DNA from: Actinernus sp. WN-2022
Lineage: Eukaryota > Cnidaria > Anthozoa > Actiniaria > Actinernidae
Length of the DNA stretch: 64,000 bases
Assembly: GCA_030867875.1 (NCBI GenBank)
Contig: JAOWCC010000577.1
Span: 71,047,012-71,111,011, forward strand
Reading direction: 5' to 3'
Made by a program: the position numbers and the translations under genes. Under the pieces are notes generated by a model that saw only the letters and a list, made by a program, of their open reading frames with translations, was not told the DNA's origin and ran no database searches. Positions 1-64,000 of the stretch are shown piece by piece; position 1 is the first letter of the stretch; the number at the start of each line of letters is the position of its first letter.

Positions 1-332
1 AGTATTTTGATCACAGTGTCAACCACTAGCTTTGTGCAAACAGCAATTTTTTTCTCCATCTTATCTCGGTCTGCTTCAGTATGATTTAATAACAATTTTT
101 CAAATCATCAACACAAATACGTGAAGTCTTTATTATCTAAATCTGAGGGTTTTCTCAAAGGCAATAGGTTATATTGTTTTATATTAATGATAGCCTTTTA
201 TTCTCTCAATGAGGTAAGGAAAGGAATAGAACACAGGGTTGAAGTCAAACATAGCTTTATTTAACATAATATGTTCCCTGAGTTGGGATATTTTGGTGTT
301 GTTGTTTTTAATACAAGGATAGAAAGTTCGAT
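1..332. other. no gene recognised (left edge)
   Basis: AT-rich sequence with no supported reading frame. It lies downstream of the small minus-strand gene that follows and may include its 3' untranslated region. Confidence 0.4.
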
Positions 333-670
333 TTACTCTGTCATATGGTTTACTTGCTTTTCAATTGTAAGGGATGCATCCCGCAATACCTTAAGTTCTT
401 TCCCATAGACAGGAAAAATATCTAGTTCATCAAACATCTTTGCCTTGCACAAAGTTTTTGTATCTATCTTTCCTTTAGGAAGTAATGCACAAAGGTGTTG
501 GATCTTGTCCTGATCCTCAGTATTTAGATCGTACAGAACCGCCGACATCTCGTAAAAACCCCAGTGAACTTCTAAATAATCCAGGCAAAGTTGTCCACGT
601 TATCAACCTCTGTCTGGGTTTTTTTCAACTTCGTATTAGGATCTAGCAATAGTGGTTCGTCTGAGTCCAT
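333..670 (-). CDS. small frameshifted gene, weakly death-fold-like product
   Basis: Reading the minus strand from an ATG at 670, an acidic start (MDSDEPLLLDPN) runs about 32 codons to a stop at 572-574. The next frame stays open from just upstream of there (LDYLEVHWGFYEM) to the stop at 333. The frame must change between about 601 and 572; one missing base would join the two parts into a product of about 110 residues. The second part (positions 548-333) is rich in Leu, Lys and Asp, and its spacing (LNTEDQDKIQHLCALLPKGK, then KAKMFDELDIF) recalls helices 2-4 of a death effector domain. This is a resemblance by eye only. It may be a broken gene, a sequencing error in a real gene, or a downstream exon of something larger. 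I do not recognise the gene. Confidence 0.35.
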
Positions 671-810
671 AGCCTTTTTTTTTTACTAAAGTATCCTTAT
701 TCCTCAGGGTAATGATTTGGGTTGGCTCGTAGTCCCGACCAAACAAGTTTCTTCCCGCCTAAATATTTTTCCCGCCTAATTTTTTTTCCTTCTCATCAAA
801 GCGAGTGAGT

Positions 811-1035
811 CGTACATTACTTTACTACCAACACTTTAGTAACTTATATTCGTATTTCTCAGGTCGTTGTACCTTACTTTACTACCAACACTTTAGCACC
901 TTATATACGTATTTCTCAGGTCGTTGTACCTTACTTTACTACCAACACTTTAGCACCTTATATACGTATTTCTCAGGTCGTCGTACCTTACTTTACTACC
1001 AAAACTTTAGTAACTTCTATTCGTATTTCTCAGGG
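811..1035 (+). repeat. 57-bp tandem repeat, four copies
   Basis: Units start at 811, 865, 922 and 979; the first is 3 bp short and the rest are 57 bp. Because 57 is a multiple of three, one frame stays open and reads as a 19-residue repeat (LLYYQHFSTLYTYFSGRCT). There is no sign that this frame is a gene: it has no recognisable exon ends and the repetition alone explains the openness. Confidence 0.9.
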
Positions 1036-1148
1036 TATTTTTGGGGGGACGAGGGATACGAATCGAAGGTTTTTATGGTTTACCACTAATTATGCAGAAT
1101 CCTACAACTTTAAAAATATCCTGGGCGTGGCAATTGGGGGGTCATAGA

Positions 1149-1231
1149 TTTCTTGCATACTAATAAGGGGGGCAAAGCTGTAACTATAGTTTTCTTGCAT
1201 ACTAATAAGGGGGGCATGGCTGTCACTATAG
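1149..1231 (+). repeat. short direct duplication of about 41 bp
   Basis: A block beginning TTTCTTGCATACTAATAAGG occurs twice in succession, with a G-run and an ACTATAG end in each copy. It lies directly before the large satellite and may be a degenerate relative of it. Confidence 0.7.
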
Positions 1232-1239
1232 TAGTAACA

Positions 1240-2835
1240 ATGGTAAATGCTTGTGATTAACCAATATTGGAACACTACTGGTAGATCATTGGACACTAAA
1301 TCACACTACCAAAGTTATACCAATATTGGTTTAATGTTTAGAATACGAAGAATGAAACATCACTGGAATAACAATGGTAAATGATCAGCTTGTGTTACCA
1401 ATATTGGAACACTACTGGTAGATCATTGGATACTAAATCACACTACCAATGTTATACCAATATTTATTTATCAGGTTTGTTTAGAATACCAAGAATGAAA
1501 CATCACTGGAATAACAATGGTAAATGCTTGTGATACCAATATTGGAACACTACTGATAGATCATTGGACACTAAATCACACTACCAATGTTATACCAATA
1601 AACATTATTGGTGTGTTAAAATACCAAGAATGAAACATCACTGGAATAACAATGGTAAATGCTTGTGATACCAATATTGGAACACTACTGGTAGATCATT
1701 GGACACTAAATCACACTACCAATGTTATACCAATATTTATTTATCAGGTTTGTTTAGAATACCAAGAATGAAACATCACTGGAATAACAATAGTAAATGC
1801 TTGTGATACCAATATTGGAACACTACTGGTAGATCATTGGACACTAAATCACACTACCAAAGTTATACCAATATTGGTTTAATGTTTAGAATACGAAGAA
1901 TGAAACATCACTGGAATAACAATGGTAAATGCTTGTGTTACCAATATTGGAACACTACTGGTAGATCATTGGACACTAAAACACACTACCAATGTTATAC
2001 CAATATTTATTTATCAGGTTTGTTTAGAATACCAAGAATGAAACATCACTGGAATAACAATGGTAAATACTTGTGATACCAATATTGGAACACTACTGAT
2101 AGATCATTGGACACTAAATCACACTACCAATGTTAAACCAATAAAAAATATTGGTGTGTTAAAATACCAAGAATGAAACATCACTGGAATAACAATGGTA
2201 AATGCTTGTGATACCAATATTGGAACACTACTGGTAGATTATTGGACACTAAATCACACTACCAATGTTATACCAATATTTATTTATCAGGTTTGTTTAG
2301 AATACCAAGAATGAAACATCACTGGAATAACAATGGTAAATGCTTGTGATACCAATATTGGAACACTACTGGTAGATCATTGGACACTAAATCACACTAC
2401 CAATGTTATACCAATATTTATTTATCAGGTTTGTTTAGAATACCAAGAATGAAACATCACTGGAATAACAATGGTAAATGCTTGTGATACCAATATTGGA
2501 ACACTACTGATAGATCATTGGACACTAAATCACACTACCAATGTTATACCAATAAAAATTATTGGTGTGTTAAAATACCAAGAATGAAACATCACTGGAA
2601 TAACGATAGTAAATGATCAGCTTGTGATACCAATATTGGAACACTACTGGTAGATCATTGGACACTAAATCACACTACCAATGTCATACGAATATTGGTT
2701 TGTTTAGAATACCAAGAATGAAACATCACTGGAATAACAATGGTAAATGATCAGCTTGCGATACCAATATTGGAACACTACTGGTAGATCATTGGAACAC
2801 TAAATCACACTACCAATGTTATTATAATACCAATG
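1240..2835 (+). repeat. satellite of about 137 bp, roughly 11 copies, rich in CCAAT/ATTGG
   Basis: The anchor GAATGAAACATCACTGG recurs at 1350, 1493, 1628, 1766, 1898, 2036, 2171, 2309, 2447, 2582 and 2716, giving spacings of 132-143 bp. Three variants alternate in the spacer before the anchor: TATTTATTTATCAGG, AAAAATTATTGGTGTG and ATATTGGTTTAATG. Each unit holds the perfect palindrome CCAATATTGG plus several ACCAAT or ATACCAATA motifs, so the array is a dense series of CCAAT boxes on both strands. ORFs called in it (for example 1837-2076) are products of the repeat. Confidence 0.95.
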
Positions 2836-3269
2836 ATACTTATTATTAGACTTTATATTTTCAGTTGTGGAGGTCATGATAGCTTGTGATTAAGCATGAA
2901 GATATGGAGACAGGTATCACCCTTATCAAAGAGATATAACAGGTACTGATCTATTTAAACTACTTTTATTATGGATTAGTAGATCTGCATAATTATTTAG
3001 CAAAATTACCGAGAAATAAAAAAAAAAATTAAGCAATGGGTTCACAGTTTATTTGACCTAAGGACTGATTATTAAGGAATGGACAATTCTATTTTAGGGG
3101 GGGGGGGGGGGGGGTGGGGTTGGGCAACTTTTTGACTAAAAGCTCTGTAAGATTGTTTTATCACACTTTGCTTGCAATTATATTTTCCCCATGAGTTCAA
3201 TGTAGATTGCACAGCGGTATAATCATGCTCATGAGACACAGAATGATATAAAATATCAAGTATACTAAT
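2836..3269. other. no gene; one poly-G run
   Basis: AT-rich flank of the satellite. A run of about 20 G lies at 3098-3118. Nothing else is recognisable. Confidence 0.5.
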
Positions 3270-3600
3270 TAACTTAAAGCAACAGACTCAATCTCAATCT
3301 TACATCACCTCATTAATGCATTATTCTCCATGGTGCCTTTCTATTACAACAACATCAATATATAGAAACATACACACAGTCTGTGAATTGTTAGTAAAGA
3401 AAACAGTTATTTTAGACAAAATGCTAAATAGTTATTCAAATTATTGCAAAGTCAAATGAATTGGATGACGTAAGATTGAGAATCGACCCCGGCTTTTTCT
3501 TACGCGGTCAAGAGTCAGGAAAAGTCAATTTTCACCATTTCAAACAATCCTAGAACAGATCGAGTATTCTCTGTAAGCCAAAAATGTCTTTGCATAACTA
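3270..3600. repeat. dispersed repeat, copy 1 (second copy at 9860-10076)
   Basis: The block around 3327-3402 (CCATGGTGCCTTTCTAT, ACAACAACATC, GTTAGTAAAG) is repeated in the same orientation at 10003-10075. The adjoining block 3482-3585 (AATCGACCC, TTACGCGGTCA, GGAAAAGTCAA) is repeated at 9868-9965 in the opposite orientation. The two copies therefore share two modules whose relative orientation differs, as expected for pieces of a foldback element or after an inversion. Confidence 0.7.
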
Positions 3601-3835
3601 CTGAAAACCTTTCAAAGATTCATACACGTATGTATAAAAATTGCAAAAGGGTTTGGGTTAACTTCGGTGTAAGAACCATTCCCTAGAGACCATTCCTTTG
3701 CGCGCTCGGTGAGTAGTTGTATTATAATTATAGTGTATTGAATACTATTATACTATAATTTATGCAGCTACTCGATCATCATTAGTGGATATAAATATGT
3801 GGGGGAAAAAAGGATTGCCACCAAGCGAATTCACT

Positions 3836-3925
3836 CGTTGTCTAGCAGTTTAGGGTAGGTTGTGTCAGTCGTTCTATATGTATAAATCTTATCTTCCTGG
3901 GTTCGATTCCTACGCTGAGCACAGT
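3836..3925 (+). repeat. tRNA-derived SINE-like sequence
   Basis: There is a perfect internal B box (GGTTCGATTCC at about 3899-3909) and, about 55 bp upstream, an A-box-like TAGCAGTTTAGGG. The spacing suits a tRNA with a long variable arm. The stems do not pair well enough for a functional tRNA, so a SINE head or tRNA pseudogene is the best call. Confidence 0.55.
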
Positions 3926-4814
3926 GAATTGTTTTTTTCAAGTAGAGGCTCCCCGATTCCTTGTAAAATTTATAAGTGCTGCTTCGGGTGCTTGGGAAAT
4001 ATTCTAAGTCCCAAATTATTCATAGTTAACAAAGGGAGTTTTGTGACGCAGTCTGTGAGGTTCTTACACCAAAGTAGAGCCAAGGGTTTAGGTGCACTTT
4101 AAACTCCATTGAAAATGTTTTCAAGTTATAGTCATCAACGCTATCGAAAATCACATTATTCAAGAAAACTATGCCGAATGTGTTGCAAGAACTCAAAATA
4201 CTGTTCTAAAGATACCAGTACAAGCAATAAATAACAATCTATAGAATCTACAAATAGAAGACTTTCTGCAATTATCAAAAGCAGAGGTGATCGTACAAAG
4301 TATTAAGACTACTTGTACATTAACACCTGACAGAACAGACATGAGTGAAGACTGAACCGTGAATGATAAATGAGTTATTTAATTACTGTAACTGGTTATA
4401 GATTTTCAGAACTTTTCGACAGTAGCAGAAGAATTGGATTGTTTAAAGCTATCGTAATCGTAGGATATTTTACATGTGTCTCTCCAGTAAACACTGTTTA
4501 TAACCACCACCATATTTTATTTCATTCCTTATCATAAGGTTACAATATTTGCCTGTTCCTTTAACTAGCAACTCTTTAACTGCATAACTTTAGTGCTGAG
4601 GGTAATGACATAGTTTTGAAACAGTGAACTGGCTTAATTTAGCCCCATGCCAAAACACATGTTAACATGTCGGCAACTGCGCTTTGTAACTTACACTCGC
4701 CTACCTGGTGTAACTAGTAGTTTAAAGGTTATGCAAGCAGCCAGTCAGCAAGTGAGCATCCTAAGAAGCAATAGCCTGAGTTAATGTAAAAGTTGTCCTT
4801 AAAATCAAGTTAAG
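3926..4814. other. no gene recognised
   Basis: AT-rich sequence without supported exons or clear repeats. The ORF at 3860-4102 starts within the SINE-like sequence and has no recognisable features. Confidence 0.4.
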
Positions 4815-6345
4815 TCTAATTATTGTCCAATTTCTTTGTTACCCAGTATTTCTAAGATTTGTGAAAAAGTTGCATTGATAGAGTTATACATAAATTCCTC
4901 GATAATACAGGGTTTTTCTATCGCTTTCAATCAGGCTTTCGTCCAGGGGCTCGACCGTCATGCAGTTGATTTATATTACTGATAAAATCTTCAAAGCACA
5001 AGAAAAGGGTCATGAGGTGCATGCAGTTTTTTTAGATATACCGAAAGCGTTTGACAAAGTCTGGCACCAAGGTTTTATTTGCTAAACTTGAGGCAACTTG
5101 CTTGATTGGTTTATTAGCTACTTGTCTGGTCGAGCCCACGAGTTACTATTAATGCTGTAAGTTCTAGTTGGAGACGGATTACGGCTGGGGTCCCTCACCG
5201 TTCTGTCCTTGGCCCACTTCTTTTTCTTGTATATATTAATGATATTGTTGATCAGATATCCTCTGACTGTTTCGTTTTCGCTGCTGATTCGCTTTTGCTT
5301 GATGAAGTCGCCTCGCCTATCCAATCAGCTAACAAGCTTAATAGGTGTCAATTTCTATCTGAACTCAAAACTGGCTCATTAGAATGAATGCTCAGAAGAC
5401 TAAAAGTATGATTTTTTCAGCTAAGTTAAATAAGCCTCATCACCCCCCTCTTCAAATGTCAGGTGCGATAAGCGATCACCTAGGAGTTACCCTTATGTCC
5501 AATCTGTCGTGGCATCCTCATGTTTTGCGCATTCACCTGAAAGCCTCGAAAAGGTTAAACATGATCAAACCTTTTAAGTTCACGCTGCAAAGAAAGACAC
5601 TTGAAATTATATATTTTTCCTTGGTTCATTCCTGTCTTGAGTATGCCAACGTTGTGTGGGACGGTTGTTCGGATGCCAACTGCAATCTTCTGGAGAGTTT
5701 ACAATTCGAAGGGGCTCGGGTTGTGACGGGTGCGATTAAAGGAACACATTGTGAAAGCCTGTTAGAAGAAACTGCTTGGGTAAGATTAAGCGATAGACGT
5801 AGTGATCATAAATTATTTATGATGTTCAAGTTAGTTAATAAGTTAGCTCCTAGTTATTTAACCAGTCTTTGTCCGTTAACATTTGCTTCGAGGTAATGAC
5901 GTTCTTATTATTCCTTCTGCTCGCACTGAACGATTTAAGAAATCCTTTTTAATTTCTTCTGCTAGTCTATGGAATAGGGTACCAAGGGATGTTTGTTTCT
6001 CTTCTAGCCTTGTTCAATTTAAAACTAATGTTGCAAAGTGGCTATTTAGCTGTTTTGCATACCCGTTAAAGGCTGGGTAATTCTACTTTAAATTTCTCTT
6101 TCTTTAGAAATGCGTTTCTTTACCCTCCTGTCACTGCGGTTTTCCTAGGGAAACTATTGCCCATTTTTTCCTTGATTGTGACCGATATGCTGCCCATCGA
6201 GACTGCCTGCTTACCTCTGCTGCTCAGCTTGTTGGTAGTGAAAGATGGTCAAACGCATCTAGGCAGACTTCTTTGCATTGGCTTTTGTATGGATTTCCTG
6301 AGCTGGTTTCTTTTCTAACTAATACTTCCTTTTTTTAAGTGTTCA
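4815..6345 (+). pseudogene. decayed non-LTR retrotransposon (LINE) reverse transcriptase
   Basis: Pieces of one reverse transcriptase follow in order but in changing frames. About 4815-4870 holds a finger-like segment (PISLLPSISKICEK). About 5028-5067 holds the first catalytic block (FLDIPKAFDKVWH). At 5187-5260 is GVPHRSVLGPLLFLVYINDI, followed near 5280 by AADSLLL where an active enzyme has a [FY]ADD box. The thumb runs in one open frame at 5384-5896 (MNAQKTKSMIF, HLGVTLMSNLSWHPHV), then shifts to 5883-6080. A zinc-knuckle tail (CHCGFPRETIAHFFLDC) lies at about 6134-6185 and the last frame stops near 6340. The order is that of Jockey/CR1-type LINEs. Several frameshifts and internal stops show it is dead. 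The 5' half is absent, as usual for truncated LINE copies. Confidence 0.9.
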
Positions 6346-6832
6346 CAAGTTTTTAGCCGATTGTAAACGTTTTTCAAAGTTTCAATAGTGTTTGTCCACC
6401 TTTCATTTCATTCTTTTCATTTTCTTTTATTTGTACGGTATATTGTGTGTTCGTATCCTCAGTTTGATTTCCATGTAACAGATAAGCTAAAGCTCCCTAG
6501 ATAAGCATTATTGCTTTTGGAGTAATTGCTTCAAATATTGTTTAAATAGAAAAAAATCAAGTTAGAATTTTGATAGAAATTATTTCTTAATGCATGTTCT
6601 TTATTTTCTAAAGGAGAATTTGGAACTTCATCAAAACTCACTTAGCTGTTGTTGCATTCACTTGCCTTCAACTGAAATACCTTCTTATCTAAATATAGGC
6701 ATAGTGGTGGTCACTATAGTGATTGGAATGGTGACAGATACAGTATACAGATGGGATGACAGACATGGATATCACTACAGGGATCATTGCTGTATGGCTG
6801 CTACAGACTATGGGTCTGAGGGATATTATCAA
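6346..6832. other. LINE 3' flank; no supported gene
   Basis: An ORF at 6590-6934 runs into the following MITE. Its middle part (HGYHYRDHCCMAATDYGSEGYY) has biased composition but no recognised domain and no convincing exon ends, so I do not call it a gene. Confidence 0.35.
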
Positions 6833-6834
6833 TA

Positions 6835-7333
6835 CAGTCAACTCTCTCCTGCGACCACTTCCCGTAAGCGACCACCTCCCATAAGCGACCACTTTACCAA
6901 AGAACCGTTTTTTCTCAGTCAAATTCTATCGTAAAAAATCTCTCTTAAGCGACCAATGCATAAAATCTTAAGCGACCGCGGCCACTTTTTAGTCGCAACA
7001 CTTGATATTTTCTATTGTTTTTTTGTTTCCAATAAGCGACCACCAAAGTAGATTGTACTGTATTTTTAGAAAATCATTACTCAAATACCACAAAGTTGAA
7101 TTTTTAATGGCGCTGACAGATAAGAAACTGAAAAAGATTGGAAAAACTTGAGCTAGAACTCCCGTGCTTAGCTATGTTGTTATGGTGACAGCACGCTAGA
7201 GCTGTGCTAGAAGTCTGATCCATTTAGCAAGCACTTGGGCTACCTGTGTTGCTTTTTCTCGTAAGTGACCACCTCCCGTAAGCGACCACTTTGTCCGTGG
7301 ACCAAGGGTGGTCACTTAAGAGAGAGTTGACTG
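6835..7333. mobile_element. pogo/Tc1-mariner-like MITE with TA target duplication
   Basis: The ends are inverted copies beginning CAGTCAACTCTCTC, and each end is flanked by TA (6833-6834 and 7334-7335). The subterminal zones hold repeated TAAGCGACCAC motifs in both orientations, a layout typical of pogo/Tigger-like elements. The 499-bp length and lack of a transposase ORF make it non-autonomous. The family call rests on the TA duplication and the style of the termini. Confidence 0.85.
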
Positions 7334-8253
7334 TAATTATTTTACTACAGACTAAAGCTATGAACTCTGGACAGCTTTTCTTGGTTGAATAGCCAACACC
7401 GCCCACCAGTACCAAAGTGTGACATCACAAATTAGGAAAATTCAGATGTAAATTTTCAGGGGGAGCATGCCCCTGGCTCCCCATACATTAGTGTTCAAAG
7501 ATCATGCATTGCACTTGGGCTTACAATACAAAACATTTAGCTACACCCCCCATGATGTGGATGACAATATTCAAACATCATGGTTATTTTAGGACAGTCA
7601 GCAGGAGGATCCAGTCCAATTCTTCTACTTTTCAGTAGAGTAGTGAGCACACAAGGCAAATGCCTTTTCAGTAAAACGTTGAAACTGCTCGAAAGTGCTC
7701 TAAAAATGCAGTAAATGCCATTTTTCAAAATTGTATGGCTACAGCCCTGCTTTTGAAAAATAAACATTGCAATATTGGGCAGCAATTGTGGTACATGTAT
7801 ATGGTAACCATAGGATTTACTGAGTTCACCAGGGGGGAGATCACACACACAAAAAACACATTGAGAGGGAGGACATGCAAAACATGTTACCATAGTATGG
7901 GGACCCTGTCAAGACATGTTGTCCATTTTGCCCCCCCCCCCCAATAAAGAAATGAACAGTCCCTCATGCAAATTAAAATATTTTATTTCAAAGAATTTCA
8001 TGAAGAACATGCACACTGTATTGTTAAGGCTGTATCACAATGAAACATAATCTGATGTATTTTTTGTCCAGGCTAAGACAAAACTATTTTCAACAAAGTA
8101 AAAATGTGGGACTTTTAAAATTAGAGGGATACAGAAAGAAGTGAACCAACTGTATCTACATGTATAGCTCCAAGTTGTGTGAAAGCTATGATGCCTGTGG
8201 GATGGGGCTTTCCTGTGTATGTAATAATGTATTTATTAGATAATTACTGAGGC
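7334..8253. other. no gene; low-complexity and MITE-end remnants
   Basis: A C-run at 7932-7942 is followed by AATGAACAGTCCCT, the outer end of the GGGACTGTTC MITE family described elsewhere in the window; its partner end is not clear. The minus-strand ORF at 7537-7893 has no recognised domain and no exon signals. Confidence 0.4.
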
Positions 8254-8332
8254 TGACAGCATTATTAAAAATATTGCAGTCAACGATGGCAAAGCCCGAA
8301 GTGTCTGCAATGTTTTTAATAATGTTGTTGGC
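8254..8332. repeat. short hairpin sequence
   Basis: GCATTATTAAAAATATTGCAG pairs with CTGCAATGTTTTTAATAATG about 30 bp later, giving a stem of about 21 bp. It is probably a small foldback element. Confidence 0.6.
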
Positions 8333-8406
8333 CAAAGTAATCTATTATTATAGTTATTGTTCCTTATGCAGCCCCATTGTTCTCTCTCTGCACTATATCA
8401 GAGATT

Positions 8407-9455
8407 AAAGCCATGCTTTCTATATTGTTCTTGCATACACAAAACAATTAAATTAGTATATATTGCATGTCTATCATTTCAGGTGGGAATTACTGTACAA
8501 TAAAACCATTGGGAAACATGTTGCTTAATACGACAAAAACAAACTGGATGCTGGTCTCCACTCCGCAGATGTGTCGCACCCACTCTCTGGATGAGAAAGC
8601 AATGTGTCTTGAGTACAATGGAAATACTTTAGAACGTGTGAACCTCACTAAATTGCTGGGGGTCTATCTAGACAAGCATTTATCATGCAATGAGCATGTA
8701 ACAATGATATTGTCATCATGTTATAGAACTTTAGCAGTCTTGAGAAAGTTGCGCCACCTAGCTCCTTTTGTAATTAGAAAACAGCTACTTTTGATTGCCT
8801 AGTTTTATCAAAACTAGATTATAATTGTAGTATTGTGTTTAGTCCCATACCAGACTATCAGTTAAAACGTTTACAACGGTGCTGTCTTTGTCTACGGCAA
8901 ATATAGCAGCTTAAATGACGTGATTAATCTTAATTGGCTGCCAGTACGTGAAAGGAGGGAATACATATAGTTTGCTGAAGATGACCCATAAGGCTTTATA
9001 TAATGAAGTGTGGCCAGAATATCTGCGTCTGCAATTACATTCTGTTAGCACTTATAATTTAAGATCATCATCGGCCGCTAGATTATTTGTACCTAGGGAA
9101 TCAGATAATTTTCAACATATGGCTGCGCACACATTTAATAGCCTCTCAGAAGGTATTAGACGTATCACAAGTTATAGTGAATTTGTCAAAGCAATTAGAA
9201 ATGTCTTATTACGTAAAGCGGAATCACGTGTAGCTTAATTAATTATTTATATCTTATAGCACTTTTTATGCCATTTTTATACTTAATATTAATAGTTAGT
9301 AACTTTATGTCATATAGTTTTGTTAATAATTATTAGTATAATTAGTATCACATTTATTTTTCCTCTTAAAGATATACATTGTAATTTTTATTTAGCTCTT
9401 AGAAAACAAAGAGCCACCTAGTGGATGTATTGCTAATAAATCATTATTATTATTA
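8407..9455 (+). pseudogene. 3' end of a CR1/L2-type LINE, decayed
   Basis: Reverse-transcriptase thumb and tail sequence can be read across three frames. The first part (8467-8802) includes LERVNLTKLLGVYLDKHLS and YRTLAVLRKLRHLAPF. The middle part, from about 8806, reads LSKLDYNCSIVFSPIPDYQL. The last part (about 8948-9238) includes LLKMTHKALYNEVWPEYL and a normal-looking C terminus. A short 3' untranslated region ends in a (TTA)n tail at about 9440-9455, typical of CR1/L2 LINEs. A stop at 8800 and later frame changes show it is inactive, and only the 3' third is present. Confidence 0.85.
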
Positions 9456-9544
9456 TGTTTGCTGGAAATTTTGTTGAATTAACAATAACAGTTATTGATC
9501 CCAAGCTTTCCATTGTTATTTTCTCTTCCACATTTCAACAAATG

Positions 9545-9640
9545 TGTCTAATAGTATAGTGAGTAGAGGAGTGGACTAGATGTCAAGAGTGTTCATAAGG
9601 TTGAGGGTACAAGTCACACTCGGTACACTGGTTTTTATTT
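9545..9640 (+). repeat. degenerate tRNA-derived SINE-like sequence
   Basis: An A-box-like stretch (TAGTATAGTGAGTAGAGG) is followed about 50 bp later by GAGGGTACAAGTCAC, a damaged B box. The layout is like the element at 3836. Confidence is limited by the weak B box. Confidence 0.4.
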
Positions 9641-9859
9641 CCATCTTTTCCTTAACTTCTCAATAATTATATACCTTTGATTTCCCTGTTGAGTTACTGG
9701 TATGGCTTCAATAATAATAACATTAAAGTTTGCTGGTTGCAATAATTGTTGATATAGTGCAGAGAGAGAACAATGGGGTTGGATGAGGAACAATATAACT
9801 ATGAGTATTGATTTATAATGCCTTCAGCTCTATTCCTTTTAAAGTGCCTATAACCCTTT
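9641..9859. repeat. flank holding the inverted partner of 8351-8400
   Basis: Positions 9750-9800 are the reverse complement of 8351-8400 (shared core CCATTGTTCTCTCTCTGCAC). These two arms bracket the LINE fragment. Confidence 0.7.
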
Positions 9860-10076
9860 GTTTTGGTTTACAATGAATACTCGATGTTATACGCTTGTTT
9901 GAAATCACAAAAAATTGACCTTTCCTGACCCATGACCGCATAAGTAAAAGCCTGGGTCGATACTTGTAGGCTGTACATACATCATATCATTACTGCATTA
10001 TTTCCCATGGTGCCTTTCTATCACAACAACATCGATGCATAGAAAATATACACAGCTTGTGAGTCGTTAGTAAAGT
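9860..10076. repeat. dispersed repeat, copy 2
   Basis: Second copy of the modules at 3270-3600: 9868-9965 in inverted orientation and 10003-10075 in direct orientation. It stops at the TA where the next MITE begins. Confidence 0.7.
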
Positions 10077-10078
10077 TA

Positions 10079-10737
10079 CGGTGGCTGGTTAGGGCCATAT
10101 GATATTTAACTTTTGTTAATAACCTGAAAAAGTTATTTTTCTTTGGCGGTATAGTTTTTTTTTCTTCAAACAAATGAAAAGTACATATTTTTAAAATACA
10201 TGAATTTTTTTTTTCTCATAACTGTATATCTCGACTTATAACTCGAGATCTCGACTTATAACTGTATATCTCGACTTATAACTGTATATCTCGACTTATA
10301 ACTCGAGATCTCGACTTATAACTCGAGATCTCGACTTATAACTCGAGATCTCGACTTATAACTGTATATCTCGACTTATAACTCGAGATCTCGACTTATA
10401 ACTCGAGATCTCGCCTTATAACTGTATATCTCGACTTATAACTGTATATCTCGACTTATAACTCGAGATCTCGACTTATAACTGTATATCTCGACTTATA
10501 ACCGTATATCTCGACTTATAACCGTATATCTCGACTTATAAGTCGAGATCTCGAGTTATAAGTCGAGATATACAGTTATAAGTCGAGATCTCGAGTTATG
10601 AGAAAAAAACAAATTCATGTATTTTAAAAATATGTACTTTTCATTTGATTGAAGAAAAAAAACATTACCGCCAAAGAAAAGTAACTTTTTCAGGTTATTA
10701 AAAAAGTTAAATATCATATGGCCCTAACCAGCCACCG
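10079..10737. mobile_element. MITE with TIRs of about 140 bp around a 20-bp palindromic array
   Basis: The termini are inverted copies beginning CGGTGGCTGGTTAGGGCC, flanked by TA at 10077-10078 and 10738-10739. The arms extend to about 10216 and from about 10600 with few mismatches. There is no coding capacity. A right-hand half of the same element lies at 23231-23403. The TA duplication suggests Tc1/mariner-type mobilisation. Confidence 0.9.
10217..10600. repeat. 20-bp palindromic minisatellite inside the MITE
   Basis: About 19 units of 20 bp alternate two forms, ACTCGAGATCTCGACTTATA and ACTGTATATCTCGACTTATA, and the orientation flips near 10540. The core TAAGTCGAGATCTCGACTTA is a perfect palindrome, so neighbouring units can form cruciforms. 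Confidence 0.95.
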
Positions 10738-10821
10738 TACGTTCTCCCTTCCTACATCCCTGCGTTACAAAACGAGCAAAGTGATAGAGACATATATATT
10801 GAGCGGTACTTTCATATCGGA

Positions 10822-11946
10822 TTGGACTATGCTGAAATACTACTTTTTCTTCATATTGTTCATGGCATAAATTTGAGTCTTCGTCAGCTGAAGCGAATTC
10901 TGTTGAAAAAGGGCTTAAGAAGACGACAGAGCCAAAGTGATTCCTCTGTTATTGTATCGGCAATAGAGCAAGAGTTAAGACGAAGCGGGTGCTTATTAGG
11001 TTACCGGCAAATGCACCAAAGACTGCGGATAGACTACGGCCTTGTAGTGAACAGAGAAACTGTTCGCACTGCTTTAGCAATTCTAGACCCGGAAGGAGTT
11101 TCTCGACGCTCTCGCCACAGATTAAAAAGACGTCAATACATTGCAAGAGGACCAAACTATGTCTGGCATATCGACGGATATGATAAACTCAAACCATTTG
11201 GTTTTTGTATACATGGCGCTATAGACGGCTTCAGTCGTCGCATCATGTGGCTCGAGGTAGGCCATTCAAACAATAATCCTCGTGTGGTCGCTACATATTT
11301 TCATGAATGCGTTAAACAGCTTGGTGGAGTGCCATGGAGATGCCGCAGCGATGCAGGAACTGAAAATGTTAACGTTGCTGCAATGCAACGGTATTTCAGA
11401 CGTGATGCCAACGATGAGTTTTCTGGTGAAAAAAGTTATCAGTACGGACGTTCCACGTCGAATCAACGCATTGAGGGATGGTGGTCATTTCTTAGAAAAT
11501 CTGAAACAGATTGGTGGTTAAGTTATTTTAAGGATCTAAGAGACCAAGGGCTATACGATGACACTAACCCCCTGCACGTAGAGTGCTTAAAGTTTTGCTA
11601 TATGCCCTTTCTCAGAGAGGAGTTGTATCGTGTTGCAAAACACTGGAACTTGCACAGAATTCGCCCCTCTACCAATGAACATTCCGCTTGCGGGCGGCCA
11701 GACACTATCTATTTTATCCCGGAAGCATTTAACACCATTACGTATCTACAGGCTGTCTCCCAAGAAGATCTAGATGTGGCAAATGAAGTTTGTTGTGAGA
11801 TTCCTCAGGACAATTTCACAGAAACATTCTCTGAGCTGGCGCAATTAATCATCAGGGAAAACAATCTCCAAATGGGAGAAGGTGATGTGAGTCAGACCGA
11901 GCGCCTCTACATAGATTTACTTGGTTTCATCGAGAACCTGATTTAA
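10822..11946 (+). CDS. integrase-core DDE transposase-like protein
   Basis: A 374-codon frame ends at a stop at 11944-11946. An N-terminal helix-turn-helix-like region (HGINLSLRQLKRILLKKGL) comes first, then a linker (GYRQMHQRL, LDPEGVSRR). The retroviral-type integrase fold follows, with candidate catalytic D118 (HIDGYDKLKPFG), D177 (RSDAGTEN) and E218 (NQRIEGWW); all three are present. This matches, from memory, a metazoan integrase-core family common in fish, cnidarians and sponges. It probably acts, or once acted, on DNA ends. The first codon in this frame is TTG, not ATG. The frame stays open upstream to 10711, inside the MITE, and the stretch IERYFHIGLDYAEI looks like genuine family sequence, so the true start is upstream, either in another exon or removed by the MITE insertion. 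There are no internal stops, so it is recent or under constraint. Confidence 0.85.
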   Translation: MDYAEILLFLHIVHGINLSLRQLKRILLKKGLRRRQSQSDSSVIVSAIEQELRRSGCLLGYRQMHQRLRIDYGLVVNRETVRTALAILDPEGVSRRSRHRLKRRQYIARGPNYVWHIDGYDKLKPFGFCIHGAIDGFSRRIMWLEVGHSNNNPRVVATYFHECVKQLGGVPWRCRSDAGTENVNVAAMQRYFRRDANDEFSGEKSYQYGRSTSNQRIEGWWSFLRKSETDWWLSYFKDLRDQGLYDDTNPLHVECLKFCYMPFLREELYRVAKHWNLHRIRPSTNEHSACGRPDTIYFIPEAFNTITYLQAVSQEDLDVANEVCCEIPQDNFTETFSELAQLIIRENNLQMGEGDVSQTERLYIDLLGFIENLI

Positions 11947-12558
11947 ATGCGGTTAGTCTTACTACTTTATTACCTCAAAGAGTCGGCTCATATGGTATGA
12001 AAGAATGTTTTTCAGTTTATCATCGTTCACAGATACGCCCGCTTTATTGTAACAACGGACAGGTATTGCTGGCTTGCAATCAATCACCAGAGATCCAAAT
12101 GACAAAGACGTGGTGACCATAGCGACCACAAACAGGCGGCTATCACGTCACGTGCTACCCAGCAATACTGTATTGGTCATTTGAAACTCCCCGTTGGTTT
12201 GATCAAACCATAATTGACATTTTTCCAAATTATTTGGATCGATTTATCCAAAGTTTGATTGTGCAGATTTTCATCAGCCTTAAAAGGAATGAGGGCCACG
12301 GTGAGATGTCGCCGGCCTTCAGACTTTCCCTTCCAGGAAATAAATTATGTTTAGCAATTTATATATCACCTGGCGAGTTTCAAAACTTGTTCTCATGTTG
12401 GATATTTAAAATCAAAACAGGGAGGTGATCAAAGCAATCATGCAAAAGTAATTACAAGCTTGCATATAGATATAGTCTTCAAGGTGAGGAAACCGCTTAA
12501 GCTGTTTGTATAGGCCTTTCCAAAGATAGAGTCGATTGCTCGCTGGATATGCCGGGCG
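11947..12558. other. 3' flank of the integrase gene; nothing recognised
   Basis: No TIR partner for the integrase gene and no further exon could be identified. Confidence 0.4.
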
Positions 12559-12749
12559 GGCCGTCCTAGCTAAAGCCTCGATTTGACTACATATTTTTAA
12601 CGTGCTGAGAATTGGGATTTACTTTCACTCTATTGCGTAACTACCAGTCGTACCGTAGCATATTGTCAAATCATCCAACAACATAAATCCTATGGGAAGT
12701 GAAATATAGATGTACATGTAGTCAAATCGAGGCTTTGGCTACGACGGCC
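12559..12749. mobile_element. MITE of 191 bp, TIR about 32 bp
   Basis: GGCCGTCCTAGCTAAAGCCT at the left end is matched in inverted orientation by AGGCTTTGGCTACGACGGCC at the right end, and the match continues through CGATTTGACTACAT. No clear target duplication was found. Confidence 0.85.
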
Positions 12750-12847
12750 AATGCAATAAACCACTCTCTCGTATATCTTGGTGGCGAAAGGCCTATTCAT
12801 TTTAGTTCTCCGTCACTAAAGGTAGCCAAACCTTCGGTGATATCGAT

Positions 12848-13034
12848 TGTATCTAGTTAGCATGATAATCAAAATATATCCATATTTGTAGAAAGAGGAT
12901 TTCTATCAGTTCAGGGTCAACTCCATCCTCCATGGCTTGAATCTAGTTAGCATGATAATCACAATCTATCCATATTCACAGAAAGATGATTTGTATCATA
13001 GCAGGGTGAACTCCAGCCTCCATGCAAGGCTAAG
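12848..13034 (+). repeat. tandem duplication of about 92 bp
   Basis: Two diverged copies both begin ATCTAGTTAGCATGATAATC (about 12851 and 12943) and both end near CTCCATG. Confidence 0.85.
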
Positions 13035-13061
13035 CAAGAACTGTGAGGAATAGACCGATTT

Positions 13062-13217
13062 AGCTTGTACATTTGTTGTCCCAATTCAGATAACGTGACA
13101 GTTCTCCGGAGGATTCAGTGCTTTGTTTTCCAGTTAGAGAATTTTTTTCAATTGGGATACAGAAAAACATTACTCACGGGAAACGTCACTGAATTGGGAC
13201 AACAAATGTACAAGCTT
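13062..13217. mobile_element. MITE of about 156 bp
   Basis: AGCTTGTACATTTGTTGTCC at the left is matched in reverse complement at the right (GGACAACAAATGTACAAGCT), and the match continues through CAATTCAG. The ORF at 13065-13268 crosses the element and is spurious. Confidence 0.85.
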
Positions 13218-13793
13218 TCACAGACGCCAATCAGTCCTATATCGACTCACGCATGCATCGTGACCTAGCCCCTTTATCTACGTTAGAAGGATATTACTTA
13301 TTACTAGTTACATTTCGAGGCAATTGTTGCATATTTTAAAGACTTAATTATCATAAGCTTATCTCATCTGCTGTGTACATTCACGAATGAGGGTGACGTT
13401 CACAGATCCTTTGTTTAAAACATCAGTGTTCGCTAAAAAATGAGAAACTTGGCCTTCACTTTCTTTTACCATACTTTTCCCAGTTCCCATGCATGAAGCA
13501 TGAAGGCACAGTTATCTATTCTCGAACTCCTTAATTATTCATCATTCAACAGTCATTAAATGAGGGGAGGGGGGGCTGCTTGCATCTTGCTAACCAGTGA
13601 AATTCATTGATACATGTATGATCACATATCAAACCTTGGAGATCTCATCTGCATATTCATGACACTTGAAATGGAAGTAAGGAACCGGGCCTTGATGATA
13701 AGCAGGGCTTCATCGAGGAAATACAGAATACGGATACGCTACGCATCTTGCCGATACATCAAAAGGGTATTTACTGTGCTTCGCGCCGTACCG
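13218..13793. other. no gene recognised
   Basis: A G-run lies near 13565-13573. The ORF at 13614-13820 overlaps the start of the following element and has no recognisable domain. Confidence 0.4.
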
Positions 13794-14099
13794 TGGCCAC
13801 CCAACAAAGTTTTTGATTAGTTTTTCTCACACTCATTTATTTAATAATTCATGATAGTCATCCAATGGAGGAACTATATTTGGTCATATGTATTGGGTCT
13901 TGATACCCGGTTTATAGCTTCGCCGGTCAGGTGGATGCATCTTGACACCAGTTCCAAACACATGAAACACCAGTTCCAAACGCACTAGACAAAGTGTTTA
14001 ATCAGATTTCCAACCCTTGTGATCAATATTTATTAATCATCATATTCATGAACCACTAAGTACTTACATTTGTACATACTGATAGACTACAAGTAAGGA

Positions 14100-14215
14100 G
14101 TGAAGAAGTAAAGTACGACATAGAAAGAAAGTGTGCCTCCACTAGAGTTCGAACCTCGACCCTTCCGACTGCTTGTACTTACCACTACACTACTGGTACG
14201 CTAGTTTAAATCACT
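14100..14215 (-). repeat. tRNA-derived SINE-like sequence
   Basis: On the minus strand an A box (AGTGTAGTGGTAAGTAC) is followed by a B box (GAGGTTCGAACTCTAG), with the spacing expected of a tRNA promoter. The element is short and lies inside the larger TIR element. Confidence 0.65.
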
Positions 14216-14339
14216 GCCAGCAAAAAAACGGTAAACAATACCTGCTAATGATGCTTGAAAAGAAGCGTATGTAAATTTTCGATTTAGCCATTCGCACGAG
14301 AAGTCATTTCAAACACACGTTTGAAATAGTTCTTGACAT

Positions 14340-14512
14340 CTTTTTGATTAATTTTGGGTCGCTTAACCAATCAGGAAGCCGACAGTCTGTTACATGCCCG
14401 TGCAAAGATACGGTCTAGTGGCTAGACAATGTTATTTACACGGGCATGTACCTCAGACTGTCGGCTTCCTGATTGAGTAAGCGACGCAAAATGTCAAAAA
14501 TTAATCAAAAAC
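14340..14512. mobile_element. foldback element nested in 13794-14527
   Basis: Arms of about 65 bp share CAATCAGGAAGCCGACAGTC, the sequence ACATGCCCGTG and the outer TTTTTGATTAATTTT in inverted orientation, around a loop of about 35 bp. Confidence 0.85.
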
Positions 14513-14527
14513 TTTGTTGGGTGGCCA

Positions 14528-15130
14528 GATCACATGGAACAAAGGGAAGGTACTTTTTATTTTTGATCATTTTTTATGGAACAATGGTCTTGTACAAAAC
14601 AAAAACGTAAAACTAGAATTAATAATTAAACTATTAATAGTAATAAAGTCCAATGCCAATTTTTGGTAACAAAGTAGGAAAACTGACAACCCCAAAAAGA
14701 GAAGGAAATATGGAACCATGCAAGCAATCCAATAAACAAATCTAACTTCCGACGCTAACGAATACGATGTTATACAGGTTGTCTCGTGCATGTTGCATTG
14801 TGCACATTGCATTAACAATTCAAAGGCAAAATGTCATTAATTTTATGCTGTCTCTTTAGTGAAGACCGCCAGTGTGTCAGTTAATAGTAATCAGTTTCAT
14901 AACAGTACGAGGATTTTGAATTCACTATTTATCGACATTTTTTTGCATTTGCTGGACCCAGTCTTTCGATGCAATATGCGCAGTGAAGCGTGCACGAGAC
15001 AGGCAAAATTAAATTGCCTGATCATGTTCAAGGCAAACGAAAACGAACAAAACTTCACTTGGTGTTTTGTTTTTATTCGCCTTGGCCCATTATGTCACAT
15101 GCTTAGATGATCAATCTTTAATTCAACACG
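14528..15130. other. no gene recognised
   Basis: AT-rich. The ORFs at 14567-14818 (minus) and 14859-15110 (plus) have no domain or exon support. Confidence 0.4.
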
Positions 15131-15396
15131 TTCATGCTTAACAGTAACTAAAACGTGGAATATATTTCAATGAAACGATAACTTTAGCTTTGTAGTACAG
15201 TAGCAACAGTATATTATTCGAGGGCAATACAGTCATCGAAAAAATAACCGTTCATGCTTTACAGTAACAACAGTAACTAAAACGTAGCATACAATGTATA
15301 TTTAAATGAAACGATATATTTAAATGAAACGATACCTTTAGCTAAGTACCAGCAATAGTACCAGCAATAGTATTGCAGGGCACTACAATCGCTGAG
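15131..15396 (+). repeat. diverged tandem duplication downstream of the HECT gene
   Basis: Two blocks (about 15131-15239 and 15250-15396) share GTTCATGCTT, AACAGTAACTAAAACGT, AATGAAACGATA and the ending CTTTAGCT..GTAC. The second copy has small internal duplications. Confidence 0.75.
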
Positions 15397-15586
15397 TTTC
15401 CTTTTTCATATTGTTTATCATTGCAGTTTTCGTAACTACATGTATATAGCATATAATATGAAACTTCTTTAACAAAACGGAGTTAAGAAAAACGATAACA
15501 AATTCTCAGACCAATACGAAACACGTCATCGCCGTTAAGTTGAGCCCGTGCCAGTGAAATCGATTCATAGGTTTTGACGAAAATGT

Positions 15587-16775
15587 TCAGTAATTCAGGT
15601 CCCAGCAGCTGCAGTCGCGAAGGTAAAAGTCCATATTGGTCCGGAGTTGTAAATAAGAGTGATAGTTCTTGGGCAGAATTAATTTGCGGAAACATGTGTA
15701 AGTCCTCGGTCGAACTGCTGCTGGTGGCATCACTTGTAGACATACTGAAATACTGTAACCAGGTAACAGAACATCCGTAGCAGTACAGAAACGTAGAAAT
15801 TTGACGACGATGTCATCGCTTGATACCTTGAGGTATCGTTCCAGCCAGTGAAAAATCTGAGCTTCTTTGGGGTCGACTGGAATCATGATTAAGGAGGCAA
15901 TGATCCGGGATCCAGTTGGTACACAAAGTTCGTACAGGGATGCGACCTCAGCTCTTGTTATGCCATTCCAAAAGGAGCCCATTCCCTCCCGGATCTTTGT
16001 TAGACAAAAGTAGGGCTTTGTTACAAACTCAGTTGTTGCTACATGCAAAACAAGAGAGTTAATGTTCTCTGCGGAAGGTAACTGACGTGTGTTGTAATCC
16101 TCAAGCAAGTCCATTATCTGCTCTCTTGGAAATGGGCTATCACCAGCTAAGGCTTTTGATAAACACTCCCTCTCCTTTGGTGGAAGAATCCGCAAGAACG
16201 AATTAATCTTGCACTTGTCTGAGACATCACCTAGAAGTGTTTGCTGGACAGATGCTTGGACAATGCGCACTGGAAATGTACCGCATTGTACAAACTGATG
16301 TGTCACAATTCTGCCAATAACGACATAATCCTCTGGGCTGAGACTTGGGACTATCGGGATTGTGAACTCGCTATATGCTTCACTGTTAACGGACAAAAAG
16401 CCATCCCAAAACAACGAGTAGATCTCTCGTAGAACACCATCTCCAGAAGCTCCCTCTCCCTCTATACTCGCAAGGATGCGCTTCTGCAAAATGTTTCCAT
16501 CTTTGTATAATGAAATTAAATCCCTTACAATGTGCTCTTTGTTCACAATGATGTTTAGATCTCCATCCAGTGCATTAAAAGCCCGTTGTCTCTTCATGTC
16601 TAATTCATTATAATCAAAAGTTAGTTTTTCTTCTGCTGTCATGGGCTTATCGTCTTCCATCAGGATTTCGAGCAACTCATTCTCAACTGGATGGCTGATA
16701 GCAAAGTCTTGTTGAGAATCAATGGAAGCTCCAGTTTGACTTTCGCTGCAATCCTCTTCATCGGTACCAGTGGAT
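15587..16775 (-). CDS. HECT gene, exon 4 (HECT domain, stop)
   Basis: The acceptor TTTTTCAG at 16776 joins in phase 2 and reads STGTDEEDCSESQ before the longer open frame. HECT features are VRDLISLYKDG, PSLSPEDYVVIGRIVTHQFV, SLVLHVATTEFVTKPYF and the C-lobe FLRFCTATDVLLPG with RTYTCFRKLILPKNYHSY. The C-terminal 35 residues include the expected cysteine. A minus-strand ORF at 15483-15743 is a shadow in another frame. Confidence 0.88.
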
Positions 16776-19700
16776 CTGAAAAACGTGTATTACAATAGAG
16801 GTAATCGGCTAACGCTGTGGCCTCCAGATCATGTGATGTAAACAGATGCTACTCTGGGGAATTATTCCTTTTTCATTCTAATCATAATGCAGTCATGCCT
16901 ATCTGAATAAAATTAATTTTCAAAGATTCAATTCTCCAGAGTAATGTGTGTTTACATCACATGATCTGATTTGGGTGGCAACAGAGTTAGCCGATTACCT
17001 CTATTAACTCATTTTTATAGATTACAATATAGTCACATAAAATTTTAAAAAAGAACATATATATTGTACATAAATAAAATGCTATTAATGCGCCACAGTA
17101 CACCTTTTTATACAAATAAGATCTTACTTGACTGCCACTATTATTCTTATAACCCTAGTTCACGAATCACTAAGCCTTACGAATTACGAGGATATATTGA
17201 ACAAAACCCCGTATTGAGCACCAAAGTCTAACAGGATAAAGCCTGAGTTTTGTGCCGAGCTAAAACGGATTTCAGCAAACTTTTTTGTATTTCACAACAT
17301 TTACGTTGCTGTTGGACTGGTGAAAGTTAAATTCGAGTGTTAATCCAAAGCGAAAATGTAAAACAAAACATTCTCGTCAGGGCTAGACTTGGATATGTAA
17401 CACCAAACTAAAAATCAAAACAAACTAAACATTGTTGTCAGGGCTAGACTTGGATATGTAACACCAAACTTAAAGTACTACTAATTATAAGATCAAATGA
17501 CACTTCTCCTGTATTCTTCAATTGTCATTACCATTATCTCTACAATGTATGTAACAGTAAACTTAAGTCAAAATTCCCATGGGAAGTCTGATTATTTTAG
17601 CCATAATTTCTGTCCACCATTAATCAGTTTAGAATTGGATGACGTCATTCAAGCAACCCAACAAAATAGATGTGGCTACTTTAGTATGCAGAAGAAAAGG
17701 GCGTATAGAGAGCTAAACGTTTGAATTCTAGTCTGTGTCACGTACATGTTGTGTAGCTGTTGCTTACATGTCATGAAAAGACCGCTAAACAAACAGGTGC
17801 TCATTTGTAATCCGAGTAATGCTCCAACTTATGGATAAAATAATCAGCCTTTCCCTAATAATAATAACTATTAGTATATACCACACCAGTGAATATGACT
17901 TTTCGCCGAAGCGGCTCGGTAAATATCCACCACTATTCACCTCCACTTCGGTGAATAATTGTTAATTATTATTGTTGTTGTTATTCTGATTAGGAAATGT
18001 TTGTTTAATATGACAAAGGGGGCATAATGATATTGAGGGGGCTCTCAAAAAATACTGGAGTGACAAGAGGAGCTACAGTTCTTTTCACTGAGATTATCTG
18101 CTACTACAGGAGGGGAAGCTCACAAAATTGAAAAGATGGAAGGATGCTACGAACATTTTACGTTTCCAATTTTGATATCCTAATGCCCTTCGCTCCAGTC
18201 ATATCAAATGAACATTTCTGGTTACTACAAGACATTTGAGCAATTAAAGTTTGACGAATTGAAAAACAGACTCGTTTGTGAAATCCAGTTCATATATTCT
18301 TTGTGATGTGAATTTAGTGGAAAAAACACTTTGACTGTTAAATGTATTTTAAGTATACAATAGTTTGATTTATGTGTTGGCAATGTACTATACCTTTCTA
18401 TTTCTCTTGGTTGGAACACTGAATAGGGGCTGTCAAGAGAGAGTGTATCCAGCTCACAGTATTTGTCAGCATAACCATAGCCTTTAAACAATATGTCCGG
18501 ATCATCACACATCATGACAGGCTCATCTACAGCTTCCATGTACAGTGCACAATCACTCACTGGATCAGAATGCTTGATTGTTTGGCCAGGGCATATACAC
18601 AATTTAAAATGTTCTGGCTGTAATGCATGCGAACCAATCCAATCATACACTGCCAGCATTTGCTCATCCTTTTTGAAGAAACGAACAAGTTTACCTTTGG
18701 TTAGGTGGTTTACTGCCACTCTCACTCTTGGAATTCCTAACTCAGGTACAGGAGGTATTCTTGATGACCTTGTCGATCTTATGGCTTCCACCCTCGCCTT
18801 CTCTTTCTCCTCTTTGTACAAAAACTCAAGCTTCTCCTTTTCTTTGCGTTGGTACGGTCTTCCTCTAGACAACGTTGGATAGCTTCTTCTTGTTCTTTCA
18901 TCAGTTGTTCTCGTTCTTTGGATGTGCCAATAAGTTGAGATTCATTTGCAATTGCAGTGTTACTACATGGATGGTTTCCAGTCACTTTGGCAATCTGAGA
19001 GGTATCTACAGCAAAGTAATCTTCAGAATCAGATTCAGAAGAATCATCTTTAAGCTCATCTTTGTCCGCATCTTTGACTGGTAAAGTATATTTCATACGC
19101 CAGGCCTTACCATTACCTTGGTGATCTTGAGTGTTTGATGGTCCTGGAACTAAATCTAGCATTGGCTGAGGGTCATCATCACTGTCCCTTGACACATCAG
19201 GTAATACATAAGTACATGTAGGCAGAAGCTTAGATGTCAAGTAAAGCCTGGTCTGTGACAGTTTGTGTTTCTCAATGTACTTCTGTAAGTTAAATATGTC
19301 ACTACTATCATTTTCTGTGGTGCATTCTGGTATAGCCCCTCCTTTAAAATTTGCAAGGTCAAAGACCATGTCACTAGCACATCCATTTGAAGATATTCCA
19401 CCAGGAAAAAATAGCTTCTTTGACAGATTAATTAGGTCATCTTTTGTGGACTCTGATGGCACATCTACCCTTCGTGTACCTCCTCCATTGTTCACCCGAA
19501 CAGTTACAAAACGTTCTTGCTGGTGGACATAATGCATCCAGCCAATAGTTATTTTTCTTGTTTTACATGTATTTACCAAACTGGCTGAGTGGCTATTGGC
19601 AGGGCTTCTAGCCTTTGTTGTTGTGGACTTTCTCTTTTCTTTACCCCTCTTCAGCACCTCTATGAGTTTTCTCTTCCTTTCTTCATAATTACCATCTGAA

Positions 19701-22700
19701 ACCTCCTGCTCATGTTTGGAGATGTGACGCTGACAAAATGCCTTTAGAGCAAGTACATCCCCCTTAGCATGTAGTCCTAATTCATGAAGACATTGATTGG
19801 AGGCATAGGTTACAGCTTCAACATCCATCTAATAGTAAAAAAGAAAACAAATCATTATGTTTATCTTTTATCAAATAAACAACTTGTTAAGTTAGATACA
19901 TGTATTAACTTTAATTTGTTATATTTACATAGACTGTACATGTGTTTAATATATATTCACATCCTTACCCAGAAGAAGAATTAATGAAACTGAACATGTA
20001 GAAACAGTAACAGTAGTACTGCTACTGCTACTCTTACTACTACTGCTACATGTTGTTACTGCTACCACTACCACAGTCTAGTACCAACACTACTACTGTT
20101 GCTATAATTGATGCTTGTACATCTATTATTATCAATATCAAACGCCAATACATGGACCAATGCAATGTCAAATTATCAGAGTTCCTATCTAAGTTTTTAA
20201 AAGAAAGTTACATGGACATGTACATATAATTAGGAATAATGCTTTACGAGTCCATGTTTATATGTTTTTCTCAAACTTATTAATAATTCATGAGCTTTTT
20301 AGTCAATCAGAGGGCTGCATTTGGTCACATGCATGAATCTTGATACCCAATGAAACACTAGATGAACATCACTAGTGATGTTCATCTGTGTTCTCATTGG
20401 GCATCAAGATTCATGCATGTGTTGGACCTAATTAAGCTACAAGGATTACAGTTGTGGATTGTTGGAATGACAACAATCGGTCTTCTGAAAAAGATTTATT
20501 TCAAGTACAAGCATTTATGAACCTTCTAACGTTTTTCCAACAAAAAAAGGAACCTTACAGATAAGGGTACAGTCTAGCTATACACGTGTGTGGCCTATAC
20601 ACAGGTATTTACGGTAGGTTAAAAAGTCATAAATGAAGGAAAATTTGAGGAAAACAGATGGCTACATTTAACCTGACAGTGGGTGGAATTCTGCTGGTTG
20701 CTGGCATTGCTTCTACTGACAACTCTGGGGTGAGGTTTGAAGTAACCTTCTGAACTTGTGTTGTGACTAACCAAAATAAATCAAGTCATGCTGGACCATA
20801 AAATTCATAACCGATTGACAACTGTGGCAATATAGTGGTCCACCCCTACCCAAAGGAATATCTTCAAAAGAACATTATACTTTTAAACATGGATATGTTT
20901 CAAATGAAAATGTATTCACTGCTTGTCAAGATCAGACTCTCCTTTTTAAAAGGCAAGGCCTAAGAGTGATACATTATTATAAGTTGATACAGTCTATGAT
21001 CATATGATTGTAAACAATTAAAAAATTATATCACACAAATTAAACAAGAAATAAAATTGAAGCAAATTAAAGAACATGTAAATTCACACGAAAACAAAAT
21101 GATGTCCAATGCTATTCCAGACATTATCTTTGAGTAACAAATGTGGTAGTGATAGACAGATACGTTTATTTAAACCAGTACATGTAACTCTTTCAGCCAA
21201 TAAACTTAAACTGTTATCAACAGAGACCCTGGTGTGACATCAGAGATGGTAGCCAATTGGTTTGTTTAGAACATCTTTATTGATACACAAACCTTTATAA
21301 ATTAAAGATGTTTATTAAAAGTTTGTGAACATACAAAATCCTGTCAGAGTAACATACCTTTTCCTGTCCAAAATTTGACACTATTGCACTGTCAATTCCT
21401 CGTGCTCTTAGAAAGTTCAGCACCTATAAAAATTATATTAATCAGTTAAAAAATAACATCACACAGAAGTTATTTTAAAACTAATTGCACATGCTATAAT
21501 CACTTCAGTTTCCCCAGGCTGCAATGTCCCATGTCTTCTATAATCTGGTGCTTGTTAATTTTTGGTATGTTTGCCCCTTGTGAAATCCACAACAATTTGA
21601 CCATTTGATGATGCAAAATGTGGTAATAATTATTAATAAGAGAAAATACCACAGTAAGCTATTGTAAATTTGTTAACTTAAATACCCAAACAGTAAACAA
21701 TGGCACTGCCATCATAATAGGCCTTTTGTAGCTAACAGTCACGTGCTGATGTAATACTTCATTAATGAATGAATGACCTTGTAATCCCCATGGGAAAAAC
21801 TTTGCCATGGATGCTGGATAGCAAGCCATTTTCAAAAATGCTGTTTTAGAAAGATTGACAATCGATTGGAGGTGAAAAATAGCATTTACAAACAGGTTTT
21901 GCTAATAACAATCTTGTACAAGGCTTCTAAGTAAATGAAGTTAAAAAAAATTGCCATCCAGTACATTCCTGTACAATCATGTGAATGCCTAGCTGCAAAA
22001 GACCCATTTCAGGAACAATTGTTAAAAACCTTAAAAAATAATCCAGCATACAGTGTAATTATTAATTTGTAGTATATGAACTACCAATGTAATAGGATGA
22101 ACAAACCACATTGGTGATGAGGAATGAGTACAAGTACACAATGCTCTTGAGGCCTGCCCATCCCATCGTCACCCCAGGCATTTGTCAGGCATTTGACAAC
22201 TCTTTGGTCTTATATAATTAAGCTTCTCCTGAATGGTGTTCTGGAAAACCTAAAACGGATCTCCATGCAACTTAGATATTTACTTCCTATTTACTAATCT
22301 AGTTTACACTAATACTGGAAGGTGCACAAAAGGATAAAACAGAGAAAAATACAGTCTTGAAACAATAATAACATGCAAGTGCAATAACGGAGGTTATAAA
22401 TAAATAAGCATGCAAATAAATGATGAGATAAATAATGATGGCTGAAAAACTAGTCAGCTTATAAGCGACTAAGATATGGAGGCGTCTTCATAATGCACTT
22501 GTCAATGTTTAGCCCCAGGGGGGGGGGGAACGGGCATACCCAGGGGATTTGATTCCATCCCCTCTTCCATGGGTGGGGAATTTGACATAATTTGAGATCC
22601 CGAGGGAGGGGCAGTTTGAGGACTTGAGTTCATATTGACAGTGTTACCACTGCATATTTTCCCAGGGAGGAAGGGCATTTGACACCAACACTTGTCCCCT

Positions 22701-23184
22701 GAGCAGGGAATTTGACATGAAAATGCGGCTAGATAGCTGTATGGTTTTTTTCGGGCCCTCCAACTCAGTTTATATCTTAATTATGTTATACTTGTAATTG
22801 TATGAGTGAAATAAATGTTTTCGTTGTTATTGTTATAACACCCGCTCAACAGCCTTCAGGAAAATCATTCAAGATGTCTTTATAATAAAGCAAACAGGTC
22901 ATATTTGGCAAAGTGTAGATAATATATGGTATAACGTATGATTTTGACAGGATTATAAGCGTTAAATATTACATTTTAGCATGGTTTTAAGGGGCTCAGT
23001 TTGTCCCATATTTCTGTGCATAACAACTTTCCTCCACTCACTTTACCAATTAAAGACACCAGAAAAATAGGCTTTAGGTCCATTGACGTATTGGTGGCTC
23101 GCGATTGAAAGAAATACTGCAAATACATTGAGAACAACTTACCTTTTGCACTCCCTCACTCCCAAGATCAGGCATCGCCGCCAT
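15587..23184 (-). CDS. SAM-like / ubiquitin-like / HECT-domain E3 ligase gene (G2E3-like family), one frameshift
   Basis: Four minus-strand exons join in phase: 23143-23184, 21358-21423, 18394-19828 and 15587-16775. All inspected junctions are GT..AG. The product is about 910 residues. Residues 14-75 resemble a SAM fold. About 129-235 is a ubiquitin-like region (ITIGWMHYVH, GGGTRRVDVP, LFFPGG). About 340-360 is a UIM-like helix (EQEEAIQRCLEED). About 395-440 is UBX-like (GIPRVRVAVNHLTKGKLVRF, AVYDWIG). From about 595 on is a HECT domain whose likely catalytic cysteine is C876 (RTYTCFRKL). The family transfers ubiquitin to substrates; G2E3-like genes of this layout are multicopy in fish and cnidarians and sometimes associated with mobile DNA. 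The exon lengths sum to 2732 nt, one short of a multiple of three, and the frame changes near 18840 in an A-rich run. The gene is therefore either newly broken or mis-sequenced by one base. Confidence 0.8.
16794..17005. mobile_element. MITE of 212 bp in HECT intron 3
   Basis: Inverted arms share AATAGAGGTAATCGGCTAAC and, after a short gap, AGATCATGTGATGTAAACA. The element starts only about 18 bp upstream of the exon 4 acceptor, so it supplies part of the branch-point and polypyrimidine region. Confidence 0.9.
17376..17478 (+). repeat. 61-bp direct duplication in HECT intron 3
   Basis: GTCAGGGCTAGACTTGGATA and the following TGTAACACCAAACT occur twice, about 61 bp apart. Confidence 0.9.
17870..17962. 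repeat. MITE remnant, related to 29697-30006
   Basis: It shares ATACCACAC..GTGAATAT, GCGGCTCGGTA and the terminal block CCACTATTCACCTCCACTTC with the longer copy at 29697-30006. The middle of the element is missing here. Confidence 0.8.
18394..19828 (-). CDS. HECT gene, exon 3 with frameshift
   Basis: The acceptor TTACTATTAG precedes ATGGATGTTG at 19828, so that ATG need not be the start. The reading frame runs to about 18840, then must shift to the frame that reads EKLEFLYKEEKEKARVE and the UBX-like segment. The donor AAAG|GTATAG lies at 18393 (phase 2). Before the shift the frame would end in a basic tail at about 18779. The position in an A-rich run makes either a polymerase slip or a sequencing error plausible. 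Confidence 0.8.
20000..20110. repeat. imperfect CTA/CTG-rich triplet repeat
   Basis: An imperfect run of TACTGCTACTACTAC-type triplets in HECT intron 2. Confidence 0.8.
20323..20427. mobile_element. near-perfect hairpin MITE in HECT intron 2
   Basis: A palindrome of about 105 bp: GGTCACATGCATGAATCTTG pairs with CAAGATTCATGCATGTG, and the centre GATGAACATCACTAGTGATG continues symmetrically. A diverged relative lies at 13855-13970. Confidence 0.9.
21358..21423 (-). CDS. HECT gene, exon 2
   Basis: A 66-nt phase-0 exon (VLNFLRARGIDSAIVSNFGQ, then EK) lies between acceptor TTTTTATAG and donor AAAAG|GTATGT. It supplies the first half of the SAM-like fold and continues directly into MDVEAVTYASNQ of exon 3. 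Confidence 0.75.
21721..21990. repeat. dispersed repeat, inverted partner of 23580-23820
   Basis: Shared landmarks are TTTTAGAAAGAT, GACAATCGATTGGAGGTG, ATAGCATTTACAAA and TTGCCATCCAGTAC, read in opposite orientation in the two copies. This copy lies in HECT intron 1 and the partner lies just upstream of exon 1. Confidence 0.85.
22500..22750. repeat. low-complexity G-rich intronic block
   Basis: A G-run at about 22517-22528 is followed by irregular repeats of GGAATTTGACAT and GCATTTGACA. No coding sense was seen. Confidence 0.5.
23143..23184 (-). CDS. HECT gene, exon 1 (start codon)
   Basis: ATG at 23184-23182 is followed by 14 codons (MAAMPDLGSEGVQK) and a strong donor (AAAG|GTAAGT). The ATG sits in a short CpG-richer patch, fitting a promoter-proximal first exon. 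A half-copy of the 20-bp palindromic MITE begins only about 47 bp upstream. Confidence 0.7.
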
Positions 23185-23230
23185 CGTGATCGTCGCTTGC
23201 GCTCCGATGCAGCTTACCGCTGACCCCGAA

Positions 23231-23403
23231 AGTTATAAGTCGAGATCTCGAGTTATAAGTCGAGATCTCGAGTTTTAAGTCGAGATATACAGTTATAAGT
23301 CGAGATATACAGTTATGAGAAAAAAAACAAATTCATGTATTTTAAAAATATGTCCTTTTCATTTGTTTGAAAAAAAAACACATTACCGCCAAAGAAAAAT
23401 AAC
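23231..23403. mobile_element. right half of the 20-bp palindrome MITE
   Basis: Four 20-bp units (AGTTATAAGTCGAGATCTCG type) are followed by the arm with ACAAATTCATGTATTTTAAA and CATTACCGCCAAAGAAAA, as in 10550-10690. The outer end and left half are missing. It lies next to the presumed promoter of the HECT gene. Confidence 0.9.
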
Positions 23404-23579
23404 ACTTGCTACCATTCAATCAGCTTTATGCTCATTTCTCTTCCCATGTTTCCTCAAGTTTTCAGCATTACGCAGGCTGTTTTACCAGAGCCTTGGTCCT
23501 CTTATAGTTTTGTTTTGGTTCATCATGATATGGGAAGTGGTTGACAGGTACTCTGGAATCAAGCCCTAGTAATACGGCT

Positions 23580-23820
23580 TTTGCAGGAATACAATCGTGG
23601 TTGTACTGGATGGCAGAAAAACCCGACTTCATTCATATATTTGTACGAGGTCAGTTGTGTTATTAGCAAAACCTATTTGTAAATGCTATTTCCCACCTCC
23701 AATCGATTGTCGATCTTTCTAAAACACCATGTTGAAGTTTCTTTGCCATCCATCAAGCTTTAATTTTCCATGGGATTAATTGGTTATTTAAGTAGCATGT
23801 GACTGTTTCCTGCAAAAGTA
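23580..23820. repeat. dispersed repeat, inverted partner of 21721-21990
   Basis: Reverse-complement copy of the intron 1 repeat, with several small indels. Confidence 0.85.
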
Positions 23821-24076
23821 CTTATCGCTCCATAGGCTCGTTTGGCTCCGCTGTGAAACTATTTACCTTGTGATAATAAGTCAGTGTTGTTTACAAATTC
23901 CCTGCCTCCATTTTCCTGACTCACCATATGTATTTTTGGAGAAAAGGTCAGGGCATGGCCAGGAATTAAAAATACACCATGTCGTTAACTCTATTAAAGC
24001 CGGGGGGATTAGTAAAAGTAATTGAACAAAATATTTGCAGAGACCAGAGAGGTCCCTGCAGAGACTGAAAACTTTA

Positions 24077-24306
24077 AGGCACTGTTCATCAATTATAGCA
24101 CAACAAAAAATGTCCCCCCCCCCCCCCCAAAAAAAAAACTTTGAATTCTTAAAAACATACCCCTCCCCGAATATACTGTAAACGACTGTATCCCGCTCAT
24201 TGTTTACCATGACAAAAAAATGTACCCCTCCACTTTCAACTGATTTTGAAAATTTTACCCCCCCCCCCCCCCCCCACCCCTTAGCTATAATTTACGAACA
24301 GTCCCT
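24077..24306. mobile_element. MITE of the GGGACTGTTC family, 230 bp
   Basis: Left end AGGCACTGTTCATCAATTATAG and right end CTATAATTTACGAACAGTCCCT are imperfect inverted copies. The interior is dominated by C-runs (24115-24128 and 24257-24275). Confidence 0.75.
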
Positions 24307-24448
24307 AAGACATTGTTTTCAAGGATTTTTTTCGTTTAAATAAATTGCTTGCAGATTGAAAAAAAGGTTTAAATGGTCTACGTTTATCCCCAAGTGAAAT
24401 TGCATCAGTCTCGTCAACTTAACAAAATCATAAACGCATGCATGGGAA

Positions 24449-24796
24449 ATAAACGAACCCAACTTTGAACAACTTCAAACTCTTTTTAGTTCAAAGTAAA
24501 ACGACAAACTGACGCATCCGCTTAACTCCAAAGCCACATTCTCATCTTTCCGATGTTTTTTCTTTTTACATTTAATTCAAAGACCGCACATCAAAACAGG
24601 AAATGGATTTTCGTTCTTCATGGGCTACCTGTGTACAAGAGGCTCCAGGAAGCCAACAAAATGTTTGTCAATAAACGTGACGTCCTATTGCATTATCCAA
24701 TCACAAATCAGTATTTTCCCGCTCTTTTCTCGTCAGTTTGTCGTTTTACTTTGAACTCAAAAGAGTTTGAAGTTTTTCAAAGTTGGGTTCGTTTAT
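24449..24796. mobile_element. MITE of 348 bp, TIR about 68 bp
   Basis: ATAAACGAACCCAACTTTGA at the left pairs with the right end; the arms continue through AACTTCAAACTCTTTT and AGTAAAACGACAAACTGACG. The plus-strand ORF at 24553-24930 starts inside it and is not supported as a gene. Confidence 0.9.
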
Positions 24797-24861
24797 TTAT
24801 TCATTTATGGAGTAATTTGTCCTCATTTACTGCTTTCTACCCTGTAGGAGAACCATATCAA

Positions 24862-25106
24862 GGACAAGAAAACACCAGATACTTTGAATTTGATTTAGTC
24901 CTGCCTTTAGAATTGCAAAACGTGTTTTAAGTATTCCATTCTGTTGCAGGCTCGAGGTTGTAAAGCGTTGAAGCGTAAAGGTTAGCTGTACTCACATTGC
25001 TGTTGTTGTTTTTGCAGATTCTAGTGAATTTAATGCATTGAAAACTGCTTCACCTAACTGTGAATAAGAATAGGAATTTTAAAGTATCTGGTGTTTCTTG
25101 ACCAAG
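24862..25106. mobile_element. small TIR element of about 245 bp
   Basis: GACAAGAAAACACCAGATAC at the left is matched in inverted orientation by GTATCTGGTGTTTCTTGACC at the right. The TIR is about 28 bp. Confidence 0.65.
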
Positions 25107-26281
25107 TAGAATTCGACTTGTTTTCTCTCTCGCAGTCTCGGTCTCAAGCTCGATTAATTTATTTCCAGTCGGGTTCATGTAGGAATACCGTTTTCTTTAT
25201 TTTCCGAACTACAATTAATATTTACAATGTTCTTTTACCTGAGAGTATAATATATTAAGCTACCTTTATATATAGATAACATGACATTTCTGTTGAAAAG
25301 TGAAGTGTAAAAACTAAACTATTACCCTTGTCAGAGTGTGTTCATGTTTTACTTGCGAATCGCGGCAAGAAAAAACGGACCTTATGTCAAACTTATGACT
25401 CATTTTATGGAGTTCCAGTATTCAGTAGTTGATAAAACAATTCAGTCCTTCAACCTGCAAGAGGTTTTTCACTATAGTCTAGAGAGCAGCCATCTAGAAT
25501 ATAACGCAGTTTAGTTAATGCTCTTCAGTCATCGACAAACAATTTTGATCAGAGATTTCTTTTCTCGCCGAAACCAAGCCGATGTTTTCGGTTCGCACTT
25601 GAGAAAACCAAGTCAAATCACTATTTCATCAATGAAATACTCGACACTATAAATGCTACATCTTTGTGACTTCTTTCATTTTTTACAAAATCATTGTGTT
25701 TTGAGGAAAAATAAGGCTTAACTCCACCGCCTATTCTAACTTGAGTCAGTTCCTCCAAATATCTTCGTGTTATAAAGATTCCTTTACACTTGGAGAAAAC
25801 ATTGATTTCTCTACAAAAATGTATTTACATCTTTATTAACTAACTACAAAACATGTCAATCTACTGTAACTACACCTGACTGATAAATAAATGATTTGAA
25901 TTTATAACAACTGAGTTGTGTGAATGTGTTTTTAGTTGGAGTAATCTCTGGTAGATCAGTTTTAATCCGTATTTTGACATTTTCAAATGATTCTTATTCA
26001 CATTCTTTTTGTGTTCAGTTCAATAACTATATAAATACACAGAACACAAATTACTCAATATCTACTGTCAATTATATTGACAAAGGCTGACACAGTTTGG
26101 TATCTTTTTCTCTTGATAAAAGACCCGCCAGAAATTATACTCAAGATCTAAATTGAATAATATGAAACCTACTCAATATGAGAGATGAATTGATATTTAT
26201 AAAGGCTGTTGAACTTTGTTATAAATATCAACATTAAAACAACAAGGTTTGTTACTGTTTTGTCAGTCATTCAACTTCAGT
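25107..26281. other. 3' flank of the NLR gene
   Basis: AT-rich; no further exon or repeat could be supported. The part next to 26281 probably holds the 3' untranslated region of the NLR gene. Confidence 0.4.
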
Positions 26282-28641
26282 TCACAACAAAAGAACAAAC
26301 TTGGATTTTTGTTGTTTTACCAGACGCAGAGATTGTTTACCTTCATTAGTGATGTTATTACCATACAGATATAGTGTAGTTAATTTACAGTTGGGATGTG
26401 TTAGTGCAGTACATATATTATCAACACTAGTTATCTTATTATAAGACAGATATAGTGTAGTTAATTTACAGTTGGGATGTGTTAGTACAGTACATATATT
26501 ATCAACACTAGTTATCTTATTACCAGACAGATCTAGTGTAGTTAATTTACAGCTGGGATGTGTTAGTGAAATACATATATTATCAACACTAGTTATCTTA
26601 TTATGAGACAGATGTAGTGTAGTTAATTTACAGTTGGGATGTGTTAGAGCAGTACATATATTATCAACACTAGTTATCTTATTATGAGACAGATGTAGTG
26701 TAGTTAATTTACAGTTGGGATGTGTTAGTGCAATACATATATTATCAACACTAGTTATCTTATTATCAGACAGATGTAGTGTAGTTAATTTACTTGTTAT
26801 TAATTCACTAAAGCACTCAACACACTCGTCAGTTAATTCACACACCAACAGCGACAGTTCAGTTACGGTACAGAATTCATTCTCCAGTGATTGACATACA
26901 CGTTTTACTCCACACAATGTTAAATGTAAATTAGTGATGTGCAATGCATTAACATTAACTAACTGTGTAGATGATGATGAATGTTTTTTAGTAGTTTGCT
27001 CTTTATACAATGAACTGAAAATATCTAACAAAAAGGAGATTGCAATACAGTCCACATCAGTTATGTAATTAAAACTAATCCACCCCTCATTATCACAGTA
27101 TAGCTGGTATTCTTTATTTACAATAGTTCTAGCGAATTCTTTGTCTTTGTATTCATTCAGACACTTTACTCGTAGAAGTAGATTACTAGACGTTGAGTAT
27201 ATCTTATCAGCTGGCAGTTTATCCAATAATTCTTGCATCAGTTTGTCATCTTTATTCTCTGACATAATCCCAGCCATAAACTGGATGACCATGGAAGACA
27301 TATTCTCTACTTTTGGTATTTGTTTTTCCTTCACAAACCAACGAGCAGCGAAGTATTCTTGAAGTGTCAAATGGATAAAACAAAACTCCGTTGTTGGTTC
27401 GAAAGGAGATTGAGGACCACAATGAAGAAGACCGCTCGCTTTCAGCTGTTGGATTTCTACACCTGAAATATTGTATTTAGTCATATCTTCTTCTTCAAAA
27501 ATATATTTTTTCTCCAAAAGCAATTTCGCTGCCAACTCTGAAACTTTATTTAATGTTTCTTCAACCAGAGGTGTAGTCTTGAGCTTCTCAAGAAATCCCT
27601 TCTTTTTATACTCGCCCAGGTTGTGATGTTTTAGTTCAAAGATTTTAATAACTTTAGAATAGAGTTCAGTTATGGTGACAGGAAGATCTCCACTGCTTTC
27701 TTGTTCAATGTAGTGGTCCATGCACCAACACATTAGAAAACAGAGGACAGGAACGTGGGCAAAGCTTACCAGATTTTTATTCTTCATGATATGATCAAGT
27801 ACAGTGTTTTTCTTAGATTCATTTGCTCTGAAATGTTTTCCAATGTATTCTTTAACTTGTTGTTCAGAAAACCCTCTAACTTCCACGAGTTGCTCGAAGT
27901 GAATTCCTCCCAGCTCATCAGCTTCTTCTGGTCGAGATGTTACCAACAGTACCGAATTGCTTAAGATTCTTCCTCTCATCAGTTTGGCAATCAGTACCGG
28001 TACAGGCATGTTATCTCGAGGGTTATTTGAGTAGGTTTCTTCTGAGTTACCGGTAATATGATCTCGTTGTGAATATTCATCGTACCCGTCAAGTAAAATC
28101 AAAACCTCCTTAGGGTGTTGCAGAATGTACTCGAATAATAAATCATCGATAATCGAATGTTCATCCAACATTGAGAGGTTTAATAGTTCACGTAGATTAA
28201 GAGCTTTCTCTCCAAGTGAACTTAACTGTCGAAATGTCAAGAGGTATGCAAACTTGAAATCAATTTGGGCACTTGCTTCGACTTCAAATAACCTGTCGTA
28301 AGCCCAGTCACGAAGCAGTTTTTGGCAAAACAGAGATTTCCCAATCCCTGCTTTGCCAATCACGAGGATCGATTTAGGATTTTGTTGATCTCTCTCTTTT
28401 CCGAAGAAGATTTCTTCGCACCGATTGATCGGAGTTCCACTAACTCTGCTATAGTTGAGTAGCTTTTCTTCTTTTGATGTTCCTTTCGCGTTTTCATCCT
28501 TTACTGGCTTTCTCCCGTGTTGTATGACGAGATTGGTGAAGATATCGTCGGTCTTCACACTTTCAATCATGTGGGAGTCCACTAACTTCGGTACGAACTT
28601 TGTTTGCTTTTTAACGGATTCTTTCAACGACGATATCCACT
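26282..28641 (-). CDS. NLR gene, exon 4 (NACHT and LRRs)
   Basis: The acceptor is TTACCTTTCAG. This large exon holds the whole ATPase and all LRRs. The LRR units (KLTTLHLSHNKITSVDN) are 27 residues, 81 bp, and nearly identical at the DNA level (26380-26785), which points to recent expansion or gene conversion. The last unit ends LYLYGNNITNEGKQSLRLV, as in many NLR C termini. Confidence 0.95.
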
Positions 28642-31600
28642 CTGAAAGGTAAGAATTAACTGTTAGTTAACTTCTTTAATATTGTCCATTCTTGGTACAC
28701 GGCTAAATTAAAAGGTTTATGATATCTTTATGCAATCATTTATAGACTTTAGTGGGAGTAGTTACCATTGTCATATAAATGTATGTTTTTAGTTTTATTT
28801 CAAACTATTAACAGAAATAATAATACAAATGTAATAAGTGTGAAGTAGCATAAGTTGGAGTTGTATGTATGAAAATGATTTATGATATGGAACAATTGAT
28901 AGCGGGAGATTTCAGTTACCATGGTCATAATGTATACATGGAGTATTCAGTTTTTAGTTTATTTCACACTATTAACAGAAATAATAATACAAATTTAATA
29001 AGTGTGAAGTAGCATAAGTTGGAGTTGTCTGTATGAAAATGATTTATTGAGCTGAACAGAAAAACATTGTGAAAAACTCTAGAAAATGAAGCTATAAAAT
29101 AATGATGAATAATTATTATGGAAGATTGTATGTAGCCGGTTTTACACTGGGGTATTGCAATAAATTGTTTTACCCCCCTTGTGGAGGACCTCGGAATTCT
29201 TCAGCAGTCAGTAAGCGAATTTTTGAAAAAGTGCAATAACCCATTTGTTTCTGGTTAAAGATTTGTACGTTTTGTTACCTTAAGGATAGTCCAGAGTTAA
29301 TTTGATGTCTATCAGTGACATTACATATATATTTCTTCTCTTTTCAAGAATACAAGGCTTCTTTTTATAATTTTTCTTTTACTGACTATCCTTTCGTAGA
29401 ACGAGTTTGGTAAATAGGAAGCTCCCATTCTTGGTTTTGGTTATTATACAATTCAATAATGTCATTAGAAATCTAAGCCCTCCTTATATTATTACCACAA
29501 CACTTACACCAAAGTTCATTATTTTTTGGATTATTTTGCAGGTCTAATTACTGTAAACAAAGTAAAATCCCAGCACATTTAAAGTGGATATAAGCCCTAA
29601 TATAGCCAGTTATCTTTGATATTGATTGTACATGAAGTGTTTAGTCCAATGGTAGAATATTAATTAATTTTCTTGATTTAGGTGTTGCATCTACGAGAGA
29701 TAAAGGTTATTAGTGTATCATACCACACAAGTGAATATCACTTTTTTGTGTGCTCTGATTGGCTACTCAAACAGTGAATATGATTTCATATTCACTTCCT
29801 AGCAAAGCATGGACAACATTTTTGTCCATTTCGAAGAAAATAAAATAACTATTTGGTGTTGGCTATTGACCTGCAGTATGTTATATACTAAAACAATAAT
29901 TATTATTCACATGGGCGTCAGTGAATAGTGATGGATATTTACCTGACCGAAGTGGCTCGGTATATACCCACCACTATTCACCTCCACTTCGGTGAATAAT
30001 TGTTAAATATTTCCAATATGCTAATGATGTGATGTCATCACCAACATTTGCCGAATTTCTTTGTGCTAATTGTGAATTAAGCTATTTTCTAATTTAGAAT
30101 TTCTTTTTTGTAAAAACACTTTGATAAGCTTCCAATATAACTTAGAAATTAAAAATAGGTAATTTGTCTCTACCAGCAATAATGATGCTTTTGTATAATA
30201 AGTGATGTTGGTGATGACATCACACATTAGCATATTCAAAATATAAACCTTTATACCTCGTACACACAATACCCAAATCAAGAAATGTTCTACCGTTGGA
30301 CTATCCACTTCATGTCCAATCGATATCAAAGATAACTGGCTAGGGCTTATATGCACTTTAAGTTCTGAAGTGCCTTTCTTTGAACAATAGGAATCTGTGA
30401 ATCACCTTATAAAATAATAAATTAAATGCCATCCCCAATTTTGAAGCAAATTCTCTCAGGTGGCAAGAAAGAAGGGGGGGGGGGGGGGCATCAAAAATTC
30501 AAGAAACTGAGAGGGTGGGTCATTGAAAAACAGGTATAGAAAGCGGGGGCTGCTAATTTCTTATAATTTTAAGACACCTCCAATAATGTTTAAAATATTT
30601 AATTAACTGAAAACGGATATCAAAAGGTGAACCTGACAAGGTAGCCTTTCCTAAATTGCTTATGACAGGTCCAGGCATTTTAATTTCAGCTATTGGATTT
30701 CTATTTCAATCAACACTGAAAGGAAACTGATTCTTTTTTCATTTATTTTTATTAGTTTTGTTTTAGGGGGGGGCTGTATCATTTTACCACTGTGCTATGG
30801 GGTCATGACGTTTTTGTTTGGTTTGGAAGGGGGTCAAAACGTTTTGTTCAGATGTTTTGGCTCGTTTTTTTGCTGGGCCTTCCCGATATTATCTGCAGCT
30901 CAAATGGGATTTTGTCATTTTCCTCAGCAATACGTGTAAATAAATAAATAAATATTTCTTCTTCTTCATGTTTAGGGACCGGTCACTATTTAGAGGGGGA
31001 GGGCAGGTGCAAATAGGGGAGGTCACATGTTTTTATGCAGGAAAAAAAGGGGGAGGGGCAAATAAATTTATGCAGGCAATAAGGATGCCTGTCATAAAAC
31101 AATTACCAGTATCTCTGAAATGACACTTAAGAGCTTTGTACAACAGGAATCAAATTATTAAGCTGAACTGAACAGGCAACATGAATTTTAATAGGGGTGT
31201 GTGCATGAGAGGGCATTTCACCTGTTATAACACTGTGTGTGTGCTTGATGAATTTCCTCAAATACTATTCCTACTTCTGGAAATACACTCTCCATTTTAT
31301 ATTTTAGGTTTAATATTAGCATACTTCTAGTCTACACGACAGTTATATCCTTACAGATTCACTGTAAACATCCTACAGTACAAAATTGTATATGGGGCTA
31401 ATAAATATGTCTATGAATTGGGAGGGTCAGGAAGATTTGAACATGGCATGCCTCGTTTTGCACCAGCCCTCCCCCTCTAAATAATAACCAGTCCCTTACC
31501 AAAGGGAAGATTTATCCATCTCCAAATTACTTTCTTTTCCCATTAATGTGTAAGAAATACTTGCTGTGAATAAATAATTATTACTAACTAAAGTTTTGAA

Positions 31601-34600
31601 AGTCATTTTGAGAAGGATAAATCGGGGGGGGGATCCCACCTTTTAGGGGTTAAGATGCGTAGTTTGGTACCGCAGTTAAATTGTAAACGTCCACAGTTGT
31701 GGTTATTGTGGTACCTTTTAGGGTATTACTACTTGTCAGAAAATAAAATTAGTGTTTAATGATCTTCGTATTTTCACAGTCAATATTATTGTACTAGGAT
31801 CAAATGTCAATTTTGTTTTGAGAAAAACATCTGAGCCACGCCCACAGAACAAGATTCTGGCATCTCTTAGGGTTTCCTTTTTAAATTCATCCCATCACTT
31901 TTATACAATAAAACGGAGTAAACCTGAAAAACGTGGTGACGTTTAAAAAGGGACATGTCAGAGGAATACATAGCCTGCTATGCAGACATATTTTTTTCAC
32001 TCATAAATTGGAAGAAAAAAGTAACGTCTGCTTACCCAAGCGCTTAATTATTTTCCAATATGTAAGCATGACATCACTTTGTTTTTTCCCCTGCCCAATC
32101 AAAGCCATTGTTATGATTTTAGTGAATTGGCATGCCAGTGAACACTCTCCTATGATTGGTCAATGGCAATCCTTTTAAAGCAACATTACATCACTTTCCA
32201 GGATATGGAAGGTAAAATCTGATTGGTCTATAACACTGACGTGTGCATATTGGAAACTACTTAAGTGCTCAGGTAAGCAGACTACTTTTAGGTCTGCAAT
32301 AAGCAGGCTAAGGAATACAAGGATTAATATTACCTACTCTTTAAACCAAACACGCATGAAATTTATCATACCCATTTGATTAGTATCGGCAATCGCATGG
32401 GGCTGAGTCGCTTCGATGAGGGCAATTTTGAAACTTTGAAAACACAAGTGAAATTAAACCTTAATTTCAGGAGGACCCATGCGATTACTTGTTTATAATA
32501 TTAGGACAAAATTTTCAAAGACAAAGGCATTGAAAACAAAACCTTACGGCAACACTACGTGTGCTTGATGAAAAACCTAGTCAAACTGGTGACTTGTCAT
32601 TACATTCCTTCACGTAATCTTGACGGCAGAAAAACAATGTTTTAAATTGAATTTAAATATCTTAATTACTATACTTTTTGCTCTTGCAGAGATTAAAGTG
32701 GAAACGAGGAACTTCTGAACTTAGTTTGTCAGACAAATAAACTTACTCAGTCGCTGCATGTCAAAAGATCAGTGACAAAATAATTTGACGACAATTAAGC
32801 TAAATACCACAGTATTCACTTAAAAAATCCTTCAGAAAGTTGTAGAATAACACTTAAGTAATGGTCCGCGCAAGAGGTAGGCATATGTTATGCATGGATG
32901 TAAAAAGGTGCTAATTGTGGTATTGTTTCAATCTTCCACCTCATTGGCTTAGACATTAAAATCTATCTAAACTTGAAGAAGAATATTATTTTTTCTCATT
33001 TTGTAAACAGATTTGAATTGCATTTAGTGAAAACTCTCATAACTTTCAATATGACGAACTTTCAATAATTATGGGGAACATTTTTAAATTTAACGTTTTC
33101 TAGGTTATTGTTTTGCACTCTTCTGATTGGACAGAATGTTTTCACACAAAAGAACTGTACCTTTAAAATGCATTTTTAGTCCATTTAATTTCAGAAATTT
33201 ATGATTTAAGGGTTGATGAGTTGTCAGTATGAAAAACAGAAAATAAGCGATTGCATCTGAACAATAGAATTGTGCCTACCTCTTGCGCGGACTGTTACTT
33301 ACACTCGTTCTCAATAACACGTGCAGGTTCGAAACGAAACTCCTGACTTCGAAGTCGTTTCTGGTGGATGTCAATCAAACGGTTTCCATGGAGTTTGAAG
33401 TGAACCGTTGTGTGAGTAAATTCGGGACACTAGCATTTTATAAACATGGCAAAGTCTTTCCCAAAGTCGCTTAGATGGAGAGTAATCATGCTTAGAGCCA
33501 AGGGTTTGCAAAATAGGGAAATCACATAAACTTTATGTGTGAGCGAGCGGTTTGTGTATAAGATCAAAATAGGGAAATCGCATAAACTTTATGTGTGAGT
33601 GAGCGGTTTGTGTATAAGATCAAAATTGGGAAATCACATAAACTTTTAGTCTCCTTCGCAGCCGCCGGGTATTTCGTCACTCAAGCGAGCGGTTTGTGTA
33701 TAAGATCAAAATAGGGAAATCGCATAAACTTTATGTGTGAGTGAGCGGTTTGTGTATAAGATCAAAATTGGGAAATCACATAAACTTTTAGTCTCCTTCG
33801 CAGCCACCGGGTATTTCGTCACTCAAGCGAGCGGTTTGTGTATAAGATCAAAATAGGGAAATCGCATAAACTTTATGTGTGAGCGAGCGGTTTGTGTATA
33901 AGATCAAAATAGGGAAATCGCATAAACTTTGTGTGTGATCATGAGCGAGCGGTTTGTGTATAAGATCAAAATAGGGAAATCGCATAAACTTTATGTGTGA
34001 GCGAGCGGTTTGTGTATAAGAAATCTGATTGTTTATATAGCTTCAAAGGTCTTGGAAAAAGAATTATAGTTATTTTTATTCATCCAGTTGCAGATATGCT
34101 CCTTATAAGAGGTTTTATCGAGCAATACCCTCGAGCTCTACCTCGACGAGCTCCAGGCATGGATACAACATTCGACAGGGCAAATATGTTTTTTGAAACT
34201 CTCAGGACATGGATTATCGGCAATGCTCTCCACTCTCGACTGACATTTCGGTGAGGAATTCAAGCAAAAAACAATCGTTTTTCGGATTAGTATCCGCCAT
34301 TTCTCTACCTATGTCGCCTCAAATTACTTACGATTTCGTTGACCTCCTACACGACTACACTATTTGTGTTTCCTCCACATCTGGGAGTTGTATGGCGACG
34401 TTTTATTTAGCGTGCAGACCAGTGTTGCCATAGAAATATAGTTGAGTGACATCCACCAAATTGACGTTTTCCGTTGGAAATTCAATTTCGAACCTGCACG
34501 TGTTATTGAGAACGAGTGTAACAGATTAGTGGACTTTTTACTGTCATTAAATGCTTGAGAAATCCTTATTTGTTCACTTTTTGGAACAGTACACTCGAGC

Positions 34601-37600
34601 TGAAGGCAGCTAAAATTCTCGACAAACTTTGACAGCACAAAGCCTGTTGCTAGGTAACAAATTAACCAATCGCATACAAGTAATACTGCCCTCAATTAAG
34701 TAAAAAAGCCCTCTCTAATTAGCCAATCAGAGTTGGGTAATTTTGCCCTCTGTGTTATAAACTATAGGAATATGTTTTGAATATGTATTGGTCTTTTCGT
34801 AAGGATCCTACTAAGGAAAAAATCTTTCAGACAACCAACTAACGTGAATTGAAACAATAGCTTAGCAATCTATGGATAATTTATTTGTGTTTGGATTTCA
34901 CTTATTTTCGAAAGACAAAAGAAGGGTTAAATTTGCCGAAACTTAAAAAAATATTGCTTAAAATAATATCAATGTTACTGGGAGAAAATGCAAGAAAATT
35001 GGTGGCCATTTTGCTCAAATGCAATCCTAAACTCGTGGGTTCACAAAGCATGCTGGTGAAACATCCTCCTTTGCTGGGGCAATACTTATGTGATTAATTG
35101 GATAAATTGGACAGTCAGGCCATAGTAATGCCGTCGAATGATCGTAAGGTGGTTGGATCAGTCGGTAGGTGTGGCCACTCGGTCTATTGGCTTGCGATCA
35201 TAAGAGCAGCTTAAGAGCGATCTATGTACAACCTGCTCAGGCCCGACTGAAACCTCCCTATCATAGCTACACATAGTTGGATGCCACCATTTTTGCTCGG
35301 ATCGGTCTGGTGTGGCCGCCGCTTCTCCACTCGGAGACAAAGTCGGTCTAGCAGACCAATCAGTGAGCAGCATTGTGTCCAGTGATCTCACTGCCGATCC
35401 ATACTTGTGGAAAGACACTCAATCGACTTTAAATTACAATAGACTGGAAACTTTCTTGTATCAAATTTACAAGTGTCATAAAATATATGAGTTTGTTGTC
35501 CTGGCATTGGTAGTGATTTTTTTACAAATATAACTTTTGAATGACCTGGTTGCAACCTGTATTGTCATGTATATACGATTACATACAAGTCAATGACAGT
35601 AGTGTTCTAAATAAACTGAGAATTAACTGACCTTCAGTTTGATCACTTGGCATTCTGTCTTGTTGATCCTGTTTGGTGTTGGCTGTCAGATCAAATAAAT
35701 ACAAAGAAAGGAAAAATAGATATAGGTTGACTTAATTATTCATTACACGCAATATCAAAATTAGAGGTATAACTATTAAGTGCGAGCTGCAAGCCTTTTT
35801 TGCAAGCCACGTTTTGTTGACTTGATTTCTTTTCAGGAAAGATTGTCAGTTTTAGAAGAAGTAAAGAGTGAGTAAACCAGATACTGGGGTTCTAAAATGA
35901 CGGTTATGCTTTTAGACTCAACCTTGTGCTTTTGATCCTATCCAAAGCTTAAGTACTAGTTTACGTTGTATGGATTAATACTGAAACTTTTTCCTCATAA
36001 AGTTTAATAATGTATTTATGATTATTGGCTGTTAAATAGAGAATAATACATGGATACGCTATGAAATTTATCTTCGAGTGTTCAACTCGATATCTCACGA
36101 GTGAGATATTGAGTTTAACACAAGAACATAAATTTTATATCTCCAAGCGTCCATGTATTGTGTTATACCTGGGCCTGGTTGTTTGAAGCAAGGGCTTAGG
36201 GTAACGGCGCGTGACGTGGAAATCACTGATCGGCTCAGAGGCTTTATCCATGCACATGTAAAATAATATTATCATATTATTATGTGTGTTCAGATACAAT
36301 ATTTCCCAGTGCTGGAAATCCTTGTAGAACACTGTAGTTTATGGATGGTCAAAAAAAAATTGGCGGGGACGTGACTGTAGAAACACAGTATTTTTGACAG
36401 CTAAAATAAAAAGCAAGTAATTATGTGTGTATTCAATGCATTGTTTCATCACTAACTAGTCATTTAGGTTAGAAAAAACGTAATCAAGAGCTGTTTGACC
36501 TCACAAACCGATGCCATCTTGGAAAGGCCTCGTTTCCATGCACCCTGAGTGAGGTAAATGAGCATGGGAAGCAACCCAGGTGAAAAAAAAATACTCAAAA
36601 ACTTAGGGGTTGTTTACATGATAAGAGGGTAATCATTGTATTCTGCGTTCTGCTAACATGTAAAGGGTCAGTTTTGTCTCGGGTACCTGAGTAGTAGGAT
36701 CATCCTAGCACTAGTTTAACTTTTGCATGCTTTACTGCATGTAAAGAGTTTGCTAGGGGCAACTCGCCCACCTGGCCCTGGGACAACTCTATTCTAGAGC
36801 CGAATTTTACATTGCAAGTTGCTGGAGTTGTCTAGCAATTAGTAGGTCACATACCAGCACTATAGGACACTAGACAGCAGAAATAAATGGCACGTACCAC
36901 AGAAAAAAAATCAACTCCACTTGTGTCCTCTATGTCCAATGTGGAAATGAGGCTTTTCCAAGATGGCATCGGTTCGTGAGGGAAAACAAGTTTGATTGAA
37001 TGTTTTCTAACTTAAATGACCAGCTGGTGATAAAACAATGGATTGAATACACACATAATTACTCGCGTTATATTTTAGCAGTCTCCACATCCCTGTCCAT
37101 GTTTTACGACCATCCGTAGTTTATAGAATAAACATTTTTATTATACAAGTTCTTCACTTACCCATACAGAACCATTTGGCCAGATTGGTTCTTTTTGATG
37201 CTTGTAGTGCTTTTCCAAGCACTTGGTAGGATCGATTTGGCCCAGACTCTTTCCATAAATATAGCATTTCAGATGCTTGTCTTTGGACATTTCCACTGTA
37301 ATTAATCTCAATCGCTTCGATTTTGTAGTGATCAACCCCAAGTTTTGAGCCCACGGATATCCAGTCCTTTGGCAAGCAGGCAGCCAAATCCTGCAATTCA
37401 TCATCCGTGGGCTCTCCTTGTCGCCACATGAGGCCTTCAACTGCTGAACACAAATAACCATTAAAATAGTGCAGTGAGTCACTGGTAAACTAGATAGGAG
37501 GAAATGTACTGAAAATATAAAAAGGAAGCGAATGACAGGGAAACTATATAAGCCGTGGGATATGTTCCACGTAGAGTAATTACTGAATCCAAACAATGCT

Positions 37601-38320
37601 TACGGTAACTCTGCACCTTTTCCCAATATTTGTTATTTTAATAACATGCACATATGGATGCCCGATATAAACTCCCCCTGTTCCCTTCACACACAGATAC
37701 ACATTCAATATTTTTATGGTCTTTTCAGAAAGTTCCAAGAGGGGATAGGGTGGTGGATTTGAGGAGGGGTCAACCATAACAAATCGGCTCTTAAAGTGGG
37801 GTTAGCTAAAATATATGGTGATCGTCATATTTTTTTTGGTTTGAAATCGGCGATACAGTATTTTTAGGGATTGGTCAAGCAAAATCCATTTTTAGACTAT
37901 GAGGCATATTTTAGGTGGGAATTTTGTTCACTGTTTGGTATTTTTTTTAGGGTATTTTCTCATTTCTTCCCCCCGGGAGCAGTACTTTCAGAGCTTGTAA
38001 ATTTCAGCACCTTTAGCATTTGTTTGGCTTGTGGTTTCAGGGTTTAAAGGGAAAAAATGGCTGGCTATGCCACTGACGTAAGTCTACTTAATTGTAATAT
38101 TATAGGGGATGGGTGTCAGGAAAAATAAATTTTCAGGGGTCATGTGAAATTATTAAAACGGGAAGGGGGGGGGGGGGGGGGGGGCTGCTACATTTGTGGA
38201 AGAATGCCTTCAAATCCACCGCACCCCCCTCCCGATAAAAAATGAACGGTCCCCAATGAATGTCTTACCGTCGCTGCTTTCTTTGCCTGTTCCTTGGGTA
38301 TCAGTCTTCTCTCTTTCCAT
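26282..38320 (-). CDS. NOD-like receptor: DEATH-NACHT-LRR
   Basis: Four minus-strand exons join in phase: 38269-38320, 37162-37440 (or 37443), 35632-35682 and 26282-28641, coding 2742 nt or 913 residues. Residues 1-17 are a hydrophilic start. About 28-108 form a DEATH domain. About 223-230 is Walker A (GKAGIGKS), about 308-317 Walker B (LILLDGYDEYS) and about 360 a sensor-like LLVTSRPEE, together a NACHT ATPase. Helical regions follow, then six 27-residue LRRs at about 745-902. Such receptors sense microbial or damage signals in the cytosol, oligomerise through NACHT and recruit partners through the death fold. The domain order matches NLRs known from sponges and cnidarians. No stop or frameshift is seen, so it looks intact. 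Introns are 0.8, 1.5 and 7.0 kb; the last two are packed with inverted-repeat elements. Confidence 0.92.
28744..29045 (+). repeat. tandem duplication of about 166 bp in NLR intron 3
   Basis: The block with ACTATTAACAGAAATAATAA and AAGTGTGAAGTAGCATAAGT occurs twice with few differences. Confidence 0.9.
29578..30362. mobile_element. foldback element of about 785 bp in NLR intron 3
   Basis: Left-arm landmarks TTAAAGTGGATATAAGCCCT and GCCAGTTATCTTTGATAT and right-arm landmarks ATATCAAAGATAACTGGC and AGGGCTTATATGCACTTTAA are inverted copies. The arms resume further in (AATATGCTAATGATGTGATG at 30016 against 30236). The left arm is interrupted by the element at 29697-30006. Confidence 0.88.
29697..30006. 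mobile_element. element nested in the left arm of 29578-30362
   Basis: It interrupts the left arm of the foldback element and is related to 17870-17962 (shared end CCACTATTCACCTCCACTTC). Its interior holds GTGAATATGA and ATATTCACTT pairs. The exact ends are uncertain. Confidence 0.75.
30973..31497. mobile_element. MITE of the GGGACTGTTC family, 525 bp
   Basis: Left end TAGGGACCGGTCACTATTTA and right end TAAATAATAACCAGTCCCTTA are inverted copies; the arms continue through GAGGGGGAGGGC. It lies in NLR intron 3. Confidence 0.85.
31981..32310. mobile_element. Mutator-like MITE, 330 bp, 9-bp target duplication
   Basis: TIRs begin TAGCCTGC and end GCAGGCTA. The duplication AGGAATACA stands at 31972-31980 and again at 32311-32319. 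The arms share GTCTGC, AAGCGCTTAA/TTAAGTGCT and TTTCCAATATG. The same terminal octamer and a 9-bp duplication occur at 46863 and 63515. Confidence 0.9.
32384..32490. mobile_element. short hairpin MITE in NLR intron 3
   Basis: GGCAATCGCATGGG at the left pairs with CCCATGCGATTA at the right over about 105 bp; a similar layout is at 56646-56783. Confidence 0.7.
32858..33298. mobile_element. MITE of 441 bp, TIR 27 bp
   Basis: Left end AGTAATGGTCCGCGCAAGAG, continuing GTAGGCA, is matched by the inverted right end at 33272-33298 with two differences. Confidence 0.88.
33300..34520. mobile_element. TIR element of about 1.2 kb enclosing a 56-bp satellite
   Basis: Ends are inverted copies: TACACTCGTTCTCAATAACA, then CGTGCAGGTTCGAAA, and further in TGGTGGATGTCA. 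It directly abuts the preceding MITE. Several ORFs cross it but none shows a known domain. Confidence 0.85.
33511..34022 (+). repeat. 56-bp tandem repeat, eight copies, two unit types
   Basis: The core AGCGGTTTGTGTATAAGATC recurs about eight times with the block AGGGAAATCGCATAAACTTT. Two units carry an extra insert (GTCTCCTTCGCAGCCGCCGG or a variant), giving a higher-order pattern. Confidence 0.92.
34521..35631. other. NLR intron 3, remaining part
   Basis: The stretch at about 35120-35410 is distinctly GC-richer than its surroundings and holds overlapping ORFs on both strands, but I recognise no domain. It could be a separate short repeat. Confidence 0.35.
35632..35682 (-). CDS. NLR gene, exon 3 (linker)
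   Basis: A 51-nt exon between acceptor GATCTGACAG and donor GAAG|GTCAGT. It encodes a polar linker (NTKQDQQDRMPSDQTE) joining the DEATH exon to EWISSLKESVKK in exon 4. Phases agree on both sides (1 and 1). Confidence 0.78.
36045..36160. mobile_element. hairpin element of about 116 bp in NLR intron 2
   Basis: ATACATGGATACGCT pairs with AGCGTCCATGTAT; the centre ATATCTCACGAGTGAGATAT is a perfect palindrome. Confidence 0.8.
36343..37116. mobile_element. long-TIR element of 774 bp with 8-bp duplication
   Basis: TAGTTTAT flanks both sides (36335-36342 and 37117-37124). Arms of about 190-200 bp share GGATGGTC, GTAATTATGTGTGTATTCAA and CCGATGCCATCTTGGAAA in inverted order. The 8-bp duplication suggests a hAT-type mechanism. 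It fills half of NLR intron 2. Confidence 0.85.
37162..37443 (-). CDS. NLR gene, exon 2 (DEATH domain)
   Basis: The exon reads VEGLMWRQGEPTDDELQDLA, then LPKDWISVGSKLGVDHYKIE and further helices ending LAKWFCM, a typical six-helix DEATH sequence with the conserved W. The donor is ATGG|GTAAGT. The acceptor is TTCAGCAG: either AG of this NAGNAG pair keeps the frame, so two isoforms differing by one residue are possible. Confidence 0.88.
37800..38262. repeat. G-rich block with GGGACTGTTC-family end, NLR intron 1
   Basis: A run of about 20 G lies at 38165-38184. AAAAATGAACGGTCCCC at 38240-38255 is the outer end of the GGGACTGTTC family; a possible partner (AGGGATTGGTC) is near 37866. Confidence 0.55.
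38269..38320 (-). CDS. NLR gene, exon 1 (start codon)
   Basis: ATG at 38320-38318 is followed by EREKTDTQGTGKESSD and a donor (GACG|GTAAGA), leaving phase 1. About 107 bp upstream of the ATG a 1.9-kb TIR element begins, so the promoter or 5' untranslated region must abut or lie in it. Confidence 0.75.
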
Positions 38321-39329
38321 ACTGAAATCAAAAATAAGAAAATTACCACGTTTCACATTGACTTTCACTATAATTACCTAACATTCTCTTGGAATTCAAT
38401 ACCACACGTGTATAGTTGCTAATCGGTGTATATGTTGTGGTTCAATTATATCTTTGGTTCAAAAATTTTGAACCAGTACAAATTTTTTGAACCAGTACCA
38501 TTTTTTTGAACCAGTACCATTTTTTTGAACCAGTTCAAATTTTATTTACAAGTGTGAACTTGAAGTTTGGGGTAAGGTTTATGATTGGCTTTCCATGTAA
38601 GAAAATAGCATAGTAAGTTCTACAGAAGTAGTTTGGAATAAAAATACCTTTATACCTTGTTTGTGTTCATCTTTTATTTTATAGCTGGAATGTACTGGTA
38701 ACACAGTTACTTTGCGCAGTGATGTATTTTAATATGAATATAAACAGTTACAGCATTTCTTTGAGTCGGGGTGGCGCATTGTGCCATATTATCTCGCTCT
38801 TGCTCTGAGGGTTTTTCTCCGGCTCCCTTGATCCATCCACAACAGCTAACACGCTAAATTCCAATTTGATCTGTGGATTAGTTAGAAGTATGTTGTTTGC
38901 ATACTCGCATTTTCTTCTACTTCGAGTACTTCTAGTCAGAGTTTTTTATTCCATTTGGTAAGCTGAGTCTAACAAGTACGAGGGGTTACTTCAAGATCAT
39001 TTACACTCGTTTAATACTTTAAGATATTCTTTATTAGCTCTTTCGTAGAAGTCTTCTTCCAGATACAATGGTAGTCAGGTGATTCGCTTTTCTTTTGCTT
39101 TTTTTTAGCTCAGCTGCAGCTGTGATTATTCTGTAAAAGTCGGCTCGGTTAACACAGTTTGTTCAGTTTCGGCAAACGATTTCACACGGGCGTAGAGGGA
39201 GGTTGAGTTTGCGAGTTTTTCTTGAGAACCCTAGCTCTAGGTGGGTAAGATCTTGTTTACTGACCGGTTAGATTTTTTTTTATGGTTCAGGGTAGGGTTT
39301 TAGTTAGTTTAAAATTCCCAGCATAATTT

Positions 39330-39530
39330 TCCCACAAGTAGCCCAAGCTGAAATTCGCTGTAACATGGCACAGACATAGTTAAGGAACACAAGAACTTAG
39401 ACACTGTATAGGTTTTTGTCGAGTTTTATTCAAGATTTACGTTGTACATGGAAAACTAAAAAATGGAAAACTAAAAAATTCCATACAAATGCTGTTAAAT
39501 ATTATACAGATCCCAAGCTTGGGCTACCTG
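39330..39530. repeat. AGTAGCCCAAGC / GCTTGGGCTACCT inverted pair
   Basis: AAGTAGCCCAAGCT at about 39338 faces AGCTTGGGCTACCTG at about 39516. The termini match the MITE at 60252-60496, so this may be a smaller member nested in the 1.92-kb element. Confidence 0.5.
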
Positions 39531-39934
39531 TCAATTTTCCATGTAATTATGTCTGTGACACCGCGAACTCAACCTCCCTCTACGCCCGGGGGAAATTGTC
39601 TCCCGTTTGTTTCGAAGTACGAGTGGACTGAGCCGTAAAGTACATCTGATCATCTATAAACAATGTATTTTTCTGGATTTAGCTTTCTTACTTCCCCTGA
39701 GTTGATGCAGTTTTCATAAAAGAATGCAGTCAACACAAACTTCGTCTGTTTAAGGGGTCGTATAATACAGTTTTGTCCGTGTTGTCGTCCATGCAATTAT
39801 ATTTCCAAGTCCGATTTTGTTAGCAGTGCGCATATGCGAATAAAATTAAGAGACTGGAAAAAATTAGCATAAGGAGAGGGACTGGGTTCGACGATTAGTC
39901 ACCTATAGAATAAACGGTGGCGTAAAAATCAACA

Positions 39935-40085
39935 AGCGCTTCTGTGGCGCAGTGCGTTAATCGACTGGATTATCATCTACCAGGCGTTCCTCGTAATCCT
40001 GTCTCAAGTTAAGCCTGACCGGGCGAGGTTAGTAAGTGGATGGGTGACCGTCAATAAGTGGTATAGTAACGTGTCTCAGGGGGGT
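39935..40085 (+). repeat. chimeric SINE: tRNA-like head and 5S rRNA-like body
   Basis: A tRNA-type A box (CTTCTGTGGCGCAGTGCGTT) is followed from about 40008 by a clear 5S rRNA-like stretch: AAGTTAAGCCTGACCGGGCG, then AGGTTAGTAAGTGGATGGGT and GACCG. These correspond to the 5S internal promoter (A box, intermediate element, start of C box). The flanks are not 5S, so this is a SINE or pseudogene, not a 5S gene. It lies near the right end of the 1.92-kb TIR element. Confidence 0.75.
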
Positions 40086-40349
40086 CACGGGAAAAGGGGG
40101 ATGGGACTGGTGAAGGGAGGGTAGAAAGTAGAAGGAAGAGAGGGTTGATTTTTTTTTCTTTTTAAAACCCCCCAAAAAAAACTAAACCCCAAAAATCCCC
40201 AAAAATTAAAAAATCCCTTTTTAGAATCTTGAAAAAATGAACCAGTTCAAAAAAATGGTACTGGTTCCAAAAAATTGTACTGGTTCAAAAAATTTGTACT
40301 GGTTCAAATATATTTGTACCAGAGGTAATATTTGAACCACAACATATAC

Positions 40350-41589
40350 ATTTGTATATAACATTGAGTCTGTACAAATATATACCTGCAGGGAACAAAG
40401 TATCCCAGGCATCATTGCAGTTAATCGGCTGTATAGTCATCAGGTTTCAACATTATAATCGATATATCTCATGATATCCTAACTGGTGTTAGTAGAACCC
40501 CACTATCTCGAACATCAGGGTCCTACTGTATTAAGCTACGCAACTAGGGTTATATAATGTCCTCGATCCCAGGCTTGGCCGCGTGTTCAATGGCTTCTCT
40601 GTGGCAACGGATAAAATGGTGTTCTTCAGAGTGGATTTGTCGAATTTGGACTGAAGCCTGGTTCAGATTGATTGGTATATTTACATCGTAAATCTATCAC
40701 TTCGATGCGCCGGGAAGGCAAACGGCGATTGCATGCGTTTTACCAAGAAAAAATCAACCCAAATTGGAGTAGTTTGAGGGTAAGGTTTTCTCCTCCTACC
40801 TTCTCGTGGTATTACATGTATAATGCAAAAGTACAAGAGAAAAACTGAAACGCTCTCAGTACAAGAGTCACAGCCTTTTGTTATCAATCCAGTTATTAAC
40901 AATTCATTTCCTAACTTTTACATGGTAAACCAATAGAAAGTCAGAAAATTATAGCCCATCGGGCAGAATGACGCGACATACATCCGGGACATTCTATAGT
41001 CATCAGCGCCAAATTCAAAAGCTACTCAATGAATCGTGATGAAATTTACAAAGAAATGGTCTCAAACGCGTCAGGGAGGTTACGGTTTCACTCATTTGCG
41101 GAAAAACTAAATACCGTATGCATTAGGCCCACACGGATTTTAGTAGAACAGATATCATTCGATCATTTCTGCTCAATATAAAAGTTTTCCGCGTATTAAT
41201 AAGCTTATATATTTTGACCTAAAAATCGTTGTTTTTCGTAGTATTTAGAGGGGGAAATGGCTAATGTGTGACTTTGAGGGTAATTTTCTCTTTGACTGAT
41301 TGTCGTATTTCTTAGGCCCACACGGAAAAAGATAGACTGACATCTTACTAACCCGTGTACGTTTTTTCGTTTAAATCTGCCGGATATTATGCTTATATAA
41401 ATCGTGTTTTCTAGAACGCATCTGGGCGCCACAAATTCGCTTGCTAAATTTAGGGTTTTTAAATTCCCGGGGGTCTTACTTTGAGGCCTTAGCTCCTCCC
41501 CATCAGACAATGGCACATACGCCGCCTATAATTACGGCTGTAATTAGGTTAAGCCAGTACTTACAAAATTACCGCGCGCAAGCCGAAGC
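40350..41589. other. no gene; short dispersed repeats
   Basis: The stretch at 40831-40900 is similar to 57449-57511 (see findings). TTAGGCCCACACGGA occurs twice, near 41125 and 41314. No exon is supported. Confidence 0.4.
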
Positions 41590-42830
41590 GTTTGTAAAGT
41601 GAAAATGAAAACCAACATAACAATGTAAAATACGCTCGCGCATCATGAACAAATGCAAAAAACGGATTTTCATTAATCGTGAGCTTTAAAATGAGACGTT
41701 TCTTGTATTTCTGTTTGCTCTGGAACTCAAACTACCACAGCCGTGAACGATTCCGCAGTAGGTGGTGTTTTGGCTGTGAAGTGACCTTAAAGGCGGCCTG
41801 GAAAAAGTTATTGTTAAATGAAATGAAAACTAACAGAACAACGTATAAATCGCAAGCGCATCATGAACAAATCCAATAACGAATTTTTGAAATCATCAGC
41901 TTTAAAATCAGACCTTTCTTGTATTTCAGTTTGCTCTATAACTCAAATTACCAAAGAATGATTCCGCTCTAGTTGTCTTGACGGAAAGGAAATGCGGCAC
42001 CGTTTTGTATTCGAGCCATTTTGAAGCGTTTATTTGCTCTAGAAATCACTGACTACCAAAGAAAGCGAAAATGAAAACTAACAGACAACGAATATAAACA
42101 ACGTAGAAAACGTTTTAAGAGCATCAAAAACAAATGTTAGAGCGATTGTTAATGTTTTTCTTTAAAGCAAAATCTTCTCCCTCTATCACTGCATTCCCGC
42201 GATATCCAGAGTAATTTGTTTGTTTGACTGAATCAGAAGTTAGTGGAAGTAAAGCCGTCACTCTTTCGAGCAGTCGCCTCCTGATCGATCCCTGATCGAT
42301 ATAACAGGACTTCGATAATTACAAATAGTAGAGCGATTGTTGATGTTTTTCTTTAAAAGCAAAATCTTCTCGCTCTATCACTGCATTCCCGCGTGCTCTA
42401 GAAGTACTTAAACGCTAAAAAGATCTCCCCGGAGGAGTTGGCGGCAAAGCGCATTCAATCTAAAGCAAACGCGACAAAACAAATCTTAGAGAGCATTAAA
42501 TAAAAACTATAAACTTAGCGCGTCAAAAGCAAATCATAACGTTCTATTCAGAATAATCCAAGCCTCGAATTGAGACGTTGCTCATGTTCGTACGTGCTCT
42601 AGAAGTATTTAAAAGTTAAAAAACATCGCCCAGCCGAGTTGGCGGCAAAGTACTGTCAAACTAAAGCTGAGTAAAAGGCAACCGCGACAAAACAAATCAT
42701 GATCAGTTAGTGAGCATTAAACTTAGCGCGCCAAAAGTAAATCATAACGTTGTATTCAGAATAATTCAAACTTCAGATTGAGACGTTGCTCTAGAAGTAT
42801 TTAAAAGCTAAAACATCGCACCGGCGATCT
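41590..42830 (+). repeat. degenerate tandem repeats of about 200-220 bp
   Basis: Landmarks recur in order with drift: GCGCATCATGAACAAAT (41639, 41857), TTTCTTGTATTTC (41700, 41916), and later GTTGGCGGCAAAG (42439, 42640), CAAATCATAACGTT and GAGACGTTGCTC (42570, 42780). The array has at least five diverged units of two related types. Confidence 0.75.
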
Positions 42831-43315
42831 CAAAGTTATAACTTTCTCCGTTTTATACGATTCATAGAAAAAAAAGTAAACCAACACGATTCTTTAATTT
42901 CTCAGAGATAAACTAAGCGGCGATTCGAATCATGGATTTAACCCAAAACTTTTACAAAACAAGGTATCTTAAACTTTGAATTGATAAGTTTTAAGTCTGT
43001 ATATGTGTAATTGGCCCACCAAGGAAATAACAAGATCGAACAGACGAAAGGCTTTGCTTTTGAACTTCAGGGGCGGTAATGACAAATGGGCTTCTGATAT
43101 AACAACATTAGTTAGTGTGATGACCTTCTTTAACGAGCTTTGGGAGTCCAGTATTCACATGAAGCGAGCAGTTGACAGTAATTGACATGTGCTTCATGTG
43201 ATGTGGGAGTAGAGTATTCCCAAACCGATTTGTCAAAAGCCAATCACAATCGCTCTCCCGCAGAATAATTAGCAATGTTATAATTATTCCGTCCTCACTT
43301 TAACCTCTCGGCCGT
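42831..43315. other. no gene recognised
   Basis: The ORF at 43003-43185 has no recognised domain. Confidence 0.35.
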
Positions 43316-43544
43316 AAGGGGCCGACCATTTGACTTTTGAGGGGGGGATGGGTGTTCTTGTCTGTGCTCGATTTTTTTTCCTTTAGCAGTGTTGTTGCAC
43401 GCATTTTTTTTGCAAAAAAAAAGCGTTGCCAGAACAAAGCTTTTCCGCTTGCAGGATATTTTTTTTCAACACCGTTGGCTTGCAGGGATTTTTTTTTCAA
43501 AAACACCCACCCCCCCCCCAAAAAGTTAAATGGTCGGCCCCTAA
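43316..43544. mobile_element. MITE with AAGGGGCCGACCATTT ends
   Basis: Left AAGGGGCCGACCATTTGACT and right AGTTAAATGGTCGGCCCCT are inverted; the arms continue through G-runs and GTGGGTGTT. Length 229 bp. Confidence 0.88.
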
Positions 43545-43679
43545 GTACATGTCATAGAGGATTATCTCTTACAAATAAAGAACATAAAACACCGAATCTC
43601 ACTAACTAAGTTAAGAATAAGCAATCATAATTTAATGATCGAAAAGGGGAGACATGTTCGCCCTTATATCCCCCCCGAA

Positions 43680-44051
43680 GAGAGGTGGTGCCCTTTTTGT
43701 ACCATTGAAAAATAAGATGAAAAACATTTTCTCACCAATTGTGGATTTTACACTGACCTAAAAAGACAATTGATTAAAGATCTGAGAGAACATAACAACC
43801 TCCAATTTCAACACCTAACTGCTGACAAACAATTTAGGCTACTTATAAATCCACCAATTGCAAGAAAATTAATGAAAACTATTTCGAAATATATTTATGA
43901 TTGCTTCCAAAAGAGAAAAAAGGCAATGCCTAAGATAGCTAGCTTTCCGTTTTTTATCCAGTCTATTATTATTATTGGACTCCCACTCATGTAAAAGTCT
44001 TTTTACAAAGTGCCAATAAACAACCGCTGTCTGTCTGTCTGTCTGTCTGTC
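43680..44051 (+). pseudogene. 3' tail of a LINE (zinc knuckle) with (TGTC)n end
   Basis: From about 43692 the frame reads CPFCTIEK, a stop, then DEKHFLTNCGFYTDLKRQL: a CCHC knuckle typical of LINE C termini. It continues as LINPPIARKLMKTISKYIYD to a stop near 43994. A short 3' untranslated region ends in (GTCT)n at 44025-44051, a typical LINE tail. Only the last 100 or so codons survive. Confidence 0.75.
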
Positions 44052-44762
44052 GCCGAGAACAATAGAATTCTGCCCGATGGATTAAACACAATTCAGCTTT
44101 GACCTATTAATTGATTTCCGTTTCAACCTGAATGGTATGTTACTGTTGTATTGTATTCTGTTATCTCCTGATTTTAACGAGATTTTTGTGCAGACATTTC
44201 AGAATTCAAGTCATCTGAATCAAAACTATTATTTTCCTACTGAGCTTCTTGTGCTCTACGTTCTTATTCAACATGCATAACTTGAATATCGTGCAGCACC
44301 GAGTCATTTTTTCAATCAATATAATGCTCAAATGAAATAAAGAAAAGCTGAATACAACAGACTATAGGTCATGTATCATATACCTCATTAACAAATAAAC
44401 ACTACAAAGTATTGCACAACTTAACTAATTAATATTTTGTTGTTGACAAGAATTGAATTGTCCACAGAGAATGAAAATATATTGCCAAGCTGAAAGCCAG
44501 ACGACTCAAATATACACCAGTCCATGCCGAACTGATAGACCAGTTTGCGGTTAATTCCGACATTTTGAAAGGGGTGCATACAGTGTTTGTATGGGAATTT
44601 GATGCCAAATAATGTCCGTAAAATCAAATTTCTGAAATATTCACTGTCTGCAAACTTAAGATGCCAGGTAAAAGATTAACTGATCAAAATTTAAGGGATG
44701 TAGTATGGGCGGCCGTTACCACCAAAAATACAGAACAGGAATCATTTAACAAAGAATTGTGG
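44052..44762. repeat. partial copy of the 56-63 kb dispersed repeat
   Basis: Shared landmarks with 59238, 61450 and 56900 are ACATGCATAACTTG, CTCAAATGAAATAAAGAAAA, CAAAGTATTGCAC and CCAAGCTGAAAGCCAGACGA. Confidence 0.7.
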
Positions 44763-45816
44763 AATGATCAATACAAAACACGAACGGAATAGACAGAAAT
44801 GAAACCATCTAACTATCGCTTGCCAAATGGAATAGACAAAACACAAATGATAAAGACAAAACACGAACGATCTAACTACCGACGTAGAAATGATTCAACC
44901 AAGTATCAAATGATCAATACAAAACACGAACGGAATAGACAGAAATGAAATTATCTAATTATCTCTTGTCAAATGGAACAGACAAAACACAAATGGTAAA
45001 GACAAAACACGAACGATCTAACTACCGACGTAGAAATGATTCAACCAAGTATCAAATGATCAATACAAAACACGAACGGAATAGACAGAAATGAAGTCAT
45101 CTAAGTAGTAAGTTCTAACTATCTCTTGTCAAATGGAACAGACAACACACAAATGGTAAAGACAAAACACGAACGATCTAACTACCGACGTAGAAATGAT
45201 TCAACCAAATATCAAATGATCAATACAAAACACGAACGGAATAGACAGAAATGAAATCATCTAACTATCTCTTGTCAAATGGAACAGACAAAACACAAAT
45301 GGTAAAGACAAAACACGAACGATCTAACTACCGACGTAGAAATGATTCAACCAAGTATCAAATGATCAATACAAAACACGAATGATCCAACTCGCTTATG
45401 TCAAATGGAAAGATAACAATGAAATGATCCAACCTAAATACAAACGATCCAACGCAAAGTAATTCAATTCAACGTAAACACGAATGGTTTGGCGTGATGT
45501 CAAATGATCAAGTCAACAGTCGAATGGTTCAGTCGACGGGGGGTCTCCATGACGTCACGCACTGCAAAATTGGCGGCAAAACAAAGCTGCCATGTTTGGA
45601 CATGTTTGTCTCCTGAGTTGGATCTACCTGGACTGAACTAACAAATCTTCTACTAATCGATTCTGGTACTAAGTGTTTATTGCTATTTTACATCATCCTG
45701 AGAAGTTGTGAATAATATTTTATCAGCTTGTTTTGCTAGTCACCCAAATTAGTCTAGTCTAGCTAGGAAAATCGAAGGTCTTCCCGGTTGCAAAGTGGGC
45801 TTGAACTGATCTATTA
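44763..45816 (+). repeat. left arm: 146-bp minisatellite and unique inner part
   Basis: The landmark GACGTAGAAATGATTCAACC recurs at 44881, 45027, 45187 and 45333, spacing 146 bp (160 once, from a small insert). The inner part holds TGACGTCA, AATTGGCGGCAAAAC and GCCATGTTTGGACATG. Confidence 0.93.
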
Positions 45817-47705
45817 CAGGCGCGGATCCAGAAAAAAATCTGACCGGTTTCCGACTTCCCAAATCAAACTCCAAAATTGGAAATTTTACTGAACCCCCCT
45901 CCCTCTTAAATCTGGAAATTTTGACCGGTTTCCGTAAACCGTTTAAGGTGGCCCGCGGCTATTTATTTTGACAACGGGGGTATTTTTAAATCCGTGTTTT
46001 TGAATAGCTAAACATTATCCGATTTCCGAGATTTTTTGAACTTTTAATAACGAATCCTCGAATTTTATAAAAAGTACAATTAGAAAGTGATTAACAAAGA
46101 ATTGCTGAAGATTTAAGCGATTTTCCAAAACGTTGTTTTTTAGGAAAGAGCGTATATTTCAAAATCCAAAAGATGGATTTGTTCCATTTTACTTTCAACG
46201 AGTGCCCAACCTCCAAGGTCTGTGACAGGCAAGTCTCAGGTTAATTTTAACCCTAAACTATTATGCTCAGGCATCTGGTTCAACTGCCGGAGAAATATTA
46301 CAGTAATAATTAAATCGTACATACCATATGGAAGTTCAATACCACTTGAAACTTCTGTGCCAAAGGCAAGAAGATCGGAAATACTGCAACTAACGTTATG
46401 CGGCGACGAAGTAAGATAGGTTATTGCTGAATATTTGCGAAAATCGAGAAATTTGTATTCTTTCGGCGTCAAAAAAATTCACTCGTTTGTTTTTCTTAAG
46501 TTCCTAATATGACTTACAGTAGCATATTTTAAAGTACCTTACCGAGTTTCAGCGCGCTTTGACCATACGCTTTTGAGAAATAAAGGCTGTAAACTTCAGC
46601 TTGTGCGAGACTTCTAAAATCTAAATGCTTGGAAAACCCCTCATGTTCGCTAATTTATTAAATGGATTTGTTTTGAATTTCCGCACGGGTTCTGCCACTT
46701 GGGAATCGCGAGGCAAGGAATAATTAAAATTATAGTTGAAATTAAAATGAGAAATATAGGACTATCTTTTTTGGAGAACTGCCGGCTCTTTTTCTTCCTT
46801 CCCTTTACGTTTCTCCCCTCCCCCCTCTTAGCCCCAGCTGGGTAGCCGAGGATGACTAAGCCTAGCCTGCGAACAGAAAAGAGCCTGTTTGCTGTGGAAG
46901 AGCCTGTTCGCAGGCTAGACTAAGCCCATTTTTGAGTAAAAAACCCTGATAGAATATCATGCGGTTATATCATAGTAAAAGGTGTTGTAGTTTGGGTACT
47001 GGCGTGAATTTTTTTTTTTTTATAATTAGTAAACAAACTATCTCTAAATCTATATCAGCTATAGCGATAAAATCAGCCATCCGAAGAGCAGAAGTGATCA
47101 ATAATATCTGGTGCGATATAATACAAGCAAGAAACGATACGAGAATACAGTATATACATTAATTTGTTTTTACCAATTGATATTTTGCAGGCGCTTTTAT
47201 TTAAAGCCGGCCTGTTAAATTTCCGGTATCCTAGTGGTTTGGTCCCCGTGAATCCGATCTGCAGTAGTAGATGTGATCACAGTTTAAGCAAAATCTGTTG
47301 AATAATATTTAAATGTATTTGGTTTCTCTGTATTCTCCAAAGTTTGATTTATGGACTTTTTGGAATGCCACTTAGCCGGAAGTATAATATCTGTATGTCT
47401 GGAAACATTCGCGTGCATGCGTAACAATCTTTTGCTCCAACAGCATCTCATGCACGGTGAACAATACCCTCTATTTCTTGTTTAATACTCGCGATGTTAG
47501 TTTTCTAATTTGGCCATTTACATGGTCAAGGAGCTGGTTAATAAACAAAACGTGCGCAAACATCGGTTGTGTCTTCATCATAAGTTATCATATAAAACCG
47601 GAATTTCTATCTTCCTCGTACAAGTATGAAAATGCAATAAAAACTAAGGGTTCTCAATGGTATTTTTTAAGTAGTGAAACTAGAAGTAAATCCGGCGGAA
47701 CTTAC
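45817..47705. other. interior of the 8.2-kb structure, no gene recognised
   Basis: It begins with GGCGCGGATCCAGAA, a common repeat start. ORFs at 46222-46419 and 46236-46472 are mutual shadows without a domain. I looked for the catalytic part of an integrase on the minus strand here and did not find it. Confidence 0.4.
46863..46917. mobile_element. 55-bp Mutator-like mini-MITE, 9-bp duplication
   Basis: TAGCCTGCGAACAG and CTGTTCGCAGGCTA are perfect inverted ends; GACTAAGCC flanks both sides (46854-46862 and 46918-46926). Confidence 0.9.
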
Positions 47706-47876
47706 CAGATCTAGGAAAGTTGGCGACTATGCGCTTAATAAAAGTTTCCAGCATTTCGTCACTTATATTGCTATAACGAGAACTATTCGTCATTTCATAT
47801 TCTGCCATTCTATTCTCCACAGTCCGCTGACTAACTCCAAGCATTAATGCCATATCTTGATAGATAAAGTTATTTT
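47706..47876 (-). CDS. integrase-family N-terminal HTH exon (fragment)
   Basis: A 171-nt stretch between an acceptor (TTCAAAACAG) and a strong donor (GATCTG|GTAAGT) reads FIYQDMALMLGVSQRTVENR, then MAEYEMTN and later ISDEMLETFIKRIVANFPRS. This is the helix-turn-helix and linker expected at the N terminus of metazoan integrase-core transposases, a different subfamily from the gene at 10822. The catalytic exon is not seen downstream in the window, and no start exon is evident upstream, so this is an orphan exon or gene remnant. It lies within the 8.2-kb inverted-repeat structure. Confidence 0.65.
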
Positions 47877-48869
47877 CTGTTTTGAAATATGAACCGGCAA
47901 GAAAAAAGGACATTAAATCGTTTTCAGTGCTTTTCTATTTTATTTATTTTATTTATTTGCGTATTAGTAGAGTACAGGCCTTTAAAGTGCAAGTATCGCC
48001 ATAAAACAACATGAACTCTTTTTGCCCCAAATTCTATTTCTGATATTTTCCATGATAGATAAATTATGCTTTGTACATGTAAGTTACAGTACCAGGAAAA
48101 TGATAGTGTATATATTTTTATTTTGTTATTAGTGGTACAGGTTTATTGTTGCAAATTAGATATCACCCCCCTCCTTTGCATAGAGTAATTTACGTGTTGC
48201 CCCCTCTCTTGTGATATGATTTCACATTGTGCCCCCCCTCCCGTTTCTCGACCCCCTCCCCCTCCTGGTTTTGCACAGTCCCTTATCTCATGTTAACACA
48301 GTACAGTGTAGTACGTGGCACTATTACAGAGGTTATTACCTTTAGGCGAGCGTACTTCATATTTTGCGGTGCGTTATTGGCAGGATTATATAATACATAA
48401 ATGCATAAAAAATACAAATACATATATACAAATACACAAATAAATAAATATTTTATTCATGGCATGGCTCTCTGGAAGAGCATGATTATATGAAGATACT
48501 CTGTGGGTAAATGAAGAGCCAGCCATATGAATTCTGCTCCATAATATATAGAGCTTATGTATCGACTAAGTATCTAATACGGCTAGGTTTATTATATAAA
48601 TCTGCAAAGAACGCACCTAATATGAGAACGTATTCGCCGGCAGTAAACATAAAATGGCTTCTCGATTGCCATTTTCTGCAGTTTTTGTATATTTATATAT
48701 AATAAACAACTTATAAAGGCTCGCCAAAATACAAATGACTCGTAAAACTACAATGAGCCGAGTTAGCTGCTTAGCCGACTGATGACTTCTGTGTATTTCC
48801 AAGAGTCATTGATATGGAGCCTTTAGGCGATCCAAAATACGAACTGAATAAAAATACACAACCGTATTA
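47877..48869. other. interior of the 8.2-kb structure, no gene recognised
   Basis: AT-rich; a C-rich stretch at 48160-48290 ends in GCACAGTCCCTTA, resembling the GGGACTGTTC family end. Confidence 0.4.
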
Positions 48870-49141
48870 GGCCATCCCAATAAAATGTTTCGTTTCCCAT
48901 CGCCATCTGGCTCGTGATGGTGGGTCGGTCGGCCGGTAAAAACGTTAGGGGATCTGGAACCAAGTCGGCTTGAAGACACTTTTTCCTCTATTAGTTGTGG
49001 ATTGACAACTTGCACGAGAAAAGTAAGAAACTTTTCCACAAAATTGGGTCGGTCTTTATAAACTTTGAATTCAGTCTTTTGGATTTCCCCCCAAAAAGAG
49101 TCGGTCGGATGATGGTAAACAAAACATTTATTGGGATGGCC
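48870..49141. mobile_element. PIF/Harbinger-like MITE, 272 bp, TTA duplication
   Basis: Ends GGCCATCCCAATAAA and its inverse, flanked by TTA at 48867-48869 and 49142-49144. Subterminal parts share GTTTCCCATC and GGGTCGGTCGG. The 3-bp TTA duplication is the usual PIF/Harbinger sign. Confidence 0.82.
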
Positions 49142-49359
49142 TTAGCATGGTCGAGGCAAATTGCCGTATCAGATGTTTCAACAGAGAAGTTTGTATTACA
49201 TTCGTATATAAATTGTGCAAATAAATATTATTTTCTTTCCATAATAAGCAAAAATCTTATATGCTCGCTCGAGAAATGGGATTTACTATATAACAACAGC
49301 AACAATTTATTAGCATTCCCATGTACATAAATGGTATTGCCACTACATTACATATGTAA

Positions 49360-51058
49360 TTATATATATATAATAAATTTATTCATAAACTAATTACAAT
49401 AATAATATAATAAATGATTGAACAAGAGTAATTGTTTCAGTTTATTATTAAACTGTTTTTGGTGTAATTAACCGATTCCGTAACTGAAAGGCTTCAAAAA
49501 TGAAATGTCCAGTTTTTTTGCAAATAAGAGGGTCAATATTGTTGAATAAAAATAGGGTCTTTTCTTTGATATCTAAGTTTCTAAAGTGTTTATATTTCTG
49601 ACATATGTCTTCAAAGAATTGGTTTCTAATTCTATTATATAGGTCACAGTGAAATATGAAGTGCATTTCATTCTCAATATAGTTTGATTGACATTGTTGG
49701 CATGTTCTTAGCTCGAGGGGGATTCTAGGGTTGGAGTGTCTACCGGTTTCTATTCTGAGGTTGTGATTACCACATCTTAATTTCGTAAGCATTCTTCTAT
49801 GCTCCGTATTCTTAATTTGGTTAAAATATATAGAGCTGCTGGTATCATGCTTGAATAGCGAGTAAAATTCGAGTTTTCTGTTTATTTCGATGAGTTTTAA
49901 TTGATGTAATTTTGATTGATGAATAATGTTTTGCGTTACTTTAGGTATACATTTTGTTGTATATTGTTCGATGTTATGTTCTTGTCCATTATCAAGTGCG
50001 TCGAATAAGTTTAAAATTTTATTTATTGATAACATAAAACTTGCTTTATTGGAGGATGCTAAATCATTTGAGATAAGAAGACACTGTTTAGCGATGCTAT
50101 TATCAGGAAGTTGTTTGAGATGTAACCAAAAATGTAACATATTGCGATAAATTGTAGATTTCAAAGACAGTCTACCTACCTCATTACGAGATGCTACATT
50201 GGACGCTCTTTTATTTAATCCTAGATAATATTTAAAGAATTGGGTGTGGAGTCGTTCGATTGGGTCTGATTCCCATTTATGAAAATTCATACTATCATAA
50301 GCACCCCAAATTTCAGAGTTATATAATAAGATAGGTGCAAATAAGCTATCAAAAAGCTTATTGCATATATTTATAGGTATTTTTGTAAAATCAAGATATC
50401 TCTTTGTACCAAAAATAGAACGTCTATTTTTCTCAGTTGAGGTTATTTTTGATTTTGTGAAGCTACCATTACTGGAAATTGTGGACCCCAAGTAAGTGTA
50501 GTCGAGAGAATTCGTAATATGTGAACCGTTTAGGAAGAAATTGTATTTCTCTAAACTAGATTTGCGACACTGTTTTTGAAAAATTACAGTATTCGTTTTC
50601 TTTTTATTTATGGTTAACATCCATTGTTGACAATAATCTTGTAACGTGTTAATGGTATTTTGTAAACCTGCAGCACTAGTAGATATTAAGACAAGGTCGT
50701 CCGCGTAGATTAAACTATTTAGAGATGATCCATTTGGTAGAGAAACTGGGTCAAGCTCAGGAGTATTTTGTAAGATAAAAGGTATTTCATTCAAATATAA
50801 ATTAAATAAGAGTGGGGATAAAATACACCCTTGTCGAACACCTATATTGAATTTAAAATAATTAGTTCTCTTATTTCTTAATTTGATACTACATTCAGTT
50901 TTTGCATACATGTCTGAGATGATATTGAAGAACTTCCCTCCCATATTATAATTCAATAGTTTCGTAAATAAACCTGGATGCCATACCGAATCAAAAGCTT
51001 TCCGGAAATCAACGAAACAACAAAATAAGTTACCTTTGTTCGCATTCATATATGGTGA
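49360..51058 (-). pseudogene. 5'-truncated LINE with a 533-codon reverse transcriptase frame
   Basis: The open frame 51049-49448 begins inside the reverse transcriptase: CCFVDFRKAFDSVWH (catalytic D at residue 14), IGVRQGCILSPLLFNLYLNE, then YADD at residues 115-118 and YLGSTISSNGSF. The long thumb and connection follow. The C terminus has a CCHC knuckle (CQQC, then HFIFHC at about 452-470). The upstream half of the polymerase and any endonuclease are missing, as in normal LINE truncation. The 3' region ends in AT-rich simple repeats near 49360. The frame has no stop over 533 codons, so the insertion is recent. It interrupts the interior of the 8.2-kb structure. Confidence 0.93.
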
Positions 51059-51591
51059 TGGAAAGCCATTTCACTGTAACTACCTGAAATAGTCTCATAT
51101 TCGGTGCCCTCTTATGCATATTTCGTGCATTCTTGGTAGAACTGGTATTCTGATTCTGAGTCAAATGTCAGTGGCGATTGATAAAGATGTTGAGTGAGTA
51201 TTTCGTGGATCATTTCTACTGACAAAAAGAGTATGTAACTGGATTTCAAAAAAAATCACATACATGTACTTTTCCACTTGAGAACATCTGCTTAGGCGGA
51301 TTTACAGAGGCTCACAACAATTACATATGTGAAGTGTTGTATTCCGGTGAAATTTTCGATGCGAACTTGTAGCAGTTTGAACGAGGTATGCACATGCAGA
51401 ACTGAGCTATAAATGGCTCCAGGTATGCATGCATTTAAAGTCCGAGGCCGGAAATCTGTAAGTATAGAGGCGTCTGATTTCTCTTTGAACTGAACCATGA
51501 CAGAACATTCCAAATGAAAGTTAAATGTTCGGATATTTTTGTGTTATAATCAATGATGTAATTAAGAACTATTAAAATCTAAGAGGAATCA
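51059..51591. other. interior of the 8.2-kb structure, no gene recognised
   Basis: The minus-strand ORF at 51292-51513 has no known domain. Confidence 0.35.
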
Positions 51592-52993
51592 TAATAGATC
51601 AGTTCAAGCCCACTTTGCAACCGGGAAGACCTTCGACTGATTTTCCTAGCTAGATTAGACTAATTTGGGGGACTAGCAAAACAAGCTGATAAAATATTAT
51701 TCACAACTTCTCAGAATGATGTAAAATAGCAATAAACACTTAGTACCATAATCGATTTAATAGTAGAACCAACTCAGGAGACAAACATGTCCAAACATGG
51801 CAGCTTTGTTTTGCCGCCAATTTTGCAGTGCGTGACGTCATGGAGACCCCCCGTCGACTGAACCATTCGACTGTTGACTTGATCATTTGACATCACGCCA
51901 AACCATTCGTGTTTACGTCGAATTGAATTACTTTGCGTTGGATCGTTTGTATTTAGGTTGGATCATTTCATTGTTATCTTTCCATTTGACATAAGCGAGT
52001 TGGATCATTCGTGTTTTGTATTGATCATTTGATACTTGGTTGAATCATTTCTACGTCGGTAGTTAGATCGTTCGTGTTTTGTCTTTACCATTTGTGTTTT
52101 GTCTGTTCCATTTGACAAGAGAGAGTTAGATGATTTCATTTCTGTCTATTCCGTTCGTGTTTTGTATTGATCATTTGATACTTGGTTGAATCATTTCTAC
52201 GTCGGTAGTTAGATCGTTCGTGTTTTGTCTTTACCATTTGTGTTTTGTCTGTTCCATTTGACAAGAGATAGTTAGATGATTTCATTTCTGTCTATTCCGT
52301 TCGTGTTTTGTATTGATCATTTGATACTTGGTTGAATCATTTCTACGTCGGTAGTTAGATCGTTCGTGTTTTGTCTTTACCATTTGTGTTTTGTCTGTTC
52401 CATTTGACAAGAGATAGTTAGATGATTTCATTTCTGTCTATTCCGTTCGTGTTTTGTATTGATCATTTGATACTTGGTTGAATCATTTCTACGTCGGTAG
52501 TTAGATCGTTCGTGTTTTGTCTTTACCATTTGTGTTTTGTCTGTTCCATTTGACAAGAGATAGTTAGATGATTTAATTTCTGTCTATTCCGTTCGTGTTT
52601 TGTATTGATCATTTGATACTTGGTTGAATCATTTCTACTGCGGTAGTTAGATCGTTCGTGTTTTGTCTTTACCATTTGTGTTTTGTCTGTTCCATTTGAC
52701 AAGAGATAATTAGATGATTTCATTTCTGTCTATTCCGTTCGTGTTTTGTATTGATCATTTGATACTTGGTTGAATCATTTCTACGTCTGTAGTTAGATCG
52801 TTCGTGTTTTGTCTTTATCATTTGTGTGTTGTCTGTTCCATTTGACAAGAGATAGTTAGATGACTTCATTTCTGTCTATTCCGTTCGTGTTTTGTATTGA
52901 TCATTTGATACTTGGTTGAATCATTTCTACGTCGGTAGTTAGATCGTTCGTGTTTTGTCTTTACCATTTGTGTTTTGTCTATTCCATTTGGCA
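51592..52993 (-). repeat. right arm: seven 146-bp units and inner part
   Basis: The inverted landmark CTACGTCGGTAG (or a variant) recurs at 52051, 52197, 52343, 52489, 52635, 52781 and 52927, an exact 146-bp period. The inner part matches the left arm with few differences down to AATAGATCAGTTCAAG at 51592. Confidence 0.95.
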
Positions 52994-53589
52994 CTGTCAA
53001 TACTCATGTGATACTTAAAATCTTTCAAAGTTGTAAATATTAAGAACGTCGAACATTTGGAAAAATAGTGATTAATTTATGCTCCTTAGTGAAATGGAAA
53101 TCATGTGGTTATTTTGGTTTTCACATGAAAATTTTACCAGAAGTGAAATGTTCGCAGGTTTAACTGCTGACTAAAACTATAGTTTTTACAGCTATCCCAC
53201 AATTAACTGCATGTTTGGATAGCTGAGGTTTTGGTGTAAAGTTTGATACCAAATATATCAACCTTCAAGCAATTTTTCACCCTGAGATTCATGAACCAGA
53301 AACATCTTAGTATTTGGATCCTAGCATTTTTGGGCTACCTGTGTTATCCTAGGGTACCCTGGCTTACTTTAAGTCCATCGTGTTCTACTTGTGTTCTGAC
53401 TCCTGTGGAGTTTTAGATGAGATCAACTGTGTGTGCGTACTTTCGCATCTGAGTGTGCGTTGTAATTGGCAAACATGCTGGAATCTGAGATCTTCCACGT
53501 TACAAAAGATACGCTGGAGTTCAAGCTGCGTGCAGCTTCTTGTTTCCTATTTAATCTACAGCTAATAAGTTGTAGTTGATGTAGTGTTG
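52994..53589. other. no gene recognised
   Basis: GGGCTACCTGTG near 53331 matches the terminal motif of the MITE at 60252, but no partner was found. The ORF at 53380-53565 is unsupported. Confidence 0.35.
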
Positions 53590-53865
53590 AGTCTTTTATA
53601 AATTCATTCTTTTATATATTGGACAAGCTGGTCTTAGATGTCAAGTCATTACCCCCTTTATCATATAGATCTACGAGTTTGTTAATTGAAGTCATGAAGC
53701 TCAGTTTTCCTGAGGATACTAAATCATTTGAAACAAATGGACATTGCTCATGTTTGCGATACTATTTTTAGGATGTCTCTGTAAAGGAACCCAAAAATGT
53801 AACATGTTGCGATAAATCCAATGTTTTAAAGATAACCTACCAACTTCATAATGGACAGCTACATT
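53590..53865 (-). pseudogene. LINE fragment (same family as 49360-51058), part 1
   Basis: From about 53690 the sequence parallels 50000-50195 of the longer LINE (TAAATCATTTGA, AAAAATGTAACAT.TTGCGATAAAT). It stops at GCTACATT, where the insertion begins. Confidence 0.8.
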
Positions 53866-55783
53866 AATTACTCGGGCTGCCTGTGGCAGCACCGAGTCTT
53901 AAAATGCAAGTCGTTTTTTTTTTATTCCATGTAGCAAGCTTTCTGCGCATGCGTTAAAGGTCAAATTCACACCAATCAGATTGCACTGTGCTGGTCACGC
54001 AACAATCGCCAGGTTAATTTATTTACACAATTTAATACAGTAAAGCAAGATGGCGGAACCCGCGAGCAACTTTCTCTCTAACTTGGAGTCTCATCTCTCA
54101 AATGTAAGCCAGTTTAATGTTTTATTTAACTTCACTCGTGCGAAAGCCTTCCAACAGGCTCAGGATATTGCAACTGGCGCTATTTTCGGAGCCGAAGGAC
54201 CACGTTTTTTACGCAGATGGCCAGTGATTTTATATACGACACGTACGACGACCTGAAGAAAACGGGCCAGGATCCGGAAAGCTAAAATTCGAAGAAATAC
54301 GTATTGGAATCTATAAGCCTTCGGCTCGCTGTGCTGCATTTAAAACATCCGAGAAGAAAATCTTATTTTGGGTGAAGGCACTTCAAGACCAATATTATGA
54401 GTCTCTTAAAAACTGTCAGAGATTTAAATTTACCGTAAGTTGGATCAGAGAGTATTGACTGAGAGTATTGAGATCAAGTTATTTCGTTCCAGCGAGGATA
54501 TTGACCTAGCGGAAACGGTACAAGCTGTCGAAGGATTTTACTTATAATCATCCACGTCTACTTAACAACAGGAATAGTTAGGTGCCAAAGCATGGGGAAA
54601 GATTGAGTTTCCCAGATTACAGATGAAAGTAGAGAACTTAACGAATGAAGAAACAGAGGTCACGCGCGACATGCTTGAGAAAATGAACATGTTCAACACT
54701 TTATGTTATACTAAGAAAAGAAAACAAATTACAGAGCCTGCAAGTTCACAAGTCAATAAAAAACCCCAAGAGCCTGTAGTTTTGGATCAACATATCCTTG
54801 AAACTCCAAAAGCAACATACACATGAGTCAAATTCAAACCGGAAGAGACGGAATTCTTTAGATTCTTCACGAGATTGTTAGCCCGCAATAAGAACTCGCT
54901 CGCTGCTTTAACGACCTTGATTTGTAACATGGAGGCTGACCTGACTGATAGTATGCGTAATTAATTCTTACTCTCGTCACATCAAAACACGAATCAAGAA
55001 ACCAAACTCAGTCATTTGGAAGACAAATTAGTGCAGCAAGATAATATATACAAGACCGAAATCAAGATGCTGTCAGCACGAATATATTATGGACCTAGAA
55101 GTTGAAAATGGCGAGTTGAAAGCGGATATAATAAAGCTAAGATCCGACTTTCAAACTTAAAAAAATTATTTCAAGAATACAAAAAAGAAGACAATGAAAG
55201 ACCAAGGTCTCCAGTGTTCCGAGACTACCCAACCTACTGAAGCTTATCAGTTTGTTCAAGAGCCATCTTTCTTACATGACAACCCGATCCCTATTCGAGG
55301 GGCTGAATGGGGGGGTACCAATATCAGTTAACAGCTAAATTTTTAGCTATTTATCAGTTATCAGTTAACCCCATTTAGCCCCTCCTATTCATCAGAATAC
55401 ATTTTCTGTGCTAAATGACGAGAGTTTATAATTACCTGACCAACAACCCACTACTAAAGAAAGGGACCATGAAGTACGGTAGTACGGTTAATTCTCGGGT
55501 TCAAAACAATGAATATATGCCTGCTCAAATGCAGTGTGTTAAACGAATAAGTAGTGTTTAAATTAAAAGGTCAACATACGAGAAAAACAAAAATATTAAA
55601 TTACATATATACTAGGGGAGCAGAGAATGAAAGTCACCGCGATACCGGCCACTCCAAAAGACTGCTAAATTCAGCTAATAATTCTTCCCTTTGGTTATTA
55701 CTAAGAGGATTTCAAATGAAAGTGTATTTCATCTTCAATCTCATGTGGCCCGAGTGAAATCCCAGATGGGCTCTTGTTTAATT
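53866..55783. mobile_element. 1.92-kb insertion in the LINE, 5-bp duplication ACATT
   Basis: ACATT stands on both sides (53861-53865 and 55784-55788), and the LINE resumes directly after it. The left end AATTACTCGGGCTGCC contains a strong hairpin (GCTGCC TGT GGCAGC within ACTCGG..CCGAGT). The right end holds CCCGAGTG and finishes TTTAATT, so the ends are weakly inverted. It carries a decayed coding region. The class is not clear. Confidence 0.75.
54050..55240 (+). pseudogene. decayed protein-coding region of unknown function
   Basis: An ATG in a good context (AAGATGGCGG) opens a 68-codon frame (MAEPASNFLSNLESHLSNVS). Long open stretches follow in other frames: about 54217-54262, 54265-54450 (including LFWVKALQDQYYESLKN), 54460-54545, 54590-54826 (KVENLTNEETEVTRDM) and about 54830-55240 with scattered stops. 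The later part has a heptad-like, charged composition suggesting a coiled coil. Continuous amino-acid-like sequence broken by frameshifts points to a former gene of roughly 350-400 codons carried by the insertion. I do not recognise the family. Confidence 0.5.
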
Positions 55784-56110
55784 ACATTGTAGGTGCTCTT
55801 TTATTCAAACCAAGATAAAATTTGAAGAATTGCATATGAAGTCTCTCAATAGGATCAGGTTCCCATTTTTGAAAATTAACACTATCATAAGCTCCCCATA
55901 CATCCGAGTTATATAGTAAGATAGGGGCAAACAAGGTATCAAATAACTTAGTACACATTTTTATATGCATTCTAGTAAAATCAAGGTAACGTTTTGCTGC
56001 AAAAATAGAACTTCGTGTTTTCTCTTTGGAAATTAATTTGGATTTTGTAAAATTTCCATTGCTCGAGATCGTAGTTCCTAAATAAGTATACTCATAATTA
56101 AAGTCTGTTG
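55784..56110 (-). pseudogene. LINE fragment, part 2
   Basis: The minus-strand frame 55970-55782 (KLFDTLFAPILLYNSDVWGA, PDPIERLHMQFFKFYLGLNK) matches the thumb region of the LINE at 49360-51058; further upstream similarity (ISSNGNFTKSK) runs to about 56110 in another frame. Together with 53590-53865 it is one LINE split by the 1.92-kb insertion. Confidence 0.85.
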
Positions 56111-56645
56111 TGTATGTTTTTGTGTCGAAAATCGTATGTTTAAGCCAAAATTTCGGGCTAGAAATTTAGTATGGTACCCTTGAGGTTGCAGATAGTTTTT
56201 ATTTGGTGAAAATACATGCAAATGTGCATTTCAGTCATTTATCGCTAGTAATATAATCCCTCATCATTCCATTTGACCTTTAATGACGAGAAATAAGCAT
56301 TTCCGGTTTTGGCCAGTATATTTCAGTCTTGCTGGATTTGCAATAAAATATTGCGAGATTGTTTTTAGAATTGAAAACAGACAGAACATATGGCAGCAGA
56401 CTAATACCCTGACATACACGACGACTGCAAGGCTGTCTCTGTTACCTTTAACTGCTACACAAGCATTAAGCGAAACTAATCTCATCACACACTACACACA
56501 TGTGAGACTCGTCATACTCTTTGGGCATACTTAGTCTTTATATACTTAACTGCGTTATTATTAGAAACGATCGATCAATGCAAGCTTAAACGAAATTAAG
56601 TAAAGTTAAATGCAATAAACTATGTATCATACTCCGATTAGTATA
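56111..56645. other. no gene; start of dispersed-repeat territory
   Basis: GTCATACTCTTTG near 56513 also occurs at 61431. Overlapping ORFs at 56264-56534 on both strands are unsupported. Confidence 0.4.
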
Positions 56646-56783
56646 GGTAATCATACGGTTTGGAGTGCAATTTGAGATTAATTTGCACGAGTGGGTTTGA
56701 GCCATAGGGCGAGTGCAATTTGAGCTCTTTGAAAAACACACGAGTGAAAATTAATTCCAAATTGCAGGAGAAAACCGTATGAT
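56646..56783. mobile_element. hairpin MITE of 138 bp
   Basis: GTAATCATACGGTTT at the left pairs with AAACCGTATGATTAC at the right; GTGCAATTTGAG and AATTAATT add to the arms. It resembles the element at 32384. Confidence 0.82.
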
Positions 56784-56879
56784 TACTTGTTAATCATATA
56801 TACTGCTATTTTGAGTACAGTGCAATTTGGGATTAATTGCCCTTCTCTCAACCAATCAGAATCGAGAAATTTTGTTGTG

Positions 56880-57240
56880 TATATGATTAACAAATAAACA
56901 TGCAGCACAAAGTATTGCAGGATTTATATAATTACCTTTTGCTTACGAGAATAAACACCAGTCAATCAGAACGAAATCAGCTTTCATGTGTTATCGTTTG
57001 TCGGCTGTGGAATAAACGGATACAAAGCTAAGTCAGTAAGATACCGATGCAGGTAGATTCAGAGAAGCATCTTGCATGTAAAACCGCACCCAAACTATCG
57101 CCACAGGGATCGGCGGCCCCTGTTACTAGTTGAGCAATAGAACAACTGTAAGATGTCATGCCACTATAGGGAAACAAATTAAAGTTGTCAAGTCAATCAA
57201 AACTGTTTTGGGTGATGGAACATTCATCAAAATTTCAGAG
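56880..57240 (+). repeat. dispersed repeat copy, paired with 59238-59590
   Basis: Both copies hold TAACAAATA, CATGTAGCACAAAG or a variant, ATTACCTTTTG, GTTGTCGGCTGT, AGATGTCATGCCACTA and GTCAAGTCAATCAAAACTGT in order. Confidence 0.85.
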
Positions 57241-59200
57241 TCACAATCTAGGTTTACTAGTCTAAGTCGATATACTGAATTTCCGAAGCTTCATTGAGGC
57301 TTAAAATAAGAAGTTAATTCAACAAGAGGAAAACAAAGTACATTAGAACAGAGCGCAGGAACTGAATGAATGATTAAAATATACTGCTCCAAGCATACTC
57401 AATCCACTTGGCAAATATACTTACTGGAGAAACTATATTCCTATATTCTGACAGAGGAAAAAACTGAAATGCTCTCAGTACAAGATTCGCAGCCTCTTGT
57501 TATCAATCCAGGTACTGAAAATTCTGGGCTTTCACTTCGGCCACAATGTAGCGATACTTACTTATACGTCACACAGGCCAGCGTGAACGCAGTCAGTTGC
57601 TTATAAACTGATATCACAGGTCGGTGCTTATTCATCGCCAAATTACTTTCTTGTTCTTCCAAAATGAAAGCAAGCCCTTTCATCGAAGCTTATATGCTCT
57701 TAACTTATAAGTCTTATAAAAGAATTAGGATATGGAAGCAGAATAGAGACTTTAGATGTATTTCTAGTATATATGTAATTTAATATTTTTGTTTTTCTCA
57801 TATGTAAATTAAAGAAGTTGACCTTTAATTTAACTGTAAACACTACTTATTCATGTAACACATGTTTACAATTTAGTCTGCTGTTCTGTTATACTGCAGG
57901 TTTCGAGTACTAATAGATGATTCATTGTCTCAAATGTATGTTTATATTTGTACCATATTATACTGAAGTTGTATTCTGTCTATCCTGTGATGGAGCTATC
58001 ACTATATTTCTCTACTGTTTCTTTCTACCCTGCGGCTCTTTAATCACAGCTCGCTGCCTCACGGCTCTTTCTCCACGGCTGTTCTCTTTAGAAGTCATGT
58101 TAATTGTATTCGTGGTCAATTTGTGTTCCTCTGTGTAACTTTATCTGCTGTTCTTGATATACAATAGTGATCTAATATTATCATCAACAAACCAATAGTG
58201 ATCTAATGTTGTCATCAACAAACCAATAGCGATCTAATATTCCATATTACAAATGTACTCACGGTTACAGTTATTATTTTCTGATAATTCAAATTTAAAA
58301 CATTATTATGAGAACCATTATTTTTTACGACACCTATTTCAAACGTGTACTTATTTGTATGAATGCCACCTGATATTACCACAATGTAAACTATATACAT
58401 TTTAACTTTAAAGGGAGACTACTAGAAAAATCCCTTAAGGGTTTATTTAGTCTTCCTACCATTACAAGCAAATAATAATATATTGTAAAATAATAAAAAA
58501 GTATATTGAGGTGAAATAAAAAACCAACCAAAAATACATGATAAGCCATTACGAGTCCATCTTGGTATTTGATGGATTAAAGATTATTAACTGAAACGCC
58601 TGTTGGTTATCTCTAATTAAAAGCTTTACCCTCATTCCCAAAACTTCAGTCTGCTCATTATATTACAAAACTATAAAGGGAATTGTTGGAAGCCTTTAAT
58701 TTCTCGAACGAAAACCTTGACCGTGAGAGGTTTACATGGAGAGTTGAATAGTGCTTGGCTCATCATAAATTAATTCTGTGCTGAGTGTATATTTCTGGCT
58801 TCGTGTTGGCGAGTGACAGTGTTGCTCTCACAGTTCAGGAGTTCAGATGTCTTCAGACTTCGATAGAGGATAGTAACTGCTCAACCACAGTATATATGTA
58901 TTTGCTAGTAAATTGCTCAGTATACTTCGTTATAAATCAGCTATTCAGTATACCTGTATAACGTACACAGGTCTCGATACGAGATCGGTAAACCAGCCAA
59001 AAACACGGTCGAAAATATTTTAGTGTTGGCCTACCGATCACGGTGTTTGCATTGGTGTGTGTTATGACCGAGAGTAAAATGAAATGTGGCATAAAACCTA
59101 CGAAACGTACATGTACCTCAAACAAGAAATAGCATCCGCAGAATCTTAAGATGGCGACTCAGAAATTTTGTTGCACCGACAAAAAAAACAGCCTGCATAT
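57241..59200. other. no firm gene; one exon-like segment at 57455-57511
   Basis: 57455-57511 has a good acceptor (TATATTCTGACAG) and a donor (CCAG|GTACTG) and matches 40831-40900. A 31-bp direct repeat (CAATAGTGATCTAAT type, 2.5 copies) lies at 58163-58240. Other ORFs (57917-58138, 58937-59125) are unsupported. Confidence 0.4.
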
Positions 59201-59204
59201 TTAG

Positions 59205-59237
59205 ACTCGTGCCTGCCACAGGCAGCCTGAGTAATAA
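59205..59237 (-). repeat. inverted copy of the ACTCGGGCTGCC hairpin end
   Basis: Read on the minus strand, ATTACTCAGGCTGCCTGTGG continues to a hairpin like that at 53869-53895, and the following AAATATGC and T-run also agree. It is a solo end of the same family as the 1.92-kb insertion. Confidence 0.75.
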
Positions 59238-59590
59238 ACTATGTATCATACTCTCGATTAACAAATATAATAAACATGTAGCACAAAGAGTATTGCAAGA
59301 TTGATATTATTACCTTTTGTGAACGTGAATAATCTCCAGTCCATCAGAATGAAATCTGTCGTGAGTTGTCGGCTGTAGAATAAACGGATACAAAAGCTAA
59401 TTAATATTCCGATGCCGAAGCATAGTTAGCATTATTGATTCAGAGAAGCATCTTGGTAAAACCTCACCCAAACTAAGCACCAAACACTGAAAAGGCCTTT
59501 GGTGTAAACATGCAACTGTAAGATGTCATGCCACTACGTGGAATCAAAGTTGTCAAGTCAATCAAAACTGTTCTGGGTGATGGATAGCCT
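59238..59590 (+). repeat. dispersed repeat copy
   Basis: Similar to 56880-57240 over most of its length, with indels. Confidence 0.85.
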
Positions 59591-59880
59591 GCTTTCAGGC
59601 GGTAAATGGTGTTGTTTTTTTCGCACGGCAAACGGATCATCGAGCTCCAAAACCCTGATTGCCCCCTTTTTGGGAAAAAAACCCTGGATGCCTAAAAATT
59701 ACTGAACCCCGACCCTGACTGCACACACAATAAACCCAAATCCTGACCCTGATCTGCCCAAATCAGGTCAAAACCCTGACCCTACCTGCCCAAACTGAGC
59801 TCAAAACCCTGACCCACCCCCGCGGCACAAACATAATACGTCACAAACAGGAGTACCCCCCCCCCCCCCCCCCCCCCCAG
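59591..59880. repeat. irregular AAACCCTGACC-rich block and C-run
   Basis: AAAACCCTGACCC-type motifs recur about six times (59650-59820) without a fixed period; a run of about 20 C follows (59858-59878). Confidence 0.6.
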
Positions 59881-59889
59881 GGATCACAA

Positions 59890-61130
59890 GCTCTGAGTCT
59901 CATTATTGGAATCAATAATAATAAAGCTCAAACGAAATAAAGAAAAGAATAATTAGAAAAACGCTTATGAAGCTAAAATGTTGATATACGTACTATATAG
60001 ATAACGATTTCGATGTTGTGAAGCGTCTTTGTAAAACCGCACTCAAGCTAATTAGTGCCCAACACTGAAACATCTGCATAACTCGAAGGAAAGGCCTATT
60101 TTATAATTTGGCCAATAAAACTTCAAGATTTGTGTGGTAAAGTAAATAAAAATTGTTCTGGTCAACGTAACAGCTACAGGAAGAACATTCCACACATTTT
60201 GATAAAATTCAATGAAAATCTGACTTATTTCTTTACAGTATATTTTACCACAGGTAGCCCAAGCTTACGATTTGTATGAGCTATTACAAAGAATGTATGG
60301 AAATTTCATTATTATCGCTGTTATGCTCTTACCTCTAATAAAATGTTTCAAAAACCTTCGCTTTCCCTTGTAGTCATTGCCTTTCATGTCCATGGCAATT
60401 CCTGGGCTGTTTAACCTTGATTTAGGGTGTTTTTTGAATCTCCGCATTACGATTCTTTGTAATAGCTGACATACGAATCGTAAGCTTGGGCTACCTAAGA
60501 TTTTACAACGCAAAGGACAATTTGGAAGCGCGTGCGAGAATATAGATCATGTGCTAACACAAGAGCGAGTGAGTAATCAGTGTGTGATAATGAACCTTAG
60601 CACGCGAAGTACAAACGAGGTACAACTAATTTTGCAGAGCACAAGAGTCAAGATTGGATTGAAATGGTTGAAGAGGTGTTGCTTCCTTTCATAGAAATAT
60701 TTAAAAACCATGACGTAATGACCCCAAGCATACAAGGGAGAAACAACATTTTGATTACACAGCATAAAATATCAAAACCCATCACAGAAATTGTCCTGGT
60801 GAAGCTTCAAGTTTCTTCTGTTATCATAAAGTGCGCAGTGATCTATTTTTATTATGGGCTACTGATTTTATAACATCTTAGAAAATATCACATCATTGCG
60901 CTAGTCTGAGTCAAGGTACTAGAGAAACTGAGGACTTTTTAATATGGCGTCTCGTGACCTGATGATAAAGATATGGTGACGTTTTGGATTTCAGCCAGAG
61001 CAGTTAGCGTCTATTCTTTGATCTCCTGACCCCAATTAAGCGCATCAAGTCAGCTAGACATTCAAGTCAGCTAGTCTTGAATGTGTCCTTCATTTTTGTG
61101 ATATCTGAAGCAAAACTATTATTGGGACGT
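59890..61130 (+). repeat. tandem duplication of about 2.05 kb, copy A
   Basis: Landmarks lie about 2.0-2.05 kb before their partners: CCACACATTTTGATAAAATT (60190, 62238), GAGTCAAGATTGGATTG (60645, 62653), and GGTGACGTTTTGGATTTCAG (60975, 63030). The ORF at 60664-60873 is broken in copy B, so it is not a conserved gene. Confidence 0.88.
60252..60496. mobile_element. MITE of 245 bp, absent from the paralogous copy
   Basis: Ends AGGTAGCCCAAGCTTACGAT and its inverse; the arms continue through TATTACAAAGAAT. Copy B at about 62284-62302 reads straight through (TATTTTACAACG) with no insertion, giving an empty site. The flanks ATTTTACCAC and ATTTTACAAC suggest a target duplication of about 9-10 bp. 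Confidence 0.9.
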
Positions 61131-61602
61131 TCCATTAATTATCCACACTCCCCTCCCCCCACACCCCCCCTCCACCTTCCCTATGGAAGGTAAATTTCCG
61201 ACCGATTCAAAAACTTGTAAAATTGCTTTCCTACAGGGCCAAAAGGAGCCCTTTTTCTTTGCTATTGTTTATCGCCCTAAATTAAGATTCCTATAGGTCA
61301 AATTTACTTTCCGACAGGGCTCAGAAAGATATCCCAAAATATACCTTCCACAGGGAAATGCAGAAATTATTTCCTAGCTTCTTTCGTTCTACGTTCTCAT
61401 TCAACATGCATAACTTGTCTGTTGAGCCTCGTCATACTCTTTGATCACAAGCACATAGTCTCATTATTTGAATCGATATAAAGCTCAAATGAAATAACGA
61501 AAAGTTGAATATAACAGAAAATAGGTATCATACCCTATTAATACTGAAATAAACAGCACAAAGTATTTGCACGACTTAACTAATTAATTAATTTTTGGGC
61601 TA

Positions 61603-61955
61603 AACTGCAGAATACCCCGTAACTCTATCTATATCCTTTGCATGCGTGCCGGTGGCTACGGCTACGCGTAGACGCGTAGACGCTCTATAACACGGCGTAG
61701 CGACTACGCGTAGCACGCGTAGACGCGTAGCCACTACTATAATAGCATCGCACTCATTCTCTCTCGTCTTATTGACGCGTAGCTCGCGTACGACTAGCAA
61801 TCCAAGTTAGTGATTGTTCGTTCTAAAAAGCTGAAGAATCGACTATAGCAATATATTATTTGAAACTACACTTACGCTCACGCTCCCTCGTTTATGACGC
61901 GTAGCAACATTTCTAATGGAAACCCCTTCGTTTTTCGACGGGGTATTCTGCAGTT
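61603..61955. mobile_element. CpG-rich MITE of 353 bp with CTACGCGTAG clusters
   Basis: AACTGCAGAATACCCCGT at the left and its inverse at the right. The left half holds many overlapping copies of CTACGCGTAG and ACGCGTAG within a sharply CpG-rich patch. The related copy at 44430 lacks this insert. Confidence 0.88.
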
Positions 61956-62322
61956 GCTCCAACTTTTGTTGATGAGAATTGATTCCACAAAAAAATGAAA
62001 ATCTTTCGGCCAAGCCAGGAGCCCATTCCTGGCCAAGCTGAAAGCCAGACGACTCACTATAACATCAGTACACCATATGCAGTCAATGTCGAACTAATTC
62101 TTAATATCTGCATAACCAAGGAACGGCCTATTTAATATTTGACCAATAAAACTTCAAGAATTGTTAGGTTACCATATATGTATGTGGTCAAGTAAATCAA
62201 AATTGTTCTGGTCGATGTAACAGCTACCGGAAGAACATTCCACACATTTTGATAAAATTCAATGAAAATCTACCTTATTTCCTTACGGTATATTTTACAA
62301 CGAAAACTCACCTTAGAACGTA

Positions 62323-62630
62323 TGACTGATTTGGCAGTGTGTGCGAGAATATAAATCATGTACTAACGCAAGAACGAGTCGGCTGTAATCAGTGTCAAAG
62401 AGGTACGACTGATTCGGCAGTGTGTGCGAGAATATAGATCATGTTCTATTAAATACAATAACGAGTATGCGTGTGATAACGAAAACTCACCTTAGATCCG
62501 CGAAGTACAAAGAGGTACGACTGATTTGGCAGTGTGTGTGAGAATATAGATCATGTTCTGACACAAGAACGAGTCTGTAATCAGTGTGTGATAATGAAAA
62601 CTCACCTTAGCACACGAAGTACAAAGAAGT
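62323..62630 (+). repeat. local triplication of about 90-110 bp in copy B
   Basis: The block with ACTGATTTGGCAGTGTGTGC and GAGAATATAGATCATGT occurs at about 62323, 62406 and 62516, against a single diverged block in copy A (about 60520). The string AAAACTCACCTTAG recurs near it, a consensus donor on the minus strand. Confidence 0.85.
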
Positions 62631-63140
62631 ATAACTAATTCTGCAGAGCACAAGAGTCAAGATTGGATTGAAATGGTTGGAGAGGCGTTGCTCCCTTTCA
62701 TATAAATATTTAAAAACCATGACGTAATGACTCCAAGCATACAAGGGAGAAATAACATTTTGATTACACGACATAAAGTATCAAAACCCATCACAGAAAT
62801 TGTTCTGGCGAAGCTTCAAGTTTCTTCTGTTATCATAAAGTGCGCAGTGATCTATTTTATAACATCTTAGAAAATATCACATCATTGTGCTATTCTAAGT
62901 CAAGGTACTAGAGAAATTGAGTACTACGGTGAAACGCGATCAAGTACGAAATTCTCCATCCTTTCGTTTGATGACGCACACAACGTATGCCACGTGGGCG
63001 TCTCGTGACCTGTGATAACTCCTAAAGATACGGTGACGTTTTGGATTTCAGCCAAAGCAGTTAGCGTCTATTCTTATTGGGACGTTCATTTTGTAAAATC
63101 AAATGAAATAAAGAAAAGTTGAATATAACAGAATATAGGT

Positions 63141-63514
63141 ATCATACAGTCTTAGGCTGGCGAGTAGTGACTCCAAGGCAGTGCTCATATCGAGATCGAT
63201 GAAGAGCTATCAAAAGCAAGGGTCAGACAGATGTTATTTCTCGGATCCGAGTCTTAAAATGCGCTCTGTGTGTTAATTTTAACTGCGCAAGCGCTGAAAC
63301 GAGTTAATCGCTTCACTTAATCACTAAGTAACTGTCACTAAGTAACTCATTTGAGGGCTTCAAACATTAATGTCCGCCGACACAGTGGTAAAATAATGAA
63401 ATCGAATATCAGACTTGCGTCGTCGCTAAAATGTTTGATTGCACCGGCAGTGATTTCGCGAACTCGCTTTTTTCGGCCTCTCGCTACGTAATTCAGTGAA
63501 AATCTCTCATTTCC
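63141..63514. other. no gene recognised
   Basis: GAGTCTTAAAATGC near 63252 matches the inner side of the ACTCGGGCTGCC element end. The minus-strand ORF 63347-63676 runs into the following MITE and is spurious. Confidence 0.4.
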
Positions 63515-63684
63515 TAGCCTGCTTGCCGGCTCTTCTGTAATTTTTTTCGGCCATTTTTTTTCGGATTGGGTCACCTGTGGCACGCGGTCATTTTTGTCCT
63601 CGCCCATTTTGACCGCGTGCCACATGTGACCCAATCCGAAAAAAACGACCGAAAAAAAATACAGAAGAGCCGGCAAGCAGGCTA
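63515..63684. mobile_element. Mutator-like palindromic MITE, 170 bp, 9-bp duplication
   Basis: TAGCCTGCTTGCCGGCTCTT and the inverse right end, with inner arms through GGATTGGGTCAC and GGCACGCGGTCA, make a near-complete palindrome. CTCATTTCC flanks both sides (63506-63514 and 63685-63693). Confidence 0.95.
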
Positions 63685-64000
63685 CTCATTTCCTTACTTC
63701 TGTGGTATATTTAATTTACACTAGGAATCAATAAAAAGTTGATTTGATGTATTTGTCATGGTGTATTGGCCGTTCTAAGTTGCCCCAAAACGTGTCTTGG
63801 GTTGCCTGTTGACGAAAATCAAGGGCGCTTTACAAAATTGGCACTGGGTCTAGTTTGACGTCATCAACAGAAAACGGTCGATGCGCCATTGCGTGAAAGG
63901 CCTTGCCGAATAAAGCTATCCGAAACGTTTAGCGCGCTATTATCATCTTTCTCGGTTATCTATTCAATTATTTTGCAAATAAGCCAACGCTTTATACCCG
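63685..64000. other. right edge, nothing recognised
   Basis: No reading frame or repeat could be supported. Confidence 0.4.

What the first reader, a model, noticed from the sequence alone, without database searches (positions are those of the whole stretch)
44763..52993. 8.2-kb inverted-repeat structure with mirrored 146-bp minisatellites at both ends
Seen: two inverted arms of about 1.05 and 1.4 kb, each with the same unique inner part of about 430 bp (including TGACGTCA and a GGCGGCAAAA box) and an outer array of the same 146-bp unit, four copies on one side and seven on the other. The interior holds an integrase-type HTH exon plus later insertions. Inference: a large DNA transposon whose termini are minisatellites, possibly mobilised by an integrase-core transposase. 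Different array lengths show that the termini expand and contract after insertion. I know of no described family with this layout, but cannot search.
Basis: partly seen in the sequence, partly recalled or inferred. Interest (0 to 1): 0.75.

Follow-up and report, generated by a model that had tools for sequence, protein, structure and literature searches.

The report
Transposon family with minisatellites near ends
This is one damaged copy of an apparently recently active cut-and-paste transposon family, with dozens of copies in an animal genome, whose long inverted ends carry a repeat array just behind a short conserved tip; the design is known from other transposons, but we did not find it described for this transposon superfamily.

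Summary
The inverted arms and 146-bp arrays are real and belong to a DNA transposon family. Of 31 candidate pairs of ends, 26 carry an exact 6-bp target duplication (wrong partners 2 of 930). The arrays are not the termini: a conserved 59-bp tip, TATGGGCGGCCGTTACC..., lies outside them (window 44704-44762); the window copy has lost its right tip. The exact tip occurs 228 times; neighbours under 30 kb apart face '+ then -' 85 times, '- then +' never. TAYGG..CCRTA tips and 6-bp duplications are published marks of IS3EU. The interior exon is the helix-turn-helix exon of a PF24764 integrase-type transposase (70% identical to a Pocillopora protein). No core was found in 28 fetched regions, but the closest of 88 scored cores (72%) lies in a 26.9-kb family element with an intact duplication. 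Array number varies between copies and between ends. Likely an IS3EU family with foldback-like arms: a new variant of a known kind.

The parts
44704..44762 (+). left terminal tip, 59 bp, TATGGGCGGCCGTTACCACCAAAAATACAG...
   Evidence: found by lining up the outer ends of 44 arms, 37 of which show at least part of it in the stretch printed; window hit at 44704; 228 exact copies of its first 26 bases in the genome
44763..45382 (+). left subterminal array, 4.2 x 146 bp
   Evidence: 5 CRAAYGR motifs per unit, one strand only, measured in copy L009
45383..45816 (+). left inner arm (U), 434 bp, with TGACGTCA and GGCGGCAAAA
   Evidence: 81-100% identical at the 40 places scored of 286 candidates (query 45390-45816)
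45817..45946 (+). interior piece shared with other copies
   Evidence: no match listed for 45947-46749
46750..49292 (.). shared interior of the family (46750-46862 and 46918-49292)
   Evidence: 91-99% identical in the fetched regions that match it
47704..47886 (-). helix-turn-helix exon of a PF24764-type transposase, open, followed by a GT that looks like a splice donor
   Evidence: 70% identical to P0122 residues 101-161; donor read by eye
49293..51047 (-). LINE fragment with reverse transcriptase, inserted later in this copy
   Evidence: RVT_1 E 9e-28 for the frame 49448-51070; other copies join 49292 to 51048
51048..51591 (.). shared interior; 51154-51591 also occurs inverted beside the left arm in other copies, so it was probably part of a longer terminal repeat
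51592..52007 (-). right inner arm (U)
52008..52993 (-). right subterminal array, 6.7 x 146 bp, cut short; right tip missing

Best explanation
A non-autonomous member of a cut-and-paste DNA transposon family, most likely IS3EU/GingerRoot. Shown: conserved TATGG..CCATA tips, 6-bp target duplications, terminal inverted repeats of about 0.8-1.3 kb made of tip, 146-bp array and inner arm, and a shared interior holding only the DNA-binding exon of a PF24764 (DDE integrase-type) transposase. Inferred: a transposase made elsewhere in the genome binds the ends, the motifs spaced mostly 20 bp apart in the arrays being its likely binding sites, and inserts the element with a 6-bp stagger; arrays change length by unequal exchange or slippage. 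The window copy later took a LINE fragment and lost its right tip.
For: 228 exact tips; adjacent places under 30 kb apart are '+-' 85, '++' 5, '--' 2, '-+' 0. Reversed-pattern control 0. 6-bp duplications in 26 of 31 candidate pairs, none at 3, 4, 5, 7, 8 or 9 bp; wrong partners 2 of 930. IS3EU in print: TA..TA tips, usually 6 bp; TAYGG..CCRTA, 6 bp, in rust fungi. Of 75 HTH rows typed out of the 128, 59 lie inside an exact pair, 15 within 12 kb of one tip, 1 neither; left out were one 64% gene and 52 short or under-50% rows. Of 88 scored core matches (of 1894 candidates) one lies inside a pair, and it is the most identical (72%, next 51%): C888:90807189-90834127, AAGGAG on both sides. The pairs sum to 0.69 Mb of 1390 Mb. 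Its core exon is open and keeps the second D and the E of DDE. A second family in the window with TACGG tips also pairs, and the two most identical copies of its neighbouring PF24764 integrase (100%, and a decayed one at 80%) both lie beside such tips.
Against: 5 of 31 pairs lack a duplication; one of the 26 (L036 with L019) was paired after I had seen the flanks, so 25 of 30 without it. The HTH exon of the 26.9-kb element is only 64% identical in protein to the family's exon and blastn finds no DNA match, so its gene is not the direct parent and may be nested; a 93% family exon lies elsewhere in that element. No copy joining the family's own exon to a core was seen, but only 88 of 1894 core candidates were scored. 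That PF24764 proteins are the IS3EU transposases is inferred, not read in a paper; no tree with Repbase IS3EU proteins could be made. Binding to the arrays is untested. The window copy, lacking its right tip, has no testable duplication.
Confidence: 0.88

Rival explanations
1. Two separate truncated transposon copies lie back to back: the inner edges (45816, 51592), which end in TA..TA, are the real termini and the arrays are internal.
For: Inner edges read ...TCTATTA / TAATAGA...; outer array edges in the window break the 146-bp unit at different phases.
Against: Genome copies pair with arrays outside (85 '+-', 0 '-+'), have tips outside the arrays with 6-bp duplications, and share the interior between the inner edges.
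Confidence: 0.01
2. A local inverted duplication of satellite DNA, not a transposon.
For: Arrays of a 146-bp unit in inverted orientation; one fetched locus, L020, shows local tandem duplication of the left end with a period of about 2147 bp.
Against: Dispersed copies on many contigs with exact tips and target duplications.
Confidence: 0.01
3. A DNA transposon of another superfamily, or a new one, with 6-bp duplications; the HTH exon and the core gene are captured passengers.
For: Only one of 88 scored core matches lies in any of the 85 exact pairs; one subfamily (L015, L016, L018, L019, L032-L036) shows no P0122 match in the stretches fetched.
Against: The HTH exon is in 14 of 17 fetched loci of the main subfamily, and 74 of 75 typed places of it lie in a pair or within 12 kb of a tip; TAYGG tips and 6 bp fit IS3EU; a second TACGG family is also tied to PF24764 genes.
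Confidence: 0.1

Closest known systems
IS3EU/GingerRoot superfamily (PMC10045372: first of five parts and passages; PMC12730594: passages)
   Same: TA..TA tips (TAYGG..CCRTA in rust fungi); usually 6-bp target duplications; DDE transposase related to IS3/IS481 and integrases
   Different: The fungal IS3EU passages describe terminal repeats only as longer than 30 bp; 'tandem repeats' occurs 0 times in PMC10045372; here repeats of about 1 kb carry 146-bp arrays
Tetris, foldback transposon of Drosophila virilis (PMC4079207, abstract and section list)
   Same: Apparently non-autonomous, inverted repeats with ~220-bp internal tandem repeats, outer ends shared with another element (DAIBAM)
   Different: Different host; no transposase named in the abstract; target duplication length not seen there; the family here has 6-bp duplications and a recognisable transposase exon
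Galileo, P superfamily (PMC4168063, abstract and section list)
   Same: Inverted repeats extended in three copies by internal tandem repeats, insertions or other sequence; ends more conserved than the rest
   Different: 7-8 bp duplications and a P-type transposase
Merlin elements with internal tandem repeats (PMC8101967, passages)
   Same: Tandem repeats carried within a cut-and-paste DNA transposon
   Different: IS1595-type transposase; the passages do not describe paired arrays in long inverted arms

Membership tests
IS3EU/GingerRoot | TA..TA tips, in rust fungi TAYGG..CCRTA | tested here: met
   TATGG..CCATA in 228 exact places
IS3EU/GingerRoot | usually 6-bp target duplications | tested here: met
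   26 of 31 candidate pairs; control 2 of 930; also the 26.9-kb element
IS3EU/GingerRoot | encodes or derives from an integrase-type DDE transposase | tested here: met
   HTH exon of a PF24764 protein; one 26.9-kb family element holds an HTH and a core exon, though its HTH is only 64% identical to the family's
IS3EU/GingerRoot | transposase falls in the IS3EU clade of a phylogeny | not tested
   Repbase IS3EU proteins are not available here
Foldback-type element (Tetris, Galileo, FB) | long inverted repeats containing tandem repeats of variable number | tested here: met
   a structural description, not descent
P superfamily (Galileo) | 7-8 bp target duplications | tested here: not met
   0 of 31 at 7 or 8 bp
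Polinton/Maverick | AG..CT tips (recalled); DNA polymerase and capsid genes (recalled) | tested here: not met
   tips are TATGG; the viral genes were not searched for
Ginger1/Ginger2 | TGT..ACA tips and 4-5 bp duplications (recalled) | tested here: not met
   TATGG tips, 6 bp

The most novel reading that the evidence does not exclude
In this genome, PF24764 (IS3EU-like) transposons repeatedly build minisatellites into their ends (146-bp units in this family; a 20-bp array in the TACGG family, seen so far only in its window copy) as phased, ~20-bp-spaced binding platforms for the transposase HTH domain, and intact non-autonomous copies keep an HTH-only reading frame that acts as a trans regulator of transposition.
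Probability: 0.15. Interest if true: 0.65.

Novelty: new variant of a known kind. Interest (0 to 1): 0.42.

Why it matters
It is a clear, genome-wide case of a transposon that carries and spreads minisatellite seeds, with tips, target duplications and array numbers all readable, and a candidate transposase-bearing copy. That makes two questions testable: whether arrays in transposon ends are binding platforms, and whether transposons are a source of dispersed satellite DNA in this animal. It also ties the large, mostly unnamed PF24764 protein family of animals to TAYGG..CCRTA elements.

Tried and rejected
Rejected: local satellite duplication and the back-to-back truncated-copies reading (see rivals). 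For a while I held the second reading, from the TA..TA look of the inner edges; genome copies refuted it. I first took the integrase ORF 10711-11943 and the array fragment 23231-23403 as one 13-kb element; the fragment matches a half of the 10077-10739 palindrome and breaks off on both sides, so that idea was dropped.

Led nowhere: viral-contig scans with two DNA patterns (none) and two proteins (2 and 1 pattern matches, none confirmed); solved-structure and NCBIfam searches with the HTH exon (one weak match each, E 0.5 and 0.03); a folded model of P0122 (mean pLDDT 65, pTM 0.42), whose best matches are retroviral integrases with IstA, TnsB and MuA among them, as expected for an integrase core, so weak evidence only.

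Print searches bearing on this layout or superfamily: (listings), with passages or abstracts of six papers: PMC10045372, PMC12730594, PMC4079207, PMC4168063, PMC2872659 (coral MITEs, TTAA/piggyBac type), PMC8101967. Repbase and Dfam could not be searched, so this family may be listed there.
Full report
The observation. Two inverted arms are present as described. Tandem Repeats Finder gives 4.2 copies of a 146-bp unit at 44763-45382 and 6.7 copies at 52008-52990. The arms align inverted over 1058 columns at 94.3%. Each arm has a unique inner part (434 bp on the left). Between them lie an HTH exon (47704-47886, minus strand) and a LINE reverse transcriptase frame (RVT_1, E 9e-28).

What the genome shows. 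The window lies in a 1.39-Gb assembly of 1772 contigs. A search with 427 bp of the inner arm scored 40 of 286 candidates, at 81-100% identity, many in pairs facing each other. I fetched 28 regions (two elements span two regions each). Fifteen loci hold arms of both orientations, always in the order array outside, inner arm inside; 11 of the 15 carry the HTH exon between them.

The true ends. Lining up the outer edges of 44 arms revealed a shared sequence outside the arrays, at least partly visible in 37 of them: TATGGGCGGCCGTTACCACCAAAAATACAG..., 59 bp, directly followed by the first unit. The window copy has it on the left at 44704. On the right the array stops inside its outermost unit at 52993, and about 117 bp are missing compared with the L009 arm. 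So the arrays are subterminal, not terminal.

Census and target duplications. The first 26 bases of the tip, with up to one mismatch, occur 136 times forward and 139 times reverse; the reversed-pattern control gives 0. Exact copies, listed by preceding base, number 31 + 80 + 36 + 81 = 228. Neighbouring places under 30 kb apart are '+-' 85 times, '++' 5, '--' 2, '-+' 0; pair lengths run from 0.83 to 26.9 kb, median 7.18 kb; 58 of the 228 places are in no such pair. Of 31 candidate pairs whose flanks I read, 26 carry an identical 6-bp duplication, none 3, 4, 5, 7, 8 or 9 bp; wrong partners match at 6 bp in 2 of 930. Twenty of the 31 were adjacent pairs taken in listing order, skipping one already fetched (18 of 20 fit). 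Eleven came from the fetched regions (8 of 11 fit); among these, L019's right end fails with L019's left end but fits L036's left end, a pairing made after I had seen the flanks. Without it the count is 25 of 30. The 26 target sequences look varied.

Structure of the copies. Copy L009 runs 6.55 kb from tip to tip. The interior pieces 45817-45946, 46750-46862, 46918-49292 and 51048-51591 recur in the main subfamily, mostly at 91-99% identity with some pieces at 84-90%; the LINE fragment 49293-51047 matched none of the 28 regions. 51154-51591 also appears inverted beside the left arm in other copies, so the ancestral terminal repeat was probably longer. The number of repeats differs between copies and, in L012, L015 and L020/L021, between the two ends of one copy. 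Inner arms of one element are 95.6-100% identical (mean 98.7%, 14 elements); between elements the mean is 95.5% (392 comparisons). A diverged subfamily (L015, L016, L018, L019, L032-L036; inner arm 81-90% to the window's) shows no P0122 match in the stretches fetched and shares only a 92-bp piece of this interior, seen in five of them.

Fine structure of the array. In the left terminal repeat of L009 the motif CRAAYGR occurs 26 times, all on one strand; 14 of the 25 gaps are 20 bp and 6 are 43 bp. It runs through the array and the outer 170 bp of the inner arm. One unit has 5 (shuffle mean 0.44, 0 of 1000 shuffles reach it); the first 170 bp of the inner arm have 5 (mean 0.42, 0 of 1000); the rest of the inner arm has 0. 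I chose the motif after reading the sequence, so the shuffle counts are descriptive. I infer, and did not test, that these are protein binding sites about two helical turns apart.

The protein. The exon is 70% identical to residues 101-161 of P0122 (Pocillopora verrucosa, PF24764 E 1e-79). No other part of P0122 matches the interval between the arms, and only this exon region matches in the fetched regions at E 1e-3. In the genome the exon gave 128 matches of 150 scored, 519 candidates. Fifteen rows, the window's included, are full length, open and at least 89% identical; about 50 break after residue 42 with a TGA. Among 14 fetched copies compared, 5 are intact, 7 share a 2-bp deletion and 2 are otherwise broken. 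So the exon is not needed in cis. Against that, the six intact copies at hand (window included; three haplotypes) differ by synonymous changes only (2 to 4 per pair, 0 non-synonymous), a hint of past constraint on very few sites; two broken copies carry 1 and 3 non-synonymous changes.

Source of transposase. P0122 in the genome gave 88 scored of 1894 candidates. The only match above 51% identity is a core exon at C888:90815334-90815891, 72%. It lies inside a tip pair, C888:90807189-90834127, with AAGGAG on both sides, and is the only one of the 88 inside any exact pair. Its exon is open and keeps the second D and the E of the DDE triad (triad positions from the conserved columns). An HTH exon lies 1.1 kb upstream (64% identical, open) and a 93% family exon lies nearer the right end on the other strand. 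The gene is thus carried between family tips, but it is too diverged to be the direct parent of the common copies and could be nested; most candidates were not scored.

A second family in the same window. 10077-10739 is a palindrome with tips TACGGTGGCTGG..CCAGCCACCGTA and a central 20-bp array. Its tip occurs 28 + 25 times, control 0; I paired 46 of the 53 places into 23 pairs of 465 bp to 9.9 kb, by hand. It abuts a PF24764 integrase frame (10711-11943). That protein gave 102 matches, 101 of 3116 candidates scored. The two most identical (100% here; 80% at C1312:40760460, with five stops) both lie beside such tips, the second about 3.5 kb from one with a single mismatch. This supports PF24764 proteins as transposases of TAYGG..CCRTA elements.

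Place among known things. Published IS3EU marks, TA..TA tips with usually 6-bp duplications (PMC10045372) and TAYGG..CCRTA with 6 bp in rust fungi (PMC12730594), are met. Tandem repeats inside inverted repeats are known from Tetris and Galileo (abstracts), and inside Merlin elements (passages). The combination was not found in the searches named under Tried and rejected; Repbase and Dfam were out of reach. I therefore call it a new variant of a known kind.

Noticed in passing
window 10077-10739 and 23231-23403: 663-bp palindromic element with TACGG..CCGTA tips and a central 20-bp array, abutting an intact PF24764 integrase frame (10711-11943); 20 of 23 hand-made pairs of this tip are 2.9-6.6 kb long.
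   Followed up: partly
window 38427-40350: Third inverted-repeat structure: TGTATATGTTGTGGTTCAA arms with 19-bp arrays just inside them at both ends.
   Followed up: no
window 15587-16789 (-): 400-aa open frame with a weak HECT ubiquitin-transferase match (E 2.6e-4, below Pfam's cut-off), 3.6 kb from the integrase frame.
   Followed up: no
window 26282-28666 (-): 794-aa open frame that looks by eye like a NACHT NTPase with leucine-rich repeats (NLR-like); an 81-bp tandem repeat lies in its repeat region. No family search was run on it.
   Followed up: no
L020 1442-7359 (C635:47849000-47858999): The left end of one family element, with flanking DNA, is locally duplicated in tandem with a period of about 2147 bp, 99% identical.
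   Followed up: partly
HTH exon in intact copies (L009, L010, L011, L023, L024, window): All differences between intact copies of the exon are synonymous, though many other copies carry a shared 2-bp deletion.
   Followed up: partly
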